Assembly: GCF_000024885.1 (NCBI RefSeq)
Contig: NC_013512.1
Location: forward strand, 682,001 to 746,000
Length of the DNA stretch: 64,000 bases
Source: Sulfurospirillum deleyianum DSM 6946
Lineage (GTDB): Bacteria > Campylobacterota > Campylobacteria > Campylobacterales > Sulfurospirillaceae
Direction: 5' to 3'
In this document: in pieces, positions 1 through 64,000 of the stretch
How the letters are laid out: every line of letters begins with the position of its first letter
Position numbering within the stretch: the first letter of the stretch is position 1
Notes under the pieces: model-generated
Database searches by the model: none
Seen by the model: only the letters and a program-made list of their open reading frames with translations
What the model was told of the DNA's origin: nothing
Translations under genes and position numbers: made by a program

Positions 1-226
1 TTGATGAAACTGCTCCTGCCGCACCTGTGATAGCAAAAAGCGTAATGCTTAAAAGTCCAATAGCCCCCATAGGCATAATGGAAAACATGATGGCACTGAT
101 GGTGGCAAGAAAGAGAATAAGCGTTTGCCATGAATGCAATTCGATGGTATCTGGTTTAATAAACCATGCAATAGACGCAATGAGTGCGATGGTAAAAAGA
201 GGGATGATTTTGACACTCTCGTGCAC
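1..226 (-). CDS. DASS-family anion/dicarboxylate transporter, N-terminal part (cut by window edge)
   Basis: The minus strand is open from a GTG at 224-226 to the window edge. An AAGGA ribosome site lies 6 bases upstream of that GTG. The 75 readable residues start VHESVKIIPLFTIALI, contain a short polar stretch with IKPDTIELHSWQ, and then a second hydrophobic segment ending in IMPMGAIGLLSI. This pattern is typical of the N-terminus of divalent anion:sodium symporters (CitT, 2-oxoglutarate/malate translocator types), which import dicarboxylates or sulfate across the inner membrane. Substrate cannot be told from the fragment. The family call rests on recognition of this short stretch; the rest of the gene is outside the window. 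Confidence 0.6.
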   Translation of the reverse strand, partial: MHESVKIIPLFTIALIASIAWFIKPDTIELHSWQTLILFLATISAIMFSIMPMGAIGLLSITLFAITGAAGAVSS

Positions 227-321
227 TTTAAATCCTTACATGTAAAAACAAATTAAACCACATTATAAGCAAAAAAAGTCGCTAATAAGCTTTTTTTTGT
301 TTGTATGTTATGATAGCCACC

Positions 322-2751
322 ATGAAGCAACTTTGTTTTTTTTCTCTTCTTTTAGCATTACTGTTAAGTTCTGTATGTGCGCAAACGCAGACCTTTTTAA
401 ACAAAAAAGAGCAAGCGTATATGGATGAAAAACAAGTGCTGAATGTCTATGTGGAGCCTGATATTTATTTTTACACGTATACGTACGATAATTACCTCAA
501 TGGTTATGCCATTCATTACCTGCGTTTGTTGGCAAAAAAACTCAATAGCGAGCTTCGTTTTATCTTTGATATTAGCCCTGAGGAAGCGAAAAAACAGCTT
601 GCATTAGGCATGTTGGATATAGCTCTTTTGACGCAGACGTATGCTTTGGATGAACGAGAATTTCAGTTAAGTAAATTCCCTGTAGGTGTGCTTCAGCCTG
701 CCTTATTAATGCCCAAAATTTATCAAACTTTTCCTGATTTAGCGTCGATGGAGAAGGTGCGCATAGCTGTTGTAAAAGAGAGTGGTTTTGACTCAATGAT
801 TAGGGATAAAAATCCTGATGCGAATATTGAAAGTGTCGAAAGCATTGAGGAATTAGTGGAAAAAGTACGACGTCAAGAGGTGGATTGTGCGATTGGGGTG
901 CATGAACACTTTCATGCACTGCTTGAGTCAAAGCGCATTGCAACGCTACAAAGCATTCCTTTACGCAATAATGCCGATTTTCCAATACTTAAATTGGTTT
1001 TAGCGACCGATAAGGAGAATATTAGGCTTATTTCAATTCTTAATAAGGCAATGGCACACGTTGATTATTCTGAAATGGTTTTTGCACGTAAACGTTTTTT
1101 CCCTTCAGATTCATTTCGACAAACACATATTAAAGTTCCTCTGATGCAAGATGAGAGGTTCTTTTTAATGGGAAAACAGATGCTTAATGTCTGTGTTATT
1201 CCTCGCCATCTTCCCTATGGGGATATTGTGAAAAATCACTATCAAGGCATAGGTGCGGACACCATTAAACGCTTAGAAAATGATTTGGATATTCCTATCC
1301 AACTGTTACCCACACAGGATAAAGAAGAATCGTTTCAAGCCTTAAGTGATAAACAGTGTGATTTTATTGCGATGACGACACCCCTACCCGATGCAGAAGA
1401 TAGGTTTGTTTTTACCTCTTCCTTTTTAGATGTTCCTTTAGTGGTTTTAACAAGTGATGATAAAGTCTATGTGCCTGATTTTAAGACGATTCAAGAGCGT
1501 TCTTTTGTGATACATAAAGAACATCCCATGATAGAAACTTTACGTTTGATGGTTCCCTTGATGCGTCTTGATGGCGTCGAATCAAATATTGAAGGCTTAA
1601 AGCGTGTTGAAAATGGGGAATATTATGGGTTTATTACGTCCAATTTGGTGGTTTCTCATCTTTTTCAACATCATCTTGCCAACCGTCTTAAAGTATCCGC
1701 ACAAATTCCTCTTTCTATACCCTTTGGTTTTGCCATCTTAAAAGAAAATGAGATGTTACACGCTATTTTAGAGCAGAGTATAAAGTATTCTCTTAAAAGT
1801 GAAATGGAAACGTTGGTGCGTAAATGGGTACCTGAGCGCTCGCCTAAAGGGTTTGATTACCATGTGGTACTTCAATTAGTACTCTTTTTTATGCTCTTCT
1901 CAGCGCTAAGTTTTGCACTTTATTTTGAGATGAGGCTTAAAAAAAGCAGGCTAGAAGTTGCAACACAATCACTTGATGCTCTAAATCAAGAACTTGAATC
2001 TCGCATCAAAGAAGAGGTGAAAATCAGTCGTGAAAAAGATATGGTGATGTACCGTCAAAGTAGGTTTGCGAGCATGGGTGAGATGATAGGCAATATTGCT
2101 CATCAGTGGAGGCAACCTTTAATGGAACTCTCTGCAATTTTGATGGAGTTACAAGCAAAAGTGCATTTTAAAAAACAGCTGAGGGATGAAGAGATTATAG
2201 AGACGATTAGCTCTTCTAACCGAGTGATTCAATTTATGTCACATACTATTGATGATTTTAGAAATTTTTTCTCTCCGCAAAAAGAGTTTCAGCGTTTTTG
2301 CATTAATGCAGTTGTGAAAGAGTCTTTACACATTATGAACGCAACTTTCCATCACCATCGCATTGAGGTTGAGGTGCGTGAGCATCTTCTTGATGTGATG
2401 GCGAATGGACTTAAAAATGAGTATGCACAGGTTATGATTAATTTACTTTCCAATGCCAAAGATATTTTAGTAGCACGAGGGATCGTGAAAAAACGCATTG
2501 TCATTGAGATTGATGAAGATGCCATGGCATCCACTGTTGTCGTATGGGATAATGCAGGGGGCATTGAAGAAGAGAATCTTGCTCATATTTTTGAGCCTTT
2601 TTTTACGAAGGAGAAGAGCAATGGTACGGGCATTGGACTTTTTATGTCTCGAATGATTGTGGAAAACAATATGCATGGCAGTATGAGTGTTAAAAATAAA
2701 AAAGAAGGGGCGCTCTTTTGTGTGAGGCTTCCAAAAGTATTAACTCCATGA
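322..2751 (+). CDS. Sensor histidine kinase with two periplasmic SBP_bac_3-type domains
   Basis: Membrane sensor kinase that should bind a small solute in the periplasm and phosphorylate an unknown response regulator. The ATG at 322 is followed by a signal peptide (MKQLCFFSLLLALLLSS). In-frame TTG and ATG codons at 301 and 310 are possible but add residues before it. Two bilobed binding-protein-like domains follow (about 40-260 and 285-510). A membrane helix lies near 520-540, a coiled coil near 560-585, and a HisKA region has its phospho-acceptor His at about residue 594 in MGEMIGNIAHQWRQPL. The ATPase domain shows N (LLSNAKD), G1 (DNAGG), F (FEPFFT) and G2 (GTGIGL) boxes. No response regulator is adjacent, so it is an orphan kinase. 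Tandem substrate-binding sensors of this kind resemble BvgS/EvgS input modules. Confidence 0.88.
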   Translation: MKQLCFFSLLLALLLSSVCAQTQTFLNKKEQAYMDEKQVLNVYVEPDIYFYTYTYDNYLNGYAIHYLRLLAKKLNSELRFIFDISPEEAKKQLALGMLDIALLTQTYALDEREFQLSKFPVGVLQPALLMPKIYQTFPDLASMEKVRIAVVKESGFDSMIRDKNPDANIESVESIEELVEKVRRQEVDCAIGVHEHFHALLESKRIATLQSIPLRNNADFPILKLVLATDKENIRLISILNKAMAHVDYSEMVFARKRFFPSDSFRQTHIKVPLMQDERFFLMGKQMLNVCVIPRHLPYGDIVKNHYQGIGADTIKRLENDLDIPIQLLPTQDKEESFQALSDKQCDFIAMTTPLPDAEDRFVFTSSFLDVPLVVLTSDDKVYVPDFKTIQERSFVIHKEHPMIETLRLMVPLMRLDGVESNIEGLKRVENGEYYGFITSNLVVSHLFQHHLANRLKVSAQIPLSIPFGFAILKENEMLHAILEQSIKYSLKSEMETLVRKWVPERSPKGFDYHVVLQLVLFFMLFSALSFALYFEMRLKKSRLEVATQSLDALNQELESRIKEEVKISREKDMVMYRQSRFASMGEMIGNIAHQWRQPLMELSAILMELQAKVHFKKQLRDEEIIETISSSNRVIQFMSHTIDDFRNFFSPQKEFQRFCINAVVKESLHIMNATFHHHRIEVEVREHLLDVMANGLKNEYAQVMINLLSNAKDILVARGIVKKRIVIEIDEDAMASTVVVWDNAGGIEEENLAHIFEPFFTKEKSNGTGIGLFMSRMIVENNMHGSMSVKNKKEGALFCVRLPKVLTP

Positions 2752-2833
2752 AAAAAAGCAACTTTTACGCAACTTTTTTGGTTTACGATAAGGGTGTGCT
2801 TTTTTCTCAAATGGTTTACATGTAAGGAAAATT

Positions 2834-3754
2834 ATGGTGCTTCCATTTCATCAGCGTGTTGCGCTTGTTTCAGGTATATTACTCACATTTTTTCTTCTTC
2901 TTTTTGGCGGTGTTGCTTATTTTAAAATAAAATTCTACGTAGATAAAGAGGTGAGCGCACGTCAGTTACAACGCATGAAAACGCTTCAATTGGATATTCA
3001 CAGTTGGATGATTCCTAGTATGCGTCATGTTGAGGAACTTGCTCAAGAGCTGGAGGAGTATGCTCCTTTTGAAAAACAAAATGTTGTTCCGTTGCTTGCG
3101 CATGCAAAAAAGAGTATTGATGCGGTACAAGTCTATTTTGGCATTGAAGATGGCAGAATGATGTATGACACAGGAAAAGAGCTGAACAAAGAGTGGTATG
3201 ACCCTCGAAAACGTCCATGGTATCATGAAGGTTTAGCGGTTTCTGAGGCAATTGTTTCTAATCCTTTTGTTGGTTTTGCGAGCAATCAACTGACCCTGAC
3301 CATTATGACCCCTGTTTTTGTAAAAGAGCTCAAGCAAGGTGTGGTCGCTGCTTCTTTTTATGTCAATAAACTCTATGCAAAGATTAAAGCTATTCCCATG
3401 GAAGAGGGGTATGCTTTTGTTGTGAATAGAGATGGTGAAGTGGTAATGCACTCTGATAAATCAATGGTAGCGATGCAGTTAACGGAACAAAACGATGCGT
3501 TAAAAAATCTCTATAAAACGATGCAAGAAGAGGAAGAGGGGTTATATCTTTACGAAGATGAAAATAATAAGGAACTCATGAGTTTTGGAACATTACACAA
3601 TGGTTGGTTTGTTGTGGTTTCCACTGAATATGATAAAGCGTATGGTTTTGTAGATGCACTTTTAAAATTGCTTTGGATTATGGGTGTATTGATGATTGTT
3701 TTAACGGTGATGGTGTTGATGCGTATGACACAAAAGAGTATACGTCATGGCTAA
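2834..3754 (+). CDS. Membrane-anchored dCache sensor protein without an output domain
   Basis: The protein has a membrane helix at about 12-33, a periplasmic region of about 230 residues, and a second helix at about 278-300, then ends after ten cytoplasmic residues. The periplasmic part has dCache features, including DPRKRPWY near residue 124 and a second half running from EGYAFVVNRDGEVVMH to WFVVVSTEYD. Such domains normally bind ligands for chemoreceptors or kinases, but here HAMP, MCP and kinase parts are absent. It may be the stump of a former chemoreceptor, or it may work with the kinase gene upstream, whose stop is 82 bases away. The ribosome site AAGGAAA overlaps a TTACATGTAA palindrome at 2816-2825. 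Confidence 0.75.
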   Translation: MVLPFHQRVALVSGILLTFFLLLFGGVAYFKIKFYVDKEVSARQLQRMKTLQLDIHSWMIPSMRHVEELAQELEEYAPFEKQNVVPLLAHAKKSIDAVQVYFGIEDGRMMYDTGKELNKEWYDPRKRPWYHEGLAVSEAIVSNPFVGFASNQLTLTIMTPVFVKELKQGVVAASFYVNKLYAKIKAIPMEEGYAFVVNRDGEVVMHSDKSMVAMQLTEQNDALKNLYKTMQEEEEGLYLYEDENNKELMSFGTLHNGWFVVVSTEYDKAYGFVDALLKLLWIMGVLMIVLTVMVLMRMTQKSIRHG

Positions 3755-3962
3755 AAAAGCATTTGTCTGCATTGTTTTTGGTATCTTCTTCTTAACTGAA
3801 GTATGCGCAACTGAGGCCATCTATGACTTTCGTGCAATAGCACTTTTACTCAATCCCTCAGCTAAAAACTTCTTTATCATTTTAATTTCACCTTTTTTTA
3901 ACACCAAACTCCTTTCCATAAATCTGAAAATGGAGTTTAACCAATCTAACTTGGTTTCTTAA
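3747..3962 (+). CDS. Small putative exported protein or remnant
   Basis: A 71-residue frame whose ATG overlaps the end of the preceding Cache gene by 8 bases. The first 22 residues (MAKKAFVCIVFGIFFLTEVC) look like a signal peptide, ending near AxA-like CATEA. The remainder is hydrophobic and has no motif I recognise. Because the next gene lacks its own signal peptide and part of its N-terminus, this stretch could be the start of a TpsB gene scrambled by deletion and frameshift rather than an independent gene. Translation coupled to the upstream gene is possible. Function unknown. Confidence 0.3.
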   Translation: MAKKAFVCIVFGIFFLTEVCATEAIYDFRAIALLLNPSAKNFFIILISPFFNTKLLSINLKMEFNQSNLVS

Positions 3963-4045
3963 GGTTTTAAATCAAAATGCAACTCTTAAATTACATTTTC
4001 AACTGACGAGTTTAGCACTTCGTCTGACAAAAGATAACCTCCTTA

Positions 4046-5374
4046 ATGACCAAAGCGTACCGAGAAGAGGGCTACTTTGTAGCCCGTGCATACCTTCCAC
4101 AACAGCGCATGCAAGAGGGCATTTTAGAGATAGCCGTTGTAGAGGGACAGTATGGAAACTTTCACCTTAAAAACAGCTCGTTGGTTTCTAATAGAATGGT
4201 TCAAGCCATGCTGGATGATGTCAAAGGCGACAATGTCATTAGCACCTATACCCTAGAGCGAGCGATGCTCCTTATTAACGATACCGCTGGTGCTAAAGTC
4301 ACAGGAGCTGATGTTAAACCTGGTGAAAGGGTGGGTACTTCTGATTTTGATATGGTCGTTGAAGCAAGTGAGCCTTACAGTGCGTATATCGTAGGCGATA
4401 ACTATGGCTCCAAATACACAGGACGTTATAGGGTCAATGTGGGCTTAAGTGCCAATTCACCCTTAGGCTATGGCGATAAGTTGGGTATCAATGGGGTTAT
4501 CTCCACTGAAACAGACTTGAAAAATGGCAAGGTCTATTATAATTTTCCACTCATGGCAAATGGTCTTAGAGGTGAACTCTCTGCCTCACGAACCTCGTAC
4601 TCCCTTGCAGAAGAGTATAAAGCCCTAGATGCACTAGGTCACTCAACCAGCCTTGAAGCCTCGCTTTCTTATCCACTCATTCGTACACGCTTAGAGAGCT
4701 TACACCTCGTCTTAGGCTATGCCCATAAAAAGATGAGAGATGAGATAAAAAGTATTGATGATGTCACTAAAAAAGATTCAGATGCACTGAGTCTTGGAGC
4801 AAATTACCTCAAACACCACACCCTCTTTGGGTTAAACAGTACCCTCTCAAGTGAACTTAAACTCACCAAAGGCGTGTTAGATAGCCCTAGCAATGATGAC
4901 ACTGATGGAGCGTATGCGAAAGTTTCAGGCAGTGTCGAAGAGACCATGACATTCTCACCCCAATACGCCCTAATCACCAGCCTTCGCTTCCAAAAAGCAC
5001 TGGGCAATAAAAACCTCGATGGCTCTGAAGATTTCTCTTTAGGTGGAGCCTATGGTGTAAGAGCCTTTCCTGATGGTGAGCACTCCGCAGAGAATGGCTA
5101 CATCCTAGGCGCAGAACTCTTCTATACCTTACCTTCTTATGAGAGCATAAACCACAAAGCCAGCCTCTTTGTGGATACTGGCTACGCCACCATGCAAAAC
5201 AAAAACGGTACGAGTGAGAGCAGACAACTTAGTGACATTGGCTTAGGGTATCAAGCCTCCTACAAACAGTTCTTTACTAAAGTGCAACTGGCTAGAGTCA
5301 TGGGTGGAGAAAAGGTTGAAAGTGAAAGTGAACGCTCTACGAAACTTTTACTGCAACTAGGTTTCGTTTATTAG
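4046..5374 (+). pseudogene. Truncated TpsB (ShlB/FhaC-type) outer-membrane transporter
   Basis: Two-partner secretion transporters export a large TpsA exoprotein through a 16-strand barrel. The 442 residues begin inside the POTRA region (YREEGYFVARAYLPQQ, then GILEIAVVEGQYG), continue into the barrel and end in the outer-membrane C-terminus LLLQLGFVY. A complete TpsB is about 550-600 residues with a signal peptide and two POTRA domains. Here the signal and first POTRA are missing. The bases just before the ATG, read in another frame, resemble more of the POTRA (SLALRLTKDNLL), which points to a frameshift or deletion. No TpsA partner is seen. A non-functional remnant is most likely, though the barrel frame is intact. 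Confidence 0.6.
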
Positions 5375-5396
5375 GCTTTACATGTAAAGCCTTTCT
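5374..5396. terminator. Palindromic terminator built on TTACATGTAA
   Basis: The perfect 18-base palindrome GGCTTTACATGTAAAGCC (5374-5391) starts at the last base of the TpsB stop codon and is followed by TTTCT. It could fold as a hairpin with a CATG loop and act as a terminator in either direction. The same 18-mer recurs at 50025-50042. Confidence 0.55.
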
Positions 5397-5444
5397 CAAA
5401 AACAATACGCTACCATGTACCAGTTTATTTTTAAGGATTAGGGC

Positions 5445-6083
5445 ATGGAGCGTATTAAAAACATTGCTATTTTTTCAAAATTGACCGCAGAACAACTTGA
5501 AAAACTTAAAAAAATTTCGGTCATTAAAAAGTATCATGCCAAGGAAATTTTATTTTATGAAGGCGATGAGCCTCTTTACCTACACGTTTTGTTGCAAGGC
5601 ACGCTCAAAGTCTATAAAACCAATCACAAAGGGCAACAGATTTTCCTTCACGAGTTTTATCCTGGTGGGTTAGTGGCGGAGCTTGCAAATTTTGAGAATA
5701 TTCTCTACCCCGCAACGGCAGAGTTTATGAGTGATGGTGAGGTCTTGCGCATTGATTATAAAGCCTTAGAGAAAGATTTTTTTAAAAATCCTGATATCTC
5801 CTTTGAGATTATTAAGAGTTTGATTGCTAAGCATAAAATCTTGCTTGATGTAATTCAAAAAGAGGTGATTTTAACCGCAGATGCTAAGGTAGCAAAGTTT
5901 ATTTTAGAAAATTCGGAGCTTTTTGACACATTAAAAAACACCCAAATCGCTTCTTTACTGAATCTAACTCCTGAAACCCTCTCTCGTACCCTCTCAAAGT
6001 TTAAAGCTTCAGGCTTGATTGAGATGGATGACAAACATGGTTGTCACATTTTAGATAGAAGCTCTTTGGAAATCATGCTATAA
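5445..6083 (+). CDS. Crp/Fnr-family transcription regulator
   Basis: A 212-residue cytoplasmic regulator. The N-terminal cyclic-nucleotide-binding-type beta-roll spans about 5-115, with KKYHAKEILFYEGDEP and LHVLLQGTLKVYK. A dimer helix follows, then a winged helix-turn-helix at about 150-205, with IASLLNLTPETLSRTLSKF as the recognition region. There is no N-terminal Cys cluster of the classical FNR iron-sulfur type. In this phylum, Nss-type Crp/Fnr proteins answer to nitrate, nitrite or NO, and this gene is a candidate, but its ligand cannot be read from sequence. The start is preceded by AAGGATTAGGGC. It is transcribed toward the tRNA, 18 bases upstream of it. Confidence 0.85.
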   Translation: MERIKNIAIFSKLTAEQLEKLKKISVIKKYHAKEILFYEGDEPLYLHVLLQGTLKVYKTNHKGQQIFLHEFYPGGLVAELANFENILYPATAEFMSDGEVLRIDYKALEKDFFKNPDISFEIIKSLIAKHKILLDVIQKEVILTADAKVAKFILENSELFDTLKNTQIASLLNLTPETLSRTLSKFKASGLIEMDDKHGCHILDRSSLEIML

Positions 6084-6101
6084 TGCCACTTCTTTTTTTA
6101 T

Positions 6102-6176
6102 GCGGGTGTAGCTCAGTGGTAGAGTGTTAGCTTCCCAAGCTGAAAGTCGCGGGTTCGAGCCCCGTCACCCGCTCCA
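6102..6176 (+). tRNA. tRNA-Gly (anticodon CCC)
   Basis: A full cloverleaf can be drawn. The acceptor is GCGGGTG paired with CACCCGC, the D arm starts GCTCAGTGGTAGAG, the anticodon stem is TTAGC/GCTGA with loop TTCCCAA (anticodon CCC at 6134-6136), and the T arm is GCGGG-TTCGAGC-CCCGT. The discriminator T and CCA are encoded. It reads GGG codons. Confidence 0.95.
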
Positions 6177-6250
6177 TAGATCTCATATTTCCCTTCTTTT
6201 TGCATATTCGCATTATCTTTAGTGTATCTGAGAATCAAAACGTGAATGAA

Positions 6251-6274
6251 AGTAGGCATTTAAAGCCTATTTTC
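6251..6274. terminator. Hairpin at the convergence of tRNA-Gly and the mcc operon
   Basis: AGTAGGC (6251-6257) pairs with GCCTATT (6265-6271), with one G-T pair and a 7-base loop, followed by TTCC. It overlaps the stop codon of the minus-strand gene ending at 6260 and lies where the two transcripts converge, so a bidirectional terminator is plausible. Confidence 0.45.
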
Positions 6275-6769
6275 CACGAGCAGATGGCGTACCATTGGAT
6301 GCCATAAGGTTTCACCCCTTTGGGCAAAGGTATAGACTTCATCAAAATAGTAATCTGCGGTATCATAAACATGAAATTCATAAGGGCTAAAGCCATATCC
6401 CATCGGTGTCATGCCTACCCGTGAATACCATGCGGTTTTAGCAGGGACATAACGCTCCGTGTCGGTGGCATAGACCCAAAGGGTTAAATTCTCCTTCTCT
6501 TCTTGTTTTTCAATCCACAAAAAAAAGCTTCCAATGTCATTAAAAAAGTAGGTATCGCCATTGGGTTTAATCGCTTGTGCGGTGTTGAAAAGCTCTAAAA
6601 TAGGAACATTATCTTGAGAACAGTAGTATCGCTCTAAGATAATTTCTAAAGGCTCTTTGGCGGTGTTGTTATGGACGACGTAGATTTTAGAGGGTTGGGT
6701 GTCACTAAAAGCAATGAGTAAACCTAAAATACCTCCCACACAAAGAAGTGCCAGCACGGTTTTTATCAT
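6260..6769 (-). CDS. NosL-like periplasmic protein (putative copper chaperone)
   Basis: The ATG at 6767-6769 overlaps the upstream gene's TGA (ATGA) and has AGGAG 8 bases upstream, so it is preferred over a start at 6817. The product has about 169 residues with an N-terminal hydrophobic anchor (MIKTVLALLCVGGILGLLIAF). The rest follows the NosL pattern: one Cys (YYCSQDN), FNDIGSFFLWIE, a central VYATDTERYVPAKTAWYSR and TPMGYGF. Family members bind Cu(I) and serve nitrous oxide reductase assembly. Here the CxxCGM signature is reduced to a single Cys. Its place at the end of the mcc operon suggests a role in supplying copper to MccA. That role is inference. Confidence 0.6.
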   Translation of the reverse strand: MIKTVLALLCVGGILGLLIAFSDTQPSKIYVVHNNTAKEPLEIILERYYCSQDNVPILELFNTAQAIKPNGDTYFFNDIGSFFLWIEKQEEKENLTLWVYATDTERYVPAKTAWYSRVGMTPMGYGFSPYEFHVYDTADYYFDEVYTFAQRGETLWHPMVRHLLVENRL

Positions 6770-7719
6770 AATAGGACTCCTGTAAGGAGATAGTAGTGCA
6801 CAAAATAGAAGGTACAAATCGTCGCACTCAGCACTAAAAAGAAAGAAGAGTACTTTAAGAGGCTATCGGTTTTAGCTCCTGTGATACGCTCAATCAAATA
6901 GGGCATCATCCCAAAAAAGATACCTAAAAAAAGAAAACCCCAAATAAAATAACCAATGTAGTAGTACTCTTTTTGTAACATACAGTAGGGGCATTTGTGG
7001 TTAGGCATTTCGTAAATATACAGACCAAAGAAGTAGGTAATGGCATAGTATCCCACAAATAAAAAGAGAAAATTGCACAGCAAGGTTGCGATTTTTTGTT
7101 TGAGGGTGTTGAGCACTAAAATGCTTACCAAAAGAAGGTAGTACAACGCCAATAAAAATTCTTGGGTATACCCAAAGGGGAGTTTGGGGGATTGAAAAAC
7201 CACCGAACAGCAAAAGACAGGCACTTTTAGGGGAATATTTGAAAAATAGATAATTTCTAGGGCAAATTCACTGCACAAGAGAATAAATAAAAAGCTAAAA
7301 AGCCAATATTTGGGTTTGAGATGGGGAAAATTGGGAGCAGTTAAATCCAATGTGTTAATGAGAAACCAAAGTCCTAGTCCAAAAATGAGCATCAGCTTTA
7401 AAAATAAAACCAAATTACCATACACGTTAGCTCCCACCACTCCAGCTGAGCACATGGCTCCGGGAACCACTCCTGCTAGGGAGTTAAGGGAGAGGATAAA
7501 AAAGAGAAAAAGAATGATTTTAACCGCAACCGTGAAGTACAAAATGGTATTGACCAGATAATTTTTTTTCTCTAAATGGTATTGCAAAGCAGTGCTACTC
7601 TCAAAATCCCAACGGCGTAAAATCAGGATAATGTTGCCCTGTGCAATGCTCATTAAGAGCAATAAAATGACCTCAATAAGCAAGAAAACGACAATTTCAG
7701 TGGATAAAAAGATACTCAT
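6766..7719 (-). CDS. Polytopic membrane protein with paired cysteines (mcc accessory)
   Basis: A 317-residue protein with about eight predicted membrane helices. I do not recognise a named family. Cysteines sit in small clusters: AMCSAG near 88, FCCSVV near 170, and HKCPYC near 243 followed by MLQKEYYYIGYFIWG. The CPYC pair resembles thiol redox or metal-binding motifs. The gene overlaps the ATPase gene upstream (start 7719, stop of that gene 7716) and the NosL-like gene downstream by four bases each, so translation is probably coupled. In context it could move or reduce copper, or handle the thiols that bind it. No direct evidence separates these options. Confidence 0.6.
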   Translation of the reverse strand: MSIFLSTEIVVFLLIEVILLLLMSIAQGNIILILRRWDFESSTALQYHLEKKNYLVNTILYFTVAVKIILFLFFILSLNSLAGVVPGAMCSAGVVGANVYGNLVLFLKLMLIFGLGLWFLINTLDLTAPNFPHLKPKYWLFSFLFILLCSEFALEIIYFSNIPLKVPVFCCSVVFQSPKLPFGYTQEFLLALYYLLLVSILVLNTLKQKIATLLCNFLFLFVGYYAITYFFGLYIYEMPNHKCPYCMLQKEYYYIGYFIWGFLFLGIFFGMMPYLIERITGAKTDSLLKYSSFFLVLSATICTFYFVHYYLLTGVLL

Positions 7720-8393
7720 GGAATTATTTCTCCATCTTTCATGTGTATGTATCTATCAATGGCTTTGGCTTCTTCAAATAAAACATCATGTGTTGCGACA
7801 ACAACGGTTTTGCCTAGGGCTTTAAAGGTATCTAACATTTCTATAAACAGACGGCTGTTTTGGGTGTCCAAGTTAGCGGTTGGCTCATCGGCTAAAATGA
7901 TGGGCGGATTCATCACTAAAGCCCGTGCAATCGCACAGCGTTGTTTTTCACCGCCACTCAAATCCGATACCCGTTGCCTTTTTTTATGGGCAATATTGGC
8001 AATGTCAAGAGCTCGCATGACTTTTTCCTCAATGTATGTGTGCGAAAGATGGCTGAGCATTAAAGGCGCTTGTACATTTTGTTCGACAGAAAGACCATTT
8101 AAAAGATTGAAGGATTGGAAGATAAATCCTATTTTTTCATGGCGGTAACGTGAGCTTAAAATATCAGGCAATTTAGCGATGTTTTCTTCTTCGACGATCA
8201 TATCGCCAGAGCTAGGTTTACTCAGTCCTCCCATCAAGGATAGAAGCGTGCTTTTTCCACTGCCACTCACCCCTTTTAAAATGACAATTTCACCCTTTTC
8301 AATCTCAATATTAATCGCTTTGAGGGCATGAAAGGCATTGGGTTTAGAGGCGTTGTAGATTTTATGGATGTCTCTTAGTATCATCTGTTTCAT
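7716..8393 (-). CDS. ABC transporter ATPase, LolD/MacB type
   Basis: A 225-residue cytoplasmic ATPase. It has Walker A GVSGSGKST near residue 41, Q-loop FIFQSFNLL, signature LSGGEKQRCAIARAL, Walker B IILADEPT and H-loop VVATHD. Sequence style and length fit the MacB/LolD/FtsE group, which powers mechanotransmission or lipoprotein and peptide handling at the inner-membrane face rather than classical import. It overlaps the FtsX-like permease gene by four bases and should form a complex with it. The location inside a sulfite reductase operon suggests a maturation task, by analogy to the NosDFY transporter in nos clusters, although NosFY belong to a different ABC type. Confidence 0.85.
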   Translation of the reverse strand: MKQMILRDIHKIYNASKPNAFHALKAINIEIEKGEIVILKGVSGSGKSTLLSLMGGLSKPSSGDMIVEEENIAKLPDILSSRYRHEKIGFIFQSFNLLNGLSVEQNVQAPLMLSHLSHTYIEEKVMRALDIANIAHKKRQRVSDLSGGEKQRCAIARALVMNPPIILADEPTANLDTQNSRLFIEMLDTFKALGKTVVVATHDVLFEEAKAIDRYIHMKDGEIIP

Positions 8394-9505
8394 CGTACCG
8401 CCTCGCTCATATCAGCAATGGCAATTTTCCATGAGGGAAGAATCACACACGCCAAAAAAGGAATGACACTAAAGATAAAGAGTAAAAAAAGCATATTCAT
8501 ATCCACAATGGGGGTAAATTCAACGCTGTGTTCAAGTTCTGAGCCTAAGAAAATCGAGCGAAGCAGAGGTGCTTGAAAGAAAAAGACATAAAGGTAAGCA
8601 ATGCCCACACCTGATAAAAACGCACTCAAAGCAACCGTGCTGTTTTGGATAAACTTAATTGCAATAATATCTTTAATGCCATAGCCAATGCTACGCAAAA
8701 TCGCAATCTCTTTTTTCTTTTCGCCATAGACAAGGCTGATTTGGTTTTTGAGCAAAATGAGAAAAGAGACCATGCAAACAAGGTATAAAATCATAAATAC
8801 GCCTCCTTTGTAGTAAAAAAGGTGTTGGTAATTTGCCAATATCTCCTCTTTGGAAGTAGCTTTCACATAGGGCAAAGTCTCCACAATTTTAAGGGTGAGT
8901 TCGCCGACTTCATTAGGGTTTGGAACGGTGACATAGAGTTTGGAGTAGTGCTCCATCCCCAAATCCAAAACGGCTCTGGCATTGGCAGGATGCATATAGA
9001 TCACATCGTTACACAGAAGGTTGGTGGCTTTGGATTCGATTTGCTCGATGTTAAGGGAGATTTTTCCTTTGGGGGTAAAAAAGTTAAAACTATCTTCATA
9101 ATGCCACGCTTTAATGGCGGTGTAGACACCACTGCCTACTCGCATCTTTCCTAAACTTAAGGAGCTATCACCCATGACATGAAACCAAACACGCCCTTGA
9201 GCAAAGTAGTAGTAGCCATCCACGGCTCCTTCCACCGCAGTGACTCCCGTCAGCGATTCGATGGCTTCTTTATCCTCTTCACTTAAGGTATAGGCTCTCC
9301 CTGCTAAGGTGTTTTCAACCACAATATCGGGTTGAAATAAGGTGGCTGCTTTTAAATCACTTTGAATGGCATCAGAGACAAAAAGCACACCACTTAACAA
9401 GGTTACGATAAACGTAAAAATTAAAAAACTAAAAAGATGATCGGCTTTGTCTTTGAGCAGTAAGACAATGGCATATTCACTCAGGTTTTTAGGGAACATA
9501 GACAA
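8390..9505 (-). CDS. MacB/FtsX-type ABC permease
   Basis: A 371-residue inner-membrane protein with the four-helix layout of this family. It has one N-terminal helix (about 22-45), a large periplasmic domain (about 50-235), and three C-terminal helices with the family pattern (KKKEIAILRSIGYGIKDI near 263-280). The partner ATPase gene overlaps its stop. The periplasmic part contains one Cys (NLLCNDV). Possible work: passing conformational energy to periplasmic copper chaperones or to apo-MccA. Family assignment is firm; the cargo is unknown. Confidence 0.8.
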   Translation of the reverse strand: MSMFPKNLSEYAIVLLLKDKADHLFSFLIFTFIVTLLSGVLFVSDAIQSDLKAATLFQPDIVVENTLAGRAYTLSEEDKEAIESLTGVTAVEGAVDGYYYFAQGRVWFHVMGDSSLSLGKMRVGSGVYTAIKAWHYEDSFNFFTPKGKISLNIEQIESKATNLLCNDVIYMHPANARAVLDLGMEHYSKLYVTVPNPNEVGELTLKIVETLPYVKATSKEEILANYQHLFYYKGGVFMILYLVCMVSFLILLKNQISLVYGEKKKEIAILRSIGYGIKDIIAIKFIQNSTVALSAFLSGVGIAYLYVFFFQAPLLRSIFLGSELEHSVEFTPIVDMNMLFLLFIFSVIPFLACVILPSWKIAIADMSEAVR

Positions 9506-9677
9506 ATCCTTTATAAGCGCTCTCTTTAAAACTAAGGGAGAGCTCTGCGTGTTTCATCCGTGCGGCAAGGGATTGAATCTCTTTTTCTTTGGTTTGGAAT
9601 TCAAAGCTTAACGCATGGAGGATGATGACGCTATAGAGTAGCCCAAAAAAGAGGGCTACATAGCGTAGGGTTTTCAT
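9489..9677 (-). CDS. Small single-helix membrane protein between nosL and the ABC permease
   Basis: 62 residues: one N-terminal membrane helix (YVALFFGLLYSVIILHAL) followed by a short helical tail rich in Lys, Glu and Gln. It overlaps the double NosL gene by four bases at its start and the permease gene by 17 bases at its end, so it is embedded in a coupled operon and is likely translated. No known family recognised. It may be a small subunit of the ABC complex. Confidence 0.6.
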   Translation of the reverse strand: MKTLRYVALFFGLLYSVIILHALSFEFQTKEKEIQSLAARMKHAELSLSFKESAYKGFVYVP

Positions 9678-10726
9678 AGGCTTTTGAGCGTCTTTTCGCT
9701 AATGTCATCAAAGCGTAAAAGACGTTTTCCACTGTGGTCTTTCATAAACGAAACGGCTTCACTTTCGCTCGCAAATGGAATTAGCTCCGCTCCCATGGGC
9801 CCATAGACATTTGCGCCAATGACATAAAAGGCTTTGGTTGCATTGAGTTTTTTCAAGCTGTAATAATCGCTTACATAGATGTGTTCAAAATGTTTTTTTT
9901 GTGCAAAAATATACTTCATCATATCTTTGACGCCATCAAAATAGAGCGGTTTTTCAGGGGTTTCAATCACAGCAACCCATTGGGGGTATTTGGCAACGAA
10001 CATACCGCATACAGGGCATTTTGCATCGCTTGGAACGATGATTTTTTCTTCCGCTACAGAGGGTGTTGTGCCTGCTTTATGATCCCAAAGATACAAAGCG
10101 ACCATTTGGTATTGACCTTCTGATTCGAGTCGGCATGCTTTTTTGAGGGCTACTTTTAGAAGCGCTATGTTTGCAAAAGAGGCAGCATTGACTTTTTCAC
10201 AACCGTTGTTATAGAGTTTTTCACCCATGCCATAGACAGAGCGCTCACGTTTGTTTTTAAGCATGGCACTATCTTTTGCAAAATCTTCTTTGGCAATGGC
10301 ATACGCCTCTTCAAATTTGACGATGCGACCACCATTTTCCTCTTGAAAAGTTTTGGCATCGGCTTCTCTTACAAAGGCATACTGGCTGTTCATAGTCATG
10401 GTGCCAGGTTTGGAGCTTCCTACGACATAAAAAGCGTTGATTGCCTCAATAAAGCCTAAATTTTTGGTATCAATCACTTTGGCATCTTTAGGAAACACTC
10501 CTTTGGTGTCTTCGACTAAACAGTGGATGGAACAGTATTGGTGGTCTTTGTGTGCATGGCTGGTTTTTTGAAACTTCACCAAATCCATACCGCAGTTGGG
10601 GCAGTAACGCTTCGCATCACCGCTTTGAATAAGAACCGCTTTCTCTTCTGGAACACTTTGGAACATCTCTTGTGCAAAGCTTAGATTTAAGCACAGAGCA
10701 AAGAGCATGATGATTTTTTGGAACAT
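9674..10726 (-). CDS. Exported protein with two NosL domains
   Basis: 350 residues with a signal peptide (MFQKIIMLFALCLNLSFAQ). Domain 1 (about 25-145) has CPNCGMDLVKF, HAHKDHQYCSIHC and a Tyr-rich NosL core. Domain 2 (about 235-345) has CPVCGMFVAKYPQW, FDGVKDMMKY and GPMGAELIPF. The CxxCGM motif is the Cu(I)-binding signature of NosL, the chaperone of nitrous oxide reductase. No nosZ is present here. MccA is known in Wolinella to be a heme c-copper enzyme, so these domains are well placed to deliver copper to it. The middle segment (about 150-230) links the domains and carries two further Cys. A TTACATGTAA copy sits just before the start. Confidence 0.8.
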   Translation of the reverse strand: MFQKIIMLFALCLNLSFAQEMFQSVPEEKAVLIQSGDAKRYCPNCGMDLVKFQKTSHAHKDHQYCSIHCLVEDTKGVFPKDAKVIDTKNLGFIEAINAFYVVGSSKPGTMTMNSQYAFVREADAKTFQEENGGRIVKFEEAYAIAKEDFAKDSAMLKNKRERSVYGMGEKLYNNGCEKVNAASFANIALLKVALKKACRLESEGQYQMVALYLWDHKAGTTPSVAEEKIIVPSDAKCPVCGMFVAKYPQWVAVIETPEKPLYFDGVKDMMKYIFAQKKHFEHIYVSDYYSLKKLNATKAFYVIGANVYGPMGAELIPFASESEAVSFMKDHSGKRLLRFDDISEKTLKSL

Positions 10727-10747
10727 GGTTTATCCTTTACATGTAAA

Positions 10748-11596
10748 TTAATGGCTATGAGGAGATTTGAGGATACGCACATTGTCGCATCCCACCTGAA
10801 GCCCTTGTGCACAGCTTTGCTCAAAAAGCTCATAAGCCTTTTGTTCATCCAAAGCAACGCCTTTTCCCTCCGCATATAAAATGCCCAAATCATTGCATCC
10901 TTGAGCAAAGTGATTGCTACACGCTTTTTGATAATACTCACTGGCTTTTTTATAATCTTGTATGACGCCCTTGCCTGTGGAGTAGAGCAAGCCTAGATTG
11001 TCACATGCCATTGCTATGTTGGCGTCGCAGGCTTGATGGTAGAGTTCACTTGCTTTTTTATCGTCTTGAAAAACGCCTCTGCCATTGGCGTATAAAAATC
11101 CTAGATTGTTACAGGCATAAGCATTACCACTTTGACACGCTTTTTGATAGAGTTCACTGGCTTTTGTGTAATCTTGTTTGATTCCAGCACCATTGGCGTA
11201 TAAGAGCCCTAAACTGTTGCAAGCGACATCATCATCGTCTTGGCAGGCTTTCTCATAAAGCGCTTTGGCTTTGGATAAATCTTGTTTGACTCCTTGGGCT
11301 TCGACGTACATCAACCCTAGGTTGTAACATGCGGAACTAAAGTTTTGCTCACATGCCTTTTCATAGAGTTCTCGTGCTTTATTAAAGTCTTTGGCGACAT
11401 TGCCATTGCCCTCTTGATAGACAACGCCTAGGTTATAACACCCTGTTGCCTTTCCCTCTTTACACGCTTTATCGTAAATCTCGACCAACTTTTGATGATC
11501 TCCATTCTCTTTGGCTTCCATGCCCTCTTTGATAAACCCTGCAAATGCACATATCGCACTGAGGCTTAGGCAAACTATAAAGCGGTTTGTTTTCAT
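10748..11596 (-). CDS. Cysteine-rich Sel1-repeat (Hcp-like) secreted protein
   Basis: 282 residues: a signal peptide (MKTNRFIVCLSLSAICAFAG) and seven 36-residue Sel1-like repeats. Each carries a Cys pair eight residues apart, for example ACEQNFSSAC, ACQSGNAYAC and ACDANIAMAC, and a YNLGxxYxxGxGVxQD core. Helicobacter cysteine-rich proteins (Hcp) have this design, with a disulfide in each repeat. The solenoid probably serves protein-protein contacts in the periplasm, perhaps during MccA assembly given the operon position. Palindrome copies flank the gene at 10737 and 11615. Confidence 0.85.
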   Translation of the reverse strand: MKTNRFIVCLSLSAICAFAGFIKEGMEAKENGDHQKLVEIYDKACKEGKATGCYNLGVVYQEGNGNVAKDFNKARELYEKACEQNFSSACYNLGLMYVEAQGVKQDLSKAKALYEKACQDDDDVACNSLGLLYANGAGIKQDYTKASELYQKACQSGNAYACNNLGFLYANGRGVFQDDKKASELYHQACDANIAMACDNLGLLYSTGKGVIQDYKKASEYYQKACSNHFAQGCNDLGILYAEGKGVALDEQKAYELFEQSCAQGLQVGCDNVRILKSPHSH

Positions 11597-11629
11597 AAAA
11601 ACTCCTTTTTTTCTTTACATGTAAAATAA

Positions 11630-14329
11630 TTAAATCGTGCGAACATGACGTCCACGATACGCTAAAAAGCAGAGGAGCATGAGTGCTAAAAGCGTATAAT
11701 ACACTCCCTCTGGAACAGTAGGACTCTCGCCTGTTGCAGCATACGAGTGCATTCCCGTGAGGTAGAAATTTACCCCAAAGTAGGTCATAAGGATGGAGGA
11801 AAACCCAAACACAGACGCCACCGAGAAGGAGAAGAGCGAGTAGATCTTTGGGACAAAACGCAGGTGCAAAATGAACGCATAGACGATAATGGAAACATAC
11901 GACCACGTCTCTTTAGGATCCCATCCCCAGTACCTGCCCCATGACTCATTCGCCCAAATACCCCCAAAAAAGTTTCCTACCGTAAGCATGGAAAGTCCGA
12001 TAATGAGGCTAAGTTCATTGATGGTGGCGAGGGTTTTAATTTGCTCGTTAAATGCTATTTTACTGCTTTGTTTTTTGAGTGCCATTAGCATAAGTGTTAT
12101 GATGCCAAGCAGAGCACCCAAGCCTAAAAATCCATAACTAGCGGTAATCACCGAGACATGAATACTCAGCCAGTACGATTTTAAAACAGGTACGAGGTTG
12201 GTAATTTGGGGATTGACAAAACTCATGTGGGCAACCAACATCATAATGCCCGCAAAAATAGCCGCAGCACTCAGCGATAAAAGCGAGCGTCTAAAGACAA
12301 CCATTCCCGCAAACGCTGCTGACCATCCAATGTAGACCATAGACTCATACGAATCACTCCATGGAGCATGCCCTGAAATATACCAGCGAAGCCCTAGCGC
12401 AAAGGTGTGAGCGATAAGAGCCAGTGCAAAAATCAGAAGGATAGATTTTTCTACTAAGACAAACTGTTTTTGACTCAGTAGGCTAAAGAGCGCTAGACAA
12501 AAAGCAATACCTCCTAAGATGAAATAAAGAGGAATCAGTCTTTGAAAGAGGGCTAAACGGTTGTAAAGCACCTCCGCTTGAACATGTGTTTGAGAAGGTA
12601 ATATCTCCAAAGCGTGTACGGTTTGGTAATTTTTGAGGGTGTAAAGCGCTTGAGAAGCTTTTTCCCATTGGTTCTGATTAATTCCCTCTTGCACGCCTGA
12701 AAAGTAGTGACTCAGCGCATTTTTGATTTCAGGGGCGATTAAAGGGTTAGCAAAGGCATCATTGGGGCTTAGCCATGTATGGTTTTTATCCTCAGGCAGA
12801 GGAATAAATTTAAAGAGTACTCCTTTAAAGATGAGGTAGGCGATGTTGAGTTTTTCATCAAATTTAATGAGTTCATTTTCAAAGGTGCCCCGTTTGGATT
12901 GAGGTTTTTGGTTGGCTTCATTGATCGCCTGAGCCAATTTATAGGCACCATTTGCATCAAAAACCTGAGAAAAAGCGACATATGCTTGCTCTTTTGGCAG
13001 GTTAAGTAGCTCTTTAATGCGTGCATTGTTGAGTGTGACGAGTGGAATATCTTGCCACATTTGAGGCTGAGCACTCATCCCTAAAATCATCTGTTCAGCG
13101 CTTAAATGATAAAAGCTATTGCGACCGCTGAGTTTGTAGATAAGTTCTACCGCTTGCGTGCTAAAAGGCTTAATGCGCCCTTGCATATCTTGTACCAAAA
13201 GGGTACTTAGCTCCTCTTTGGCATGGAGAGCACTGTTGCGTGAGAGTTGTTCCAAATAGGCGTTAGTGTCTGCCTTGAGTATGGGTGTGCTGAGGCATCC
13301 AAAAAAAAGCAAAACCATCACCAGTTTGCTCTTTTGCAAAGAGGCTTTTAACGTTAAAAAACGGCTTTTTTGAGTAAAAAAGTTGCTTAAAAAGCCAAGG
13401 GTTAAAAGAAAATACCCCGCATACGTTGGCCATTTTCCGGGGTCCTTGTTGATTTCTAAAACGGTTCCTTTTTCATCCAAATCGTAAGAGGATTGGAAAA
13501 AGGTGTAGCCTTCATAGTGTAAGGGGTGGTTCATAAAAATAGTGTAAGGAAAAAGTGCTTTTTGGTGGCTATCTAACACCTCGATGTCACTACTGTAAGA
13601 AGAGGGGCTCATAGAGCCTGGGTAGCGTTTTAACTCAAAATCTTTTAAGCCTAAAGAGAAGGGAAGGGGAACCACTTTTGATCCCCATGTCAGAGCAACA
13701 TCCATCTCGTTAAAGGAGATGACCACAGGCTCTTCAACCCATCCAGCACCTCCATGCAAGGTTTGGGTAAACATCTCTGTGCCATAACTGACATAAACCT
13801 CAAGGCTAGAGCGTTCCCCTTTTCCTGCATAGTGATACTCTTTATAGGCGACACTTAAGGGTTTTCCATGGATTACATGTAAAAAAGAAAACGTATTATC
13901 TCCTAGTTGCCCTAGGAATAAAGGGTGTTCAAACGATGCTTCAGAGGTTTGAAGGTGTAAATACGGCACAACCGTGATCATCTCATTTTCATGCTCGCCT
14001 TCTCGAATGTGAATAATCCCTTCATACCCAAAATAGCGGGTGAGTCCAGCTCCTATTAAAATCACCACAAATGCGCTGTGTACCAAAAATGAGCCTAAGC
14101 GTTTCCACATCCGTGTCTTATAGATAAAACCGACAAGGCTTAAGATTAAAAGCACCATGACCGCTTCATACCACCTCGCATCATAGATGAGTATTTTAGC
14201 GGTTTGGGTATCGTAGGCACTTTCGATAAAGGTCGCAACACCGCCACCAATGCCTAAAAGTGCCAATAAAAACAGTACCATACCGTATGAAAAAAGAAGA
14301 CGAACCACACCTTGAAACACTCGCATCAA
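11630..14329 (-). CDS. ccsA1: CcsBA-type cytochrome c heme ligase for MccA
   Basis: An 899-residue fused CcsB-CcsA system II cytochrome c synthase in the inner membrane, which exports heme and attaches it to CXnCH motifs in the periplasm. The ResB/CcsB part spans about 1-320, a periplasmic linker about 350-600, and the CcsA part the C-terminal 300 residues. The tryptophan-rich WWD heme motif (WANESWGRYWGWDPKETW) is near residue 795. In Wolinella the equivalent gene, next to mccABCD, is dedicated to the unusual CX15CH heme of MccA. Its gene follows mccD by six bases. A second paralogue (nrfI) lies at 23.8 kb. One TTACATGTAA copy (13873) encodes Leu-His-Val here. Confidence 0.9.
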   Translation of the reverse strand: MMRVFQGVVRLLFSYGMVLFLLALLGIGGGVATFIESAYDTQTAKILIYDARWYEAVMVLLILSLVGFIYKTRMWKRLGSFLVHSAFVVILIGAGLTRYFGYEGIIHIREGEHENEMITVVPYLHLQTSEASFEHPLFLGQLGDNTFSFLHVIHGKPLSVAYKEYHYAGKGERSSLEVYVSYGTEMFTQTLHGGAGWVEEPVVISFNEMDVALTWGSKVVPLPFSLGLKDFELKRYPGSMSPSSYSSDIEVLDSHQKALFPYTIFMNHPLHYEGYTFFQSSYDLDEKGTVLEINKDPGKWPTYAGYFLLTLGFLSNFFTQKSRFLTLKASLQKSKLVMVLLFFGCLSTPILKADTNAYLEQLSRNSALHAKEELSTLLVQDMQGRIKPFSTQAVELIYKLSGRNSFYHLSAEQMILGMSAQPQMWQDIPLVTLNNARIKELLNLPKEQAYVAFSQVFDANGAYKLAQAINEANQKPQSKRGTFENELIKFDEKLNIAYLIFKGVLFKFIPLPEDKNHTWLSPNDAFANPLIAPEIKNALSHYFSGVQEGINQNQWEKASQALYTLKNYQTVHALEILPSQTHVQAEVLYNRLALFQRLIPLYFILGGIAFCLALFSLLSQKQFVLVEKSILLIFALALIAHTFALGLRWYISGHAPWSDSYESMVYIGWSAAFAGMVVFRRSLLSLSAAAIFAGIMMLVAHMSFVNPQITNLVPVLKSYWLSIHVSVITASYGFLGLGALLGIITLMLMALKKQSSKIAFNEQIKTLATINELSLIIGLSMLTVGNFFGGIWANESWGRYWGWDPKETWSYVSIIVYAFILHLRFVPKIYSLFSFSVASVFGFSSILMTYFGVNFYLTGMHSYAATGESPTVPEGVYYTLLALMLLCFLAYRGRHVRTI

Positions 14330-14335
14330 AACCCC

Positions 14336-15295
14336 TTAAGCACTAAACGTTTGTCCAGCGTATAAAATAAATAGCCGCAGTGATAAAACACCTAAAACAC
14401 TTGCCATACCGCTGATATAAAAGCTCATACGACTATGCGCCACTGTTTTTCCTAAGAAAAAGTTGAGTACCAAAGGCACACCAAATCCAAGCCCAACAAC
14501 CCCAACCCAAAACAGATGACGATAACTTCCTTCAAAAAAGGCAACCGCTGCATCTTTATCGACGTTTGTACCGACGATTAAAGAGACAAAAAGCATAAAA
14601 AGAAGCAACATCTCGAGCGCCATAATAGGCCACTCAAGGGTGTGCAGGGTTTTCATATCGCCATGATGCGCATCTGCTTTGAAAAAATACGCAGCAATCA
14701 CGCTTGAAAATGCCGTTCCTGCTGAGAGTCCAGAGACCACAAACAAAGCAGGTAAAATAGCGGTATTTAAGAGAGGAAAACGCACCAAAACAGAGATAAG
14801 AAAACCTGTATACGCACACACCACCAACGCAAAAATAAAGGCTAAGAGGTGAATCATTGGACGTAAAGGTTTAATCCATGCAAAGAGAAAAAAGAGTTTT
14901 GCAAGGGGTGTTTGCCCTAAACGCTCTTTGATCCATGCCTCAAAAACCAAAACAACGATAAGAAACGTGAGTGGAATGTACAGACACAGTGCTAAAACAC
15001 CAATAGACATTACCGATGTAAAATTGTAGTTAATGAGAATTTTCCAAAAGTAAAGCGGTTTTTCCAAATCGCCTACTAGAAAAATCATTCCCAGCGCAAT
15101 CGTGACAAAAGAGACAAGTGAAGCTGCTTTTAAAAGTGGGGTCTCTTCGGTTTGCTTTTGATAGTAGCGAAGTGCTAGTGCGATAATCAGCGCACCGCCT
15201 GAAATACCAGCTAGTAGCAAGTAAACGCCAATGGGCCAACCCCATTCCACACCGTGTGAAAATCCCACACTAAATTCTATGGATTCATTCATCAT
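14336..15295 (-). CDS. mccD: MccD, NrfD-type membrane quinol dehydrogenase subunit
   Basis: 319 residues with eight to nine membrane helices of the NrfD/PsrC family, starting MMNESIEFSVGFSHGVEWGWPIGVYLLLAGISGG. NrfD proteins bind menaquinol and pass electrons to a four-cluster iron-sulfur partner, here MccC, encoded immediately upstream with a one-base overlap of stop and start. The pair should feed electrons from the quinone pool to MccA. Order and length agree with the mccABCD operon of Wolinella succinogenes. Confidence 0.88.
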   Translation of the reverse strand: MMNESIEFSVGFSHGVEWGWPIGVYLLLAGISGGALIIALALRYYQKQTEETPLLKAASLVSFVTIALGMIFLVGDLEKPLYFWKILINYNFTSVMSIGVLALCLYIPLTFLIVVLVFEAWIKERLGQTPLAKLFFLFAWIKPLRPMIHLLAFIFALVVCAYTGFLISVLVRFPLLNTAILPALFVVSGLSAGTAFSSVIAAYFFKADAHHGDMKTLHTLEWPIMALEMLLLFMLFVSLIVGTNVDKDAAVAFFEGSYRHLFWVGVVGLGFGVPLVLNFFLGKTVAHSRMSFYISGMASVLGVLSLRLFILYAGQTFSA

Positions 15296-15966
15296 TAAAC
15301 TCCTGTCTTAACAATAGGGATGTAGCGAAGACTTGGTTGCGTCCCAAAGGAGGGTTTCATACGCACCGAATCTTTTACATGTAAAAGCTGGTTGATATAC
15401 GATGCTTCATCGTTTAAATCACCAAAGACTAAGGCTTTGTATTTGCAGGCTTGTACACACGCAGGTTCTTCGTTTTTGGCAAAGTTGGTGTTAAAACAAA
15501 AATTGCAGTTCTCTGCGGATTTGGTTTCATGGTTGATAAAGCGCACATCATAAGGACATGCGACAATGCAATATTTACACGCAATACAATCGTTTGTATT
15601 CATGGTGACAATACCCGTTTTTTCATCCCTGTAACAGGCGTTGGTGGGACAGACATTAACACAAGGTGCATCCACGCACTGTTGGCACGATACACGGGTG
15701 TATCGTTTTTCCAGTGGGGTATTGGGGTCTGTTTTGTTTTCGACATAAAGTCGTGCTTGTTTTTTTGGTACGGCATTGGTCTTTTTGCAGGCGACCTCAC
15801 ATTCGGTACAGCCCACACATTTATTTTGATCAAAAATCATGCCATAGTGTGGTTTTTTAGGTTTCTCTTCTTCTTGCGTTTGGGTACTGTGCCCAACAGT
15901 ACTCAAAACAAGAGAGCTGATTCCTAAATATTTTAAAAAATGTCTTCGTTTTGTATCTTGTTCCAT
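15295..15966 (-). CDS. mccC: MccC, exported four-[4Fe-4S] electron transfer subunit
   Basis: 223 residues. The N-terminus KRRHFLKYLGISSLVLS is a twin-arginine signal. Four Cys clusters follow: CVGCTECEVAC, CQQCVDAPCVNVC with a later Cys, CIACKYCIVAC, and CNFCF with ACVQAC. This matches the NrfC/PsrB ferredoxin family. It should carry electrons from MccD to the periplasmic octaheme MccA. A TTACATGTAA copy inside the gene (15375) is read as Leu-His-Val and extended to a 16-base palindrome. The start at 15966 is preceded by a GGGGGAGACGAG ribosome site. Confidence 0.9.
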   Translation of the reverse strand: MEQDTKRRHFLKYLGISSLVLSTVGHSTQTQEEEKPKKPHYGMIFDQNKCVGCTECEVACKKTNAVPKKQARLYVENKTDPNTPLEKRYTRVSCQQCVDAPCVNVCPTNACYRDEKTGIVTMNTNDCIACKYCIVACPYDVRFINHETKSAENCNFCFNTNFAKNEEPACVQACKYKALVFGDLNDEASYINQLLHVKDSVRMKPSFGTQPSLRYIPIVKTGV

Positions 15967-16000
15967 TCTCGTCTCCCCCTTTTTGTGTGACTATGAACTT

Positions 16001-16792
16001 CTACAGTTTTTTAAGTGGTTGATGGGTCTCTAAGGCCTCTTTCTTTGCTTCTTCACTGAGTGGTTTTGCACTGTTGTTCAAGGCACCTGGTTTTAAGACT
16101 TTCACCAATTCCACTTCAAAAATGACCGTTGAACCAGCAGGAATCGCTTGAACATCCGCATTACCATACGCCAATTCGCTAGGAATGACTAGTTTTGCTT
16201 TCTCGCCCTCATGCATGAGCATCAAACCCTCTTGTAAGCCATCTACCACGTTAATCATGGAAAGATGTGCGGGTTGTTTTCTCTCATACGTATTGTCAAA
16301 GACTGTACCATCCAGTAAGCTTCCTTTATAATGAATCAAGACAATGCTCTCAGGTTTTGGCTTTTCACCTTTTCCCTCAGTGATTTTTTCATACTGAAGT
16401 CCTGATTTTGTGGTGATGACATGTTTGTTTTTAGCATTGGTCGCAAGATATTTTTTGCCCGCATCTAAATTGGTATTGAGCTGTTGCTTAAATCTCTCTT
16501 GGCTGATTTTATTTAAACCCTCTGCTCGATTGTTAAGATGGGTGATAACTTCTTCATCGCTGAGCTTTTGCTTTTTTTTGAGCGCATCCATAAAGCCTTC
16601 AATCACCGCTTCCATATCTGCTTTGACACCAAATTCTGATTGTTCAAAAAGTTGATTTGCAATATAAGCGCCTGTAGATACGCCCATACTGTAAGATTCT
16701 TTTTGCACATCTGTTTTAAGCTCAACCGTAAACCCTTCTGTGGCTAAACAAAGAAATAGAAACAACCCAATAGAGATTTTTTTACCACTCAT
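16001..16792 (-). CDS. mccB: MccB, periplasmic FKBP-type peptidyl-prolyl isomerase
   Basis: The ATG at 16790-16792 has AAAGG at good spacing; an ATG at 16798 is too close to it. A signal peptide (ISIGLFLFLCLATEG) is followed by an FkpA-type dimerisation domain (about 30-110) and an FKBP domain (about 125-235) with VLIHYKGSLLDGTVFDNTYER, LMHEGEKAKLVIPSELAYG and IPAGSTVIFEVEL. It should help fold MccA in the periplasm. Its position directly after mccA, separated by two hairpins, matches the Wolinella mcc cluster. Confidence 0.9.
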   Translation of the reverse strand: MSGKKISIGLFLFLCLATEGFTVELKTDVQKESYSMGVSTGAYIANQLFEQSEFGVKADMEAVIEGFMDALKKKQKLSDEEVITHLNNRAEGLNKISQERFKQQLNTNLDAGKKYLATNAKNKHVITTKSGLQYEKITEGKGEKPKPESIVLIHYKGSLLDGTVFDNTYERKQPAHLSMINVVDGLQEGLMLMHEGEKAKLVIPSELAYGNADVQAIPAGSTVIFEVELVKVLKPGALNNSAKPLSEEAKKEALETHQPLKKL

Positions 16793-16817
16793 AATCATGC
16801 CTTTACCGTAAAAAATG

Positions 16818-16864
16818 GTGGACTAAGCTTCATGCTTAGCCCACAAGTTAGTCGCTTAAGCGAC
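16818..16864. promoter_or_regulatory. Two hairpins between mccA and mccB
   Basis: An imperfect hairpin pairs 16818-16828 with 16834-16844 (one A-C mismatch, 5-base loop). The perfect 14-base palindrome GTCGCTTAAGCGAC follows at 16851-16864. There is no clear T-run, so these may stabilise the mccA message or partly attenuate transcription, lowering mccBCD relative to mccA. Confidence 0.55.
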
Positions 16865-16870
16865 ACCTTT

Positions 16871-18943
16871 TTAGAGATTTTTCTTCATGACCCGTTGCGC
16901 TTCATTAATATACTCAACCGCTGCATCTAAGCGTTGTTTGGTATATTTAAATCCATGCACACCCCATGAACCGTCTTTTTCGATTAAATCAACAGTATCT
17001 TGAGCTTTTTCGATGAGCTCATACACACGTGCTTTATCCGAAGGTGCTAATTTTTTCACTTCAAGCAGAGAGTAGAGTCCTTGAATACCCACTTTGACTT
17101 GTGTAAATTCGTCTTTGACAGGTGTTTGCCATCCCATCACTTCGTTATAGACTTGTTTTTGGTCTTTAAAGTGAAGTGTCTCTTTGAGTTCAGAGTTAAT
17201 AGGACTATGACACCCTTTTGCATCAACTTGGTCTTTATCTGCCCATGTTGTACGTGCACATGCCCACATTAAATCTACAAAGTTACGGCCATCTTTATTA
17301 CGCTCAAAATGCCAATCTTTGGTATCACGAGGACCTGTTGCCGCAGAACTGGCTACCATTGTTTTCATTTTTGGATCGACTTCGATTTTCCACATATGAG
17401 AGCGGCGTTGGGTATCAAAGCCTGCTTGATCTTGGAATTGGATAGCGTAGAAGTTTTCACAACTCATCAAAAATGGCATATGGCAGGTCGCACAACTGTT
17501 TTTGCTGTGTGTGTCTGATTTTGAATGAATGTAGGCTTGTTCTTTATGACAATCCGCACACTCTTTTTTCAATTTTGGTTTGGTATAGAATGAACTTAAA
17601 TAGCCTTGGTTGGCGTTGTAATTCATTCCTTTGACATCTTTTTCCCCTGCTAAATCACCTGTAACATCGTGTGGATCATGGCAGGTCGCACAACGCATAC
17701 CTTTTTGGTAGTGTGCTGTAAAATAAGATTGCGCACCCTCAGTACCACAACCAGGTCCCATGGATTTGAATTTAGAACTAAATGCCAAATCAGGTTTGCC
17801 GACATTAAGTGGGTTGTTTCTTGCTAAATCAGGACTGTAAGAGAAGCGTTGGTGACAGCGTTCACAGTTAGAAATCAGTAAGCCCGAACTACCTTCTAAG
17901 TGACCTCCTGCGCCATGACACTCTTCACATGAAACACCTTTAGAGATGGTATGTTTTTGTAGCTCTTTTGGATTTCCCAATGCGGCATAGAACTCGTTTT
18001 GGTTTTTAAAATCAAACTTCCACGGGTGGCATACTTCACAATAGGAAGTTGACGCCTGAAATGACATTGATTTTTTGTATTTGGCGGCATACGATGCTAA
18101 GCCTCGTACATATCCACCATTGTCACCATACTCTTCAAGCGTTACAGGAAATTCAGGTATCCACTTCTTGATTTTTTTAGCTACTTCAGGGCTTAAGTTG
18201 TATGCCCATGTACGTTGCCATTGGTTAGCACCTGCTGTAATTTGACCTGTACCATTTTTCAACAAACCTCCCTCAACATGGTAGGTTCCACGTAACAACC
18301 ATGCGTCAAAAAAGCCCATTTTTGTTCTAAGGTGACCTATAGTACAATAGATGACATCAGGTGTAATACCTTGAGGTAAAATGGATGCAGTGTCTTTGTC
18401 AAAGACAGGCTCATTCAGTTTGTTATTGACCTCTGGGTGTTCGCCTGGGAAACGGACTGTGGTGGCGTGTCGTGATCTGCTCCAGGTCTCATACTGCGCA
18501 GGGTGACACTCACCACACTTCTCTGGTCCTATGAATTTATTGGGATATTGCAGGGTTGAATTACGTGCAACCCGATACATCATAGAACTAAACCCTTCAC
18601 CACCGCTTCGTTTTGAGGCTTTAGAAAAATCAACCCCATGACCCTCTTCAAGCCACTCATGACCACGGTCTCCAACGACGAGTTTTCCCACCGTTTTCCC
18701 ACCGTATTTGGTAAAAATAGGGTGATTTTTAAAGAGCCAGTCATACATGGCTTTCTCTTCAACAATATAGTCTTGCAAAGAGATAACGCCTCTGCTCTCT
18801 TTTGTTCCCTTAGGATTTGCAATGACCTCTCTTGCCTCCTTACTCATTTGCATGCCTTCCATAGCACCAGCGCTGGTTGCGCTAATGGCACAGAGACTGG
18901 TACACATGAATAAACCAAGTAACACTTTGTCCCATTTTCTCAT
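16871..18943 (-). CDS. mccA: MccA, octaheme cytochrome c sulfite reductase (heme c-copper enzyme)
   Basis: The ATG at 18943 (MRKWDKVLLG) is preferred over a frame start at 18967 because AAAGGAGGAAAC precedes it. 690 residues with a signal peptide. Seven CX2CH heme motifs occur in order: CGECH, CEVCH, CEECH, CERCH, CATCH, CADCH, CATCH. An eighth has the unusual spacing CX15CH (C562 to C578-H579), the signature of MccA, which reduces sulfite to sulfide with six electrons. The Wolinella enzyme holds Cu(I) between two Cys at the active heme; candidates here are the Cys in GPGCGTEG and in FLMSCENF. Located in the periplasm. First structural gene of the operon; mccRS lie upstream on the same strand. 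Confidence 0.95.
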   Translation of the reverse strand: MRKWDKVLLGLFMCTSLCAISATSAGAMEGMQMSKEAREVIANPKGTKESRGVISLQDYIVEEKAMYDWLFKNHPIFTKYGGKTVGKLVVGDRGHEWLEEGHGVDFSKASKRSGGEGFSSMMYRVARNSTLQYPNKFIGPEKCGECHPAQYETWSRSRHATTVRFPGEHPEVNNKLNEPVFDKDTASILPQGITPDVIYCTIGHLRTKMGFFDAWLLRGTYHVEGGLLKNGTGQITAGANQWQRTWAYNLSPEVAKKIKKWIPEFPVTLEEYGDNGGYVRGLASYAAKYKKSMSFQASTSYCEVCHPWKFDFKNQNEFYAALGNPKELQKHTISKGVSCEECHGAGGHLEGSSGLLISNCERCHQRFSYSPDLARNNPLNVGKPDLAFSSKFKSMGPGCGTEGAQSYFTAHYQKGMRCATCHDPHDVTGDLAGEKDVKGMNYNANQGYLSSFYTKPKLKKECADCHKEQAYIHSKSDTHSKNSCATCHMPFLMSCENFYAIQFQDQAGFDTQRRSHMWKIEVDPKMKTMVASSAATGPRDTKDWHFERNKDGRNFVDLMWACARTTWADKDQVDAKGCHSPINSELKETLHFKDQKQVYNEVMGWQTPVKDEFTQVKVGIQGLYSLLEVKKLAPSDKARVYELIEKAQDTVDLIEKDGSWGVHGFKYTKQRLDAAVEYINEAQRVMKKNL

Positions 18944-19121
18944 GTTTCCTCCTTTGAGACATTCCAACCTTAATTGTCTGCTTTGATGGAAAAATCGTGG
19001 GTATTTTTCCTCTCAGAAGTGAACAATTAAAACATCTTCGTATAGAAATGTTTCGTAAAAATCCTAACATGAAAAAAGGGGAGAAAAGGGGGAAGTATTA
19101 AATTAGTGTTAAATTGAAAGA

Positions 19122-20537
19122 TTAAAACATAAGTGTAAAGATAACACCTTCTTCACTGTTTTTTACATGTAAAGAGGCGTTGTTTTTGTGCATAATCATT
19201 TGACTCATATAAAGCCCCAGCCCATTGCTAGACTCTTTGGTCGTTACATGAGGCTCAAAGATTTTATCTATAAGGTCAGGGTCTATCGTGCCTGCATTGT
19301 TAAAAAGGGTAATAATGGGCGTTGTATTTTCTACAAAGGCTCTAATTTCTATCACGCGTGTAGGTGTTTGGTGCGCTATAAAAGCCTCTTTTGCATTGTT
19401 CATAATGTTAATGAGCACTTGAACAATTTCATTGGGATAGCCTAAATGGATAAAATTTTCTTTTATCTCAATACGTACGTCAATGGCGTATTTTTCTAAA
19501 GAAGCACTGAGCAATCGCTTTGCTTGATAGATGATTTCTTGTGCGCTAAACTCTTTTTTTGAACTATTTGGGGCAAAAAAGTTTCTAAAATCATCAATCG
19601 TATTGGACATGAAACTTAGCTGTTCATTGGCTTCTTTTATTTTTTGTGTCAGTTTTTCTTTGGTGAGTTTATCTTTTTCACTGTGCAATTCAAGATTAAT
19701 CAAAATAGCGCTGACTTGTGCTAAGGGTTGACGCCACTGATGCGAAATATTGCCTATCATTTCGCCCATCGAGGCAAGTCTGTTTTGACTCATCATCAGC
19801 ATTTGATTATTTTCTTGTAGTTTAAGTTCACTTTTGTGAATTTTATAGAGAAAAAAGATAAACAACATAAAGACGATGAGCATGACCGTTCCCCCTACGA
19901 TAAACTCTTTGACATGATACGTTAGGATGCTCAAAACGGGGATTTTAAAGGTAATCATTGCGATAACATCACCTACGTTACTTTTAAATTCGGGAATACT
20001 ATGATACTGCTCCACCATGCGTTTAGGTGCGCTGTTGGCAACATGACACTCCACACAGGAGGGGTGAGAGTTGCGTATAGGAAGCCCTACAAAAAAGTAA
20101 GGAGTTTTGTTTTCTGTAATAATATGCGAATACTCTTCATACACACCCTCTTTCAAATCATCTAAAATCTCATGCTCAAAGTCATTCCCTTCATGGGCGG
20201 GATTAAGAGGGTTATAGGCAATAAGTTTGTAATCATAATTGATATTTTTTTTCATACGCTGAATTTCATAAATAGAGCGGGTGATATACGTTGATGAGAG
20301 CAAACGTGGATCAAAAAAATCATGCACTAACATTTTTTTCTCTTTAAGCTCCTCAATCAGCGGACGCTGGACAATGGAGACATAATCACGAATAGCATTC
20401 ATCGTATCAAGCACGGTAATTGCCTCTTGTCTGGCATCTTTAAGGGCAAGTTCTCGATAAAAGTTGAAAAACAAAAGGGTAATAATCGCATACAAAAGCA
20501 CAAAAAGGAGGGTAATAGCTTTAAAGTTGTATTTCAC
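19122..20537 (-). CDS. mccS: MccS-like sensor kinase with a periplasmic heme c motif
   Basis: 471 residues. TM1 is at about 7-27 and a periplasmic domain (about 30-210) of DUF3365/Tll0287-like appearance contains SCVECHVA, with CVECH at residues 161-165, a c-type heme attachment site. TM2 is at about 212-235. The H-box MGEMIGNISHQWRQPL and ATPase boxes (NAKEAF, FNNAGTI, FEPHVT, SSNGLGLYMS) follow. The heme suggests direct redox, NO or sulfite sensing. The GTG start overlaps the end of the response regulator gene by 17 bases. In Wolinella a two-component system accompanies mcc; control of mcc is inferred from position here. A TTACATGTAA copy (19163) is read as Leu-His-Val. Confidence 0.85.
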   Translation of the reverse strand: MKYNFKAITLLFVLLYAIITLLFFNFYRELALKDARQEAITVLDTMNAIRDYVSIVQRPLIEELKEKKMLVHDFFDPRLLSSTYITRSIYEIQRMKKNINYDYKLIAYNPLNPAHEGNDFEHEILDDLKEGVYEEYSHIITENKTPYFFVGLPIRNSHPSCVECHVANSAPKRMVEQYHSIPEFKSNVGDVIAMITFKIPVLSILTYHVKEFIVGGTVMLIVFMLFIFFLYKIHKSELKLQENNQMLMMSQNRLASMGEMIGNISHQWRQPLAQVSAILINLELHSEKDKLTKEKLTQKIKEANEQLSFMSNTIDDFRNFFAPNSSKKEFSAQEIIYQAKRLLSASLEKYAIDVRIEIKENFIHLGYPNEIVQVLINIMNNAKEAFIAHQTPTRVIEIRAFVENTTPIITLFNNAGTIDPDLIDKIFEPHVTTKESSNGLGLYMSQMIMHKNNASLHVKNSEEGVIFTLMF

Positions 20538-21225
20538 ACACGTATCCTACCCCATAAAGATTTTTAATGAAATCACTGTGAATCTTTTTGCGTAACTCTT
20601 TGACAATGGATTTTAAGGCTTCTTTGCTGGGTTGTTCAAACTCCCACATGTATTCAAAAAGCTGTTCATAGGTGATGGTTTGGTTGGGACGTTTTAAAAA
20701 GTACTCCAACAATCGGCTCTCACTTTTGGAGAGATGCAAGGTATTTTGATGAAGAGTAATTGTTTTACGACAATAATCATACACGCACTCAGGCATAATA
20801 GAGATCACAGGTTGGTGATCAACCAGTTCAAGAGCAACATCTTCCAATGCTTTAATTAAGGTGTTTTTATCGTAGGGTTTGGTGAGGTAGCGTGTGATTT
20901 TAAGCTCAACGGCTCGCCAAAGATACTCTTGTTCCGTATGGGCTGAGAGAATGATGATAGGAATTTTTTTATTGACTTGACGAATTTTTTTAACCACTTC
21001 AAGTCCATCCATGTGTGGAATAGAAACATCCAACATCAACACATCATAGATGTTGCCTAAGGCTTCTTCTAACGCTTCACGTCCATCTTTAACGCCTACA
21101 ACTTTGCCAAAAAAAAGTTCCAAAGACTCCATAATATTGCAGAGAATAATCGCTTCATCTTCTACGCATAAAACATTTTTATCTGATAGAATATCTAAAA
21201 GGTTATAGGTGTTCATTGTGTGCAT
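20521..21225 (-). CDS. mccR: MccR-like OmpR-family response regulator
   Basis: 234 residues: a receiver domain (about 13-125) with acidic pocket VEDE, phospho-acceptor Asp in DVLMLDVSIPHMDG and Lys in TKPYD, then a winged-helix DNA-binding domain (about 150-232) with LSKSESRLLEYFLKRPNQTITYEQLFEYMW. It is first in a two-gene unit with the kinase and divergent from nrfH. An alternative ATG lies three codons in, at 21216. Likely target: the promoter in front of mccA (18944-19121). That is inference. Confidence 0.85.
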   Translation of the reverse strand: MHTMNTYNLLDILSDKNVLCVEDEAIILCNIMESLELFFGKVVGVKDGREALEEALGNIYDVLMLDVSIPHMDGLEVVKKIRQVNKKIPIIILSAHTEQEYLWRAVELKITRYLTKPYDKNTLIKALEDVALELVDHQPVISIMPECVYDYCRKTITLHQNTLHLSKSESRLLEYFLKRPNQTITYEQLFEYMWEFEQPSKEALKSIVKELRKKIHSDFIKNLYGVGYVCEIQL

Positions 21226-21617
21226 CTTTATAAGAAAAATAAATAGGTCTTAAAAAAAACAGAAAAATAGTATCTGCTTTTTTCTTATAACATTATTTTG
21301 TAAGATTTTTTTTATTTTTATCGTTATTACCTCTTTTTCTCCTTTGAAATAACCTAGATATCGTGCTTTTAGCTCTTCTATAAAGTGGAGTCATTTTCTC
21401 TTGAATTAAGAAAAATTGATATAAGTCAAGGTTTTTTTTTCACTTTATTTATACAATAACCACAATCTTAGTATTATCTTTTACGTTTAAATAAAAATTA
21501 ATAATAGGAGGTTAGGTCTTTAGTTACACGATGATGCAGATCATGTGTGTTTGGGTTGGGCGTTGTTGCTTTTACATGTAAAGATGGAAAGTTAACGAAA
21601 AGAATAAAGGAGGAAAT
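21226..21617. promoter_or_regulatory. Divergent intergenic region mccR / nrfH with FNR-like box
   Basis: A 392-base AT-rich region without a gene. TTGATATAAGTCAA at 21416-21429 matches the Crp/Fnr consensus TTGAT-N4-ATCAA with one mismatch and lies about 190 bases before nrfH. A TTACATGTAA copy lies at 21572-21581, and a GGAGG at about 21609 serves the GTG start of nrfH. TAGGAGGTTAGG near 21504 could be a decoy ribosome site; no convincing small frame follows it. Confidence 0.5.
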
Positions 21618-22151
21618 GTGAAAAATAGTAATTTCCTAAAATACGCAGCATTGGGTGCTTTTATCGTAGCCATTGGTTTTTTTGTTTACATGCTTAATGC
21701 ATCTAAGGCGCTGTCGTATCTCTCCAGTGATCCTAAGGCCTGTATCAACTGTCACGTCATGAACACGCAATACGCAACATGGCAACACAGTTCACATGCT
21801 GAACGGGCCACATGTGTCGATTGTCACTTACCACGGGACAACATGGTAAACAAATATATCGCAAAGGCCATTGATGGGTACAACCATAGTATGGCATTTA
21901 CGTTTAATACGTATAAAAATGCGATTAAAATCAGTGACAATGGTGCGCAAAGAGTTCAGGATAATTGTATCTCTTGCCATAAAAGTCTGACTTCAGGCAT
22001 GGTAAACAACAGTGATAAGTATCATAATTATGATGATCCAAGTGTCGCTACGGGCAGACGATGTTGGGAGTGTCATAAAGGCGTACCTCATGGCAAGGTA
22101 AGAGGTCTTACCACAACACCTAATGCGTTGGGTGTTAAAGAAGTTAAGTAA
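21618..22151 (+). CDS. nrfH: NrfH, tetraheme membrane quinol dehydrogenase
   Basis: 177 residues of the NapC/NirT/NrfH family. One N-terminal membrane helix (about 8-28) anchors a periplasmic domain with four heme motifs: CINCH, CVDCH, CISCH and CWECH. It oxidises menaquinol and hands electrons to NrfA, with which it forms a stable complex in Wolinella and Sulfurospirillum. The GTG start has AAGGAGGAAAT directly upstream. nrfA follows after eight bases. Confidence 0.95.
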   Translation: MKNSNFLKYAALGAFIVAIGFFVYMLNASKALSYLSSDPKACINCHVMNTQYATWQHSSHAERATCVDCHLPRDNMVNKYIAKAIDGYNHSMAFTFNTYKNAIKISDNGAQRVQDNCISCHKSLTSGMVNNSDKYHNYDDPSVATGRRCWECHKGVPHGKVRGLTTTPNALGVKEVK

Positions 22152-22159
22152 AAGGAAGG

Positions 22160-23710
22160 ATGATGATGAAGTTTAAATTATTACTTGCTGGTTCATTGGT
22201 AGCGGTTGGTGCGATGGCGCTTTTAGCGAGCAACATCAACGAAAAAGAGAAACAACGCGTTGAGTTAGCAAAAGCACCAAGTGAAGCAGGAATTGCTGGT
22301 AAAGAGAAGAGTGAAGAGTGGGCAAAATACTATCCACGTCAGTTTGACTCATGGAAAAAAACAAAAGAGTATGATAGTTTCACTGATATGCTCGCAAAAG
22401 ACCCAGCACTGGTTATTGCATGGTCTGGTTATGCGTTTTCTAAAGATTATAACTCCCCACGTGGACACTACTATGCGTTGCAAGACAATGTGAATAGTCT
22501 TCGAACAGGAGCACCTGTCGATGCTAAAACAGGTCCTTTGCCAACAGCGTGTTGGACATGTAAATCTCCTGATGTTCCTCGTTTGATTGAAGAAGATGGC
22601 GAGTTGGAGTATTTTACAGGTAAATGGGCAAAATATGGTTCTCAAATCGTGAATGTTATCGGTTGTGCGAACTGCCATGATGATAAAACAGCTGAACTTA
22701 AAGTGCGTGTTCCTCATCTAAATCGTGGACTTCAAGCAGCGGGTTTAAAAACCTTTGAAGAATCAACCCACCAAGATAAACGTACATTGGTGTGTGCACA
22801 GTGTCACGTTGAGTATTATTTCAAAAAAACCGAGTGGAAAGATGCCAAAGGTGCGGATAAAACAGCGATGGTGGTTACACTTCCATGGGCAAATGGTGTC
22901 GGTAAAGATGGTAATGCAGGCGTTGAGGGCATGATTAAGTACTACGATGAGATTAATTTCTCTGATTGGACACACAATATCTCTAAAACCCCAATGTTAA
23001 AAGCGCAACACCCTGGTTTTGAGTTCTGGAAATCTGGAATTCACGGTCAAAAAGGTGTTTCATGTGCCGATTGTCATATGCCTTATACACAAGAGGGTTC
23101 CGTGAAGTATTCTGATCACCAAGTGAAAGAAAATCCATTGGATTCTATGGATCAAAGTTGTATGAACTGTCACAGAGAGAGTGAGTCAAAGCTTAGAGGC
23201 ATTGTTCACCAAAAATATGAGAGAAAAGAGTTCTTAAACAAAGTAGCGTTTGATAATATCGGTAAAGCTCACTTAGAGACAGGTAAAGCAATCGAAGCGG
23301 GTGCAAGTGATGAAGAGCTTAAAGAAGTGCGTAAACTCATCCGTCATGGACAGTTTAAAGCGGATATGGCGATTGCGGCTCATGGTAACTACTTCCATGC
23401 ACCTGAAGAGACACTTCGTTTACTCGCAGCGGGTAGTGATGATGCTCAAAAAGCACGTCTTCTTTTAGTGAAAATTTTGGCAAAACACGGTGTAATGGAT
23501 TATATTGCTCCTGATTTTGATACCAAAGATAAAGCTCAAAAATTGGCCAAAGTGGATATCGCTGCATTGGCTGCTGAGAAAATGAAGTTTAAACAAACTT
23601 TAGAGCAAGAGTGGAAAAAAGAAGCAAAAGCAAAAGGAAGAGCGAATCCTGAGCTTTACAAAGATGTTGATACCATTAACGATGGTAAATCATCTTGGAA
23701 TAAAAAGTAA
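22160..23710 (+). CDS. nrfA: NrfA, pentaheme nitrite reductase (ammonia forming)
   Basis: 516 residues with a signal peptide. Reduces nitrite to ammonium with six electrons, and can also act on NO, hydroxylamine and sulfite. The active-site heme motif is CWTCK (residues 131-135), and four CX2CH motifs follow: CANCH, CAQCH, CADCH and CMNCH. The three ATG codons at 22160, 22163 and 22166 are all possible starts after AAGGAAGG. The CX2CK heme requires a dedicated ligase, supplied by nrfI just downstream. The codons for TCK create an ACATGTAA half-match to the window's palindrome, but not a full copy. Confidence 0.97.
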   Translation: MMMKFKLLLAGSLVAVGAMALLASNINEKEKQRVELAKAPSEAGIAGKEKSEEWAKYYPRQFDSWKKTKEYDSFTDMLAKDPALVIAWSGYAFSKDYNSPRGHYYALQDNVNSLRTGAPVDAKTGPLPTACWTCKSPDVPRLIEEDGELEYFTGKWAKYGSQIVNVIGCANCHDDKTAELKVRVPHLNRGLQAAGLKTFEESTHQDKRTLVCAQCHVEYYFKKTEWKDAKGADKTAMVVTLPWANGVGKDGNAGVEGMIKYYDEINFSDWTHNISKTPMLKAQHPGFEFWKSGIHGQKGVSCADCHMPYTQEGSVKYSDHQVKENPLDSMDQSCMNCHRESESKLRGIVHQKYERKEFLNKVAFDNIGKAHLETGKAIEAGASDEELKEVRKLIRHGQFKADMAIAAHGNYFHAPEETLRLLAAGSDDAQKARLLLVKILAKHGVMDYIAPDFDTKDKAQKLAKVDIAALAAEKMKFKQTLEQEWKKEAKAKGRANPELYKDVDTINDGKSSWNKK

Positions 23711-23719
23711 GTATGATTG

Positions 23720-23746
23720 AAGATGAAGGGGTTTCTCCTTCATCTT
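23720..23746 (+). terminator. Hairpin between nrfA and nrfI
   Basis: AAGATGAAGG (23720-23729) pairs perfectly with CCTTCATCTT (23737-23746) across a 7-base loop, followed by TATG rather than a long T-run. It probably gives partial termination or 3-prime protection, so that nrfHA is expressed more strongly than nrfIJ. Confidence 0.6.
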
Positions 23747-23807
23747 TATGTTATACTAAAGTGACGTAAGGATGACGTTATTTTCGTATAACATAAAGGA
23801 TTTTGTG

Positions 23808-26183
23808 GTGTTACTTAGCATTTTGCGTTCGTATAAGACCATGCTGTTTGTACTTATCGCTTTAGCCTTAGGTGCGGCGGTTGCAACCTTTTTAGAGAAT
23901 GATTTTGGTACGGCGTTTGCGAGGCATTATGTCTATGATGCGCTTTGGTATGAAGCGCTTTTGTGTCTAGCCTCTTTAAATATCGCATTGGTACTTTATC
24001 GCACCAAAATGTTTTTACATGTAAGCCGTTTTAGTTTTCATGCAGCGTTTATTCTCCTGCTGATTGGCGCAGGACTCTCCCGTTATTTTGGGGTGGATGG
24101 CGTGATGAAAATTCGTGAAAACAGCAGTGCAAATACGATTTTTTCCACCGAACTCAATGAAGAAATTACCCTTCCTTTTACTGTACATCTTAAAGATTTT
24201 GAGATGGAGCGTTACTATGGAAGTAAAGCACCTTCGTCGTATAACAGCGATGTTCGTATTGAAGATGGCACGGTAAGTTTTGATGCGCATATTTCCATGA
24301 ATGAGCCTCTTACTTACAAAGGGTATAAATTTTTTCAAACCTTCTATGACCCTGATGAAAAAGGAACGATTCTCTCCGTAACCAAAGACCCTGGGGTTGA
24401 AGTGACGTATGTAGGATATGCGCTTTTGTTTTTCGGACTGATTTTTAATCTTTTCGATAAAACATCACGCTTTTCAAAGCTTCTTGCTTCGATGAAACAG
24501 ACCTCCTTGCTTGTTGTTTTGATACTTTTGACACAAACCCCACTTTTTTCGCACAGTGCGTATGTTCAGACCTATTTGGATGAGCATCGAGCCAACAGTG
24601 TACACGTCGCAGAGGCGTTTGGAGAGCTTGTGGTGCAGTCTCGTATGGGACGCATGAAACCTTTTGATACACTCGCTCAAGAGGTACTCTATAAACTCAG
24701 TGGTAAAAGCGCTTTGTATGAAATGAGCCCGACGCAAATTGCGCTAGGAATGCTCTCGCATCCAAGTTTGTGGAAAAAATTGCCGATGATTCAAACCAAA
24801 ACGCCAAAACTCAGGGAGTTTGTTGGTGTTTCACCGACACAAAAACTGCTTCGTTTTGAGGATTTTTTTGAGGGACATCGCTATAAACTAAAAGAGGCTC
24901 TGCAAAAAGCTTTAGCGCTGAAGCCTAGCCAACGAGGAACCTTTGAAAACGACGTGATTAAAGTCGATGAGAGGTTGAGCATAGCCTTTATGATGTACCA
25001 AGGGGTGTTGTTTAAACTCTTTCCTCTCATTGGTGATGAACATCATACATGGGTGGCGTTTGAGCAGCTCATTATGAAGGGTAAAGGCGAAGAACAAAAA
25101 GAGGTGCAAGAAGCCTCCGTTGCGTTTGCAACGGCTTTGTTTGAGCGAAACTATGAAAAAGCATCGTTACATGTAAAAACCTTTGAGGCGTTTCAAACAC
25201 GCTATGGTTCAGAGATTATGCCTTCAAAAACACATGTGAAGGTGGAGCTTTTTTACAATCACGTGAAAATCTTTGAGCGTTTAACACTGGCGTATGTGTT
25301 GGTGAGTATCGCATTGCTCATAGCGGCGTTTGGGCAGGTTTTTGCGCCACATATCTTTACATGTAAAAGGCTCAAACCTCTTTTTTACGGGGTAGTTTTA
25401 CTTTTTATCTTGCATACATTGGGATTGGCTCTGAGGTGGTATGTTAGCTCTCACGCACCGATGAGCGATACGTATGAGTCGATGATTTATATTGCATGGT
25501 CGTGTTTGCTTTTTTGTATGCTCTTTATGCGTCATTCACTTTTTGCGCTCTCTGGTTCGGTGATGATGGCGGGAATTTTTATGTTTGTAGCGCATTTAGG
25601 AAACATGGACCCTGAAATTACCAACCTTGTGCCTGTGCTTAAATCCTTTTGGCTCAGCCTTCATGTCTCGATTATTACGGCTAGTTATGGCTTTTTTGCT
25701 CTGGCATGTGCGCTGGGATTTTTTACGCTTATACTCTTTACATGTAAACGCTCTTCTAACATTACAAAAGCCATTTTAAGCTTAAGCGTGATGAATGAAG
25801 TCGTGCTTATCTTAGGCTTAAGCCTTTTGGTGATTGGTAACTTTTTAGGGGCGATTTGGGCGAATGAGTCGTGGGGACGTTACTGGGGGTGGGATCCTAA
25901 GGAGACGTGGGCGTATATTGCGATTATTGTTTATACGATTATTTTACATGTAAGGCTGATTCCAAAACTCTATTCGCACTACCTTTTTGCCGTACTCTCT
26001 TTGTTGGGATTTAGTTCTATTTTAATGACCTATTTTGGGGTGAATTTTTACTTAGCGGGGATGCACTCTTATGCCACGGGTGATCCTGTGCCGATTCCTC
26101 GTTGGGTTTATGGTACACTTTTTTGTGTCACATTGCTGATTCTCGTTTCATATAAAAACAAACATTTAAAGGAAGAAAAATGA
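23808..26183 (+). CDS. nrfI: NrfI, CcsBA-type heme ligase for the CX2CK heme of NrfA
   Basis: A fused CcsB-CcsA cytochrome c synthase of about 792 residues in the inner membrane. The frame is open from ATG 23772, but AAAGGA before GTG codons at 23805/23808 gives an N-terminus like the family (VLLSILRSYKTMLFVLIAL). The CcsB part includes VATFLENDFG and GVDGVMKIRE. A periplasmic linker follows, and the CcsA part holds the WWD motif WANESWGRYWGWDPKETW. In Wolinella NrfI (CcsA2) attaches heme to the Lys-ligated motif of NrfA. Five TTACATGTAA copies fall in this one gene (24015, 25167, 25357, 25738, 25944), far more than in any other. Confidence 0.93.
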   Translation: MLLSILRSYKTMLFVLIALALGAAVATFLENDFGTAFARHYVYDALWYEALLCLASLNIALVLYRTKMFLHVSRFSFHAAFILLLIGAGLSRYFGVDGVMKIRENSSANTIFSTELNEEITLPFTVHLKDFEMERYYGSKAPSSYNSDVRIEDGTVSFDAHISMNEPLTYKGYKFFQTFYDPDEKGTILSVTKDPGVEVTYVGYALLFFGLIFNLFDKTSRFSKLLASMKQTSLLVVLILLTQTPLFSHSAYVQTYLDEHRANSVHVAEAFGELVVQSRMGRMKPFDTLAQEVLYKLSGKSALYEMSPTQIALGMLSHPSLWKKLPMIQTKTPKLREFVGVSPTQKLLRFEDFFEGHRYKLKEALQKALALKPSQRGTFENDVIKVDERLSIAFMMYQGVLFKLFPLIGDEHHTWVAFEQLIMKGKGEEQKEVQEASVAFATALFERNYEKASLHVKTFEAFQTRYGSEIMPSKTHVKVELFYNHVKIFERLTLAYVLVSIALLIAAFGQVFAPHIFTCKRLKPLFYGVVLLFILHTLGLALRWYVSSHAPMSDTYESMIYIAWSCLLFCMLFMRHSLFALSGSVMMAGIFMFVAHLGNMDPEITNLVPVLKSFWLSLHVSIITASYGFFALACALGFFTLILFTCKRSSNITKAILSLSVMNEVVLILGLSLLVIGNFLGAIWANESWGRYWGWDPKETWAYIAIIVYTIILHVRLIPKLYSHYLFAVLSLLGFSSILMTYFGVNFYLAGMHSYATGDPVPIPRWVYGTLFCVTLLILVSYKNKHLKEEK

Positions 26184-26830
26184 AAAGAATAACAACGCTT
26201 TTAGTCTCACTCGCTTGTAGCATAAGCTTATATGCAGGTGATTTGCATGAGGGTGTCATTAAAGATGTCATTCACGGTGGCGGTTATACATACCTAGAAA
26301 TTGAGGATGCCAAAAAGAGTTATTGGATTGCTGTGGAGGGGGTAGATATTCCTAAAGGGTTGGAAGTACGTTTTCAAGAAGAGATGCGTGCAAAAGACTT
26401 TCATAGCAAATCGTTAAATCGTACCTTTGATGAGTTGATGTTCGCTTCAAATTTACAGCACCGCACCAATGTTTCTGAGAAAGGAAACTTAGAGCTTATA
26501 ACCGCAGTAGTCGAGCACTCTCCCTATCAAAAAGAGGGGTCGATGAGTGTCAAAGAGGTGTTACAAAAACGCCCAACTTTGAGTGGAAAAAGTGTTTCGG
26601 TCAGTGGAAAAGTCGTCAAAGCTTCACAAAATATTATGGGACGAAATTGGGTGCATATTCAAGATGGAACAGGCGAGGGAGGCGAAGTCGGACGTGTTGT
26701 GTTTACCTCAAAAGAATTACCTAAAGTAGGTGATATCGTAACAGCACAAGGCGTTGTCGCCATTGACAAAGATTTTGGTTCGGGATATATTTATAAGATT
26801 ATTGTAGAAAATGCTACTTTCCGTCAATAA
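26180..26830 (+). CDS. nrfJ: NrfJ-like periplasmic OB-fold protein
   Basis: 216 residues, overlapping nrfI by four bases (ATGA). A signal peptide (ITTLLVSLACSISLYAG) is followed by two similar beta-rich units: about 20-90 (VIKDVIHGGGYTYLEIED) and about 125-215 (SGKSVSVSGKVVKASQNI, NWVHIQDGTG, VGDIVTAQGVVA). The second looks like a tRNA-anti-type OB fold. Wolinella nrf clusters end in a gene of unknown function called nrfJ at this place, and this call follows position and size. A role in NrfA assembly is possible but unproven. Confidence 0.65.
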   Translation: MKRITTLLVSLACSISLYAGDLHEGVIKDVIHGGGYTYLEIEDAKKSYWIAVEGVDIPKGLEVRFQEEMRAKDFHSKSLNRTFDELMFASNLQHRTNVSEKGNLELITAVVEHSPYQKEGSMSVKEVLQKRPTLSGKSVSVSGKVVKASQNIMGRNWVHIQDGTGEGGEVGRVVFTSKELPKVGDIVTAQGVVAIDKDFGSGYIYKIIVENATFRQ

Positions 26831-26851
26831 ATCAATCGTGAAGAGGTGTCA

Positions 26852-27517
26852 ATGGCTTGTCTTGGATGTAACAAACGTGTCGCTTCGTTACCTATTTTTG
26901 ATTCATTAGCGCCTGAGGATATTGAGCATATCGCCTCTTTTTGTACGATAAAAGAGTATAAAAAAGGCGATGTGCTCTTCTATGAAAAGGATAGTAAAGA
27001 TGCTATCTATTGCATTATCGAAGGCTCTGTGAAGTTCTACAAAGTCGATCGTTTTGATAATGAAATCTTCCTCTACAAACTCTACTCAAACTCGCTTATT
27101 TTTAATGTTTCTAAATTGATTGATAGTTTTTTTATTAGCTGTTACGCCAATGCGGAGTTTTTAGAAGATAGTACGGTTTTATCGATTCAAAGTGAGCCTT
27201 TTCGTTTGATGATTTATGAAAATCACACGTTAATGCGAAAAATCTTAGAAGAGTCGTTTAAGATGGTACAGCAGATGCAGTGTATTATTAGTCGGGATGT
27301 GGTGTTTGATGGTACAGCAAAAGTAGCGCATATGTTAGTGAATGATCTTGATACTTTTAACAGTTTGAAAAAACATGAAATTGCTTATATGTTGCATATT
27401 CAGCCTGAAACACTCTCTCGCATTCTCAACAAACTGACCCGTAATAGTACGATTGAAATTGATAAAAACAATGTCGTGATTTTAAATGTGCAAGAACTAA
27501 AAGATATTTATGAATAG
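26852..27517 (+). CDS. Crp/Fnr-family regulator linked to nrf
   Basis: 221 residues. The ATG at 26852 follows AGAGGTG; a GTG two codons earlier is possible. The N-terminus MACLGCNKR carries a CxxC pair. A cyclic-nucleotide-type beta-roll (about 12-125) includes KKGDVLFYEKDSK and CIIEGSVKFYK, and a winged helix lies at about 165-215 (IAYMLHIQPETLSRILNKL). It lies 22 bases after nrfJ in the same orientation. Nss-type Crp/Fnr regulators control nrf and nap in Campylobacterota, so this is a good candidate for binding the TTGA-N6-TCAA-like sites at 21416 and 40483. Target assignment is inference. Confidence 0.8.
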   Translation: MACLGCNKRVASLPIFDSLAPEDIEHIASFCTIKEYKKGDVLFYEKDSKDAIYCIIEGSVKFYKVDRFDNEIFLYKLYSNSLIFNVSKLIDSFFISCYANAEFLEDSTVLSIQSEPFRLMIYENHTLMRKILEESFKMVQQMQCIISRDVVFDGTAKVAHMLVNDLDTFNSLKKHEIAYMLHIQPETLSRILNKLTRNSTIEIDKNNVVILNVQELKDIYE

Positions 27518-27526
27518 GCATAAACG

Positions 27527-28906
27527 ATGATTAAACCAACAACAATTAGCACAAAGATGCGTTTGGCAGGGGGACTGCTTTCATTTGTCATTATTTTTAT
27601 TATTGTTTTAACTGTAATGATGAATCAGATGAGTAAAAAAGATTCGTATATTATTAACATTGCGGGAAAACAGCGAATGCTTTCTCAAAAGATGAGTAAA
27701 GAGGCATTTTTTATCGTGCATCGACACTCGAATGATTTTCGAGAACTCAATACCGCTGTGAACCTTTTTGAAAGTAGTTTAAATGACCTTTTATATGGCA
27801 ACGAAGCCACAGGCATTTATGTCCCACAAAATGAGAACATTAAGTCAAAGCTAGAAGAGGTTATGGGATATTGGCGACCGTTTCGCATTCACATAGAAGA
27901 GCTAAAAAGCGACATACAGTCGGTTCGCCCCGATATGGAGATGTTAGCAGGGCGTATTGAAAAGTTACTCTTTCTCTCCGATAGGGTCGTTCAGCATATG
28001 GTCAGTGCAAATCTGAGCAATGTTCACATTGACCTCTCTGGTCGTCAGCGTATGCTCTCTCAGCGTATGGGACTTTATGTCAGTCGTTATTTAGGTACGG
28101 CTAATGCTCAGGATTTGTTGGTTTATGCAGACGCAAAAGCGTTGTATGAAAAGACCATTCAGGACTTTTTAGAAGACCCTGCGGTGAAAAAATCTCCTGA
28201 TGTCTATTCGATTGTGAAGGAAAATTATGCGTATTGGGAAGAGTATCGCGTTTTTTTAGAAAATTTGCTTGAAAAAGAGGCGCAAATCAATCGGCATTTG
28301 GCGTATATTTATGAGAAAAATATTCAGCTTTTAAATGCGATGGATGAAGCCGTTTGGCTCTATACTAACCACAGCGAAGAGAAGAATGATACCTTTTTAA
28401 AGTTCCAATATATTGGGCTTTTGGTCGGGATGATTATTATTTTGTACACGTTTGTGATGACGAAAGAGATTATTGAGCATCTGGAGCATTTTGTGAAAAA
28501 AGCCAAAGAGTTAGCGCAGGGTGATTTAAGTGTTATCACAAAGCAAAATGTTCATTTTTCAGAAGAGAGTGAAGATGAGCTTAAAGAGGCATCTTCTCAT
28601 ATTTCTCAGTTTGTTTATAAAGTCAATCAAGCGATGAAAGAGAGTGAAGATGCGCTGAAAAAAGCAGAAAGTGCTGTTTCTCAGCTTCAGCAAATTGCTT
28701 TAGATGTTGAAGATGCGATAGAAGAGATGGGCATTGATGAAAATGAAAAACGCCAGTTCGATAAAAATGTAAATGCCACGGAAGATATTGCGATTCAATC
28801 GGCTGAAAATTTGATTCATGTGAATAAAATGTTACAAAAGCTCAAAAAAAGTTTGAATCAAATGGTGGATCATTCTCCTGTGCAAGAGGAAAAAAAGGAA
28901 GCATAA
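27527..28906 (+). CDS. NarX/PilJ-type sensor protein lacking a kinase or MCP domain
   Basis: 459 residues: TM1 at about 15-35, a periplasmic part with two PilJ-like units, TM2 at about 287-307, a HAMP-like segment, and a cytoplasmic coiled coil (about 330-455) rich in Glu, Lys and Gln. Each PilJ unit begins with a near-copy of the nitrate/nitrite P-box seen in NarX and NarQ: GKQRMLSQKMSKEAFF near 45 and SGRQRMLSQRMGLYVS near 168. No histidine kinase or methyl-accepting hairpin is present. It starts ten bases after the Crp/Fnr gene, suggesting a nitrate/nitrite sensing partner for that regulator or for a separate kinase. Confidence 0.75.
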   Translation: MIKPTTISTKMRLAGGLLSFVIIFIIVLTVMMNQMSKKDSYIINIAGKQRMLSQKMSKEAFFIVHRHSNDFRELNTAVNLFESSLNDLLYGNEATGIYVPQNENIKSKLEEVMGYWRPFRIHIEELKSDIQSVRPDMEMLAGRIEKLLFLSDRVVQHMVSANLSNVHIDLSGRQRMLSQRMGLYVSRYLGTANAQDLLVYADAKALYEKTIQDFLEDPAVKKSPDVYSIVKENYAYWEEYRVFLENLLEKEAQINRHLAYIYEKNIQLLNAMDEAVWLYTNHSEEKNDTFLKFQYIGLLVGMIIILYTFVMTKEIIEHLEHFVKKAKELAQGDLSVITKQNVHFSEESEDELKEASSHISQFVYKVNQAMKESEDALKKAESAVSQLQQIALDVEDAIEEMGIDENEKRQFDKNVNATEDIAIQSAENLIHVNKMLQKLKKSLNQMVDHSPVQEEKKEA

Positions 28907-28979
28907 TTTTTACATGTAAAACCCTTTAAGCAAGAAAAATAGGCTAAAATAGCCCTTCGATTTTTAAAGGGAGTTTTTG

Positions 28980-29225
28980 ATGGATATTTATCATGTAATT
29001 GGCACATTAGGGATGGTGTTGGTGGTGTATGCTTACTTTTTGCTTCAATCCCATAAGGTAACAAGCCACGATGCGAAGTTTCAATACCTCAATCTCGTGG
29101 GTGCGATTTTACTGATTATTTCGCTTTGTTTTCATTTTAATTTAGGTTCTTTTCTCATTGAGGTATTTTGGATTGTGATTACGATTTATGGTATTTTAAA
29201 AAGGCGCCATCAAAACTCTCTTTAG
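28980..29225 (+). CDS. Small three-helix membrane protein
   Basis: The ATG at 28980 follows AAAGGGAG; a TTG codon earlier is in frame. 81 residues with three hydrophobic segments (about 5-22, 38-53, 56-72) and a basic tail LKRRHQ. It has the look of the CBU_0592-type small membrane proteins, which are of unknown function. Converges with lrgB, overlapping its end by four bases. Confidence 0.65.
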   Translation: MDIYHVIGTLGMVLVVYAYFLLQSHKVTSHDAKFQYLNLVGAILLIISLCFHFNLGSFLIEVFWIVITIYGILKRRHQNSL

Positions 29226-29932
29226 AAAAAATGAAGCGCTAGGGGAAGCAAGATGGCGATAGCAATGCCATTAAGTCCCATAGCCAGTGCTGCAAACGCA
29301 GCGGCTTTTTCACTGATTTCCACCGCACTCGATGTGCCTAGCGCATGAGCAATAAGTCCTAGAGAAAAGCCTTTAGCGGCATCACTTTTGATGCGAAACC
29401 ATTTAAAGATGATGTTCCCAAATAAAACACCCAAAAGTCCTGTAATCGCAATAAATCCAATAGACAAAGAGACCACAGCCCCAATATCTTGTGCGACAAT
29501 AATCCCAATAGGTGTGGTGATAGACTTCGTGGTCATGGAAAGCAGTGTGGTTTTGGAGGCATCAAGTAGCCATAAAATACCCAAAGCGCTTAGAATGGCA
29601 AAAAGTCCTCCTGCAAAAAGCGTGACCACAATCGGGAAAAAATAGGCTCGAATATAAGCGATATTTTTATAGAGTGGAAGGGCTAATGCCACGGTTGCGG
29701 GTCCTAGAAAAAAGTGTAATAAGTGGTTGGCTTTGAAATAAGTTTCAAATGAAACCCCGCTGAGCATTAAGGCTGGAATGAGAAGCATCAAAGCGATAAT
29801 CATCGGCTGAAAGAGGGCGTTTTTACCCATCTTTTCATAAAAAATAACCCCTAATTTATAAGTACTTAACGTGACAATAAGCCATGTGAGTGGGGTAGAA
29901 GAGATATAAGAAAGGAGGGCTTCAATGTTCAT
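29222..29932 (-). CDS. lrgB: LrgB/CidB-family membrane protein
   Basis: The ATG at 29930-29932 with AAGGA upstream is preferred over a frame start at 29953. About 236 residues with six to eight membrane helices and the family core TTKSITTPIGIIVAQDIGA and AKGFSLGLIAHALGTSSAVEISEKAAAFAALAMGLNG. LrgB works with LrgA, encoded just upstream with an 11-base overlap. The pair has been linked to holin-antiholin-like control of lysis and, in several bacteria, to pyruvate or glycolate export. Confidence 0.9.
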   Translation of the reverse strand: MNIEALLSYISSTPLTWLIVTLSTYKLGVIFYEKMGKNALFQPMIIALMLLIPALMLSGVSFETYFKANHLLHFFLGPATVALALPLYKNIAYIRAYFFPIVVTLFAGGLFAILSALGILWLLDASKTTLLSMTTKSITTPIGIIVAQDIGAVVSLSIGFIAITGLLGVLFGNIIFKWFRIKSDAAKGFSLGLIAHALGTSSAVEISEKAAAFAALAMGLNGIAIAILLPLALHFF

Positions 29933-30278
29933 GGTTTTGTTCCTTTTTAGCAATCAGACTATCCATAATCTTAGCACTCACGCCTAAAGAGATAAACGTG
30001 CCAATGACTAACGCACAGACAATGGCTAGTGCCTCATGTGCAATCGTATCAAACTGCGTGATAATACCAACACCTGAGGGCAAAATAAATAGCGGCAAAT
30101 AGCGAAGCAACCAAAAGACAGAGGTATCAAGCGCATGAAAACTTTGTTTGCGTAGTATTAAAAAAAAGAGCAAGAGCACCATCCCAATAATCGCCCCTGG
30201 AACCTTTAACATAAAGAGCTTTGCCAAACACTCACCCACAAACTGAAACACCAGCAGGGTTAAAATACCTTTTAACAT
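29922..30278 (-). CDS. lrgA: LrgA/CidA-family holin-like membrane protein
   Basis: The ATG at 30276-30278 with GAGGAT upstream is chosen over a frame start at 30320, which would add an untypical polar N-terminus. 118 residues with four membrane helices (MLKGILTLLVFQFVGECLA, VPGAIIGMVLLLFFLIL, FILPSGVGIITQFD, ALVIGTFISLGVSA), matching the LrgA length and signature. First gene of lrgAB. The upstream intergenic region holds a TTACATGTAA copy at 30349. Confidence 0.88.
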   Translation of the reverse strand: MLKGILTLLVFQFVGECLAKLFMLKVPGAIIGMVLLLFFLILRKQSFHALDTSVFWLLRYLPLFILPSGVGIITQFDTIAHEALAIVCALVIGTFISLGVSAKIMDSLIAKKEQNHEH

Positions 30279-30427
30279 GACTATCCTCACAGAAAAACTA
30301 AAGGGGCAATTATACTCCAAACTCTTAAATGAGGAGACAATCCACGCTTTACATGTAAAGTTCTCTTTTTGATTTTACGTATCTAAAAAAAACATTAAGT
30401 TTCTATGCTATTTTCATGCTACTCATT

Positions 30428-30459
30428 TTATGTAAGATTTTAACAGATCTCTTACATAA
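30428..30459. promoter_or_regulatory. Inverted repeat upstream of porin gene
   Basis: TTATGTAAGA (30428-30437) and TCTTACATAA (30450-30459) form a perfect 10-base inverted repeat with a 12-base spacer, centre-to-centre 22 bases (two helical turns). It lies about 60-90 bases before the porin start and may bind a dimeric regulator, or form a hairpin in the leader. Confidence 0.45.
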
Positions 30460-30520
30460 CTTTATTGATGGGACGACATTCGGTTGTGCAAGAAGGTTCA
30501 CACTTTAAAAAGGGGGATTT

Positions 30521-31876
30521 ATGAAATTGGTTAAACTTAGCGTGGCGGCTTTCGTAGTTGCTGGACTTGCGTCTAGCTTATTCGCAGCAGATACACTTGC
30601 TGATGCCTTCAAGAATGGAAAAGTAACCGGTGAATTAAGGGCTTGGTATTTTGATCGAGATACCGATGATAAAAATGATGGAACACTTGCCAAAGGTGAT
30701 GCCGACATTTTTTCAACAGGTTTGATGCTCAGTTACGTTACAGACTCTTTGTATGGGTTAAGTTTAGGTACAACCTTTCAAGGAAACTATGCTCCTTTTG
30801 CGAACAGTGACGCAAAAAATCTTTACGCAACCGATATGTACGGTTCAGGAGCCGTCCTCTCCGAAGCCTATATGACGTATACACTAGGAAAAACAACGGC
30901 TAAAGTAGGTCGTCAGTTTATTGCCAGTCCCTTGGTCAATAGCTCTGGCTCACGTATGATAAAAGAGGCGTTTCAAGCCGCCGTACTTATCAACACAGAT
31001 ATCCCCAACACAACCTTGGTTGCTGGATATTCGGATAAGTTTCAAGGTAGAACGTCTGATTATGATAGAAGTGTAGACGGTTCGGACTCACAAATGCCTA
31101 GCTTTAAAAAAGAAGCAGTCTTTTACGGAGCGGGTACATCAAGAGGTTCATTAGGCTCACCAGCAGGGGCTTCAAACGTTTTTGGATTTGATGGGGCATA
31201 CACGGCTGCTGTGATTAACAAATCTATCACCAATGTGACATTAACAGGTCAATACCTCTTTGTGAACGATGTGGAAGGAACCAACGGTGGCGATGCCAAT
31301 GTTTTCTATGCGGAGGGTAATTATGCGTTGCCTTTAAGCAGTATGAAATTGCTTTTAGATGCGACCTATCGTGGTTCAAGAACGTCGAATGCTACTTTTG
31401 ATAGTTTCCATGCTGAGGGCGATATGTATCAAGGACGTGTTGGATTTAGCGAGCTAGCAGGCTTTAAGGCGTCATTTGCGTACAGTACAGTATCCGATGA
31501 TCAATCAGTACTTTTAGGTGCGGGTAATGGACCTACCACGTATACTGCGCCACTGCTAAAAGGCGCTGAAGCAACTTCAGGTGCGGGAACAGATGCCTAC
31601 AAAGTTGAAGTAGGGTATGACTTCTCAAAAGTGGGTGTTGCAGGGCTTAAAGCCTTAGCGCAATACGTGAGAATTGATCAAGATAAAGTCACAACGGTCG
31701 TCCTTAATGGTGTCGCTGCTGATACTGAATCAACTTACTTTGAAGGACAAATTTCCTATGACCTTCCAACCATCAAGGGTTTAACACTTTCTTTGGAGTA
31801 TGAAGATGGTAAAGTGGAAGCCGCTTCAACTAAAAATACCAGCGATATGCGTTTTAGAGCCAATTATAAGTTCTAA
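30521..31876 (+). CDS. OprD-type outer-membrane porin
   Basis: 451 residues with a signal peptide (KLSVAAFVVAGLASSLFA) and the N-terminal motif DTLADAFKNGKVTGELRAWYFDRD. Repeated amphipathic strands follow (AYMTYTLGKTTAKVGRQFI, LKALAQYVRID, GLTLSLEYEDG), and the C-terminus is DMRFRANYKF, with terminal Phe. This is the common porin family of Campylobacterota. It provides passive entry of small solutes. The ribosome site AAAGGGGG precedes the ATG. A paralogue with the same N-terminal motif lies at 50180. Confidence 0.88.
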   Translation: MKLVKLSVAAFVVAGLASSLFAADTLADAFKNGKVTGELRAWYFDRDTDDKNDGTLAKGDADIFSTGLMLSYVTDSLYGLSLGTTFQGNYAPFANSDAKNLYATDMYGSGAVLSEAYMTYTLGKTTAKVGRQFIASPLVNSSGSRMIKEAFQAAVLINTDIPNTTLVAGYSDKFQGRTSDYDRSVDGSDSQMPSFKKEAVFYGAGTSRGSLGSPAGASNVFGFDGAYTAAVINKSITNVTLTGQYLFVNDVEGTNGGDANVFYAEGNYALPLSSMKLLLDATYRGSRTSNATFDSFHAEGDMYQGRVGFSELAGFKASFAYSTVSDDQSVLLGAGNGPTTYTAPLLKGAEATSGAGTDAYKVEVGYDFSKVGVAGLKALAQYVRIDQDKVTTVVLNGVAADTESTYFEGQISYDLPTIKGLTLSLEYEDGKVEAASTKNTSDMRFRANYKF

Positions 31877-31900
31877 TCAATACGCTTACATCTTTTCTAA

Positions 31901-31930
31901 AACAGTGGTAGTCATACCACTGTTTCTTCT
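31901..31930. terminator. Bidirectional terminator between porin and tonB
   Basis: AACAGTGGTA (31901-31910), loop GTCA, and TACCACTGTT (31915-31924) give a perfect 10-base stem. AA before and TCTTCTTAT after serve as tails in the two directions. It separates convergent porin and tonB genes. Confidence 0.85.
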
Positions 31931-32568
31931 TATCGTAAAAAGAATCCAACGGGTATAACAATCTCAAAAGAATCGTTTACTTGTGGAAACTCGGCTGACG
32001 CCTCTTTGATTAATTCAAGGCAGTAAGCATTAAGTAAAGCATGCTTGGATGGCGTTTTGATTTTAAGATGGGTGATGCCTTCTTTTGCATAGGTAAAACT
32101 GACCACGACTTCGCCCTCCATTCCTTCACGTTGTGCCCGTTTTGGGTAGTGTTTGTGTTGCATAATAGCTAAATGGATAGCATGATAAAGTGTCATTTCT
32201 CGCTCTATGTGACTCGTTACATGTAACGTTTCTTGCGTATCGTTTTGTAGGGCTTCTTGTGGCGCTTCCTCTTGGGGTTGTGTTATGGGTGCGGGAAGTG
32301 TTGTCGCCATAGGTTTTGAGATTTTCTGAGGCTTTGTGGGAAGTTTTGGAGTTATTTTAGGCTCTTTGGGTGTTCGTAGCGGTTGAGGTTTGGGTGATGC
32401 TTCGTGTGGTAGTGGAGGCGGTGGGGCAATGTGAATCGTTTGAATATCTAACGTCAATGAACTTGCTTTGTTTTGCACGGTTTTATCCGGCAAGTGTAGC
32501 TGATTTAAAAGGGCAAACAGGCTTACATGTAAAAAGAGTGAGAGGGCAAAAAAGGAGCAAAAACGCAT
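31930..32568 (-). CDS. tonB: TonB energy transducer
   Basis: The ATG at 32566-32568 is used; a TTG at 32589 would overlap exbD. About 212 residues: an N-terminal membrane helix (FFALSLFLHVSLFALL), a Pro/Lys-rich periplasm-spanning region (APPPPLPHEASPKPQPL) and a TonB C-terminal domain with YPKRAQREGMEGEVVVSFTYAKEG ending IPVGFFLR. It links the proton motive force, via ExbBD, to TonB-dependent receptors. Two TTACATGTAA copies (32217, 32523) fall in frame as Leu-His-Val. Confidence 0.88.
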   Translation of the reverse strand: MRFCSFFALSLFLHVSLFALLNQLHLPDKTVQNKASSLTLDIQTIHIAPPPPLPHEASPKPQPLRTPKEPKITPKLPTKPQKISKPMATTLPAPITQPQEEAPQEALQNDTQETLHVTSHIEREMTLYHAIHLAIMQHKHYPKRAQREGMEGEVVVSFTYAKEGITHLKIKTPSKHALLNAYCLELIKEASAEFPQVNDSFEIVIPVGFFLR

Positions 32569-32569
32569 T

Positions 32570-32950
32570 TTATTTTTTCTGAACAACAATGTTGATATGC
32601 GGATGATGGATACGTTTCAGTGCATCTACCACCTCGATAAACGTACCAAAAGCAGCTTTTGTATCGGCTTTTAAAATGAGTTCATCCTCTTTGGGAAGGC
32701 TCTTTAAGGTTTCATCCAATGCTTCCAGAGCTAAAGGATTTTCATCCCAGTAAAGTAGCCCATTTGCATCAATCACCACTTCATGCGAACGCTTTTGTGT
32801 GAGCGCTTCGTTTGTATCGGTTTTAGGAATATCCAAAACCAAAGAGCGATGCGCCATAAAGGTAGAAACACTTAAAACAATGGTGAGTAAAACCAGCATA
32901 ATATCAATAAAGGGGATAATATTCATCCCCTCAGGACGCTTAAGCCGCAT
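32570..32950 (-). CDS. exbD: ExbD, TonB motor subunit
   Basis: 126 residues with the family start MRLKRPEGMNIIPFIDIMLVLLTIVL, in which the membrane Asp needed for proton coupling is visible, and a periplasmic domain containing EALDETLKSLPKEDELILKAD. It overlaps exbB upstream by eleven bases and ends just before tonB. Confidence 0.92.
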   Translation of the reverse strand: MRLKRPEGMNIIPFIDIMLVLLTIVLSVSTFMAHRSLVLDIPKTDTNEALTQKRSHEVVIDANGLLYWDENPLALEALDETLKSLPKEDELILKADTKAAFGTFIEVVDALKRIHHPHINIVVQKK

Positions 32951-33368
32951 GTTGGTGTGCTTTCCAGTGGGCTATTAACACATCGCATTTTCGTAAACAC
33001 GCACTGTACGCCATCAAAGAAGGAATGGCAACCACCAGTCCTAACGCAGTTGCTTTCAGTGCCAAAGAGAGTCCTATGAGAATGACTTTACTTTCGATTT
33101 CACCTGCTTGCCCCATATCGTAAAAAGTAATCATAATGCCAATAACTGTTCCTAAAAGTCCAACATAGGGGGCATTTGAGCTAATGATGGAGAGTGCTGT
33201 AAGGTTTTTGGTCAGGTCATTTTCCAGTATTTCCATGACTCTATACATCGTGACATCCATACGGCGATAGAAAAACCATCGCTCAAGTGCGTAGGTAAGC
33301 GATAAGAGGCTCATAAGCCCCAAAATACCAAAAATAGCATAATCCACAATGAGCTTTATCTCTTCCAT
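32940..33368 (-). CDS. exbB: ExbB, TonB motor subunit
   Basis: 142 residues of the MotA/TolQ/ExbB family with three membrane helices. The core reads NAPYVGLLGTVIGIMITFYDMG and LALKATALGLVVAIPSLMAYSAC. It forms the proton channel with ExbD. The gene begins 12 bases after the end of the TonB-dependent receptor gene, so receptor and motor form one operon. Confidence 0.92.
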   Translation of the reverse strand: MEEIKLIVDYAIFGILGLMSLLSLTYALERWFFYRRMDVTMYRVMEILENDLTKNLTALSIISSNAPYVGLLGTVIGIMITFYDMGQAGEIESKVILIGLSLALKATALGLVVAIPSLMAYSACLRKCDVLIAHWKAHQHAA

Positions 33369-33380
33369 CGTTTACACTCC

Positions 33381-35562
33381 TTAGAATTTAAGTCCAACGC
33401 TAAGCATCACAGAGCGTGGAGCACCTTGGCTGTACGTGGTTGTACCTGTTTCATAATCACTCGCATTAATGACCGAGATATACTCTTTGTCGAAAATATT
33501 ATTGAGTTCAAGGCTTAGTTTCAGCGTGGATTTTTCATAGAAATTTTTCTGTGTGTAGATGGCTTTAAAATCCGCCAACCATGCCTCATCCACCTTTTCG
33601 GTGTTGGTAGCATTGCCATATCGCTCACCTAAAAAACGCACCATAGGAATCAATTCAAAATTGCCTATTTTATAGATAACCCCACTGCGTGCCATCCATT
33701 TTGGGGTATCGACCAACTGTTTGCCTTTGGTTTTCATCCCGATAATATCCTCATCATACGTAAAATCGGTGTAGGTTGGGTTGATAAAAAGGGTTGTGGT
33801 GTCGCTCATAAAGAGGTTAATCTCCGTCTCAATTCCATAACTCGTTGCTTTGCCCACATTTTGTTGGTAACTCAGCGTTGAATCTAAGGGATTGGTAATG
33901 GTGGTTAAAAGATTTTTATGTTTGCCATAAAAAAGTGTCGGTGCGATTTCTACTATCTCTCCTTTAAAGCGTACACCTACATCAAAATTGTGAGACTCTT
34001 CAATGCCATAGCCATCAAATAAATCTTGCGCATTCATGCCAATCGCCTGAAATTTTGCACGATTGTTCTGATAATAATTCACTAGAGGCATGTAAGAATA
34101 GGGACGAATAAAGTTTTTACCATAATTGGCATACGCTTGCCATGAGGCATCCATATCGTAGGAAACACCTAGCGTTGGAAGCCAAATGGTATGACTTTTT
34201 GCTTCCCTGTCTAAATCAGGTGTGCGAATCAAGTCATACGCAGGGGCTCCTCCACTGCGATAGCCTAGTGAATCAGAATCTTCAAAACGAAAATACTTTA
34301 ACCCCGCTTGCCAATGAAAATCCCCCTCATCGCCTGAAATGTTCGCATACGGACTGTGAATGTAGGTATCACCCGTGGTTGCCACAACGCCCATACCTGC
34401 ATAGGCTCCTGCTGTGGTGTAGTTTTTGGTTGAAATATCCATGGAGGAGCTTTCATAATGATACCCTAACGCCATTTTAAGGTGCTCTAATTTTGCATCG
34501 ACTTCACTGATCATGCCATAGCGCTCAATATCTCGCACACGTTCTTGAATCCGCCCACCACCGCTGGTGACTCCTTGTGAAATGACGCTATCTTCAAGGG
34601 CATAGTAGGGTTTAAAAATCAGCTCAAAGGTATCATCAATCTCGTAATTAATCACGGCAAAAAGATCATCGTTTTTATAACTTCCTTTGTTGTTTTTGTA
34701 GTAGTAAATATCCTGAGCAGGAACGCCTGTTAAAGCAGTGTTGTAGTCATTTTTATAGTTATGGCTTAGATTGCCATTAGAGATTTGAGCGTAACTAAGC
34801 GGTCGATAGAGATGCTGTTCTTGGTCGTTGTGGTTGTACCATACTTTCAAGGTTGCCTTATCGCCTAAGGGTTGAACCAACGAGACATTGCCATTGATTC
34901 TAGGACCTAACTCTCCTTCTCCTCGCCATTTATCTGCTGAGGCATAAGAGAGTGCGCCTGAAAAACGTGTGCCACTCTCATTGAGCGTGCCACTGTCCAG
35001 TCTAAAGTAGCTTTTGGTGTAATCCTCACTGCCTAGACTTTGTGCCACTTCAAAGCCAAATGCTTTTTGAGCCCATTTAGGATGCAAGGTAATAGCCCCT
35101 CCACGAGAACCAACCCCTGCGCCAATGTCAGAGGGAACACCGCCTTTGTACACCGATACAGAGTCCATATTTTCCATATCATACAGATAATCCCTCGGAC
35201 CTATGGGATTGCCACCATAGTTAGGAATGCCCTCAACGCTCAACGCACCCATAGAACTTTTAACCCCTCGCATACGCACGCTACTTTGTTCCACTGCTAT
35301 CCACATTTTCAACATTGACTCCAGGTAAAACACTGATAGCTTCATAAACACTGGTACTTGCTTTAACACCTTGAAGTTCAATCCCTTTAGATGTAACTTC
35401 ACTGCCTGTATAAACGCTTTCATTAGCTTGTTTGGTAGGGGTGATGAGTTTTTCAGCCTCAATGTTGACTGCTTCAAGCGTTTGCGCTGAGGCAACACTA
35501 GAGCAGAGCAGGGATGTGGCAACACACGAAAAAAGGCACTTTTTCTGACTACATGAGAACAT
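33381..35562 (-). pseudogene. TonB-dependent outer-membrane receptor, frameshifted
   Basis: A siderophore or vitamin type receptor of about 727 residues, split into two frames. The first (35562 down) has a signal peptide, a TonB-box-like segment LEAVNIEAEKL and the plug start YEAISVLPGVNVENVDSSG, then stops. The second resumes at QSSVRMRGVKSSMGALSVEGIPNYGG, continues through VSVYKGGVPSDIGAGVGSRGGAI and the barrel, and ends VMLSVGLKF. One extra G in the GG at 35291-35292 explains the break, since removing it restores DSSEQSSVRMRG. It may be a recent inactivation, phase variation or a sequencing error. The substrate is probably a ferric chelate but is not certain. Confidence 0.85.
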
Positions 35563-35739
35563 TAATTTCCTTTTAGTGTTTTTAAATCATACGAAATTAA
35601 ATAAAATATTATATAAAAGAGTATTTATTATTTATTAAATTTAAGTAATACTTTAGCGTTCATTTTTGTTTTATGATAAAACGCTCTGCTAACTCAAAGG
35701 AATTGGCACGGTTAATGAATAAAAAAGAGAGAAGTATCT

Positions 35740-35934
35740 ATGAAAACGCACGATTCAAGCAAGTTTATGGACTGGCGTGAAGCCAAAAAAAATGCGCTTT
35801 CCAAAACCATCTCTACTCGTATACCTGTTGATAGGATAGAAGAGCTCAAAGTACAAGCCAATAAGCTTGATATTCTGTATCAGTTCTATATTAAAATGAT
35901 TATCGCAGAAGGGTTAAAAGGGCGAACGGCTTAG
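35740..35934 (+). CDS. Ribbon-helix-helix antitoxin-like protein (orphan)
   Basis: 64 residues. The C-terminal half, KTISTRIPVDRIEELKVQANKLDILYQFYIKMIIAEGL, fits the CopG/BrnA-type antitoxin pattern (one beta strand followed by two helices). The ATG follows AGAGAAG. No toxin-like frame lies directly upstream or downstream, so it is either orphaned or acts as a stand-alone repressor. A TTACATGTAA copy begins three bases after its stop. Confidence 0.55.
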   Translation: MKTHDSSKFMDWREAKKNALSKTISTRIPVDRIEELKVQANKLDILYQFYIKMIIAEGLKGRTA

Positions 35935-36048
35935 GTTTACATGTAAAGAAAGTTAAAAGTTTAGCCCCCCTAAATTTTTTAAAATATGAATATATTGGTT
36001 GTATTTGTACTACGTTTGTGGTACAATTTTACAAAAAAAGGAGATCTC

Positions 36049-36300
36049 ATGAGAACCAGTACCAGTGTTCGCATCGATGAAGAGACAAAGCTTATAGCTT
36101 CAGAAGTATTGAAGCAGTATGGTATGAGTTTGAGTGAAGGAATAAACCTTTTTTGTAAACAAGTTGCCATGACCTATTCCATTCCTTTTGAGTTAAAAGT
36201 CCCAACTGAACGCATGAAAAAAGCACTCAAAGAGCTTGAAAAAAGAGAAGGAAAGTCATTTGACTCCATTGAAGCCCTTAAGGCTGACCTTGAGTCATGA
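36049..36300 (+). CDS. RelB/DinJ-family antitoxin
   Basis: 83 residues from the ATG at 36049, which has AAAAGGAGA upstream. The sequence TSTSVRIDEETKLIASEVLKQYGMSLSEGINLFCKQVA is the DinJ/RelB ribbon-helix-helix DNA-binding part, and the Lys/Glu-rich tail would bind the toxin. It normally neutralises a YafQ or RelE RNase and represses its own promoter. The stop overlaps the toxin ATG by four bases (ATGA). The toxin gene is broken. Confidence 0.85.
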   Translation: MRTSTSVRIDEETKLIASEVLKQYGMSLSEGINLFCKQVAMTYSIPFELKVPTERMKKALKELEKREGKSFDSIEALKADLES

Positions 36301-36567
36301 AATACGCCATCTTTCGCACTTCTTCGTTTAAAAAAGCCTATAAAAAGCTCTTACTTAGCAAGAACTTGTTTTAAGCATTGTGCTTAAACTCTTGCCAATG
36401 GTGAAAATTTGGATGAAAAATACAAAGACCATCTTTTGATAGGAAATTACAAAGGGTGCAGAGAGTGCCACATCAAACCTGATTTGCTACTCACCTATAA
36501 AATCAATAACGATGAAGTAGAGTTGGTTTTGGTGGAAGTTGGGACTCATGCTAAATTGTTTAAATAA
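36297..36567 (+). pseudogene. YafQ-type mRNA interferase toxin, disrupted by frameshifts
   Basis: The frame starts MKYAIFRTSSFKKAYKKLLLSKNLF and stops at 36372. The family sequence continues in a second frame (LSIVLKLL) and then in a third (GENLDEKYKDHLLIGNYKG, CRECHIKPDLLLTYK, LVLVEVGTHAKLF), ending at 36567. Two frameshifts are thus needed, one at about 36368-36375 and one at about 36400. YafQ toxins cleave mRNA in the ribosome. The breaks should leave only the antitoxin working. Confidence 0.75.
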
Positions 36568-36683
36568 AAGTTAAAAGTTTATCCCTGACCCCTAAATTTC
36601 GGACGGCTCGATGATGCTTTAAGTTTATGATATAATCTTAGGAATTACTCGATGCTGACACAGAATCTTGAACACTACCTTTT

Positions 36684-36690
36684 GTTATAC
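36684..36690 (-). other. Start of a truncated attC site (core GTATAAC)
   Basis: On the minus strand GTATAACAAAAGG begins four bases after the stop of the gene at 36694. GTATAAC is the exact complement of the left boundary core GTTATAC of the same cassette (39344-39350), as expected of the R'' box of a cassette's own attC. No closing GTTA-type core is found in the next 140 bases, so the site is cut short. Confidence 0.5.
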
Positions 36691-36693
36691 ATT

Positions 36694-39327
36694 TTATTGT
36701 GCTATTTTTTTTAAGTCAACCACTCGACTATTCTCTCCATTAAACGTGACAACATATAACTTGTCTTTGTAAATATGAAGCTTATCAATTCTATTCCTAT
36801 CCACATGCCCTAATACAGGTTCTTCTATGAAGTTCTTATCATATGCCACAATCTTACGTTTGTTGATATCATAAAAAAATAGTTCATGGCCTGTACCAAT
36901 AATAAGAAGGTTTTTATAGGTAATTGAATGTGGATACTTTTGATTGGCTATTCTCTTTGCATAGAATAGAGTTTCATCTTTATTAGTTGAAATATCATAA
37001 AAGCTAAACTTGACTTTGTCTTTCATTGCAGTGTTGATGTCGAAATCTGAATATATAATTTTATTTGTTCCCTCTAACACAAATAATTTCGTATGTCTCA
37101 TACTCTTTTTAGGCGATTCATTACTATGTTTTTCAAAAGGATAGAAATTAAGTTTATATTCACTCCATTGTGTACTTGTAATAAAATAATCTTTCGAAGT
37201 CTCAATGACTTCTTCATTTCGATTGAGCTTTATAGCATTGTTTTTCACAGTCTGCTTAATAACTTCTATTCTATCAATTACTTTTGTCTTTTCTTGGTAT
37301 GGTGTTTTGCTATTCAGACACTCACATATATTCTCATTTTCATAGGATAATCCTTCAATATTGACTGATGTATGACCTTTACATACTAAAGATGAATTTT
37401 GTTTGCTTACAACTGCGAAGTTATCTCTTATTGCATCATATCTCGCATCCATTTGTAAGATAACATTATCTTTAAAATCAATTACATTTGTAACATTATC
37501 CTGGTACTCTCCGTGTTCATCAGGAGCAAAGAATATGTCATTAATATGCTGCAATGTATTTGTATTATAAATACTGGTGCCTATTTGCCTCTCGTTATAC
37601 CTTGATACATATATTTTATCATCAATGAAATACAGCTTATCAACTGTACTCATTTTAATTGATATTTTGCTGTTTGGAATCTTTAATTTTCCAAAGATTT
37701 CTTTTAAATCATCTTCATCTGCTTTACAAGTGGACATTAAATAGCACTCTTTACTTCTCGCTATATGAAGTGCCTCCTGAACTTCTTTATCATTAGTGTT
37801 GATTTCTGCCGTATCAAACACATACTTGGTTTTATCAAATCTATCCAATGTCTGACTCAACCAAATTCCATATTGACGAAAAATCACTTTTTCTTCTTCC
37901 GATATAGAACTCTTGTCTAGTAAATATTTTTCTATATTGACATTTTCTAATATCTCCAAAACTACATATATGTCTTTTGTCTGGGCGTAAGTTTCTTGTG
38001 CATGTTTGTAAGCTTCTTTTAATTGGGCGCTTATATTGTCAGGCTTAGTTAAATTCTTTGAATCTACTTTATAGAGTGTCAGTGTACTGTTACCTCGGTA
38101 TTTGTAGTCATAAGCAAGCATCTTACCATTCGAATATACTATCGCTGAGGCGATGAGCGGTATAGTTAGTTGAAGTCTTCCTGTGTTCAAATCATATACC
38201 TGTGCATTTGTATTGCTAGTAGATTCCTTCGCTGTAATTACCAATGAGTTATCAATAGTACAGTAAGAGACAAAGGCTCCTGGCTTTTGTAGGGAAAACA
38301 ATAATTTTTTGGTTTTTAAGTCAAAAACCTTTGCATCTTTTTCAAACGAGACAACAGCTTTGCCATCAGCGATAACCAAATCTCGTCTGTTGCTATTAGA
38401 ACTTCCAAATTCGATAGTATCAACGACACTCAGATCTTTGTCAATTATTAAAAGATTGTCAGGTGTAAGTATTACAGTATTATTCCCCCATTTTGCTACA
38501 TTCGAAACATAAGTACTGTACTTATTATTTCTTACGTAAGAATTCATTTCAAATTCATGTCTTTTTGTGGTTGTTAAGTTGTTTAAATCAAACATGAATA
38601 TCTCTGTTTTTTGTACAATTAAAACTGAATTATTTTCAACAACTTCACCCCATATAATTTTGTCACGGAATTTTTTCTTAACTACTGTTTTGTTTGTTTT
38701 ACGATTTTTTATTATTAATTCTTCCGTGTCTGCCAAGCCACGGCATTTGTATACAATAAATGCTTCATTATGTGCTATATATGTACTTTCTTCTTTGGTG
38801 GTTTCCAGAACTCTAAACGTAAAATCTGTTGGGTCTACTTCTATAATTTGATATTTATCTCTTGTTCTGAAGTCATAATTAGTAAATATGATTTTGTTAT
38901 CAGAGATAGTGTGGTCACCTCCATAAGTTTGGAAAGAAACCTTGTCAATCAGTTCAAATATAGGCTGTTTAGGCTCTTGTAGTGTTTTCAAATCTTTTAT
39001 TCTTGACTCATATGCATTAGAGACGCATTTAGACTTTTGGTAATCATTCGAAAATTCTGTGTTGCATTTATCACGTTCAATGAGCCATAGTAATTGAGTT
39101 TTCTTGCGTTGCGTGGCATAAATACTATTTTGCTGTCCTTCCTTGTAAAGTGTATTCAACTCTTCATCCATCAACGATAACTGGTTGTCTGTGCAAATAG
39201 TCTTTTCAACAAATGTGCTTGCTCTTGCACAATCGAAGCTTGCCGCATTAGTAATTATTGGAATGAGTAATATGCCTAAGGAAAGAAATAAAGTGTTTAA
39301 TTTAGATGTTGATTTACAAAATGTCAC
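36694..39327 (-). CDS. LprI-domain protein with a beta-propeller-like body (integron cassette gene)
   Basis: 877 residues. A signal peptide (LFLSLGILLIPIITNA) is followed by an LprI/DUF1311 domain (about 30-105: SFDCARASTFVEKTICTDNQLSLMDEEL ending QLLWLIERDKC) with paired Cys. A long beta-rich region follows, with repeated VYDLNTGRLQLTI- or FDLKTKKLLFS-like blades that look like a WD40/PQQ propeller. LprI-type domains occur in periplasmic proteins, including lysozyme inhibitors. Base composition is more AT-rich than neighbours and it has no TTACATGTAA. It lies between attC cores (GTTATAC at its start, GTATAAC after its stop), so it is a gene cassette. The biological role is unknown. Confidence 0.65.
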   Translation of the reverse strand: MTFCKSTSKLNTLFLSLGILLIPIITNAASFDCARASTFVEKTICTDNQLSLMDEELNTLYKEGQQNSIYATQRKKTQLLWLIERDKCNTEFSNDYQKSKCVSNAYESRIKDLKTLQEPKQPIFELIDKVSFQTYGGDHTISDNKIIFTNYDFRTRDKYQIIEVDPTDFTFRVLETTKEESTYIAHNEAFIVYKCRGLADTEELIIKNRKTNKTVVKKKFRDKIIWGEVVENNSVLIVQKTEIFMFDLNNLTTTKRHEFEMNSYVRNNKYSTYVSNVAKWGNNTVILTPDNLLIIDKDLSVVDTIEFGSSNSNRRDLVIADGKAVVSFEKDAKVFDLKTKKLLFSLQKPGAFVSYCTIDNSLVITAKESTSNTNAQVYDLNTGRLQLTIPLIASAIVYSNGKMLAYDYKYRGNSTLTLYKVDSKNLTKPDNISAQLKEAYKHAQETYAQTKDIYVVLEILENVNIEKYLLDKSSISEEEKVIFRQYGIWLSQTLDRFDKTKYVFDTAEINTNDKEVQEALHIARSKECYLMSTCKADEDDLKEIFGKLKIPNSKISIKMSTVDKLYFIDDKIYVSRYNERQIGTSIYNTNTLQHINDIFFAPDEHGEYQDNVTNVIDFKDNVILQMDARYDAIRDNFAVVSKQNSSLVCKGHTSVNIEGLSYENENICECLNSKTPYQEKTKVIDRIEVIKQTVKNNAIKLNRNEEVIETSKDYFITSTQWSEYKLNFYPFEKHSNESPKKSMRHTKLFVLEGTNKIIYSDFDINTAMKDKVKFSFYDISTNKDETLFYAKRIANQKYPHSITYKNLLIIGTGHELFFYDINKRKIVAYDKNFIEEPVLGHVDRNRIDKLHIYKDKLYVVTFNGENSRVVDLKKIAQ

Positions 39328-39343
39328 ATATGTCCTTATTTGT

Positions 39344-39412
39344 GTATAACGTTTGAGTTGAGAAATATTTGAGCCGCAGGGTCAAATATTTCTCTCCAAT
39401 GATTTGTTAGCA
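39344..39412 (-). other. Integron attC recombination site
   Basis: Read on the minus strand: R'' TGCTAAC (39412-39406), a spacer, an L'' box TTGGAG with an extra G, a hairpin arm, loop, second arm, L' CTCAA, a spacer, and R' GTTATAC (39350-39344). The arms GAGAAATATTTGA (39360-39372) and TCAAATATTTCTC (39382-39394) pair perfectly over a 9-base loop. L'' pairs with L' leaving one G unpaired, the strand-marking feature of attC sites. The stop codon of the 39407 gene lies within R''. Confidence 0.85.
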
Positions 39413-40105
39413 TAACCACTGTTCATCCTGAAATCCAATTTGTTTTAAAAGAACTCTTCCTAATTGAGTTATTTCATAACCCTTTGTTTCTAATTTAGAA
39501 CTTTGACCAACTTTAATATCAATTTTTCTTTCAAGTAAACCTAAAGAAGTTAAATGTTCCTTATAACTTTTTTGAATTGCTGCTTTATCTCGCTCTTCTT
39601 GATTAGAGACAAGTGTTGGTCTTATAAGTTCTAAAATATTTTGATGTTTATCTCTAAATTCATTATCTCCATTTAATAATGGAACTAGATAAAATCTTAA
39701 CCAAATAACTTCAATATCATTAATTTCTTTTAAAATTGTCAATAAATGTTTATTTTCAATTGCAGAAATATGGTCTTTATCAAGGCTATTTTCAATTACA
39801 GAAGAAATATATTGAATTCTTTCGTAACTTAATGCTCGTGAAGCTTGTAAAACACTTTCTTCAATCAAATCAACAAATTCTTCATTTCTCAATTGGTTTT
39901 CTAACTGTTCCTTTTCAACACTGGAAAGTTTTTTATCTAATTCTGCTACATATTTTGATAATCTATCTAATCTTTGATTTGGAATTATTACACTAAACAT
40001 TTCTTGTAGCATAGGACCTAGAAATGGAATTGGTCCAACAATTGACTTAATTGTAGAAACAGTAATATCTGTTTTATTGTTTTTTGTTACATCGTTGTTG
40101 TTCAT
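39407..40105 (-). CDS. Hypothetical protein in an integron gene cassette
   Basis: 232 residues, cytoplasmic. A short hydrophobic segment (IKSIVGPIPFLGPMLQEMFSVII) near residue 20-45 is followed by a helical, coiled-coil-prone region (about 48-100) and a C-terminal part resembling a winged helix (TKGYEITQLGRVLLKQIGF). No family recognised. The segment could contact membrane, so a toxin- or defence-like role is possible but unsupported. Strongly AT-rich codon use differs from neighbours. Its TAA stop is part of the attC R'' box, and the cassette's left boundary GTTAGCA (40130-40124) lies before its start, the classical one-gene cassette layout. Confidence 0.7.
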   Translation of the reverse strand: MNNNDVTKNNKTDITVSTIKSIVGPIPFLGPMLQEMFSVIIPNQRLDRLSKYVAELDKKLSSVEKEQLENQLRNEEFVDLIEESVLQASRALSYERIQYISSVIENSLDKDHISAIENKHLLTILKEINDIEVIWLRFYLVPLLNGDNEFRDKHQNILELIRPTLVSNQEERDKAAIQKSYKEHLTSLGLLERKIDIKVGQSSKLETKGYEITQLGRVLLKQIGFQDEQWLC

Positions 40106-40555
40106 GAAGTTTTCATTTCCTTATGCTAACTATTTATTCAACGAACATTATATATCAATCAGTCTGATATGCCCAAATAAATGAACATAAAAAATGTTCG
40201 TTTATTGGATTAAAATGTTTTAAAATGCGATTTTTTTCCTGTTTTATACTCAAAAGTACTAAACTTTTTCACATATCAATAAGCATTTAAAACTATATTT
40301 GGCGTTATTTGAACATAGTGTCGTTTAATGTTTAGAAATTTAGAATTTAGAATGAAAAGTAGAACGAGAGAGGTTACTTTTTATCTGCCACAAATGCATA
40401 AAATTCTAGCAAATAACCTTACATCTCTTCTTTACATGTAAAGAAGAAATCCCCATAAAATTAAATTTTGTGAATTAAATTATTGACTTAAGTCATAGAT
40501 TGGATTTTTGCTAAGTGATAGAATCTCCTCGTAACTCAAATCAGGAGGTATTGAT
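40106..40555. promoter_or_regulatory. Intergenic region: cassette boundary, hairpin and nap promoter
   Basis: This 450-base region has no gene. TGCTAAC at 40124-40130 (GTTAGCA on the minus strand) is the left cassette boundary. An inverted repeat AATAAATGAACAT/ATGTTCGTTTATT lies near 40176-40206 (5-base loop, one mismatch). A 22-base perfect palindrome centred on TTACATGTAA spans 40426-40447. TTGACTTAAGTCAT at 40483-40496 resembles a Crp/Fnr box. AGGAGGT at about 40543 is the napA ribosome site. Confidence 0.6.
40483..40496. promoter_or_regulatory. Crp/Fnr-like box upstream of napA
   Basis: TTGACTTAAGTCAT contains the perfect 12-base palindrome TGACTTAAGTCA and keeps the Fnr/Nss spacing TTGA-N6-TCA. 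It lies about 60-70 bases before the napA start. It shares TTGAY..TAAGTCA with the site at 21416 before nrfH, so one regulator, such as either Crp/Fnr protein in this window, could control both. Confidence 0.5.
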
Positions 40556-43345
40556 ATGTCGCTTTCAAGAAGAGACTTTCTAAAAACATCTGCTGCTGCT
40601 AGTGCTGCGGCTGCGGTAGGTATTAGTGTACCAGCCGAGCTTAAAGCCGCTGGCGAACAAGCTGAGGCTAATTGGAGATGGGATAAAGCCGTCTGCCGTT
40701 TCTGTGGTACCGGTTGTGGTATTATGGTTGCGACCAAAGAGGGTAAAATTGTTGCGGTCAAAGGTGATCCAGCAGCTCCCGTCAATCGTGGTCTTAACTG
40801 TATTAAAGGCTATTTTAACGCCAAAATTATGTACGGTGCGGATCGTTTAAAACAACCCCTTCTTCGTATGAACGATAAAGGTGAGTTTGATAAAAAAGGT
40901 CAGTTTAAACCTGTTTCATGGAAACGCGCATTTGATGAGATGGAAAAACACATCAAAGCAGCGCTTAAAGTGGGTGGTCCAGAAGCGATTGGTGTTTTTG
41001 GTTCAGGTCAGTACACCATTCAAGAAGGATATGCTGCTGCTAAGATGATGAAAGCGGGTTTCCGTGCGAATGGAATTGACCCAAATGCTCGTCACTGTAT
41101 GGCGTCAGCGGTGGCTGGATTTATGCAAACATTTGGTATTGATGAACCAGCAGGCTGTTATGATGATATCGAAATTACAGATACTATCGTAACATGGGGC
41201 GCTAATATGGCAGAGATGCACCCGATTTTATGGTCACGTGTGAGCGATAGAAAACTCACAAGCCCTGATCGTGTCAAAGTTGTTAACCTCTCTACGTATA
41301 CACACCGCTGTTCAGATCTTGCAGATATTGAGATTATTTTCTCTCCAAGTACCGATTTGGCGATTTGGAACTATATTGCACGTGAGATTGTGTACAATCA
41401 TCCAGAATCTATTGATTGGGACTTTGTTAAGAAAAATATTATTTTTACAACAGGGTTTGCAAACATTGGTTATGGTATGCGAACAGAAGCAGAGGCTAAA
41501 AAATTAGGTTATTCTGCGAAAGAACTTGAAGTCATTAAAAAAGAAGATGCTAAAGTGATTTCTGAAAAAGAGGCTCCAGGTCTTGCACACTTAGGTATTA
41601 AAGCAGGTGATGTCATGAAAATGGACAAAGCTGGTGCTGCTGCTGTTCACTGGGAAATCACTTTTGAAGATTTCAAAAAAGCGTTAGATCCTTATACACT
41701 GGATTATGTCGCTAAAATCTCTAAAGGTAATCCAGATGAAAAACTGGAAGATTTCAAAGTAAAACTTCAAACATTAGCCAATCTTTATATTGAGAAAAAT
41801 AGAAAAGTAGTCAGTTTTTGGACGATGGGCTTTAACCAACACCAAAGAGGTACGTGGGTTAATGAGCAATCTTACATGGTTCACTTCCTTTTAGGAAAAC
41901 AAGCCAAACCAGGTGATGGCGCATTCTCACTTACAGGACAACCCAGCGCATGTGGTACCGCACGTGAAGTAGGTACGTTTACTCACCGTTTACCTGCAGA
42001 TATGGATGTCCATATTCCAAAACACAGAGAAGTAACAGAAAAAATTTGGAAATTGCCAAAAGGGACAATTAACCCTGTAGGTTATCAACACATTATGAAT
42101 ATCCACCGACACATTGAAAGTGGAAAAATCAAATTTGCATGGGTCAACGTTTGTAATCCATACCAAGACAGTGCCAACGCAAGCCACTGGATTAAAGCAG
42201 CTCGTGAACTCGATAACTTTATTGTTTGTTCGGATGCGTATCCTGGTATTTCAGCTAAGGTATCTGATCTTATCTTGCCAACAGCGATGATTTATGAGAA
42301 GTGGGGTTCTTACGGCAATGCTGAGCGAAGAACGCAACACTGGAGACAGCAGGTTGTGCCTGTGGGTGATGCGATGAGTGATACATGGCAGTGGGTTGAG
42401 CTTTCAAAACGCTTTACAATTAAAGATGTATGGGGTGAGCAACCGATTAAAGGTGGCAAAATACCAAGCGTCATTGAAGCGGCAAAAGCAATGGGTTATA
42501 AAGAAACAGATACGATGTATGATGTTCTTTTTGCGACACCGTTTGCAAAACAGTTTAAAGCAGATGATGCCATTGGTAAAGGGTTTGATAACAGTGAAGT
42601 CTTTGGCGATAACCGTGGTGTTATGGGTAGTGATGGTAAAGAGTGGAAAGGGTATGGCTTCTTTATTCAAAAATCGATTTGGGAAGAGTACCGCCAGTTT
42701 GGATTAGGTCATGGACACGACCTTGCAGACTTCGATACTTACCATAAAGTAAGAGGTTTGAAATGGCCTGTTGTAGATGGTAAAGAGACTCAATGGCGTT
42801 TTAATGCAAAATACGATCCGTATGCTGCAAAAGCGGGCAATGGTGATTTTGCTTTCTATGGTGATTTTGCAAAAGCCCTTAAAAAAGGTAACTTGGTAAA
42901 ACCAACCACAGAAGAGACTTATTCGCTTAAAAATAAAGCAAAAATCTTCTTTAGACCGTATATGGATCCATGTGAAATGCCTGATAAAGAGTACGATACA
43001 TGGTTATGTACAGGTCGTGTGTTAGAGCACTGGCATAGTGGAACGATGACGATGAGGGTTCCTGAACTCTACCGTGCGGTTCCTGAAGCACTTTGTTATA
43101 TGCACCCAGAAGATGCCAAAGCAAAAGGTCTTAAACAAGGCGATATGATTTGGATTGAGAGTCGTCGTGGTTCATGTAAAGCACGTGTTGAAACCAGAGG
43201 TCGTAACAGAACACCACGTGGATTGGTATTTGTTCCATGGTTTGATGAAAAAGTTATGATCAATAAAGTTTGTCTTGATGCGACATGTCCAATCTCAAAA
43301 CAAACCGATTATAAAAAATGTGCGGTTAAATTGTACAAAGCATAA
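40556..43345 (+). CDS. napA: NapA, periplasmic nitrate reductase catalytic subunit
   Basis: 929 residues, the long form usual in Campylobacterota. A twin-arginine signal ([12 protein letters not shown]) is present. A [4Fe-4S] site lies at C47, C50, C54 and about C82 (CRFCGTGC, later LNCIKGYF). The Mo-bis-MGD ligand is Cys181 in [10 protein letters not shown]. The molybdopterin dinucleotide domain is at the C-terminus ([18 protein letters not shown]). Reduces nitrate to nitrite in the periplasm with electrons from NapB. First of napAGHBFLD; napG follows after 103 bases. Confidence 0.97.
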
Positions 43346-43448
43346 TTGCAATAATGTATGACCAAAAAGAGGTAAGTGTGTTTCTAAAAATAGACAATGA
43401 ACTCCTTAACTCAAGAATAGGTCACAAATAGGATAGAAAGGATAGCTT

Positions 43449-44264
43449 GTGAGTAATCATGCAACACAACAAATCACAGCCAGGCGCAAGTTCCTGACAC
43501 TCATGGCACAAAGCGTTGGATTTTCTGCACTTGGCGGTATGGTCTGGAGTGGTTATATTGCTGAAGCAAAATCAGCACCACTCATTCTTCGCCCACCTGG
43601 AGCCGTTGCAGAGGTGGATTTTTTACGTTTGTGTATTAAGTGTGGGCAATGTGTCGAAGCGTGTCCTTATGATACGCTAAACCTTGCAAAACCTGGTGAT
43701 AACAAACCTTTGGGTACGCCGTTTTTCAACCCAAGAGAGGTTCCGTGCTATATGTGTACGGATATTCCTTGTGTTCCTGTGTGTCCAACAGGTGCGTTAA
43801 ATGAACACGCTGTCTCACGTGTTGTGGAAGGTAAGAAAGAGTTAGATATTACCAAAGCACGGATGGGACTTGCGGTCGTTGATGTTGAGTCATGTATTGC
43901 TTTTTGGGGTATTCAATGCGATGCGTGTTATAGAGCCTGTCCGATTATGGATAGTGCGATTGTTTTAGAGTATCGCCGTAATGAACGTACGGGGAAACAC
44001 GCTTATTTGGTTCCTATTGTCAATAGTACCATGTGTACAGGGTGTGGGCTATGTGAACGCGCCTGTGTGACTGAAAAAGCTGCCATTCATGTGTTGCCTT
44101 TAGAAGTGGCTAAAGGGGCTATTGGAGGGCATTATATTAAGGGCTGGGATGCTTCGGATGAAAAACGCTTAGAGACGCAAAGCAGTGATGTTACAACACG
44201 TACAAAGCGTAGCGAAAAAAGCGCTCAAGATTATCTCAATGCGGATGAGGAGTTGTTCAAATGA
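43449..44264 (+). CDS. napG: NapG, exported ferredoxin of the NapGH quinol dehydrogenase
   Basis: 271 residues with a GTG start and AAGGATAG upstream. The Tat signal reads ARRKFLTLMAQSVG. Four Cys clusters: CIKCGQCVEAC, CYMCTDIPCVPVC, CIAFWGIQCDACYRAC and CTGCGLCERAC, each for a [4Fe-4S] centre. It accepts electrons from NapH and delivers them toward NapB. The stop overlaps the napH start (ATGA). Confidence 0.95.
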   Translation: MSNHATQQITARRKFLTLMAQSVGFSALGGMVWSGYIAEAKSAPLILRPPGAVAEVDFLRLCIKCGQCVEACPYDTLNLAKPGDNKPLGTPFFNPREVPCYMCTDIPCVPVCPTGALNEHAVSRVVEGKKELDITKARMGLAVVDVESCIAFWGIQCDACYRACPIMDSAIVLEYRRNERTGKHAYLVPIVNSTMCTGCGLCERACVTEKAAIHVLPLEVAKGAIGGHYIKGWDASDEKRLETQSSDVTTRTKRSEKSAQDYLNADEELFK

Positions 44265-45100
44265 AAACATGGATTCTAACGCATCGGTTTACTCTGGCAA
44301 GACGTGTGGTGCAACTGAGCATTTTAGGGCTTTATATGGCTGCAAATGCGTATGGTTTTATGCTTCTAAGTGGAAATCTAAGCTCTTCATTGGTGATGGG
44401 GACGATTCCTCTAGCGGATCCGTTTGCGGTACTTCAAATGTTCGCAGCAGGGGCGCTTGTGGGAATGGATGTGCTTTTAGGAGCGCTGATTATCTTACTT
44501 TTTTATATGGTTGTAGGCGGTCGTGCGTTTTGCTCATGGGTTTGTCCTATGAATCTCGTGACCGATGCGGCAAATTGGACACGAAAGTTTTTTCTCTTAG
44601 ATCGTGCGGTTGAGCGCAAAATCTGGTTGAGTCGTAATGTACGCTACTGGGTTTTAGGTCTTAGTATTATTCTTTCGTTGACAATGGGTGTTGCAGCATT
44701 TGAAATGCTTAGCCCTATTGGTATGTTGCATCGAGGATTGATTTTTGGTATGGGCATGGGTGGCGCAGCCTTATTGTGTATCTTTTTGTTTGATTTATTT
44801 GCGGTTAAACATGGCTGGTGCGGACATATTTGTCCTTTGGGAGGATTTTACTCTCTGGTTGGGCGCTTGAGTTTGGTACGTGTTAAACACGACCATACAG
44901 TATGTACTTCATGTATGAAATGTAAAGAAGTATGTCCTGAGAAGCATGTATTGGGCATTGTTTCAAAAAGCAGTGGAACGATTGTTTCAGGAGAGTGTAC
45001 CAACTGTGGCAGATGTGTTGAGGTGTGTGAGAGTCATGCGCTCTTTTTTGGTGTAAGAAATTACATTAACACAAATGTAGGAGAAAAGAATGATGAGTAG
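44261..45100 (+). CDS. napH: NapH, membrane quinol oxidase subunit
   Basis: 279 residues with four membrane helices, the two CxxxCP motifs of the NapH/NosR/RdxA group (CSWVCPMN near 90 and CGHICPLG near 187), and two C-terminal cytoplasmic [4Fe-4S] motifs (CTSCMKCKEVCP and CTNCGRCVEVCE). It oxidises menaquinol together with NapG and replaces NapC, which is absent, as is usual in this phylum. Overlaps napB by eleven bases. Confidence 0.95.
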   Translation: MKTWILTHRFTLARRVVQLSILGLYMAANAYGFMLLSGNLSSSLVMGTIPLADPFAVLQMFAAGALVGMDVLLGALIILLFYMVVGGRAFCSWVCPMNLVTDAANWTRKFFLLDRAVERKIWLSRNVRYWVLGLSIILSLTMGVAAFEMLSPIGMLHRGLIFGMGMGGAALLCIFLFDLFAVKHGWCGHICPLGGFYSLVGRLSLVRVKHDHTVCTSCMKCKEVCPEKHVLGIVSKSSGTIVSGECTNCGRCVEVCESHALFFGVRNYINTNVGEKNDE

Positions 45101-45614
45101 AAAAACATTAATATTGGTCTCTTTATTAGGTGTCTTGGTGGCTTCAGGATGTGCGGCGTCTCAGTCGTACACAGAGGAAGAATTAGGGCTTAGAAAAGTG
45201 GATCTTTACAGTGAAAAAACAGTGGTAGCTGAATCAACAGCTTATTCAACCGTCGCAGCGGGTGAGTCAAAAGTATATGAGCGTGCTTTTGAGAATGCTC
45301 CTCCGATGATTCCTCATGATGTTGAGGGAATGCTTGAAATTAGTAAAGAAAATAACGCATGTATCGGTTGTCACCTTCCTGAAGTGGCGGAAGCCGTTAA
45401 AGCAACGCCAATTCCAAAATCGCATTTTTATGATATGCGAACTAAAAAAATGCTAGGCGAACTAAGTCAAGCACGTTTTAATTGTAACGCATGTCATGCG
45501 CCACAATCAAACAACCAGCCATTGGTTAAAAATGAGTTTTCACCAGAGTATCGCTCAAAAGAGGGTACTGCACGTTCTAACCTTCTTGATACCCTCAATG
45601 AAGGCGTGAAGTAG
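45090..45614 (+). CDS. napB: NapB, diheme cytochrome c subunit of nitrate reductase
   Basis: 174 residues with two heme motifs, CIGCH and CNACH, and the NapB core PPMIPHDVEGMLEISKENNACIGCHLPE. The signal ends LVASGCAAS, close to a lipobox, so the protein may be lipid-anchored, unusual for NapB. Starts at 45090 or 45093 follow GTAGGAGAAAAG. Transfers electrons to NapA. Confidence 0.95.
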   Translation: MMSRKTLILVSLLGVLVASGCAASQSYTEEELGLRKVDLYSEKTVVAESTAYSTVAAGESKVYERAFENAPPMIPHDVEGMLEISKENNACIGCHLPEVAEAVKATPIPKSHFYDMRTKKMLGELSQARFNCNACHAPQSNNQPLVKNEFSPEYRSKEGTARSNLLDTLNEGVK

Positions 45615-45616
45615 TC

Positions 45617-46132
45617 ATGCAAACTCGTGGCAGAAGAGAGGTTTTTACCTCTCTTTTTGGTAAGAAGGACGCAGAAAAAAATCAAGATAAGTTGTGTGTG
45701 CGTCCTCCTTACCACAAAGAGGGGGTTGATTTTTCAAAGGCATGTCTCTCGTGTCAAGGCAATCCGTGTGTAGGAGCCTGTGAAGAGGAGATTATGGTCT
45801 TAGATGCCACGAATGTTCCTTATCTTGATTTTAGTAAAGGGGGCTGTACCTTTTGCGAAGCGTGTGCAAATGCGTGTGAAGAGAACGTGCTTACTCTTAC
45901 ATGTAACGAGACAAAAGCGTTAGATGTAAAAGTAACCATTGACGTGTTAGCCTGCATGGCATGGCATCAAAGTTTGTGTCAAAGTTGCCTAGATGCGTGT
46001 GACGTACGTGCCATTACGTTTTTAGGACTTTTTCGTCCTCAAATAAATGCTACAATATGTAATGGATGTGGCATGTGCGTAAGCATTTGTCCAAGCAGTG
46101 CAATGCGTGTTTATACCAAGGAGGAGAGATGA
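45617..46132 (+). CDS. napF: NapF, cytoplasmic iron-sulfur protein
   Basis: 171 residues with ferredoxin-type Cys clusters: CLSCQGNPCVGAC, CTFCEACANACEENV, a partial CMAWHQSLCQSCLDAC and CNGCGMCVSICP. NapF acts in the cytoplasm, in maturation of NapA or in electron supply to it. A TTACATGTAA copy (45897) is read as Thr-Cys. Its stop overlaps the napL start. Confidence 0.9.
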   Translation: MQTRGRREVFTSLFGKKDAEKNQDKLCVRPPYHKEGVDFSKACLSCQGNPCVGACEEEIMVLDATNVPYLDFSKGGCTFCEACANACEENVLTLTCNETKALDVKVTIDVLACMAWHQSLCQSCLDACDVRAITFLGLFRPQINATICNGCGMCVSICPSSAMRVYTKEER

Positions 46133-47076
46133 AATACTTAATAAGCTTATGTGTTCTTATAGGAACACTTTTTGGCGCAGAAATTGTTCCATCGCATACG
46201 ATTGAAGCGAGTGGTATTGTGTATCAGATTGAAGTAAGGGGCTCAGAACTCTTAGCAGGAACGAGTGCGGGAAGCATTGATGTGTATAAACTAAGTGATG
46301 CGACGCTTCAAGAGAAGATACTTTTCCCTAAGATTAAAGATTTTACAGGTGATGAAGTTGCTCCTAAGATTTTTTCTGTTGATAAAATGGAACAGCGTTA
46401 TTTAGCAGTAGTTCAAGCAACCAGTGGCGCAAGGGAGTTGTATGTGGTCGAGGGTGGAAAACCACGAGTACTCATTGATGCTGCGGCTAATTTGATTATT
46501 TCAAAAGCAAAGTTTGTTGATAAAAATCGCATTTTGGTGGCACTTTTGAGTAATGAACTCATTTTATGGGATATTGCGAAAAATAAAGCTGTGTATCGAA
46601 CGCAACTCAATCCTTCTCATTTTAGTGATTTTGCACTCAATGAGAGTCGAAACATAGTGGCAAGTTCGTGTGAATCGGGTGAAATTACCATTAATGATGT
46701 GAATAGCGGTAAAATGATGAAGGTACTTAAAGGTGCAAATGTTGATAATGTTTACAAAGTAGATTTTAAACAAGATAAAATTTTGTGTGCGGGACAAGAT
46801 AGACGAGGGGTGATTTACACCTTAAGCGATGGTTCTCATATACGTTTTGATGCACCTTTTTTGATTTATGCAGGAGCCATTTCCCCTTCTCTTACGTATG
46901 CTGCTTTTGCGTTTAATCAGGAAAATGACATTGTGCTTTTCAATATGCCTACTCACAGCAAAACACATACGCTAAAAGGGCAAAAAAGTACACTCAATAC
47001 CATTTTATTTGCCTCAGAAAAAGAGCTTGTTAGCTCAAGCGATGATAAATTTATTATGATTTGGAGACTCCCATGA
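46129..47076 (+). CDS. napL: NapL, periplasmic beta-propeller protein
   Basis: The ATG at 46129 with AAGGAGGAG upstream is used; the frame opens earlier inside napF. 315 residues with a signal peptide (YLISLCVLIGTLFGA) and WD40-like repeats (GTSAGSIDVYKLSD, LILWDIAKNKAVYRTQL, SSDDKFIMIWRLP). NapL occurs in Campylobacterota nap operons. In Wolinella its loss lowers nitrate reductase activity, but its exact task is unknown. Confidence 0.88.
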   Translation: MKYLISLCVLIGTLFGAEIVPSHTIEASGIVYQIEVRGSELLAGTSAGSIDVYKLSDATLQEKILFPKIKDFTGDEVAPKIFSVDKMEQRYLAVVQATSGARELYVVEGGKPRVLIDAAANLIISKAKFVDKNRILVALLSNELILWDIAKNKAVYRTQLNPSHFSDFALNESRNIVASSCESGEITINDVNSGKMMKVLKGANVDNVYKVDFKQDKILCAGQDRRGVIYTLSDGSHIRFDAPFLIYAGAISPSLTYAAFAFNQENDIVLFNMPTHSKTHTLKGQKSTLNTILFASEKELVSSSDDKFIMIWRLP

Positions 47077-47426
47077 ATATATCGAGTATAGTAGTTCAAG
47101 CAAAACCTTTACATGTAAAAGCGTTGATTGATTTGTTTGACGCCAGTGACTTTTGTGATTATCATTTTAGCGATGAAAATACGGGAAAAATTGTTTTGAC
47201 CATTGAGGGTGAAAACATCGACGAAGAGATGCAAAAGCTCAAAAAGATAGAAGCTACACCGCATGTCATTAGCGCTACGATGATGATGGCATACAGTGAA
47301 GATGAACTTGATATTGAGCGAGAAAAGCTCCAAAATGCTGATGCTGTGCCTTCTGTTTTAAACGATGATAACGTCAAAATTGAAGATATTATCTACCGAG
47401 GTGACCTTAAAAAGAAGATACATTAA
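47073..47426 (+). CDS. napD: NapD, NapA signal-peptide chaperone
   Basis: The ATG at 47073 overlaps the napL stop (ATGA) and has GGAG upstream. 117 residues with the ferredoxin-like fold pattern of NapD: SSIVVQAKPLHVKALIDLFD, then GKIVLTIEGENIDEEMQKLKKIEATPHVISATMMMAY. It binds the NapA Tat signal during cofactor loading. The C-terminal tail is longer than in enteric NapD. A TTACATGTAA copy (47109) encodes Leu-His-Val. Confidence 0.9.
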   Translation: MNISSIVVQAKPLHVKALIDLFDASDFCDYHFSDENTGKIVLTIEGENIDEEMQKLKKIEATPHVISATMMMAYSEDELDIEREKLQNADAVPSVLNDDNVKIEDIIYRGDLKKKIH

Positions 47427-47470
47427 GCGCATAAGCGGTACAATACCTTTAAAAAATATAAAGGTATTGT

Positions 47471-48571
47471 ATGGGTTTAGGTGTTGGTATTGTAGGGCTT
47501 CCAAACGTTGGAAAGTCTACCACGTTTAATGCGCTCACCAAAGCGCAAAATGCAGAATCTGCGAATTATCCTTTTTGTACGATTGAACCAAATAAGGCGA
47601 TTGTGCCTGTTCCAGATGCACGACTTGACGAACTGGCTAAAATTGTCAATCCTGAGCGTATTCAGCACTCCACGGTTGATTTTGTGGACATTGCTGGTTT
47701 GGTTAAGGGTGCAAGTTCAGGCGAGGGTCTGGGCAATCAGTTTCTCTCAAACATTCGTGAAGTTGAAGTCATTTTACATATGGTGCGTTGTTTTGAGGAT
47801 GAAAACATTACCCACGTTGAAAACAGCATTAATCCCCTTCGTGATATTGAAATTATCGAGAGTGAGCTTATTTTTGCCGATGTGCAACAACTCGATAAAA
47901 AGCTCGACCGCCTCAAACGTCAGGCTAAACTTGAAAAAGGTGCGCAAGCCTTAGCGGAAGTTGCCACAGAACTTCGTGCGCACTTAGATGAAATCAAGCC
48001 TGTAAGCACGTTTGCTAGAAGAGACGATGAGAACTTTCAAGCTTTAGATAAAGAGCTACGTTTTCTCTCCAATAAAACCATTATTTATGGTGCCAATGTC
48101 GATGAAGCAGGACTTTTGGAAGAAAACGAACACGTCAAAGTCGTAAAAGCGCATGCTAAAGAAGTAGGGGCGGATGTCGTGGTATTGTGTGCCAAAGTCG
48201 AAGAGGAAATGGTCGCTTTAGAAGAGGAAGAGGCGGAAGAATTCTTAAGGGAGCTTGGCGTTAAAGAGTCTGGCTTAAAGCAGATTATTCGCTTAGCGTT
48301 TGAAAAACTAGGTCTGGCTTCGTACTTTACCGCAGGGGTTAAAGAGGTGCGTGCATGGACGATTGTCAAAGGTTGGAAAGCGCCCAAAGCGGCTTCTGTG
48401 ATTCACAATGATTTTGAAAAAGGCTTTATTCGAGCAGAAGTCATTGGCTATGATGATTTTATTGCCTATAAAGGTGAAGCAGGCTCAAAAGAGGCGGGTA
48501 AAATGCGCCTTGAGGGAAAAGATTACATTGTTCAAGATGGCGATGTAATGCACTTTAGATTTAACGTTTAA
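47471..48571 (+). CDS. ychF: YchF, ribosome-associated ATPase of the OBG family
   Basis: 366 residues. P-loop GLPNVGKST, switch motif DFVDIAGLVKGASSGEGLGNQFL and a NxxE motif (GANVDEAG) instead of the NKxD of G proteins, consistent with ATP preference. A coiled coil lies in the middle and a TGS domain at the C-terminus (VHFR-like VMHFRFNV). Housekeeping protein linked to translation and oxidative stress response. Confidence 0.96.
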   Translation: MGLGVGIVGLPNVGKSTTFNALTKAQNAESANYPFCTIEPNKAIVPVPDARLDELAKIVNPERIQHSTVDFVDIAGLVKGASSGEGLGNQFLSNIREVEVILHMVRCFEDENITHVENSINPLRDIEIIESELIFADVQQLDKKLDRLKRQAKLEKGAQALAEVATELRAHLDEIKPVSTFARRDDENFQALDKELRFLSNKTIIYGANVDEAGLLEENEHVKVVKAHAKEVGADVVVLCAKVEEEMVALEEEEAEEFLRELGVKESGLKQIIRLAFEKLGLASYFTAGVKEVRAWTIVKGWKAPKAASVIHNDFEKGFIRAEVIGYDDFIAYKGEAGSKEAGKMRLEGKDYIVQDGDVMHFRFNV

Positions 48572-48585
48572 TAACTGTTTGATGT

Positions 48586-48610
48586 TTACATGTAAAATCT
48601 TTACATGTAA
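48586..48610. repeat. Two tandem TTACATGTAA palindromes
   Basis: Copies at 48586-48595 and 48601-48610 are 15 bases apart, start to start, between ychF and the MORN-repeat gene. TTTACATGTAAAA is followed directly by TCTTTACATGTAAAC. No other pair in the window is this close. Confidence 0.9.
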
Positions 48611-48631
48611 ACTTTTTTTGGAGTTCGTGTA

Positions 48632-49198
48632 ATGAAATGGATACTAAGCCTTTTGTGTTCGGCGCTGATGCTTTTTGCTTCAGAGCGCTATTATGGCGTT
48701 GAAGATTTGGATGTCCGTGAGGATGGAACACTGCTTGAGACTCAAACCAAAAAACCTGCCAATGGTGTGGGACAATTTTTTTATGAGTCAGGTCAAGTGA
48801 AGAGTCAAACGCCTTTTAAAAATGGTCTGCGAGAAGGGTTGGGTAAAACCTACTACGAATCAGGGCATCTTCGTAGCGAAACCCCCTTCGTGAACGATAA
48901 AATAGAGGGATTGAAAAAAGAGTATTATGAATCGGGTGTGGTTCAAACAGAAATTCAGTTTAAAAATGATGAAGCCAACGGTCTAGCGAAATTTTACTAT
49001 CCCACAGGCGCCCTGCAAGGTGAAACCCCCTTCTCAAACAATAAAGCTAACGGTGTTGCAAAGCTTTACAGTCCTAGCGGAAAGCTCATGCGTACCATTG
49101 AGTTTAAAGAAGGTGAAGTGGTAAAAGGGCTTGATTATGATGCTAAAGGCAATCAAAAAGAGTTAAGCCGTGAAGCTTTGAGTGAAGCGACACGCTGA
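48632..49198 (+). CDS. Exported MORN/YwqK-type repeat protein
   Basis: 188 residues with a signal peptide (ILSLLCSALMLFA) and five to six repeats of about 23 residues with core YYESGxLxxxTPFKNxxxxGxxK (for example FYESGQVKSQTPFKNGLREG). This is the MORN_2 or YwqK-like repeat, which forms beta-hairpin solenoids. Such proteins are often surface or periplasmic; the function is not known. Confidence 0.85.
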   Translation: MKWILSLLCSALMLFASERYYGVEDLDVREDGTLLETQTKKPANGVGQFFYESGQVKSQTPFKNGLREGLGKTYYESGHLRSETPFVNDKIEGLKKEYYESGVVQTEIQFKNDEANGLAKFYYPTGALQGETPFSNNKANGVAKLYSPSGKLMRTIEFKEGEVVKGLDYDAKGNQKELSREALSEATR

Positions 49199-49211
49199 CT
49201 TCACTCTTTTT

Positions 49212-49958
49212 CTACTCTCCGCTTTCGCACTCCCCATAATACGCCATAATGCCATATTCAAGATTGAGGACGGTTTTAAAGCCCATGTGTTTTAAGATAC
49301 GTTGGCAATACGCACTTCTGCTTCCACTGTAACAGTACAAAATCAAAGGAATATTCTCTTCGCCACTCAGTTGAGAGAGGGCGTTGTGAAAACTGGTCGT
49401 CGGGATAAGCACATCCGTTCCTTTAATACGATTTCCAACCCACTCCATCCACTCTCTTGTATCCACAAGAAGAAAGTTCACACTTCCTTTTTCTCTGGCT
49501 TCTAGTAAGGCTTCTAGTTCATCACCATCAAGCTGTTCTTTTTTCATTAAGAGCGCACACTCTTCTTCACTGAGTCCTCGTGTATGGGTATGAGCAATCT
49601 CTTCGACACTCTCATTTTGAGCAAGTTTTTGAGCATATTCTGGGGTACAAAAAATGGTACAGTGACATGTGCCTTCTTGGGGAATCTCAACGCTCAGTGC
49701 AGGGGTACAGGGGCAGAGACGATTGCCTGCTTTAATTTGCTCCTCTTTGGTTGCTCCAATTACCATAAAACAGGGGCAGTAGCGTTTGCCGTAGATCAGT
49801 TTATTGCGGGTTAAGCCTTGTTGAATCGACTCTTTCACATCATCCAAAGGCGTGTAAGCAAAGCCAAATTGTGCACAGACTTTATCGGTAAAGGCTTCTG
49901 TTTTTTCGAGTTCTGCGATAAATTCAGGCGAATTCATATCTATTTTAGTTATCAACAC
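49212..49958 (-). CDS. Ferredoxin-thioredoxin-reductase catalytic domain fused to rhodanese
   Basis: 248 residues, GTG start after AAAAGGAATA. The N-terminal part (about 15-115) has CPC (near 60), CPC (near 82) and CHC (near 98), the signature of the [4Fe-4S] catalytic beta chain of ferredoxin:thioredoxin reductase. The C-terminal part (about 155-245) is a rhodanese domain with active-site CYSGSRSAYC. The fusion suggests that a cluster-based disulfide reductase works on a persulfide carried by the rhodanese, or passes electrons to it. Family parts are clear; the combined function is inference. Convergent with the MORN gene. Confidence 0.85.
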   Translation of the reverse strand: MLITKIDMNSPEFIAELEKTEAFTDKVCAQFGFAYTPLDDVKESIQQGLTRNKLIYGKRYCPCFMVIGATKEEQIKAGNRLCPCTPALSVEIPQEGTCHCTIFCTPEYAQKLAQNESVEEIAHTHTRGLSEEECALLMKKEQLDGDELEALLEAREKGSVNFLLVDTREWMEWVGNRIKGTDVLIPTTSFHNALSQLSGEENIPLILYCYSGSRSAYCQRILKHMGFKTVLNLEYGIMAYYGECESGE

Positions 49959-50024
49959 TATTCCTTTTAATTATTTTTTTATGGCGTATTATAGGAAGTT
50001 TGCATTGCAGAGAAATTAAAAAAA

Positions 50025-50042
50025 GGCTTTACATGTAAAGCC
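50025..50042. repeat. 18-base perfect palindrome containing TTACATGTAA
   Basis: GGCTTTACATGTAAAGCC, identical to the copy at 5374-5391, lies upstream of the FTR-rhodanese gene and about 140 bases before the porin at 50180. It is not followed by a T-run on the plus strand; on the minus strand it is followed by TTTTTTTAAT, giving a terminator-like end. Confidence 0.75.
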
Positions 50043-50116
50043 TTAAGAAAAATACTTTTTGGTATAAAATATTGATTAGGCAAAATCTTATGGATTATTT
50101 GAATAATATAAAAGTT

Positions 50117-50134
50117 TATACTTTTTTTACACTT
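50117..50134. promoter_or_regulatory. Direct-repeat operator upstream of porin
   Basis: TATACTT (50117-50123) and TACACTT (50128-50134) are spaced 11 bases apart, about 50 bases before the GTG of the porin. The same pair with the same spacing occurs at 54235-54252 in front of the cytochrome/TorA operon. OmpR-family regulators bind such direct repeats, and the regulator at 53478 is the natural candidate. Confidence 0.55.
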
Positions 50135-50179
50135 TTCTTTTAGTATTGTCACTGGAATCTAAATAAAAAGGGGTGGACA

Positions 50180-51334
50180 GTGACAACAACAAGAAGTTTC
50201 AGTTTATCAGTTTTGGTTGCATCATTAGTGTTAGGAACACAGGTATGGGGTGCCAACACATTAGCCGATGCGTTTAAAGAAGGCAAAGTAAACGGTACTA
50301 TCAAATCGATGTATCGAGATGCTGACATTTCAGGGCAAGAGAGTCGTGGATTTGCAATGGGTGGTGAATTAGGTTATGTTACGGGCAAATTATATGGTTT
50401 TGGTGCTGGGTTTACGTTCCAAACATCACATACATTAGGACTCAAAAACAATAATCTAGCAGAAGTCGATACGAGTGTTGCTACATCAAAAAGTGATTTG
50501 AGTGAGGCGTATCTTTCTTATACTTTTGATAAAACATTGATTAAAGTGGGTCGTCAATATATTGATACCCCACTTGTCTCAACCAGCACATCTCGTATGT
50601 ATAACGATATCATGGAAGGTGCGACAATTACGAACACTTCTTTATCTGATACAACGCTTATTTTAGGTGTTATTTCACAGTACCAGTATCGCTTTGGTGA
50701 TATGGAAAACTATGACAACAATATTTACACATTATATGCACGTAATAAATCTGTTAAAGGACTGGATATCACCCTTCAGGGTACGACTCAAGAGGATGAG
50801 AGGAGTTTATTGTTTGTAGATGGGGCATATATGTTTCCAATGAATTTTCCAATAACTATTGGTACACAGTATTTAGGTGATTATGCAGATATTGTTGGTG
50901 AAAAAGATTCATACCTCTATGGTTTTATGGTAGGAACAAAATTAGGTGGAATTAGTTTGTCAGCGTACTATAATAAAACAGCCAAAGATGGTGATGTAAC
51001 ATATGGTTATGGTCAGGGAACAGATTGGACTTACAACAGTGTTCAATGGTTGTCAGGATATACAGCAGGTACAGAATCCTATCAAGCGAAACTTTCTTAT
51101 GACTTTGAACACGTTGGTATTAAAGGCTTAAGTGCTTTGACACGTTATGCTATTTTTAATAACTCTGTGGATGCTGGCAATGATGCCAAAGAGTGGGATA
51201 TAGATGTAAAATATAAATTTTCAGGTGCTATGAAAGGGTTTGAGACACGTCTTCGTTATGCTGATATCAGCTATAATCAATTAGGTAAACCTAATGAGCA
51301 TGATTTTAGATTTATAGCAAATTATAATTTCTAG
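50180..51334 (+). CDS. OprD-type porin of the TorA-like locus
   Basis: 384 residues, GTG start after AAAAGGGG. A signal peptide (SLSVLVASLVLGTQVWG) is followed by NTLADAFKEGKVNGTIKSMYRDAD, a clear paralogue of the porin at 30521, and ends DFRFIANYNF. It lies before a kinase-regulator pair and shares a putative operator with the TorA-like operon, so it may admit that system's substrate through the outer membrane. Confidence 0.87.
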   Translation: MTTTRSFSLSVLVASLVLGTQVWGANTLADAFKEGKVNGTIKSMYRDADISGQESRGFAMGGELGYVTGKLYGFGAGFTFQTSHTLGLKNNNLAEVDTSVATSKSDLSEAYLSYTFDKTLIKVGRQYIDTPLVSTSTSRMYNDIMEGATITNTSLSDTTLILGVISQYQYRFGDMENYDNNIYTLYARNKSVKGLDITLQGTTQEDERSLLFVDGAYMFPMNFPITIGTQYLGDYADIVGEKDSYLYGFMVGTKLGGISLSAYYNKTAKDGDVTYGYGQGTDWTYNSVQWLSGYTAGTESYQAKLSYDFEHVGIKGLSALTRYAIFNNSVDAGNDAKEWDIDVKYKFSGAMKGFETRLRYADISYNQLGKPNEHDFRFIANYNF

Positions 51335-51340
51335 TTTTTA

Positions 51341-51376
51341 TGATAAATCAAGAAGTTATAGCTTCTTGATTTATCA
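51341..51376. terminator. Strong hairpin after porin
   Basis: TGATAAATCAAGAAG (51341-51355) pairs perfectly with CTTCTTGATTTATCA (51362-51376) over the loop TTATAG, seven bases after the porin stop. No T-run follows, but a 15-base stem should end or protect the transcript. Confidence 0.8.
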
Positions 51377-51447
51377 ATGAAGATAAGACCAAAAAATAAA
51401 TGCGTTATAATGTTTTGCCGAATTATATTTTAATATTAAGCTAATAC

Positions 51448-53496
51448 ATGAATCATTTTAAGCAAAAATATTTACCTACATTATTTTTTATTTTTATTTT
51501 TTGTTCACTCACTATAGCGTATATTGTGCTTGTTTTTATTAATTATGATGCAAATAAAACGATGATGGAAGGTTTGGTTAAAACAAATCAATTAAATATA
51601 GTAAAAGGCTATAAACGTCAAATTGACGAATGGCTTTCCGTAAAAAAACGCATTGTATTTTCTGCTTCAACATTTCTTTCTCCTCTTGATCCAAAAAAAA
51701 ACTATCATGAAATAAGACAAATTTTACAAAATGCTATTACAACAGGTGAATTTAGAAGTGTTTATATCGGATATGAAAATAATGCTTTTGTAACAGGTAT
51801 TAATTGGAATGCACCTAAAGATTATTTCCCAACACAACGACCGTGGTATACTGTTGGTAAAAAACGCAATGAAGTGACCATTACATTGCCTTATATTGAT
51901 TCGGATCTATTTAAGGATGTTATATCTATTGTTTCTCCAGTTTATAGAAATCATGAGTTGATTGGTATATTGTCGAGTGATCTTATTTTAGATGCTATAC
52001 AAAAAGAGATTCTTTCTATTAATTTGCCTTTTAATGGATTTGCATTTTTAGTAAGTAAAAATGGTCAAATTCTTCTAAGCCCTGATGGATTTAGTGAACA
52101 CAAATGCTCAGGTTGTGAGCCTGCAATTTCTGCAATTTTGTCCAATGAAAAGAATGTAGGTACAACAACATATCTTCATAATGGTGAAAAATATTTGGTA
52201 TTTTATGAGCCATTAGAAAATAGTGATTGGATTTTTGCAACTGTTTTAAATGAAGAAAGTATTTTTGGAGAATTGGACGAACAATTATTTGGAAATGTAA
52301 TTATGGCTATTTGTTTTGGACTCTTTGGTGTTTTGGGAGTTTTGTTCTTTCTATTTTTATCACGTAAAATTTTTGAACACAAACGTTTATTAGACTCTTT
52401 TGCTCATAGTAATGTTCAGGCGATGGCAATTGTTGATAAAAAAAAGCATATTGTGTTAGCTAATGAACCTTTAAAGAACTTTCTAGCATTACATGAATCT
52501 ATAAAGGTAGGACAACCTCTTGTCTACTTACAAGAAAGAGAGGGAAAGCAAGGCTTGATTCAAACAATCATTGATTCTGTAAATGAAGTTATGAATGAGA
52601 CACTAAATGCAAAAATAATGCAGTTGCCCAATGAAGAAACTTCAGAATGTTACGTTCTTCAAGTCATGCCAATTATTGAAAAAAATGAAAAAATAGAAGG
52701 ATGTGTTGTAACGATTAATGATATCACACATGAATATAGATTAGAGACACATGCTAAAGAACATGAACAAATTATGATTCAGCATAGTAAGATGGCAGCA
52801 ATGGGTGAGATGGTGGGAGCCATTACACATCAATGGCGCCAGCCTTTAGCCGCTCTTTTAGTACTTATGGGGATGTTGCGTGTTCAAGTGAAAGATAAAA
52901 TGATCAGTGAAGAAAGATTGGTTGAAAGCTTTGATAAAGCAGTTGAAATTGTAAAATTTATGGAACAAACATTGCAGTCTTTTAAGTCCTTTTATAAAAC
53001 GGGACAAGAAAGAGAATATTTTGATTGCGCAACAGTGATTGAGGAGGTTGTCAGTATTTTAAAACCAATTGCACGTATCCACAATATAGATCTCTCTTTT
53101 ATATATGATTACAAAAAAGATTATCCTTTGTTTTCTTACCCTAATTATCTCAAACAAATTTTAGTGAATCTTGTCTCAAATGCAAAAGACGCTATCTTAG
53201 AAAAAAACAGTAATTCTTTTGAGGGACATATTATTATTTCTTTGGAAGAAGGTACAGATGGTTATACGATTTGTGTTGAAGATGATGGACTTGGTATTCA
53301 AGTAGAATTTGAAGAAAAACTTTTTAAGGCAATGCAAACCACAAAAGGTACTAAAGGGACAGGGCATGGTCTTTATTTATGTAAGTTATTGGTTGAGAAT
53401 AAGCTTGGCGGGAGCATTCATGTTCACTCTTTATCCAATCCAACTATTTTTTCACTCTTTTTGCCTAAAGGAAATTCATGGACAAAAATGTCTTAA
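51448..53496 (+). CDS. Sensor histidine kinase with dCache and PAS domains
   Basis: 682 residues. TM1 is at about 11-33, and a dCache domain (about 40-270) has FPTQRPWYTVGK near 130 and a Cys pair HKCSGCEP near 215 (no His after it, so not heme). TM2 is at about 285-307, a PAS domain at about 320-435 (NVQAMAIVDKKKHIVLANEPL), then the H-box MGEMVGAITHQWRQPL and ATPase boxes (LVSNAKDAI, EDDGLGI, TKGTGHGLYL). The stop overlaps the response regulator start by 19 bases. Likely senses the TorA-like enzyme's substrate or a related compound and controls the locus. Confidence 0.88.
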   Translation: MNHFKQKYLPTLFFIFIFCSLTIAYIVLVFINYDANKTMMEGLVKTNQLNIVKGYKRQIDEWLSVKKRIVFSASTFLSPLDPKKNYHEIRQILQNAITTGEFRSVYIGYENNAFVTGINWNAPKDYFPTQRPWYTVGKKRNEVTITLPYIDSDLFKDVISIVSPVYRNHELIGILSSDLILDAIQKEILSINLPFNGFAFLVSKNGQILLSPDGFSEHKCSGCEPAISAILSNEKNVGTTTYLHNGEKYLVFYEPLENSDWIFATVLNEESIFGELDEQLFGNVIMAICFGLFGVLGVLFFLFLSRKIFEHKRLLDSFAHSNVQAMAIVDKKKHIVLANEPLKNFLALHESIKVGQPLVYLQEREGKQGLIQTIIDSVNEVMNETLNAKIMQLPNEETSECYVLQVMPIIEKNEKIEGCVVTINDITHEYRLETHAKEHEQIMIQHSKMAAMGEMVGAITHQWRQPLAALLVLMGMLRVQVKDKMISEERLVESFDKAVEIVKFMEQTLQSFKSFYKTGQEREYFDCATVIEEVVSILKPIARIHNIDLSFIYDYKKDYPLFSYPNYLKQILVNLVSNAKDAILEKNSNSFEGHIIISLEEGTDGYTICVEDDGLGIQVEFEEKLFKAMQTTKGTKGTGHGLYLCKLLVENKLGGSIHVHSLSNPTIFSLFLPKGNSWTKMS

Positions 53497-54188
53497 AACG
53501 ATTTAGCGAGTTACGTATTTTACTGGTAGAAGACGATACATTACTTAGAGGCATTATTTTTGATGCTCTGAGTCTTTATTGTCAACATGTACAATGTGCT
53601 GAAGATGGAGAAGAAGGTTTACAATGTTTTCATAATGGAAATTTTAATGTAGTAATTAGCGATATTAATTTACCAAAAATGAGTGGACTTACTATGTCTC
53701 ACGAGATCAGAAAAGTCAATGAAGAGATATCAATCATTATTTTAACTGCATATGATACGACGGATAATATTTATGCTTCAATGGATATATGTGCATGTGC
53801 TTTTTTACATAAGCCATTTGAATTAGAACAATTATACAACACATTATTAATGTGTATTGGGAAAATTGCTTCTAAAAATCACTGGATTGATCTAATGCGA
53901 GGATTCTCTTATAATATAAAATCAAAAGAGCTTTTTTTTGAAGAGAAAGAGATTCATCTAACAAAAAATGAATCAAAATTGCTATCAATTTTAATAGAAC
54001 ATTTTGGAAAAACGGTGAGTTTTGAAAATATCGAAGGTAACGTATGGTACGACAAAAGTGCTACTCCTGAAACCATACGAATGCATATCAATAAACTTCG
54101 TTCAAAAACATACTATGAGCTCATTGAAAATATACAAGGCTATGGTTACAAACTTTTACCAAAGATATCTATTGCTTTAGAAAAATAA
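53478..54188 (+). CDS. OmpR-family response regulator of the TorA-like locus
   Basis: 236 residues. Receiver domain (about 12-125) with VEDD, Asp in NVVISDINLPKMSG and Lys in LHKPFE, then a winged helix (about 150-230) with HLTKNESKLLSILIEHFGKTVSFENIEGNVW. It is paired with the dCache/PAS kinase by overlap. The position between the porin and the cytochrome/TorA-like operon, and the shared direct repeats before both, suggest it activates them. Confidence 0.88.
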   Translation: MDKNVLKRFSELRILLVEDDTLLRGIIFDALSLYCQHVQCAEDGEEGLQCFHNGNFNVVISDINLPKMSGLTMSHEIRKVNEEISIIILTAYDTTDNIYASMDICACAFLHKPFELEQLYNTLLMCIGKIASKNHWIDLMRGFSYNIKSKELFFEEKEIHLTKNESKLLSILIEHFGKTVSFENIEGNVWYDKSATPETIRMHINKLRSKTYYELIENIQGYGYKLLPKISIALEK

Positions 54189-54234
54189 TTTTCTCCTTTC
54201 TTTTTTTATAATCTGCATACTGCTTCTTGATTTT

Positions 54235-54265
54235 TATACTTTCTTTACACTTTTTCTTTACACTT
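54235..54265. promoter_or_regulatory. Direct-repeat operator upstream of cytochrome/TorA-like operon
   Basis: Three repeats: TATACTT (54235-54241), TACACTT (54246-54252) and TACACTT (54259-54265), about 35-65 bases before the start of the cytochrome gene. The first two have the same 11-base spacing as at 50117, and the flanking T-rich bases also agree. Confidence 0.55.
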
Positions 54266-54297
54266 GTTTTTGAAGTTAAATCATAAGGAGATGATTG

Positions 54298-54888
54298 ATG
54301 AAACAAGATGTACGATTTAAAGCATTATTATATTTGAGTGCTTTCCTAACCGGTTCGCTGTTAAATGCAGTAGATGTTTTTCCAAAAACAACACTTGAAT
54401 TGACAAGTGAATCTGGAGAAATATTAGGAAGTATTACACCAGGTTCAAAGCTTATAAAGCTTGATGAAAAAAGCGATAAAAGTTTGGTTATGGTGAGTGG
54501 TTGGAGTGCCTATGGTGAAGAGAGTGTTGTTTTTCAAAAGATTGGACAACGTGTTGTGTATGCTCTTTTAAAACCAAATGCCTTTAAAAATATTGAAAAA
54601 GGTAAAAGTCAGACAGATGACTATGATGCAGAATGGATACCAAGCCAAATTAAAGGGTGGGTCAAAAATTCTGATTTAACATCTAATCAAGAAGATGTGT
54701 GGAAAGAGGGAGCCAAACTCTTTGGTGAGCGTTGTGGTTCATGCCATCAAGCACATCCATCTGATGAATTTACTGTTAATCAATGGCCAAATATTGTCAA
54801 AGCAATGAAAGATCGTGCAGGACTTTTACCTGAACAGCAATGGCAATTAACAAAATACATGCAAGCTCATGCAAAAGATGCAAAATAA
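54298..54888 (+). CDS. Monoheme cytochrome c, TorC C-terminal-like electron donor
   Basis: 196 residues; the ATG at 54298 follows AAGGAG with 7-base spacing. A signal peptide (ALLYLSAFLTGSLLNA), an SH3-like beta domain (about 30-130) and a C-terminal heme domain with CGSCH and TVNQWPNIVKAMKDRAGLLPEQQ. This mirrors the C-terminal part of TorC and the small cytochrome next to the TMAO/DMSO reductase of Campylobacter (the Cj0265c/Cj0264c pair). It should pass electrons to the molybdoenzyme encoded nine bases later. No NapC-like TorC part is present. Confidence 0.85.
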   Translation: MKQDVRFKALLYLSAFLTGSLLNAVDVFPKTTLELTSESGEILGSITPGSKLIKLDEKSDKSLVMVSGWSAYGEESVVFQKIGQRVVYALLKPNAFKNIEKGKSQTDDYDAEWIPSQIKGWVKNSDLTSNQEDVWKEGAKLFGERCGSCHQAHPSDEFTVNQWPNIVKAMKDRAGLLPEQQWQLTKYMQAHAKDAK

Positions 54889-54897
54889 GGAAGAGAG

Positions 54898-57366
54898 ATG
54901 AAAAACAGTGCAAGAAGAGAATTTCTCAAAACTAGTTTATTAGGTAGTGCAGCGGTTGTTAGTAGTGTAAATACTTTAAATGCGGTTGATATGGCAAGTG
55001 GACCTATTTTGGATGAGTCGCAAAAATACAGCGCGTCACACTTTGGCGCGTTTAAAGCACATACAAAAGGTGGACAATTCACGGGAGTAAGTGACTTTGT
55101 GGATGATAAATTTGCAACACCTATGATTCAAGCCCTTCCATCTAGAACATACTCTCCAACACGTGTAAAATATCCTTATGTACGTGAAGGGTATCTGAAA
55201 AATGGACACAAAAGTGATACCTCAAAAAGAGGTAGTGAAAAATTTATTCGTGTGTCTTGGGATGAAGCATTGGAACTTGTTGCAAAAGAAGTTATGCGTG
55301 TTCAAAATACCTATGGGTATAAAAGCATATATGCAGGAAGTTATGGTTGGTTTTGTGTTGGTAAACTAAACAACCCTCAACGTTTGATGAATCGTATGAT
55401 GAAAATTGCAGGTGGTTATGTCGGTCGTACGGGCGATTACTCAACGGGTGCAGCACAAGTTATTATGCCGCATGTATTGGGCACAAATGAAGTGTATGAA
55501 CAACAAACATCATGGGATATGGTCCTAAAACATGCTAAAAATGTTGTATTTTGGGGAGCTGATCCAATGATAACGAATCAAATTGCATGGGAGATCCCAG
55601 CACACGAAGCATATGGTTATATGAATGAACTTAAAAAACTCAGTGAGGCAAAGAAGATCAACGTGATGTCTGTTGATCCTGTTGCAAATGATACACAACG
55701 TTATTTTGAAGGTGAGCATATTCGTATAAGACCTAATACAGACGTCGCCATGATGTTAGGTATGGCACATCACCTTTATGCAACAAAAATGTATGACCAA
55801 GAATTTATTAAAAAATATACCGTAGGCTTTAAGCAATTTGAGCAGTATCTTGTCGGTGAAACAGATAAGACTCCAAAAACTCCTGAATGGGCGGAGAAAA
55901 TCTGTGGTGTTTCTGCCAATACCATACGAAAATTTGCAGAGAAATTGATGAAAGAACGCTCTATCCTTATGGCTGGTTGGGCAACCCAAAGAGCAGATCA
56001 CGGTGAGCAGTTTCACTGGATGATGGTAACGTTATGTGCGATGATAGGACAAATCGGTTTACCTGGTGGAGGTTTTGGATTTAGTTACCATTATGCAGGT
56101 GGTGGTACACCAACAGCAGATGCTCCTGGACTTACCGGTATTTCAACCAATATCGTCAGTGATAAAGAAGGTCCATGGACAAAATATAAACCGTTTAACA
56201 TTCCAGCCGCAAAAGCGTTTGATATGATCGCAAATCCTGGTAAAAAAATTCAGTTTAATGGTAAAGAGATTGTCTATCCAGACATTAAAATGATCTATTG
56301 GGCAGGTGGAAATCCAATGCATCATCATCAAGATCGTAATGCGATGCTCAAAGCGTGGAAAAAACTCGAAACAGTTATCGTTCATGAACCACATTGGACA
56401 TCCACTGCGCGTATGGCAGATATCATTCTTCCAACAACGACAGAGATTGAGAGAAATGATATTGAAAGAGTTGGTGATTATTCATCAACCCATTTCTTAG
56501 CATTACAAAAAGCAGTTGAACCTGTTGGCGAATCTAAGGATGATTTTGAGATTTGTAGAGAGATTTGTAAACGATGGGGATATGAAAAAGAGTTTGCTGA
56601 GAACAAAACACCAATGCAATGGTTAGAGCAGTTCTATAGTGATGCGCTTGCACAAGGGGTTGAAAAAAATATTTCGATTCCAAAATTTAATGAATTTTGG
56701 AAGATAGGTTATGTGAAATTTGAAACACCTCAATCTGCAAAAGAGTATGTTAGACATGCTGATTTTAGAGAAAATCCAATGTTAAATCCATTAGGTACTC
56801 CTTCTGGAAAAATCGAAATTTTCTCAAAAATAGTTGATGGCTTTAAATATGAAGATTGTAAAGGGCATCCAATGTGGTTTGAGCCAGTAGAATGGCTTGG
56901 TAGTCGAAAAGCGACAAAAAGCTCACTTCATCTGCTTTCACCACATCCAAAATATCGCTTACACTCACAATTAAGCAATACGTGGATTCGTGATCTTTAT
57001 GAAGTGAATGGAAGAGAACCTATTTGGATTCACCCAGAAGATGCAAAAAAACGTGGTATTAAAAATGGTGACATTGTAAGAGTCTTTAATGAAAGAGGTT
57101 CAACGTTAGCAGGTGCTATTGTCACTAACGCAACATCTAAGGGCGTTCTTAGAATGTGTGAGGGAGGATGGTATGATCCATTGGAGGCAGGTAAAATTGG
57201 TACGATGTGTAAACATGGGGATGTCAATCAATTAACAATTGATAAAGGCTCATCAAGTCTTGCTCAAGCAAATATTGCAAATACTGCACTAGCAGAGATT
57301 GAAAAATATACAGGTGTTATTCCTAAAATTACGGTTTTTGAAGAACCTAAAACTGCAAGAAAATAG
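54898..57366 (+). CDS. torA: TorA/BisC-type molybdoenzyme (probable TMAO/DMSO reductase)
   Basis: 822 residues of the DMSO reductase family with no iron-sulfur Cys motif, as in TorA, DorA and BisC. A Tat signal (SARREFLKTSLLGS) directs export. The Mo ligand is Ser182 in GDYSTGAAQVIMPHVLGTNEVYEQQTSW, read against known TorA. MGD-binding motifs include GWATQRADHGEQFHWMMVTLCAMIGQIGLPGGGFG and SNTWIRDLYEVNGREP. It should reduce trimethylamine N-oxide or a related N- or S-oxide in the periplasm. The exact substrate cannot be read from sequence. Codons differ little from neighbours. Confidence 0.9.
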   Translation: MKNSARREFLKTSLLGSAAVVSSVNTLNAVDMASGPILDESQKYSASHFGAFKAHTKGGQFTGVSDFVDDKFATPMIQALPSRTYSPTRVKYPYVREGYLKNGHKSDTSKRGSEKFIRVSWDEALELVAKEVMRVQNTYGYKSIYAGSYGWFCVGKLNNPQRLMNRMMKIAGGYVGRTGDYSTGAAQVIMPHVLGTNEVYEQQTSWDMVLKHAKNVVFWGADPMITNQIAWEIPAHEAYGYMNELKKLSEAKKINVMSVDPVANDTQRYFEGEHIRIRPNTDVAMMLGMAHHLYATKMYDQEFIKKYTVGFKQFEQYLVGETDKTPKTPEWAEKICGVSANTIRKFAEKLMKERSILMAGWATQRADHGEQFHWMMVTLCAMIGQIGLPGGGFGFSYHYAGGGTPTADAPGLTGISTNIVSDKEGPWTKYKPFNIPAAKAFDMIANPGKKIQFNGKEIVYPDIKMIYWAGGNPMHHHQDRNAMLKAWKKLETVIVHEPHWTSTARMADIILPTTTEIERNDIERVGDYSSTHFLALQKAVEPVGESKDDFEICREICKRWGYEKEFAENKTPMQWLEQFYSDALAQGVEKNISIPKFNEFWKIGYVKFETPQSAKEYVRHADFRENPMLNPLGTPSGKIEIFSKIVDGFKYEDCKGHPMWFEPVEWLGSRKATKSSLHLLSPHPKYRLHSQLSNTWIRDLYEVNGREPIWIHPEDAKKRGIKNGDIVRVFNERGSTLAGAIVTNATSKGVLRMCEGGWYDPLEAGKIGTMCKHGDVNQLTIDKGSSSLAQANIANTALAEIEKYTGVIPKITVFEEPKTARK

Positions 57367-57383
57367 TTTCTGATATTTGATAT

Positions 57384-57416
57384 AAGTAGCCTTTTATAAA
57401 AGGCTACTTTATTTCT
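57384..57416 (+). terminator. Rho-independent terminator after torA
   Basis: AAGTAGCC and GGCTACTT flank TTTTATAAAA, giving a 26-base perfect palindrome at 57384-57409, followed by TATTTCT. It lies 17 bases after the torA stop and isolates this operon from the cytochrome and qcr genes. Confidence 0.85.
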
Positions 57417-57529
57417 GAATTTCTATTATTTGTTAATAGTGTCAGAAAATCTATCTATTTTTTTTCTTAACATTTTTTTCTTATTTTTTTTTAATATGAT
57501 TTTGCCAATATATTTTTAAGGAGAGTAAA

Positions 57530-57823
57530 ATGAAACCAATCATAAGAACAATAGCGATGGTTACACTAGTTTGTGGTGTAAGTGTTCAAGCAACACCCCT
57601 TTACACGAAGTGTGTTGTCTGCCATGGTGCAGCGGGGGAGAAAGTGGCATTAGGGAAAAGTATGATTATTAAAGATATGAGCAAAGCAGACTTCATAGCA
57701 GCGATGCAAGGCTATAAAGATGGCTCTTACGGTAAAGAGCAAAAAGCTCTTATGAAAGCCCAAGTCGGTGCTCTAAGCAATGCACAAATTGAAGAGATCG
57801 CCTCTTTTGTGACAAAGAAGTAA
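57530..57823 (+). CDS. Periplasmic cytochrome c553-type protein
   Basis: 97 residues with a signal peptide (IRTIAMVTLVCGVSVQA), the heme motif CVVCH (near residue 29) and a Met ligand candidate in the C-terminal helices (LMKAQVGALSNAQIEEIASFV). Small class I cytochromes of this type carry electrons from the bc1 complex to oxidases or peroxidases. qcrA starts four bases after its stop, so it is probably in the same operon. Confidence 0.9.
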   Translation: MKPIIRTIAMVTLVCGVSVQATPLYTKCVVCHGAAGEKVALGKSMIIKDMSKADFIAAMQGYKDGSYGKEQKALMKAQVGALSNAQIEEIASFVTKK

Positions 57824-57827
57824 GACC

Positions 57828-58328
57828 ATGGCACAAAACAGACGCGATTTTATTGGCATGGCATTGGGCGGTGTCACGGCTGTCGGCGGGGTCATGGCGC
57901 TAGGAGCCATGAAGAAGACATGGGATCCACTTCCCAGCGTACAATCTGCTGGATTTATTACAGTGGACCTCTCCCCGATGCAAGAGGGAGAGTTAAAAAC
58001 ACTTCAATGGAGAGGGAAACCCATCTTCGTTTTGAAGAAGACCGCAGAGATGAAAAAAAATGAAAATCGTGATGTAGTGGCTGGGAATAAAAACTATACG
58101 GTCATTATAGGTCTTTGTACGCACTTAGGATGTATTCCAACATGGGTTCCTGCAAAAAAAGAGTTTCTCTGTGCCTGTCACGGCGGCGTCTTTGATGCCA
58201 GTGGTGTTAACACATTTGGACCACCACCACGTCCTATGGATATTCCTCCTTTTAAAATCGATGGCGAGAAACTCGTTCTCGGTGAAGAAGGACCAGAATA
58301 TAAAAAACTAACCGCTAAAAAAGCATAA
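57828..58328 (+). CDS. qcrA: QcrA, Rieske iron-sulfur subunit of the bc1 complex
   Basis: 166 residues. A Tat-type N-terminus (NRRDFIGMALGG) anchors the protein. The [2Fe-2S] ligands are visible in CTHLGC (near 102) and CACHGG (near 122), and GPPPRPMD closes the cluster domain. Transfers electrons from menaquinol, via cytochrome b, to QcrC. First of qcrABC. Confidence 0.95.
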   Translation: MAQNRRDFIGMALGGVTAVGGVMALGAMKKTWDPLPSVQSAGFITVDLSPMQEGELKTLQWRGKPIFVLKKTAEMKKNENRDVVAGNKNYTVIIGLCTHLGCIPTWVPAKKEFLCACHGGVFDASGVNTFGPPPRPMDIPPFKIDGEKLVLGEEGPEYKKLTAKKA

Positions 58329-58339
58329 AGGAGGCAATC

Positions 58340-59596
58340 ATGGCAGAGATTAGAAAAGCAGATGGGTTTGTTGATTGGCTCGATCAGCGTTTGGCGGTTA
58401 AAGCGTTTATGCGTGTAATGATGACAGAGTATTGGATTCCCAAAAATATCAACTTCCTCTGGGCGATGGGTGTTGTTTTGGTTGTTCTCTTTTCCATTCT
58501 TATCGTCACAGGTATTTTTCTTTTAATGTACTACAAACCTGACATTAACCTAGCATTTGATAGTGTCAACTACACGATTATGCAAGAAGTTGAGTATGGT
58601 TGGCTTTGGAGACATATGCACGGTGTAGCAGCCTCTGCTATTTTCCTTGTCATTTATATTCATATGTTTACAGGTATCTATTATGGCTCTTATAAAAAAG
58701 GGCGTGAGATGATTTGGCTGACTGGTATGGCACTTTTTGGTCTCTTCTCCGCAGAAGCCTTTAGTGGGTATATGCTTCCATGGGGACAGATGAGTTACTG
58801 GGCAGCACAGGTTATTACCAATCTGTTTGGTGGTATTCCAGTCATTGGTGAAGCACTGGTTATTTGGATTAGAGGTGACTTTTTAGTTGCTGATGCGACC
58901 TTGACACGTTTCTTTATGTTGCACGTGCTTTTATTGCCATTAGCCATTATTTTAGTCATTGCGATTCACTTCTACTCTTTACGTTTTCCTCACGTTAACA
59001 ATCAAGAATCAGAAGAGCTTAATTTTGATGTGGAAGCTAAAAAATACTTAGACGGTAAAAAAGCTGAATCTAAAGTGGTTCCTTTTTGGCCAGTATTCCT
59101 CTCCAAAGATTTCTTTGTTGTGGGTGTTGCCCTTACTATTTTCTTCTATTTAGTCTGTTACCACTTTGATTTTGCGATGGATCCCATTAACTTTGAACCA
59201 GCCAATACCATGAAAACACCTGCACATATCTATCCTGAGTGGTACTTCTTGTGGAGTTATGAAGTGTTACGTGGCTTCTTCTTTGATATTGGTGGTATTG
59301 CGGCTATGGATATTGGTTTAGCAGCATTTGGATTTGCGAATGTTATTTTTATGCTTCTTCCATTCCTTGATAGAAATACAGACCATGTTGCACCTGCACA
59401 CAAACGTCCCATGTTTTTTGTTTGGTTCTGGTTGTTACTCATTGATATGATTGTGCTTACCGTTTATGGAAAATTACCTCCAACAGGAGCTAATGCATGG
59501 GTAGGTTTCTTTGCGGCATTAAGCTTTATTTTACTCTTTGTTGCCCTACCAATTATTACCAAAATGGAAGCAAAATGTCAGGGAGGTTGTAAATGA
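58340..59596 (+). CDS. qcrB: QcrB, cytochrome b subunit of the bc1 complex
   Basis: 418 residues with eight or nine membrane helices. Heme b ligands lie in helices with WRHMHGVAASAIFLVIYIHMF and MLHVLLLPLAIILVIAIHFYSLRFPH. The quinol site motif PEWY occurs in HIYPEWYFLWSYEVLRG. It holds the quinol oxidation and reduction sites. qcrC starts inside its last codons (four-base overlap). Confidence 0.95.
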   Translation: MAEIRKADGFVDWLDQRLAVKAFMRVMMTEYWIPKNINFLWAMGVVLVVLFSILIVTGIFLLMYYKPDINLAFDSVNYTIMQEVEYGWLWRHMHGVAASAIFLVIYIHMFTGIYYGSYKKGREMIWLTGMALFGLFSAEAFSGYMLPWGQMSYWAAQVITNLFGGIPVIGEALVIWIRGDFLVADATLTRFFMLHVLLLPLAIILVIAIHFYSLRFPHVNNQESEELNFDVEAKKYLDGKKAESKVVPFWPVFLSKDFFVVGVALTIFFYLVCYHFDFAMDPINFEPANTMKTPAHIYPEWYFLWSYEVLRGFFFDIGGIAAMDIGLAAFGFANVIFMLLPFLDRNTDHVAPAHKRPMFFVWFWLLLIDMIVLTVYGKLPPTGANAWVGFFAALSFILLFVALPIITKMEAKCQGGCK

Positions 59597-60459
59597 GAGA
59601 ATTAAAAATCTTAGCGGTTGTCGTATTCTTTACCGCTGTTGTTTATTGGGGTGTTGAGCCCTTTGCTCACTCACAAATGCATCCTCATGTTGCCCCCGCG
59701 GATTATACTTTTAAAGAGTTAGGCGCTTCAGGTAAAATAGGCGATGCGACCAAAGGTGCAGAGACGTTTTTAAGTGCAGGCTGTACGGGATGTCACTCAC
59801 TCAATGTTGCAGGTATGCCAGCACCCATGGATGATGCCTCAGCTTCTGCTTCCTTTGGAGTGGTACCACCTGATTTAAGTACAGCGGGTGCTATTTATGA
59901 TAAAAACTATTTAGCGGAATTGATTAAAAATCCAACGAACGCGCTTAAAGTAGAGCATAAATTTGATGAAACACGTCCTCATCCAATGATTGCGTTTTAT
60001 GGTACAGGTGGAGATTTGGATCAAGAAGTCGCAGACATTGTGGCGTATCTTCAAAGTATTGCGCCTAAAGAGATTAACGATAAACAAGTCTATGTTGATG
60101 CGTGTCAGAGATGTCACGATATGAAATATGACAAACTCCTAAGCCCAAGTGATAAAACAGCACTGAGCGCTTATATGGGAACCTTACCTCCTGATTTGTC
60201 TATTATGATTCGTGCCAAAAGTAAAGAGTATCTTCATACCTTTATTAACGATCCACAAAAACAACTTCCAGGTACGTCTATGCCTCGTGTAGGACTGACC
60301 CAAAAGGCTGAAGCACAAGTGATTGCTTACATGGAAAAAGTAGGAGATCGTAAAAAAGCAGAACGTGAAGACTTAGGCTATAGCTTAATTGGCTTTATGA
60401 TTATCTTTACACTCTTAGCGTATCTATGGAAAGTTAAAATCTGGAGAGAAGTTCACTAG
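59593..60459 (+). CDS. qcrC: QcrC, diheme cytochrome c subunit of the bc1 complex
   Basis: 288 residues with an N-terminal helix, two heme c motifs (CTGCH near 57 and CQRCH near 173), repeated PPDLS segments (VVPPDLSTAGAIY, LPPDLSIMIRAK), a likely Met ligand in PGTSMPRVGL and a C-terminal membrane anchor (LIGFMIIFTLLAYLW). Such diheme subunits replace cytochrome c1 in Campylobacterota. Confidence 0.93.
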   Translation: MRELKILAVVVFFTAVVYWGVEPFAHSQMHPHVAPADYTFKELGASGKIGDATKGAETFLSAGCTGCHSLNVAGMPAPMDDASASASFGVVPPDLSTAGAIYDKNYLAELIKNPTNALKVEHKFDETRPHPMIAFYGTGGDLDQEVADIVAYLQSIAPKEINDKQVYVDACQRCHDMKYDKLLSPSDKTALSAYMGTLPPDLSIMIRAKSKEYLHTFINDPQKQLPGTSMPRVGLTQKAEAQVIAYMEKVGDRKKAEREDLGYSLIGFMIIFTLLAYLWKVKIWREVH

Positions 60460-60461
60460 GA

Positions 60462-60485
60462 ACTTCTTTACATGTAAAAAGAAGT
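60462..60485. terminator. Bidirectional terminator containing TTACATGTAA
   Basis: ACTTCTTT (60462-60469) pairs with AAAGAAGT (60478-60485) with the loop ACATGTAA, between the convergent qcrC and response regulator genes. The palindrome core supplies the loop and part of the stem. Confidence 0.65.
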
Positions 60486-60500
60486 AGGTCTTTAAAAGGC

Positions 60501-61157
60501 TTACTTCTCTACAATACTATCCAAACGATACCCCACCTCTTTAATGGTTTTAATAGCCCCTTCAGGCAGTTTAGAGCGCAAGCGTTTCACGAGTGCTCGA
60601 ATGTTAAAAATAGTCGTCTCTTCACCTTGCCAAACGTATTCATCAATTTCAAAAAAAGGAACGGTTCGTGTCGTGTCTTTGATGAATAAATCAAGAAAGA
60701 GATACTCTTTTCTACCTAGAAAAATCTCCTCTTTTTGAGGGTTAAATAAGCGTTGGTTTTTGAAATCATAGACATATCCTTTCCATAACTCAACGGTGGA
60801 TGCCTCGATATGACAGAGTTTTTTGATTTTGTGTACTAGCTCATAAATAAAAAAAGGTTTTTTCAAGTAGTCATTACAGCCTATTTCATAAGAGGTTTGA
60901 ATCTTCTCCAAATCGTGATTGGAGCTGATGATAATGACAGGAACTTCTTTATTAAACAGACGAATAGACTCTAAAATGCTAATGCCATCGAGCGAGGGGA
61001 CATTGATGTCAATGATAAAACAGTGGTATCCTTTATTGAGCTCTTCAAGGGCTTGCTCTCCATCGTTAAAGACTCTCACATCATAACCGTGTTGGCTAAG
61101 GACATCTTTGATAACATCGCACAGCGAGGCGTTATCTTCAAGAAGTAAGATTTTCAT
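60501..61157 (-). CDS. OmpR-family response regulator
   Basis: 218 residues. Receiver domain (about 3-115) with LEDN, Asp in CFIIDINVPSLDG and Lys in LKKPFF, followed by a winged helix (about 130-215) with IFLGRKEYLFLDLFIKDTTRTVPFFEIDEYVW and IRALVKRLRSKLPEGAIKTI. Overlaps the kinase gene upstream by four bases. Its target is unknown. Confidence 0.88.
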   Translation of the reverse strand: MKILLLEDNASLCDVIKDVLSQHGYDVRVFNDGEQALEELNKGYHCFIIDINVPSLDGISILESIRLFNKEVPVIIISSNHDLEKIQTSYEIGCNDYLKKPFFIYELVHKIKKLCHIEASTVELWKGYVYDFKNQRLFNPQKEEIFLGRKEYLFLDLFIKDTTRTVPFFEIDEYVWQGEETTIFNIRALVKRLRSKLPEGAIKTIKEVGYRLDSIVEK

Positions 61158-63004
61158 GATACATTTCCTAGTGTAATCGTAAAACGAGCACCCTCTGGGG
61201 TGTTGTCCGCTTTGATTTTTCCGTTCATTTTATTTTCCAAGATAACTTTTGACATGTAAAGACCTATACCATGCCCATGCTCTTTGGTCGTGTAGTACGC
61301 ATCAAAAATATAAGGAAGTTTCTCCTCAGGAATGCCTCCTGCATTGTCGCTAATCTCAATAATGACATCGTGCGCATGGTTGTAAACGACAATAGAGATG
61401 CGTCCTCGTTTGATTTTTTTGGCTTCTCTTTGATGCATGATTTGGTCTTTAGCGTTATTGACAATGTTAAGAAGGGTTTGCATAAATTCGTTTTTATAAC
61501 CAAGTACCATTAAATTGGTGGCATGGCTAATGTCAATTTTTACGTCAATATAATTATATTTTATCGTATGCGAGATAATGCTCATCATGGTCTCAATCGC
61601 CTCATTGACATCAAAAACAATTTTCGTAGTTGAGGGCATAATAAAGGCTTGAAAACTGTTGATAGTATCGGTCATATAGCGTACTTGCACCATAATATCA
61701 TTAATGTATTTATCGTTTTTCTCATCAAAGGCACTGCCGACACTAAAGGCGTGTTTTTGCACCAAGGCGGTAATTTCAACGAGAGGATTTTTCCATTGAT
61801 GGGCAATAGAGGAGAATACCTCTCCAATTTCAGCGAGTTTGGATTGTTGGATAATAAACTGTTGATGTTTGTTTTTTTGAAGCTCGATTTCACGGTATTT
61901 TTTCTCGTCTTTAATACGCATATAAATGTTATGAATCAGCGCTAAAATCAGTAAAATGAGTAGGGGTAAAATGAGTAAAATGGCATCGACATACTTTTTA
62001 TGTTTGTCTAAAAAACGCACAGGCGTATTGACAAAGCGCAAGGACTGGTTGAGCAAAAAAGGCTCAAGGTTAAATTTGTTGATTTTTTCATGGTTAAAAA
62101 TATATTCGTGGTTTTCATCCGTCACAATTTTGTTAGGAGTGGAGGGATTGCGGAGTATCTCTTGTGCCATCTCTGCCGTGGTTTCTCCTAATTTATAGGT
62201 TAAAATAGACTTCCCACCCACAATACCTCTGGTGATAAAAAAAGAATCTGTGGCAAAAACAGGAATTTGAAAGAGATCAATCGTATAAGCGATTTTATAA
62301 TTTTTGTAAAACTGGTCGTAATTTCCACCGTAAAAAGGGATAAATAAAATGGCTTCATCGGGTACAAAAGTCGAAAATTTATCCCGCATCTCTTGCAGAC
62401 TTAAATCCCCAATATACTCAATCTTACACTTTAAATGCATCGCATCAAGCGTATTTTTAATGGAAATGTTGGTTTTATCTTCAGGATTTTTTTCATTTAA
62501 AATATAGAGTTTTTTAAGAGAGGGAATCATCGTCTGAATGATTTTGACATTATCCTCAATGGCTCTTTCTTTGAGGACTCCTGAAATTTTATTGGGAAGA
62601 CCTTGTTTCAGCGCATCTTCATAGGAAAAAAAGTCCATACTAGAAAATAAAATACGCTCGTTCACAAAAAAGTCATAGTAGTGTCGCAGTAAAAAAATAT
62701 AGGCGTGTTTATCCACAGGAATAATCAAATCATAACGGGTATGTTTGAGTTTGATCTCTAAGAGATTGCGAAGCGTGGTATAGTCATCCTTTGGAGTCGC
62801 CGCTTTGCCACTCATATAGATGACATCCGCCTCAATGTCTGACTTTGCTAAAACATCTTTGATACCTAAGATAATATCATTGCTCCATTTAAAATTTTTA
62901 GGATACGAGTCAATAATCAGCACACGTTTTTCTTCCTGCGCCATAAGGGTATGACTGAAAAATAAGAAGAAATAAAAAGCATAGAAAAAAGCGTTGTGTC
63001 GCAT
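61154..63004 (-). CDS. Sensor kinase with a periplasmic ABC-substrate-binding-like domain
   Basis: The ATG at 63004 has AAGG at good spacing; ATG codons at 63022 and 63031 are also in frame. About 616 residues. A signal or first helix (AFFYAFYFFLFFSHTLMA) is followed by a large periplasmic domain (about 25-330) starting KRVLIIDSYPKNFKWSNDI, like the TrpX/ABC_sub_bind family. A membrane helix lies at about 340-362. The H-box IAHQWKNPLVEI carries Asn where most window kinases have Gln, and the ATPase boxes are NNAKDQ, DNAGGI and GHGIGLYMS. The ligand may be a small organic compound; this is unknown. Confidence 0.85.
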   Translation of the reverse strand: MRHNAFFYAFYFFLFFSHTLMAQEEKRVLIIDSYPKNFKWSNDIILGIKDVLAKSDIEADVIYMSGKAATPKDDYTTLRNLLEIKLKHTRYDLIIPVDKHAYIFLLRHYYDFFVNERILFSSMDFFSYEDALKQGLPNKISGVLKERAIEDNVKIIQTMIPSLKKLYILNEKNPEDKTNISIKNTLDAMHLKCKIEYIGDLSLQEMRDKFSTFVPDEAILFIPFYGGNYDQFYKNYKIAYTIDLFQIPVFATDSFFITRGIVGGKSILTYKLGETTAEMAQEILRNPSTPNKIVTDENHEYIFNHEKINKFNLEPFLLNQSLRFVNTPVRFLDKHKKYVDAILLILPLLILLILALIHNIYMRIKDEKKYREIELQKNKHQQFIIQQSKLAEIGEVFSSIAHQWKNPLVEITALVQKHAFSVGSAFDEKNDKYINDIMVQVRYMTDTINSFQAFIMPSTTKIVFDVNEAIETMMSIISHTIKYNYIDVKIDISHATNLMVLGYKNEFMQTLLNIVNNAKDQIMHQREAKKIKRGRISIVVYNHAHDVIIEISDNAGGIPEEKLPYIFDAYYTTKEHGHGIGLYMSKVILENKMNGKIKADNTPEGARFTITLGNVS

Positions 63005-63143
63005 TAAAAACCTTAAAATCATAATAAACAATATAACGAAATTTTAGTGATTTTGGGTTAAATTTTTGTATAAAAATAACCCGATAAAGTAGATAAATTC
63101 TTTTTACATGTAACGATGCAGAGGAGGAATCCTCCGCATGATT

Positions 63144-64000
63144 TTATTGGGCACCTAGCATGTAGGCTGCACGTAAAAAGAGATCAACGCCTGTCACTAA
63201 ACAGCTTTCATCAAAGTCAAAAGATTGGTTATGATGTCCCGCTTCCAGTTTGGCTCCTATCATCATGTAACCGCTTTGTCCGCCTTGATTTTGCACCGCT
63301 TGCATAAAGTGAGCAAAGTCTTCACATGCGCCAAAATCGCACGTTTTTACAATGGAATCCTTGTCAATAAACGGTGAGGCAAGGGCTGCTTTTTCATACA
63401 CATCAGTGATAAAAGGAGAGCTATCGCCACCACTCGTACCACCCACATCTTTCACACTGTACCCTACGGAGTGAATTTTAGAAACACCCTCTAAAATATT
63501 CATGCATTTTGCTTTCATAAAATCATTCAGCTCTGTGGTCACACCTCTGGTTTCACATGCCATAAACGCATTGGGTGCAATAACATTGCGTCCTTCTCCC
63601 GCTTTTAGAACACCCACGTTAATGCGGGTAATGCCTTGACTGTGACGGGTAATGCCATGCATTAAAAGCGCTGCTTCAGCAGCGGCTAAAAGAGCGTTCG
63701 CTCCCTCTTCAGGTGCGCCTGCCGCATGAGCAGAGGTTCCATGAAAGGTGACGTCAAATTTTGAGGTGGCAAGAAAGTTATTGACCCCGCAAATAAGACC
63801 TCCACTTTTTTTAGACTGAAAGCCGATGTGTGCACCCAAAAGATAATCCACCCCTTTTAAAATTCCCGCTTTTTCCATAGCAACCGCACCTCTGGTTCCT
63901 TCTTCAGCCGTTTGGAAAATAAAACGAAACGTTCCTTTAAAATCCTCTTTATGCTCGCTAATGAGTTTAGCCAGTCCTAAGCCAATGGTAATGTGTCCAT
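63144..64000 (-). CDS. M20-family amidohydrolase, AbgA-like (start outside window)
   Basis: The frame runs from its stop at 63144 to the window edge without interruption, about 285 C-terminal residues. It includes GHITIGLGLAKLI, FIFQTAEEGTRGAVAMEKAGIL, the dimerisation domain NNFLATSKFDVTFHGTSAHAAGAPEEGANALLAAAEAALLMHGI, and a metal-binding GGTSGGDSSPF/CEDFAHFM region. This matches zinc-dependent N-acyl amino acid or p-aminobenzoyl-glutamate hydrolases. It cleaves amide bonds in the cytoplasm; the substrate is not certain. Confidence 0.85.
   Translation of the reverse strand, partial: GHITIGLGLAKLISEHKEDFKGTFRFIFQTAEEGTRGAVAMEKAGILKGVDYLLGAHIGFQSKKSGGLICGVNNFLATSKFDVTFHGTSAHAAGAPEEGANALLAAAEAALLMHGITRHSQGITRINVGVLKAGEGRNVIAPNAFMACETRGVTTELNDFMKAKCMNILEGVSKIHSVGYSVKDVGGTSGGDSSPFITDVYEKAALASPFIDKDSIVKTCDFGACEDFAHFMQAVQNQGGQSGYMMIGAKLEAGHHNQSFDFDESCLVTGVDLFLRAAYMLGAQ

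Follow-up and report, generated by a model that had tools for sequence, protein, structure and literature searches.

Among the described systems that mature periplasmic copper enzymes, the closest to the locus considered here is NosL together with NosDFY, a Cu(I) chaperone and an ABC transporter that serve the CuZ site of NosZ (NosL in PDB 7osf-7osj and 7znq). NosL has been characterised as a chaperone for Cu(I) and contains a CxM motif (PMC6530538). A second point of reference is provided by the type VII ABC systems such as LolCDE, MacB, BceAB, FtsEX and HrtBA. In addition, the sir operons of Shewanella presumably carry nosLDFY-like genes. In the literature that was searched, from which the original mcc operon papers fell outside, no function has been assigned to the gene block described below.

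This block lies in a window of 64,000 nucleotides of the Sulfurospirillum deleyianum DSM 6946 genome (a single contig of 2,306,351 bases), downstream of the genes for the octahaem sulfite reductase MccA. Like NosL and NosDFY, it combines a NosL-family chaperone with an ABC ATPase and permease, and its genes adjoin that of a periplasmic copper enzyme. In contrast to NosDFY, there is no NosD, the permease is of the FtsX/LolE type rather than NosY, an eight-helix cysteine-rich membrane protein and a second NosL-domain protein are added, and in nos clusters both systems occur together. The permease fold and ATPase family are shared with the type VII ABC systems, but the block has no Lol, MacA, BceS or EnvC partner and is instead linked to NosL and copper enzymes. 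In the mcc operon of Wolinella succinogenes, this block recurs with its genes arranged identically.

From mccA to the last block gene, the locus forms a single minus-strand operon run with gaps of at most 72 bases (Table 1). An earlier note on this DNA had listed the block genes and proposed that they form a copper-insertion machine dedicated to MccA, and its account of the genes and their strand agrees with the open reading frames and Pfam matches. As it had also described, most junctions overlap by four bases (exactly four at four of the five), while the fifth, between the 62-aa protein and the permease, overlaps by 17 bases with a TTG start or by 11 with the ATG at 9499. The single-NosL frame starts at the ATG at 6769 and encodes 169 aa rather than 185, and the 62-aa protein substitutes for a 101-107-aa protein of other cassettes. 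The mccA frame is open to 18967; its start is probably the ATG at 18943, and numbering from there places the ligands at C399 and C495. The copper ligands of MccA, which we take to be Cys399 and Cys495, both align in the S. deleyianum protein, which has seven CXXCH motifs and one CX15CH. Two features flank this run. Just past the block end is a plus-strand tRNA-Gly (ccc) gene (6102-6176), and on the other side the plus-strand genes for NrfH, NrfA and one more CcsA-type haem lyase (21618-26183) point away from the mcc cluster, so that two multihaem reductase systems stand back to back.

Table 1. Features of the mcc cluster and the adjoining block (positions in the window), followed by the loci of a second MccA lineage.
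Feature	Position	Strand	Basis
Response regulator, mccR position	20521..21225	-	mcc cluster gene order
Sensor kinase, mccS position	19122..20537	-	mcc cluster gene order
mccA, octahaem c-copper sulfite reductase	16871..18943	-	phmmer vs PDB 4rkm MccA, 1501 bits, full length
FKBP-type prolyl isomerase, mccB position	16001..16798	-	PF00254/PF01346
4Fe-4S protein, mccC position	15295..15966	-	sequence; conserved order
NrfD-type quinol dehydrogenase membrane subunit, mccD position	14336..15295	-	PF03916
ccsA1, ResB/CcsA haem lyase	11630..14329	-	PF01578, PF05140
Sel1-repeat protein, constant in mcc operons	10748..11596	-	PF08238
Double NosL protein, N domain CPNCGM...YCSIHC, C domain CPVCGM	9674..10726	-	PF05573 twice, 1.7e-45
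62-aa single-TM protein	9489..9677	-	recurs at equivalent position across loci
FtsX-type permease with periplasmic domain, type VII ABC	8390..9505	-	PF02687, 9e-10
LolD/MacB-type ATPase	7716..8393	-	PF00005 (ABC_tran), 5.5e-32
317-aa membrane protein, 8 TM helices	6766..7719	-	without Pfam family
Degenerate single NosL domain, CxM copper motif lost	6260..6769	-	hhalign to NosL alignment, probability 96; motif table
Second MccA lineage	L101:10145-14196, L102, L103, L104, L105, L106, L107, L108, L110

Both PF05573 domains of the double NosL protein score above the cut-off and each contains CGM, and the C domain matches NosL of PDB 7osf/7znq at 1e-15. The small protein at the end of the block has no Pfam match, and its homology to NosL is remote, being detected by hhalign. 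It had been described earlier as a single-Cys NosL-like protein, which holds for its periplasmic part; another Cys lies in the signal anchor. Relatives of this single NosL outside mcc operons keep the CxM motif in 68/68 cases, as do the deep-branching mcc members, whereas 18 of the 28 mcc members, including that of S. deleyianum, have lost it. For the permease, an AF2 model (pLDDT 82) matches LolE/MacB in Foldseek at 1e-16, and also BceB and HrtB. The nosY reference has no match among the genes of the locus, and Pfam and Foldseek both place the permease with FtsX, which bears out the suggestion that the ABC family differs from that of NosFY. A MacAB-TolC arrangement is not found either: the ATPase and permease are separate proteins, and the operon contains no gene for a MacA adaptor or TolC.

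The 317-aa membrane protein contains the motifs AMCSAG, CCS and CPYC that had been noticed previously. It is modelled with eight membrane helices (pLDDT 87), and M89, C90, C170, C171, H241, C243 and C246 (the motifs MC, CC and HxCPxC) are invariant in 120/120 sequences. These residues lie in three loops on one face of the model, and because Lys and Arg are concentrated on the opposite face, the five Cys, the Met and the His are predicted to be on the periplasmic side. The protein belongs to no Pfam family and has no DsbB or VKOR match even at E 1; against the PDB there is no sequence match and no Foldseek match under E 1. VIA-align gives mostly four-helix matches (top Z 12, residues 1-165), which fall in the common range of generic helix bundles and were therefore rejected as PDB relatives. 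Furthermore, in one Sulfurospirillum genome (G011) the membrane protein and the single NosL are fused into a 488-aa frame in both copies (L035:7168-8634 and L036:6792-8258), which suggests that the two proteins make contact.

The distribution of the cassette was surveyed in 397 Campylobacterota genomes, using the eight-helix membrane protein to score it, an identity of at least 64% to define close MccA relatives, and the NosZ model above its cut-off. The membrane protein is present in 161 genomes, close MccA in 55, NosZ in 125 and NosL in 187. All 55 genomes with close MccA have the cassette (Fisher p=4e-25), and in 54 of them the two are linked on the same strand, 9.3-13.3 kb apart; in the remaining one mccA is at a contig end. 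NosZ is similarly associated, with the cassette in 100/125 NosZ genomes vs 61/272 without NosZ (p=1e-27), and NosL occurs in 161/161 genomes with the membrane protein vs 26/236 others. As the sample includes many close relatives (e.g. Campylobacter concisus-like genomes), these p-values overstate independence. The cassette is lacking from 25/125 nosZ genomes, and nosZ and mccA of any kind are both absent from 42 of the genomes that have it. Named cassette loci are nearly all from Campylobacterota. Separately, a Krumholzibacteriota MAG (L218:6630-12184) has the full cassette with a DsbD_2 gene at an even G+C across the locus, likely a transfer between phyla.

These counts bear on the proposal in the earlier note in several ways. 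Co-occurrence with mccA was found as proposed, but the supposed separation from nosZ was not, given the frequency of the cassette in NosZ genomes. The note had offered confinement of the block to mccA genomes as its own test, and 106 of the 161 block genomes are without close MccA. Moreover, the S. deleyianum genome itself contains a second complete cassette without mccA (2.178-2.182 Mb), in the order small protein, permease, ATPase, membrane protein, single NosL and double NosL. Exclusive dedication to MccA can thus be discarded, and the block without mccA, together with the second copy, indicates an MccA-specialised lineage of a general cassette and not a machine invented for MccA. The parallel with NosL and NosDFY is plausible in its logic, with a different ABC family, but nos-linked copies stand beside NosDFY, so the block is not a general replacement for it. 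In S. deleyianum, neither nosZ (whose absence near mccA had been pointed out) nor NosD (model TIGR04247) was found anywhere in the genome, and as such NosDFY cannot be the loader there.

In other Sulfurospirillum genomes, one copy of the cassette interrupts the nos cluster: nosF and a NosL-like gene lie on one side of it and nosY on the other. Further copies are standalone. A five-gene insertion in the nos cluster of S. cavolei, of which only an ABC permease and ATPase were mentioned, was left uninterpreted, with no function or mcc link given (PMC4794192); it is very probably the nos-linked copy of the cassette, since the surveyed loci show the same insertion. Within mcc operons the gene order is constant in Sulfurospirillum, Wolinella, Campylobacter concisus, C. 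showae and Arcobacter. In a tree of 120 membrane proteins of the eight-helix family, the mcc-linked proteins form one clade of 27 (SH-aLRT 95), comprising 25 labelled members and two (L143 and L154) from mcc loci cut by contig ends. This clade, which is the part of the dedication claim that holds together with the 55/55 co-occurrence, is nested among nos-linked copies, its nearest neighbours being nos-linked (support 94), while the nos label requires at least 12 changes on the same tree. Judged from this tree, the pattern fits a single recruitment of a nos-type cassette into the mcc operon. Distance correlations between MccA and the cassette proteins (r 0.8 for most) are no better than those with mccC/mccD and show only common descent. 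For the standalone copies, the only conserved neighbours that might point to a client were a DsbD_2 (PF13386) protein and apparently unrelated genes; the former has a GHCxGMCGG motif and is encoded no more than 5.5 kb from the cassette at 34 loci, either nos-linked or standalone (e.g. L196:1798-2511), and at no mcc locus.

A second MccA lineage in other members of the phylum (Table 1) has 45-52% identity, CX17CH or CX18CH, and both copper-ligand Cys, and loss of the ligands was therefore rejected as the reason for which it lacks the cassette. Its mccA is in a different operon, with a rhodanese-multihaem-cytochrome b (b561) protein. Among 43 genomes with this lineage, seven have the cassette, linked in none found, and eight have any NosL, so that there is apparently another route by which an MccA-type site acquires its copper. 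This contrast restricts how far the cassette can be called necessary for MccA-type enzymes in general. At one locus (L106), a Sco1/SenC gene stands beside the second-lineage mccA. A TGA inside the mccA of G011 was considered as a selenocysteine codon and dismissed, as it lies ahead of the part encoding the mature protein and does not coincide with a ligand.

We regard the block, with a probability of roughly 0.6, as that lineage of a Campylobacterota cassette for NosL-coupled copper delivery which has become specialised for MccA. The best reading of the general cassette is a NosL-coupled type VII ABC system that delivers Cu(I) to periplasmic enzymes and of which one lineage is specialised for MccA. 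It is counted as copper-linked because it is associated with two unrelated copper enzymes, MccA and NosZ, and because its NosL domains carry the CxM motif of a characterised Cu(I) chaperone. The cassette is widespread and previously undescribed, and it would represent a form of NosL-dependent copper assembly that relies on a different ABC family and on a membrane protein family absent from the libraries used. Its probable function is the ATP-dependent loading of periplasmic enzymes with copper, and the client of the copy in the mcc operon is most likely MccA. That copper is what is moved, in which order and direction it passes along, how ATP takes part and that MccA receives it are inferred.

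On this basis, the exported double NosL would bind periplasmic Cu(I) through its CxxCGM motifs and pass it to the eight-helix protein, whose five Cys, Met and His could form a periplasmic acceptor site. The LolE/MacB-type ABC pair may then use cytoplasmic ATP to move its periplasmic domain, so that Cu(I) would pass in one direction only to Cys399/Cys495 of apo-MccA. A model for such ATP-driven permease motion is FtsEX, which transmits mechanical force (PMC11491553). The single NosL domain might serve as a docking part whose own metal site has been lost in most mcc lineages. In a broader form, for which we would put the odds a little short of even, a mechanotransmission type VII ABC system and an eight-helix protein with a five-Cys copper site insert NosL-derived Cu(I), through conformational work driven by ATP, into structurally unrelated copper enzymes, the client being switched by paralogue recruitment from nos to mcc.

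Several other explanations were weighed against copper delivery to MccA. It is conceivable, though unlikely, that the block is a thiol-redox module in which a DsbB/VKOR-like membrane protein keeps the Cys ligands of MccA or NosZ, or thiols at haem sites, in the right state while NosL binds copper alongside. The five invariant periplasmic Cys, including CPxC, and the DsbD_2 neighbour of nos-linked and standalone copies would suit this role, but the membrane protein has neither a Pfam match to DsbB/VKOR nor a usable structural match, the placing of Met89 beside Cys90, together with His241, suits Cu(I) binding, and the ABC pair and the strict dependence on NosL would be left unexplained. Export of copper, a response to copper stress or flux sensing by a BceAB- or MacB-like pump, in place of enzyme loading, appears improbable: the fold matches of the permease and the many standalone copies are compatible with it, whereas the cassette is placed in enzyme operons in a fixed order and not with resistance genes, and the operon provides no MacA or TolC partner.

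Less probable again is a function in haem or lipoprotein handling for the octahaem enzyme, such as haem export to CcsA1 or lipoprotein release. The haem exporter HrtB and LolCDE are among the fold matches and the haem lyase gene ccsA1 is in the same operon, but nos-linked and standalone copies have no ccsA1 neighbour, scores against the LolC/E equivalog (35.6 vs a cut-off of 362) and LolD (189.5 vs 308) are far too low, and NosL dependence is again unaccounted for. It seems scarcely credible that the cassette acts on a different enzyme and has simply been kept in the mcc operon. One genome (G004, L029:2226-7125) does have IS-like genes where mccA, the gene for the isomerase and the beginning of mccC would be expected, yet it retains the cassette along with the remainder of the mcc operon, and this persistence counts in favour of such hitchhiking; the linkage in 54/55 genomes, the constant order over several families, the single clade and the separate copy that most Sulfurospirillum genomes hold for other purposes all speak against it.

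Copper delivery by an MccA-specialised cassette would be directly testable in W. succinogenes, a tractable laboratory organism which has both the cassette and the solved MccA. One surveyed genome (G186, locus L121), which we take to be that of W. succinogenes and the source of the solved structure, has an MccA 88% identical to that of S. deleyianum. Its nosZ match consists of two parts separated by about 1.3 kb, which gives it the look of an interrupted gene (G186:C1:870653-873755). Since the cassette accompanies most nitrous oxide reductases of Campylobacterota, it may supply a component of N2O respiration that has so far been overlooked in this phylum and, if the reading is correct, metal insertion would be added to the known jobs of FtsX-type ABC systems. 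The cassette also defines a membrane protein family, recognisable from its invariant motifs, that has no relative in Pfam or the PDB.

Some mcc operons contain further genes. Between the ccsA1 and Sel1 genes of four loci (L126:10723-11991, L127:11596-12864, L128:11370-13165 and L121:10024-10557) are extra genes for a protein with a CxxxCxxC radical-SAM-like start (HemN-like in appearance) and/or a membrane protein of the UPF0093 (HemJ-like) type, which gives the impression that these operons bring their own haem supply. At a locus of the Sulfurospirillum family, a second MacB-type ABC pair and a COX1-like gene lie directly downstream of the mcc block (L128:1726-4980).
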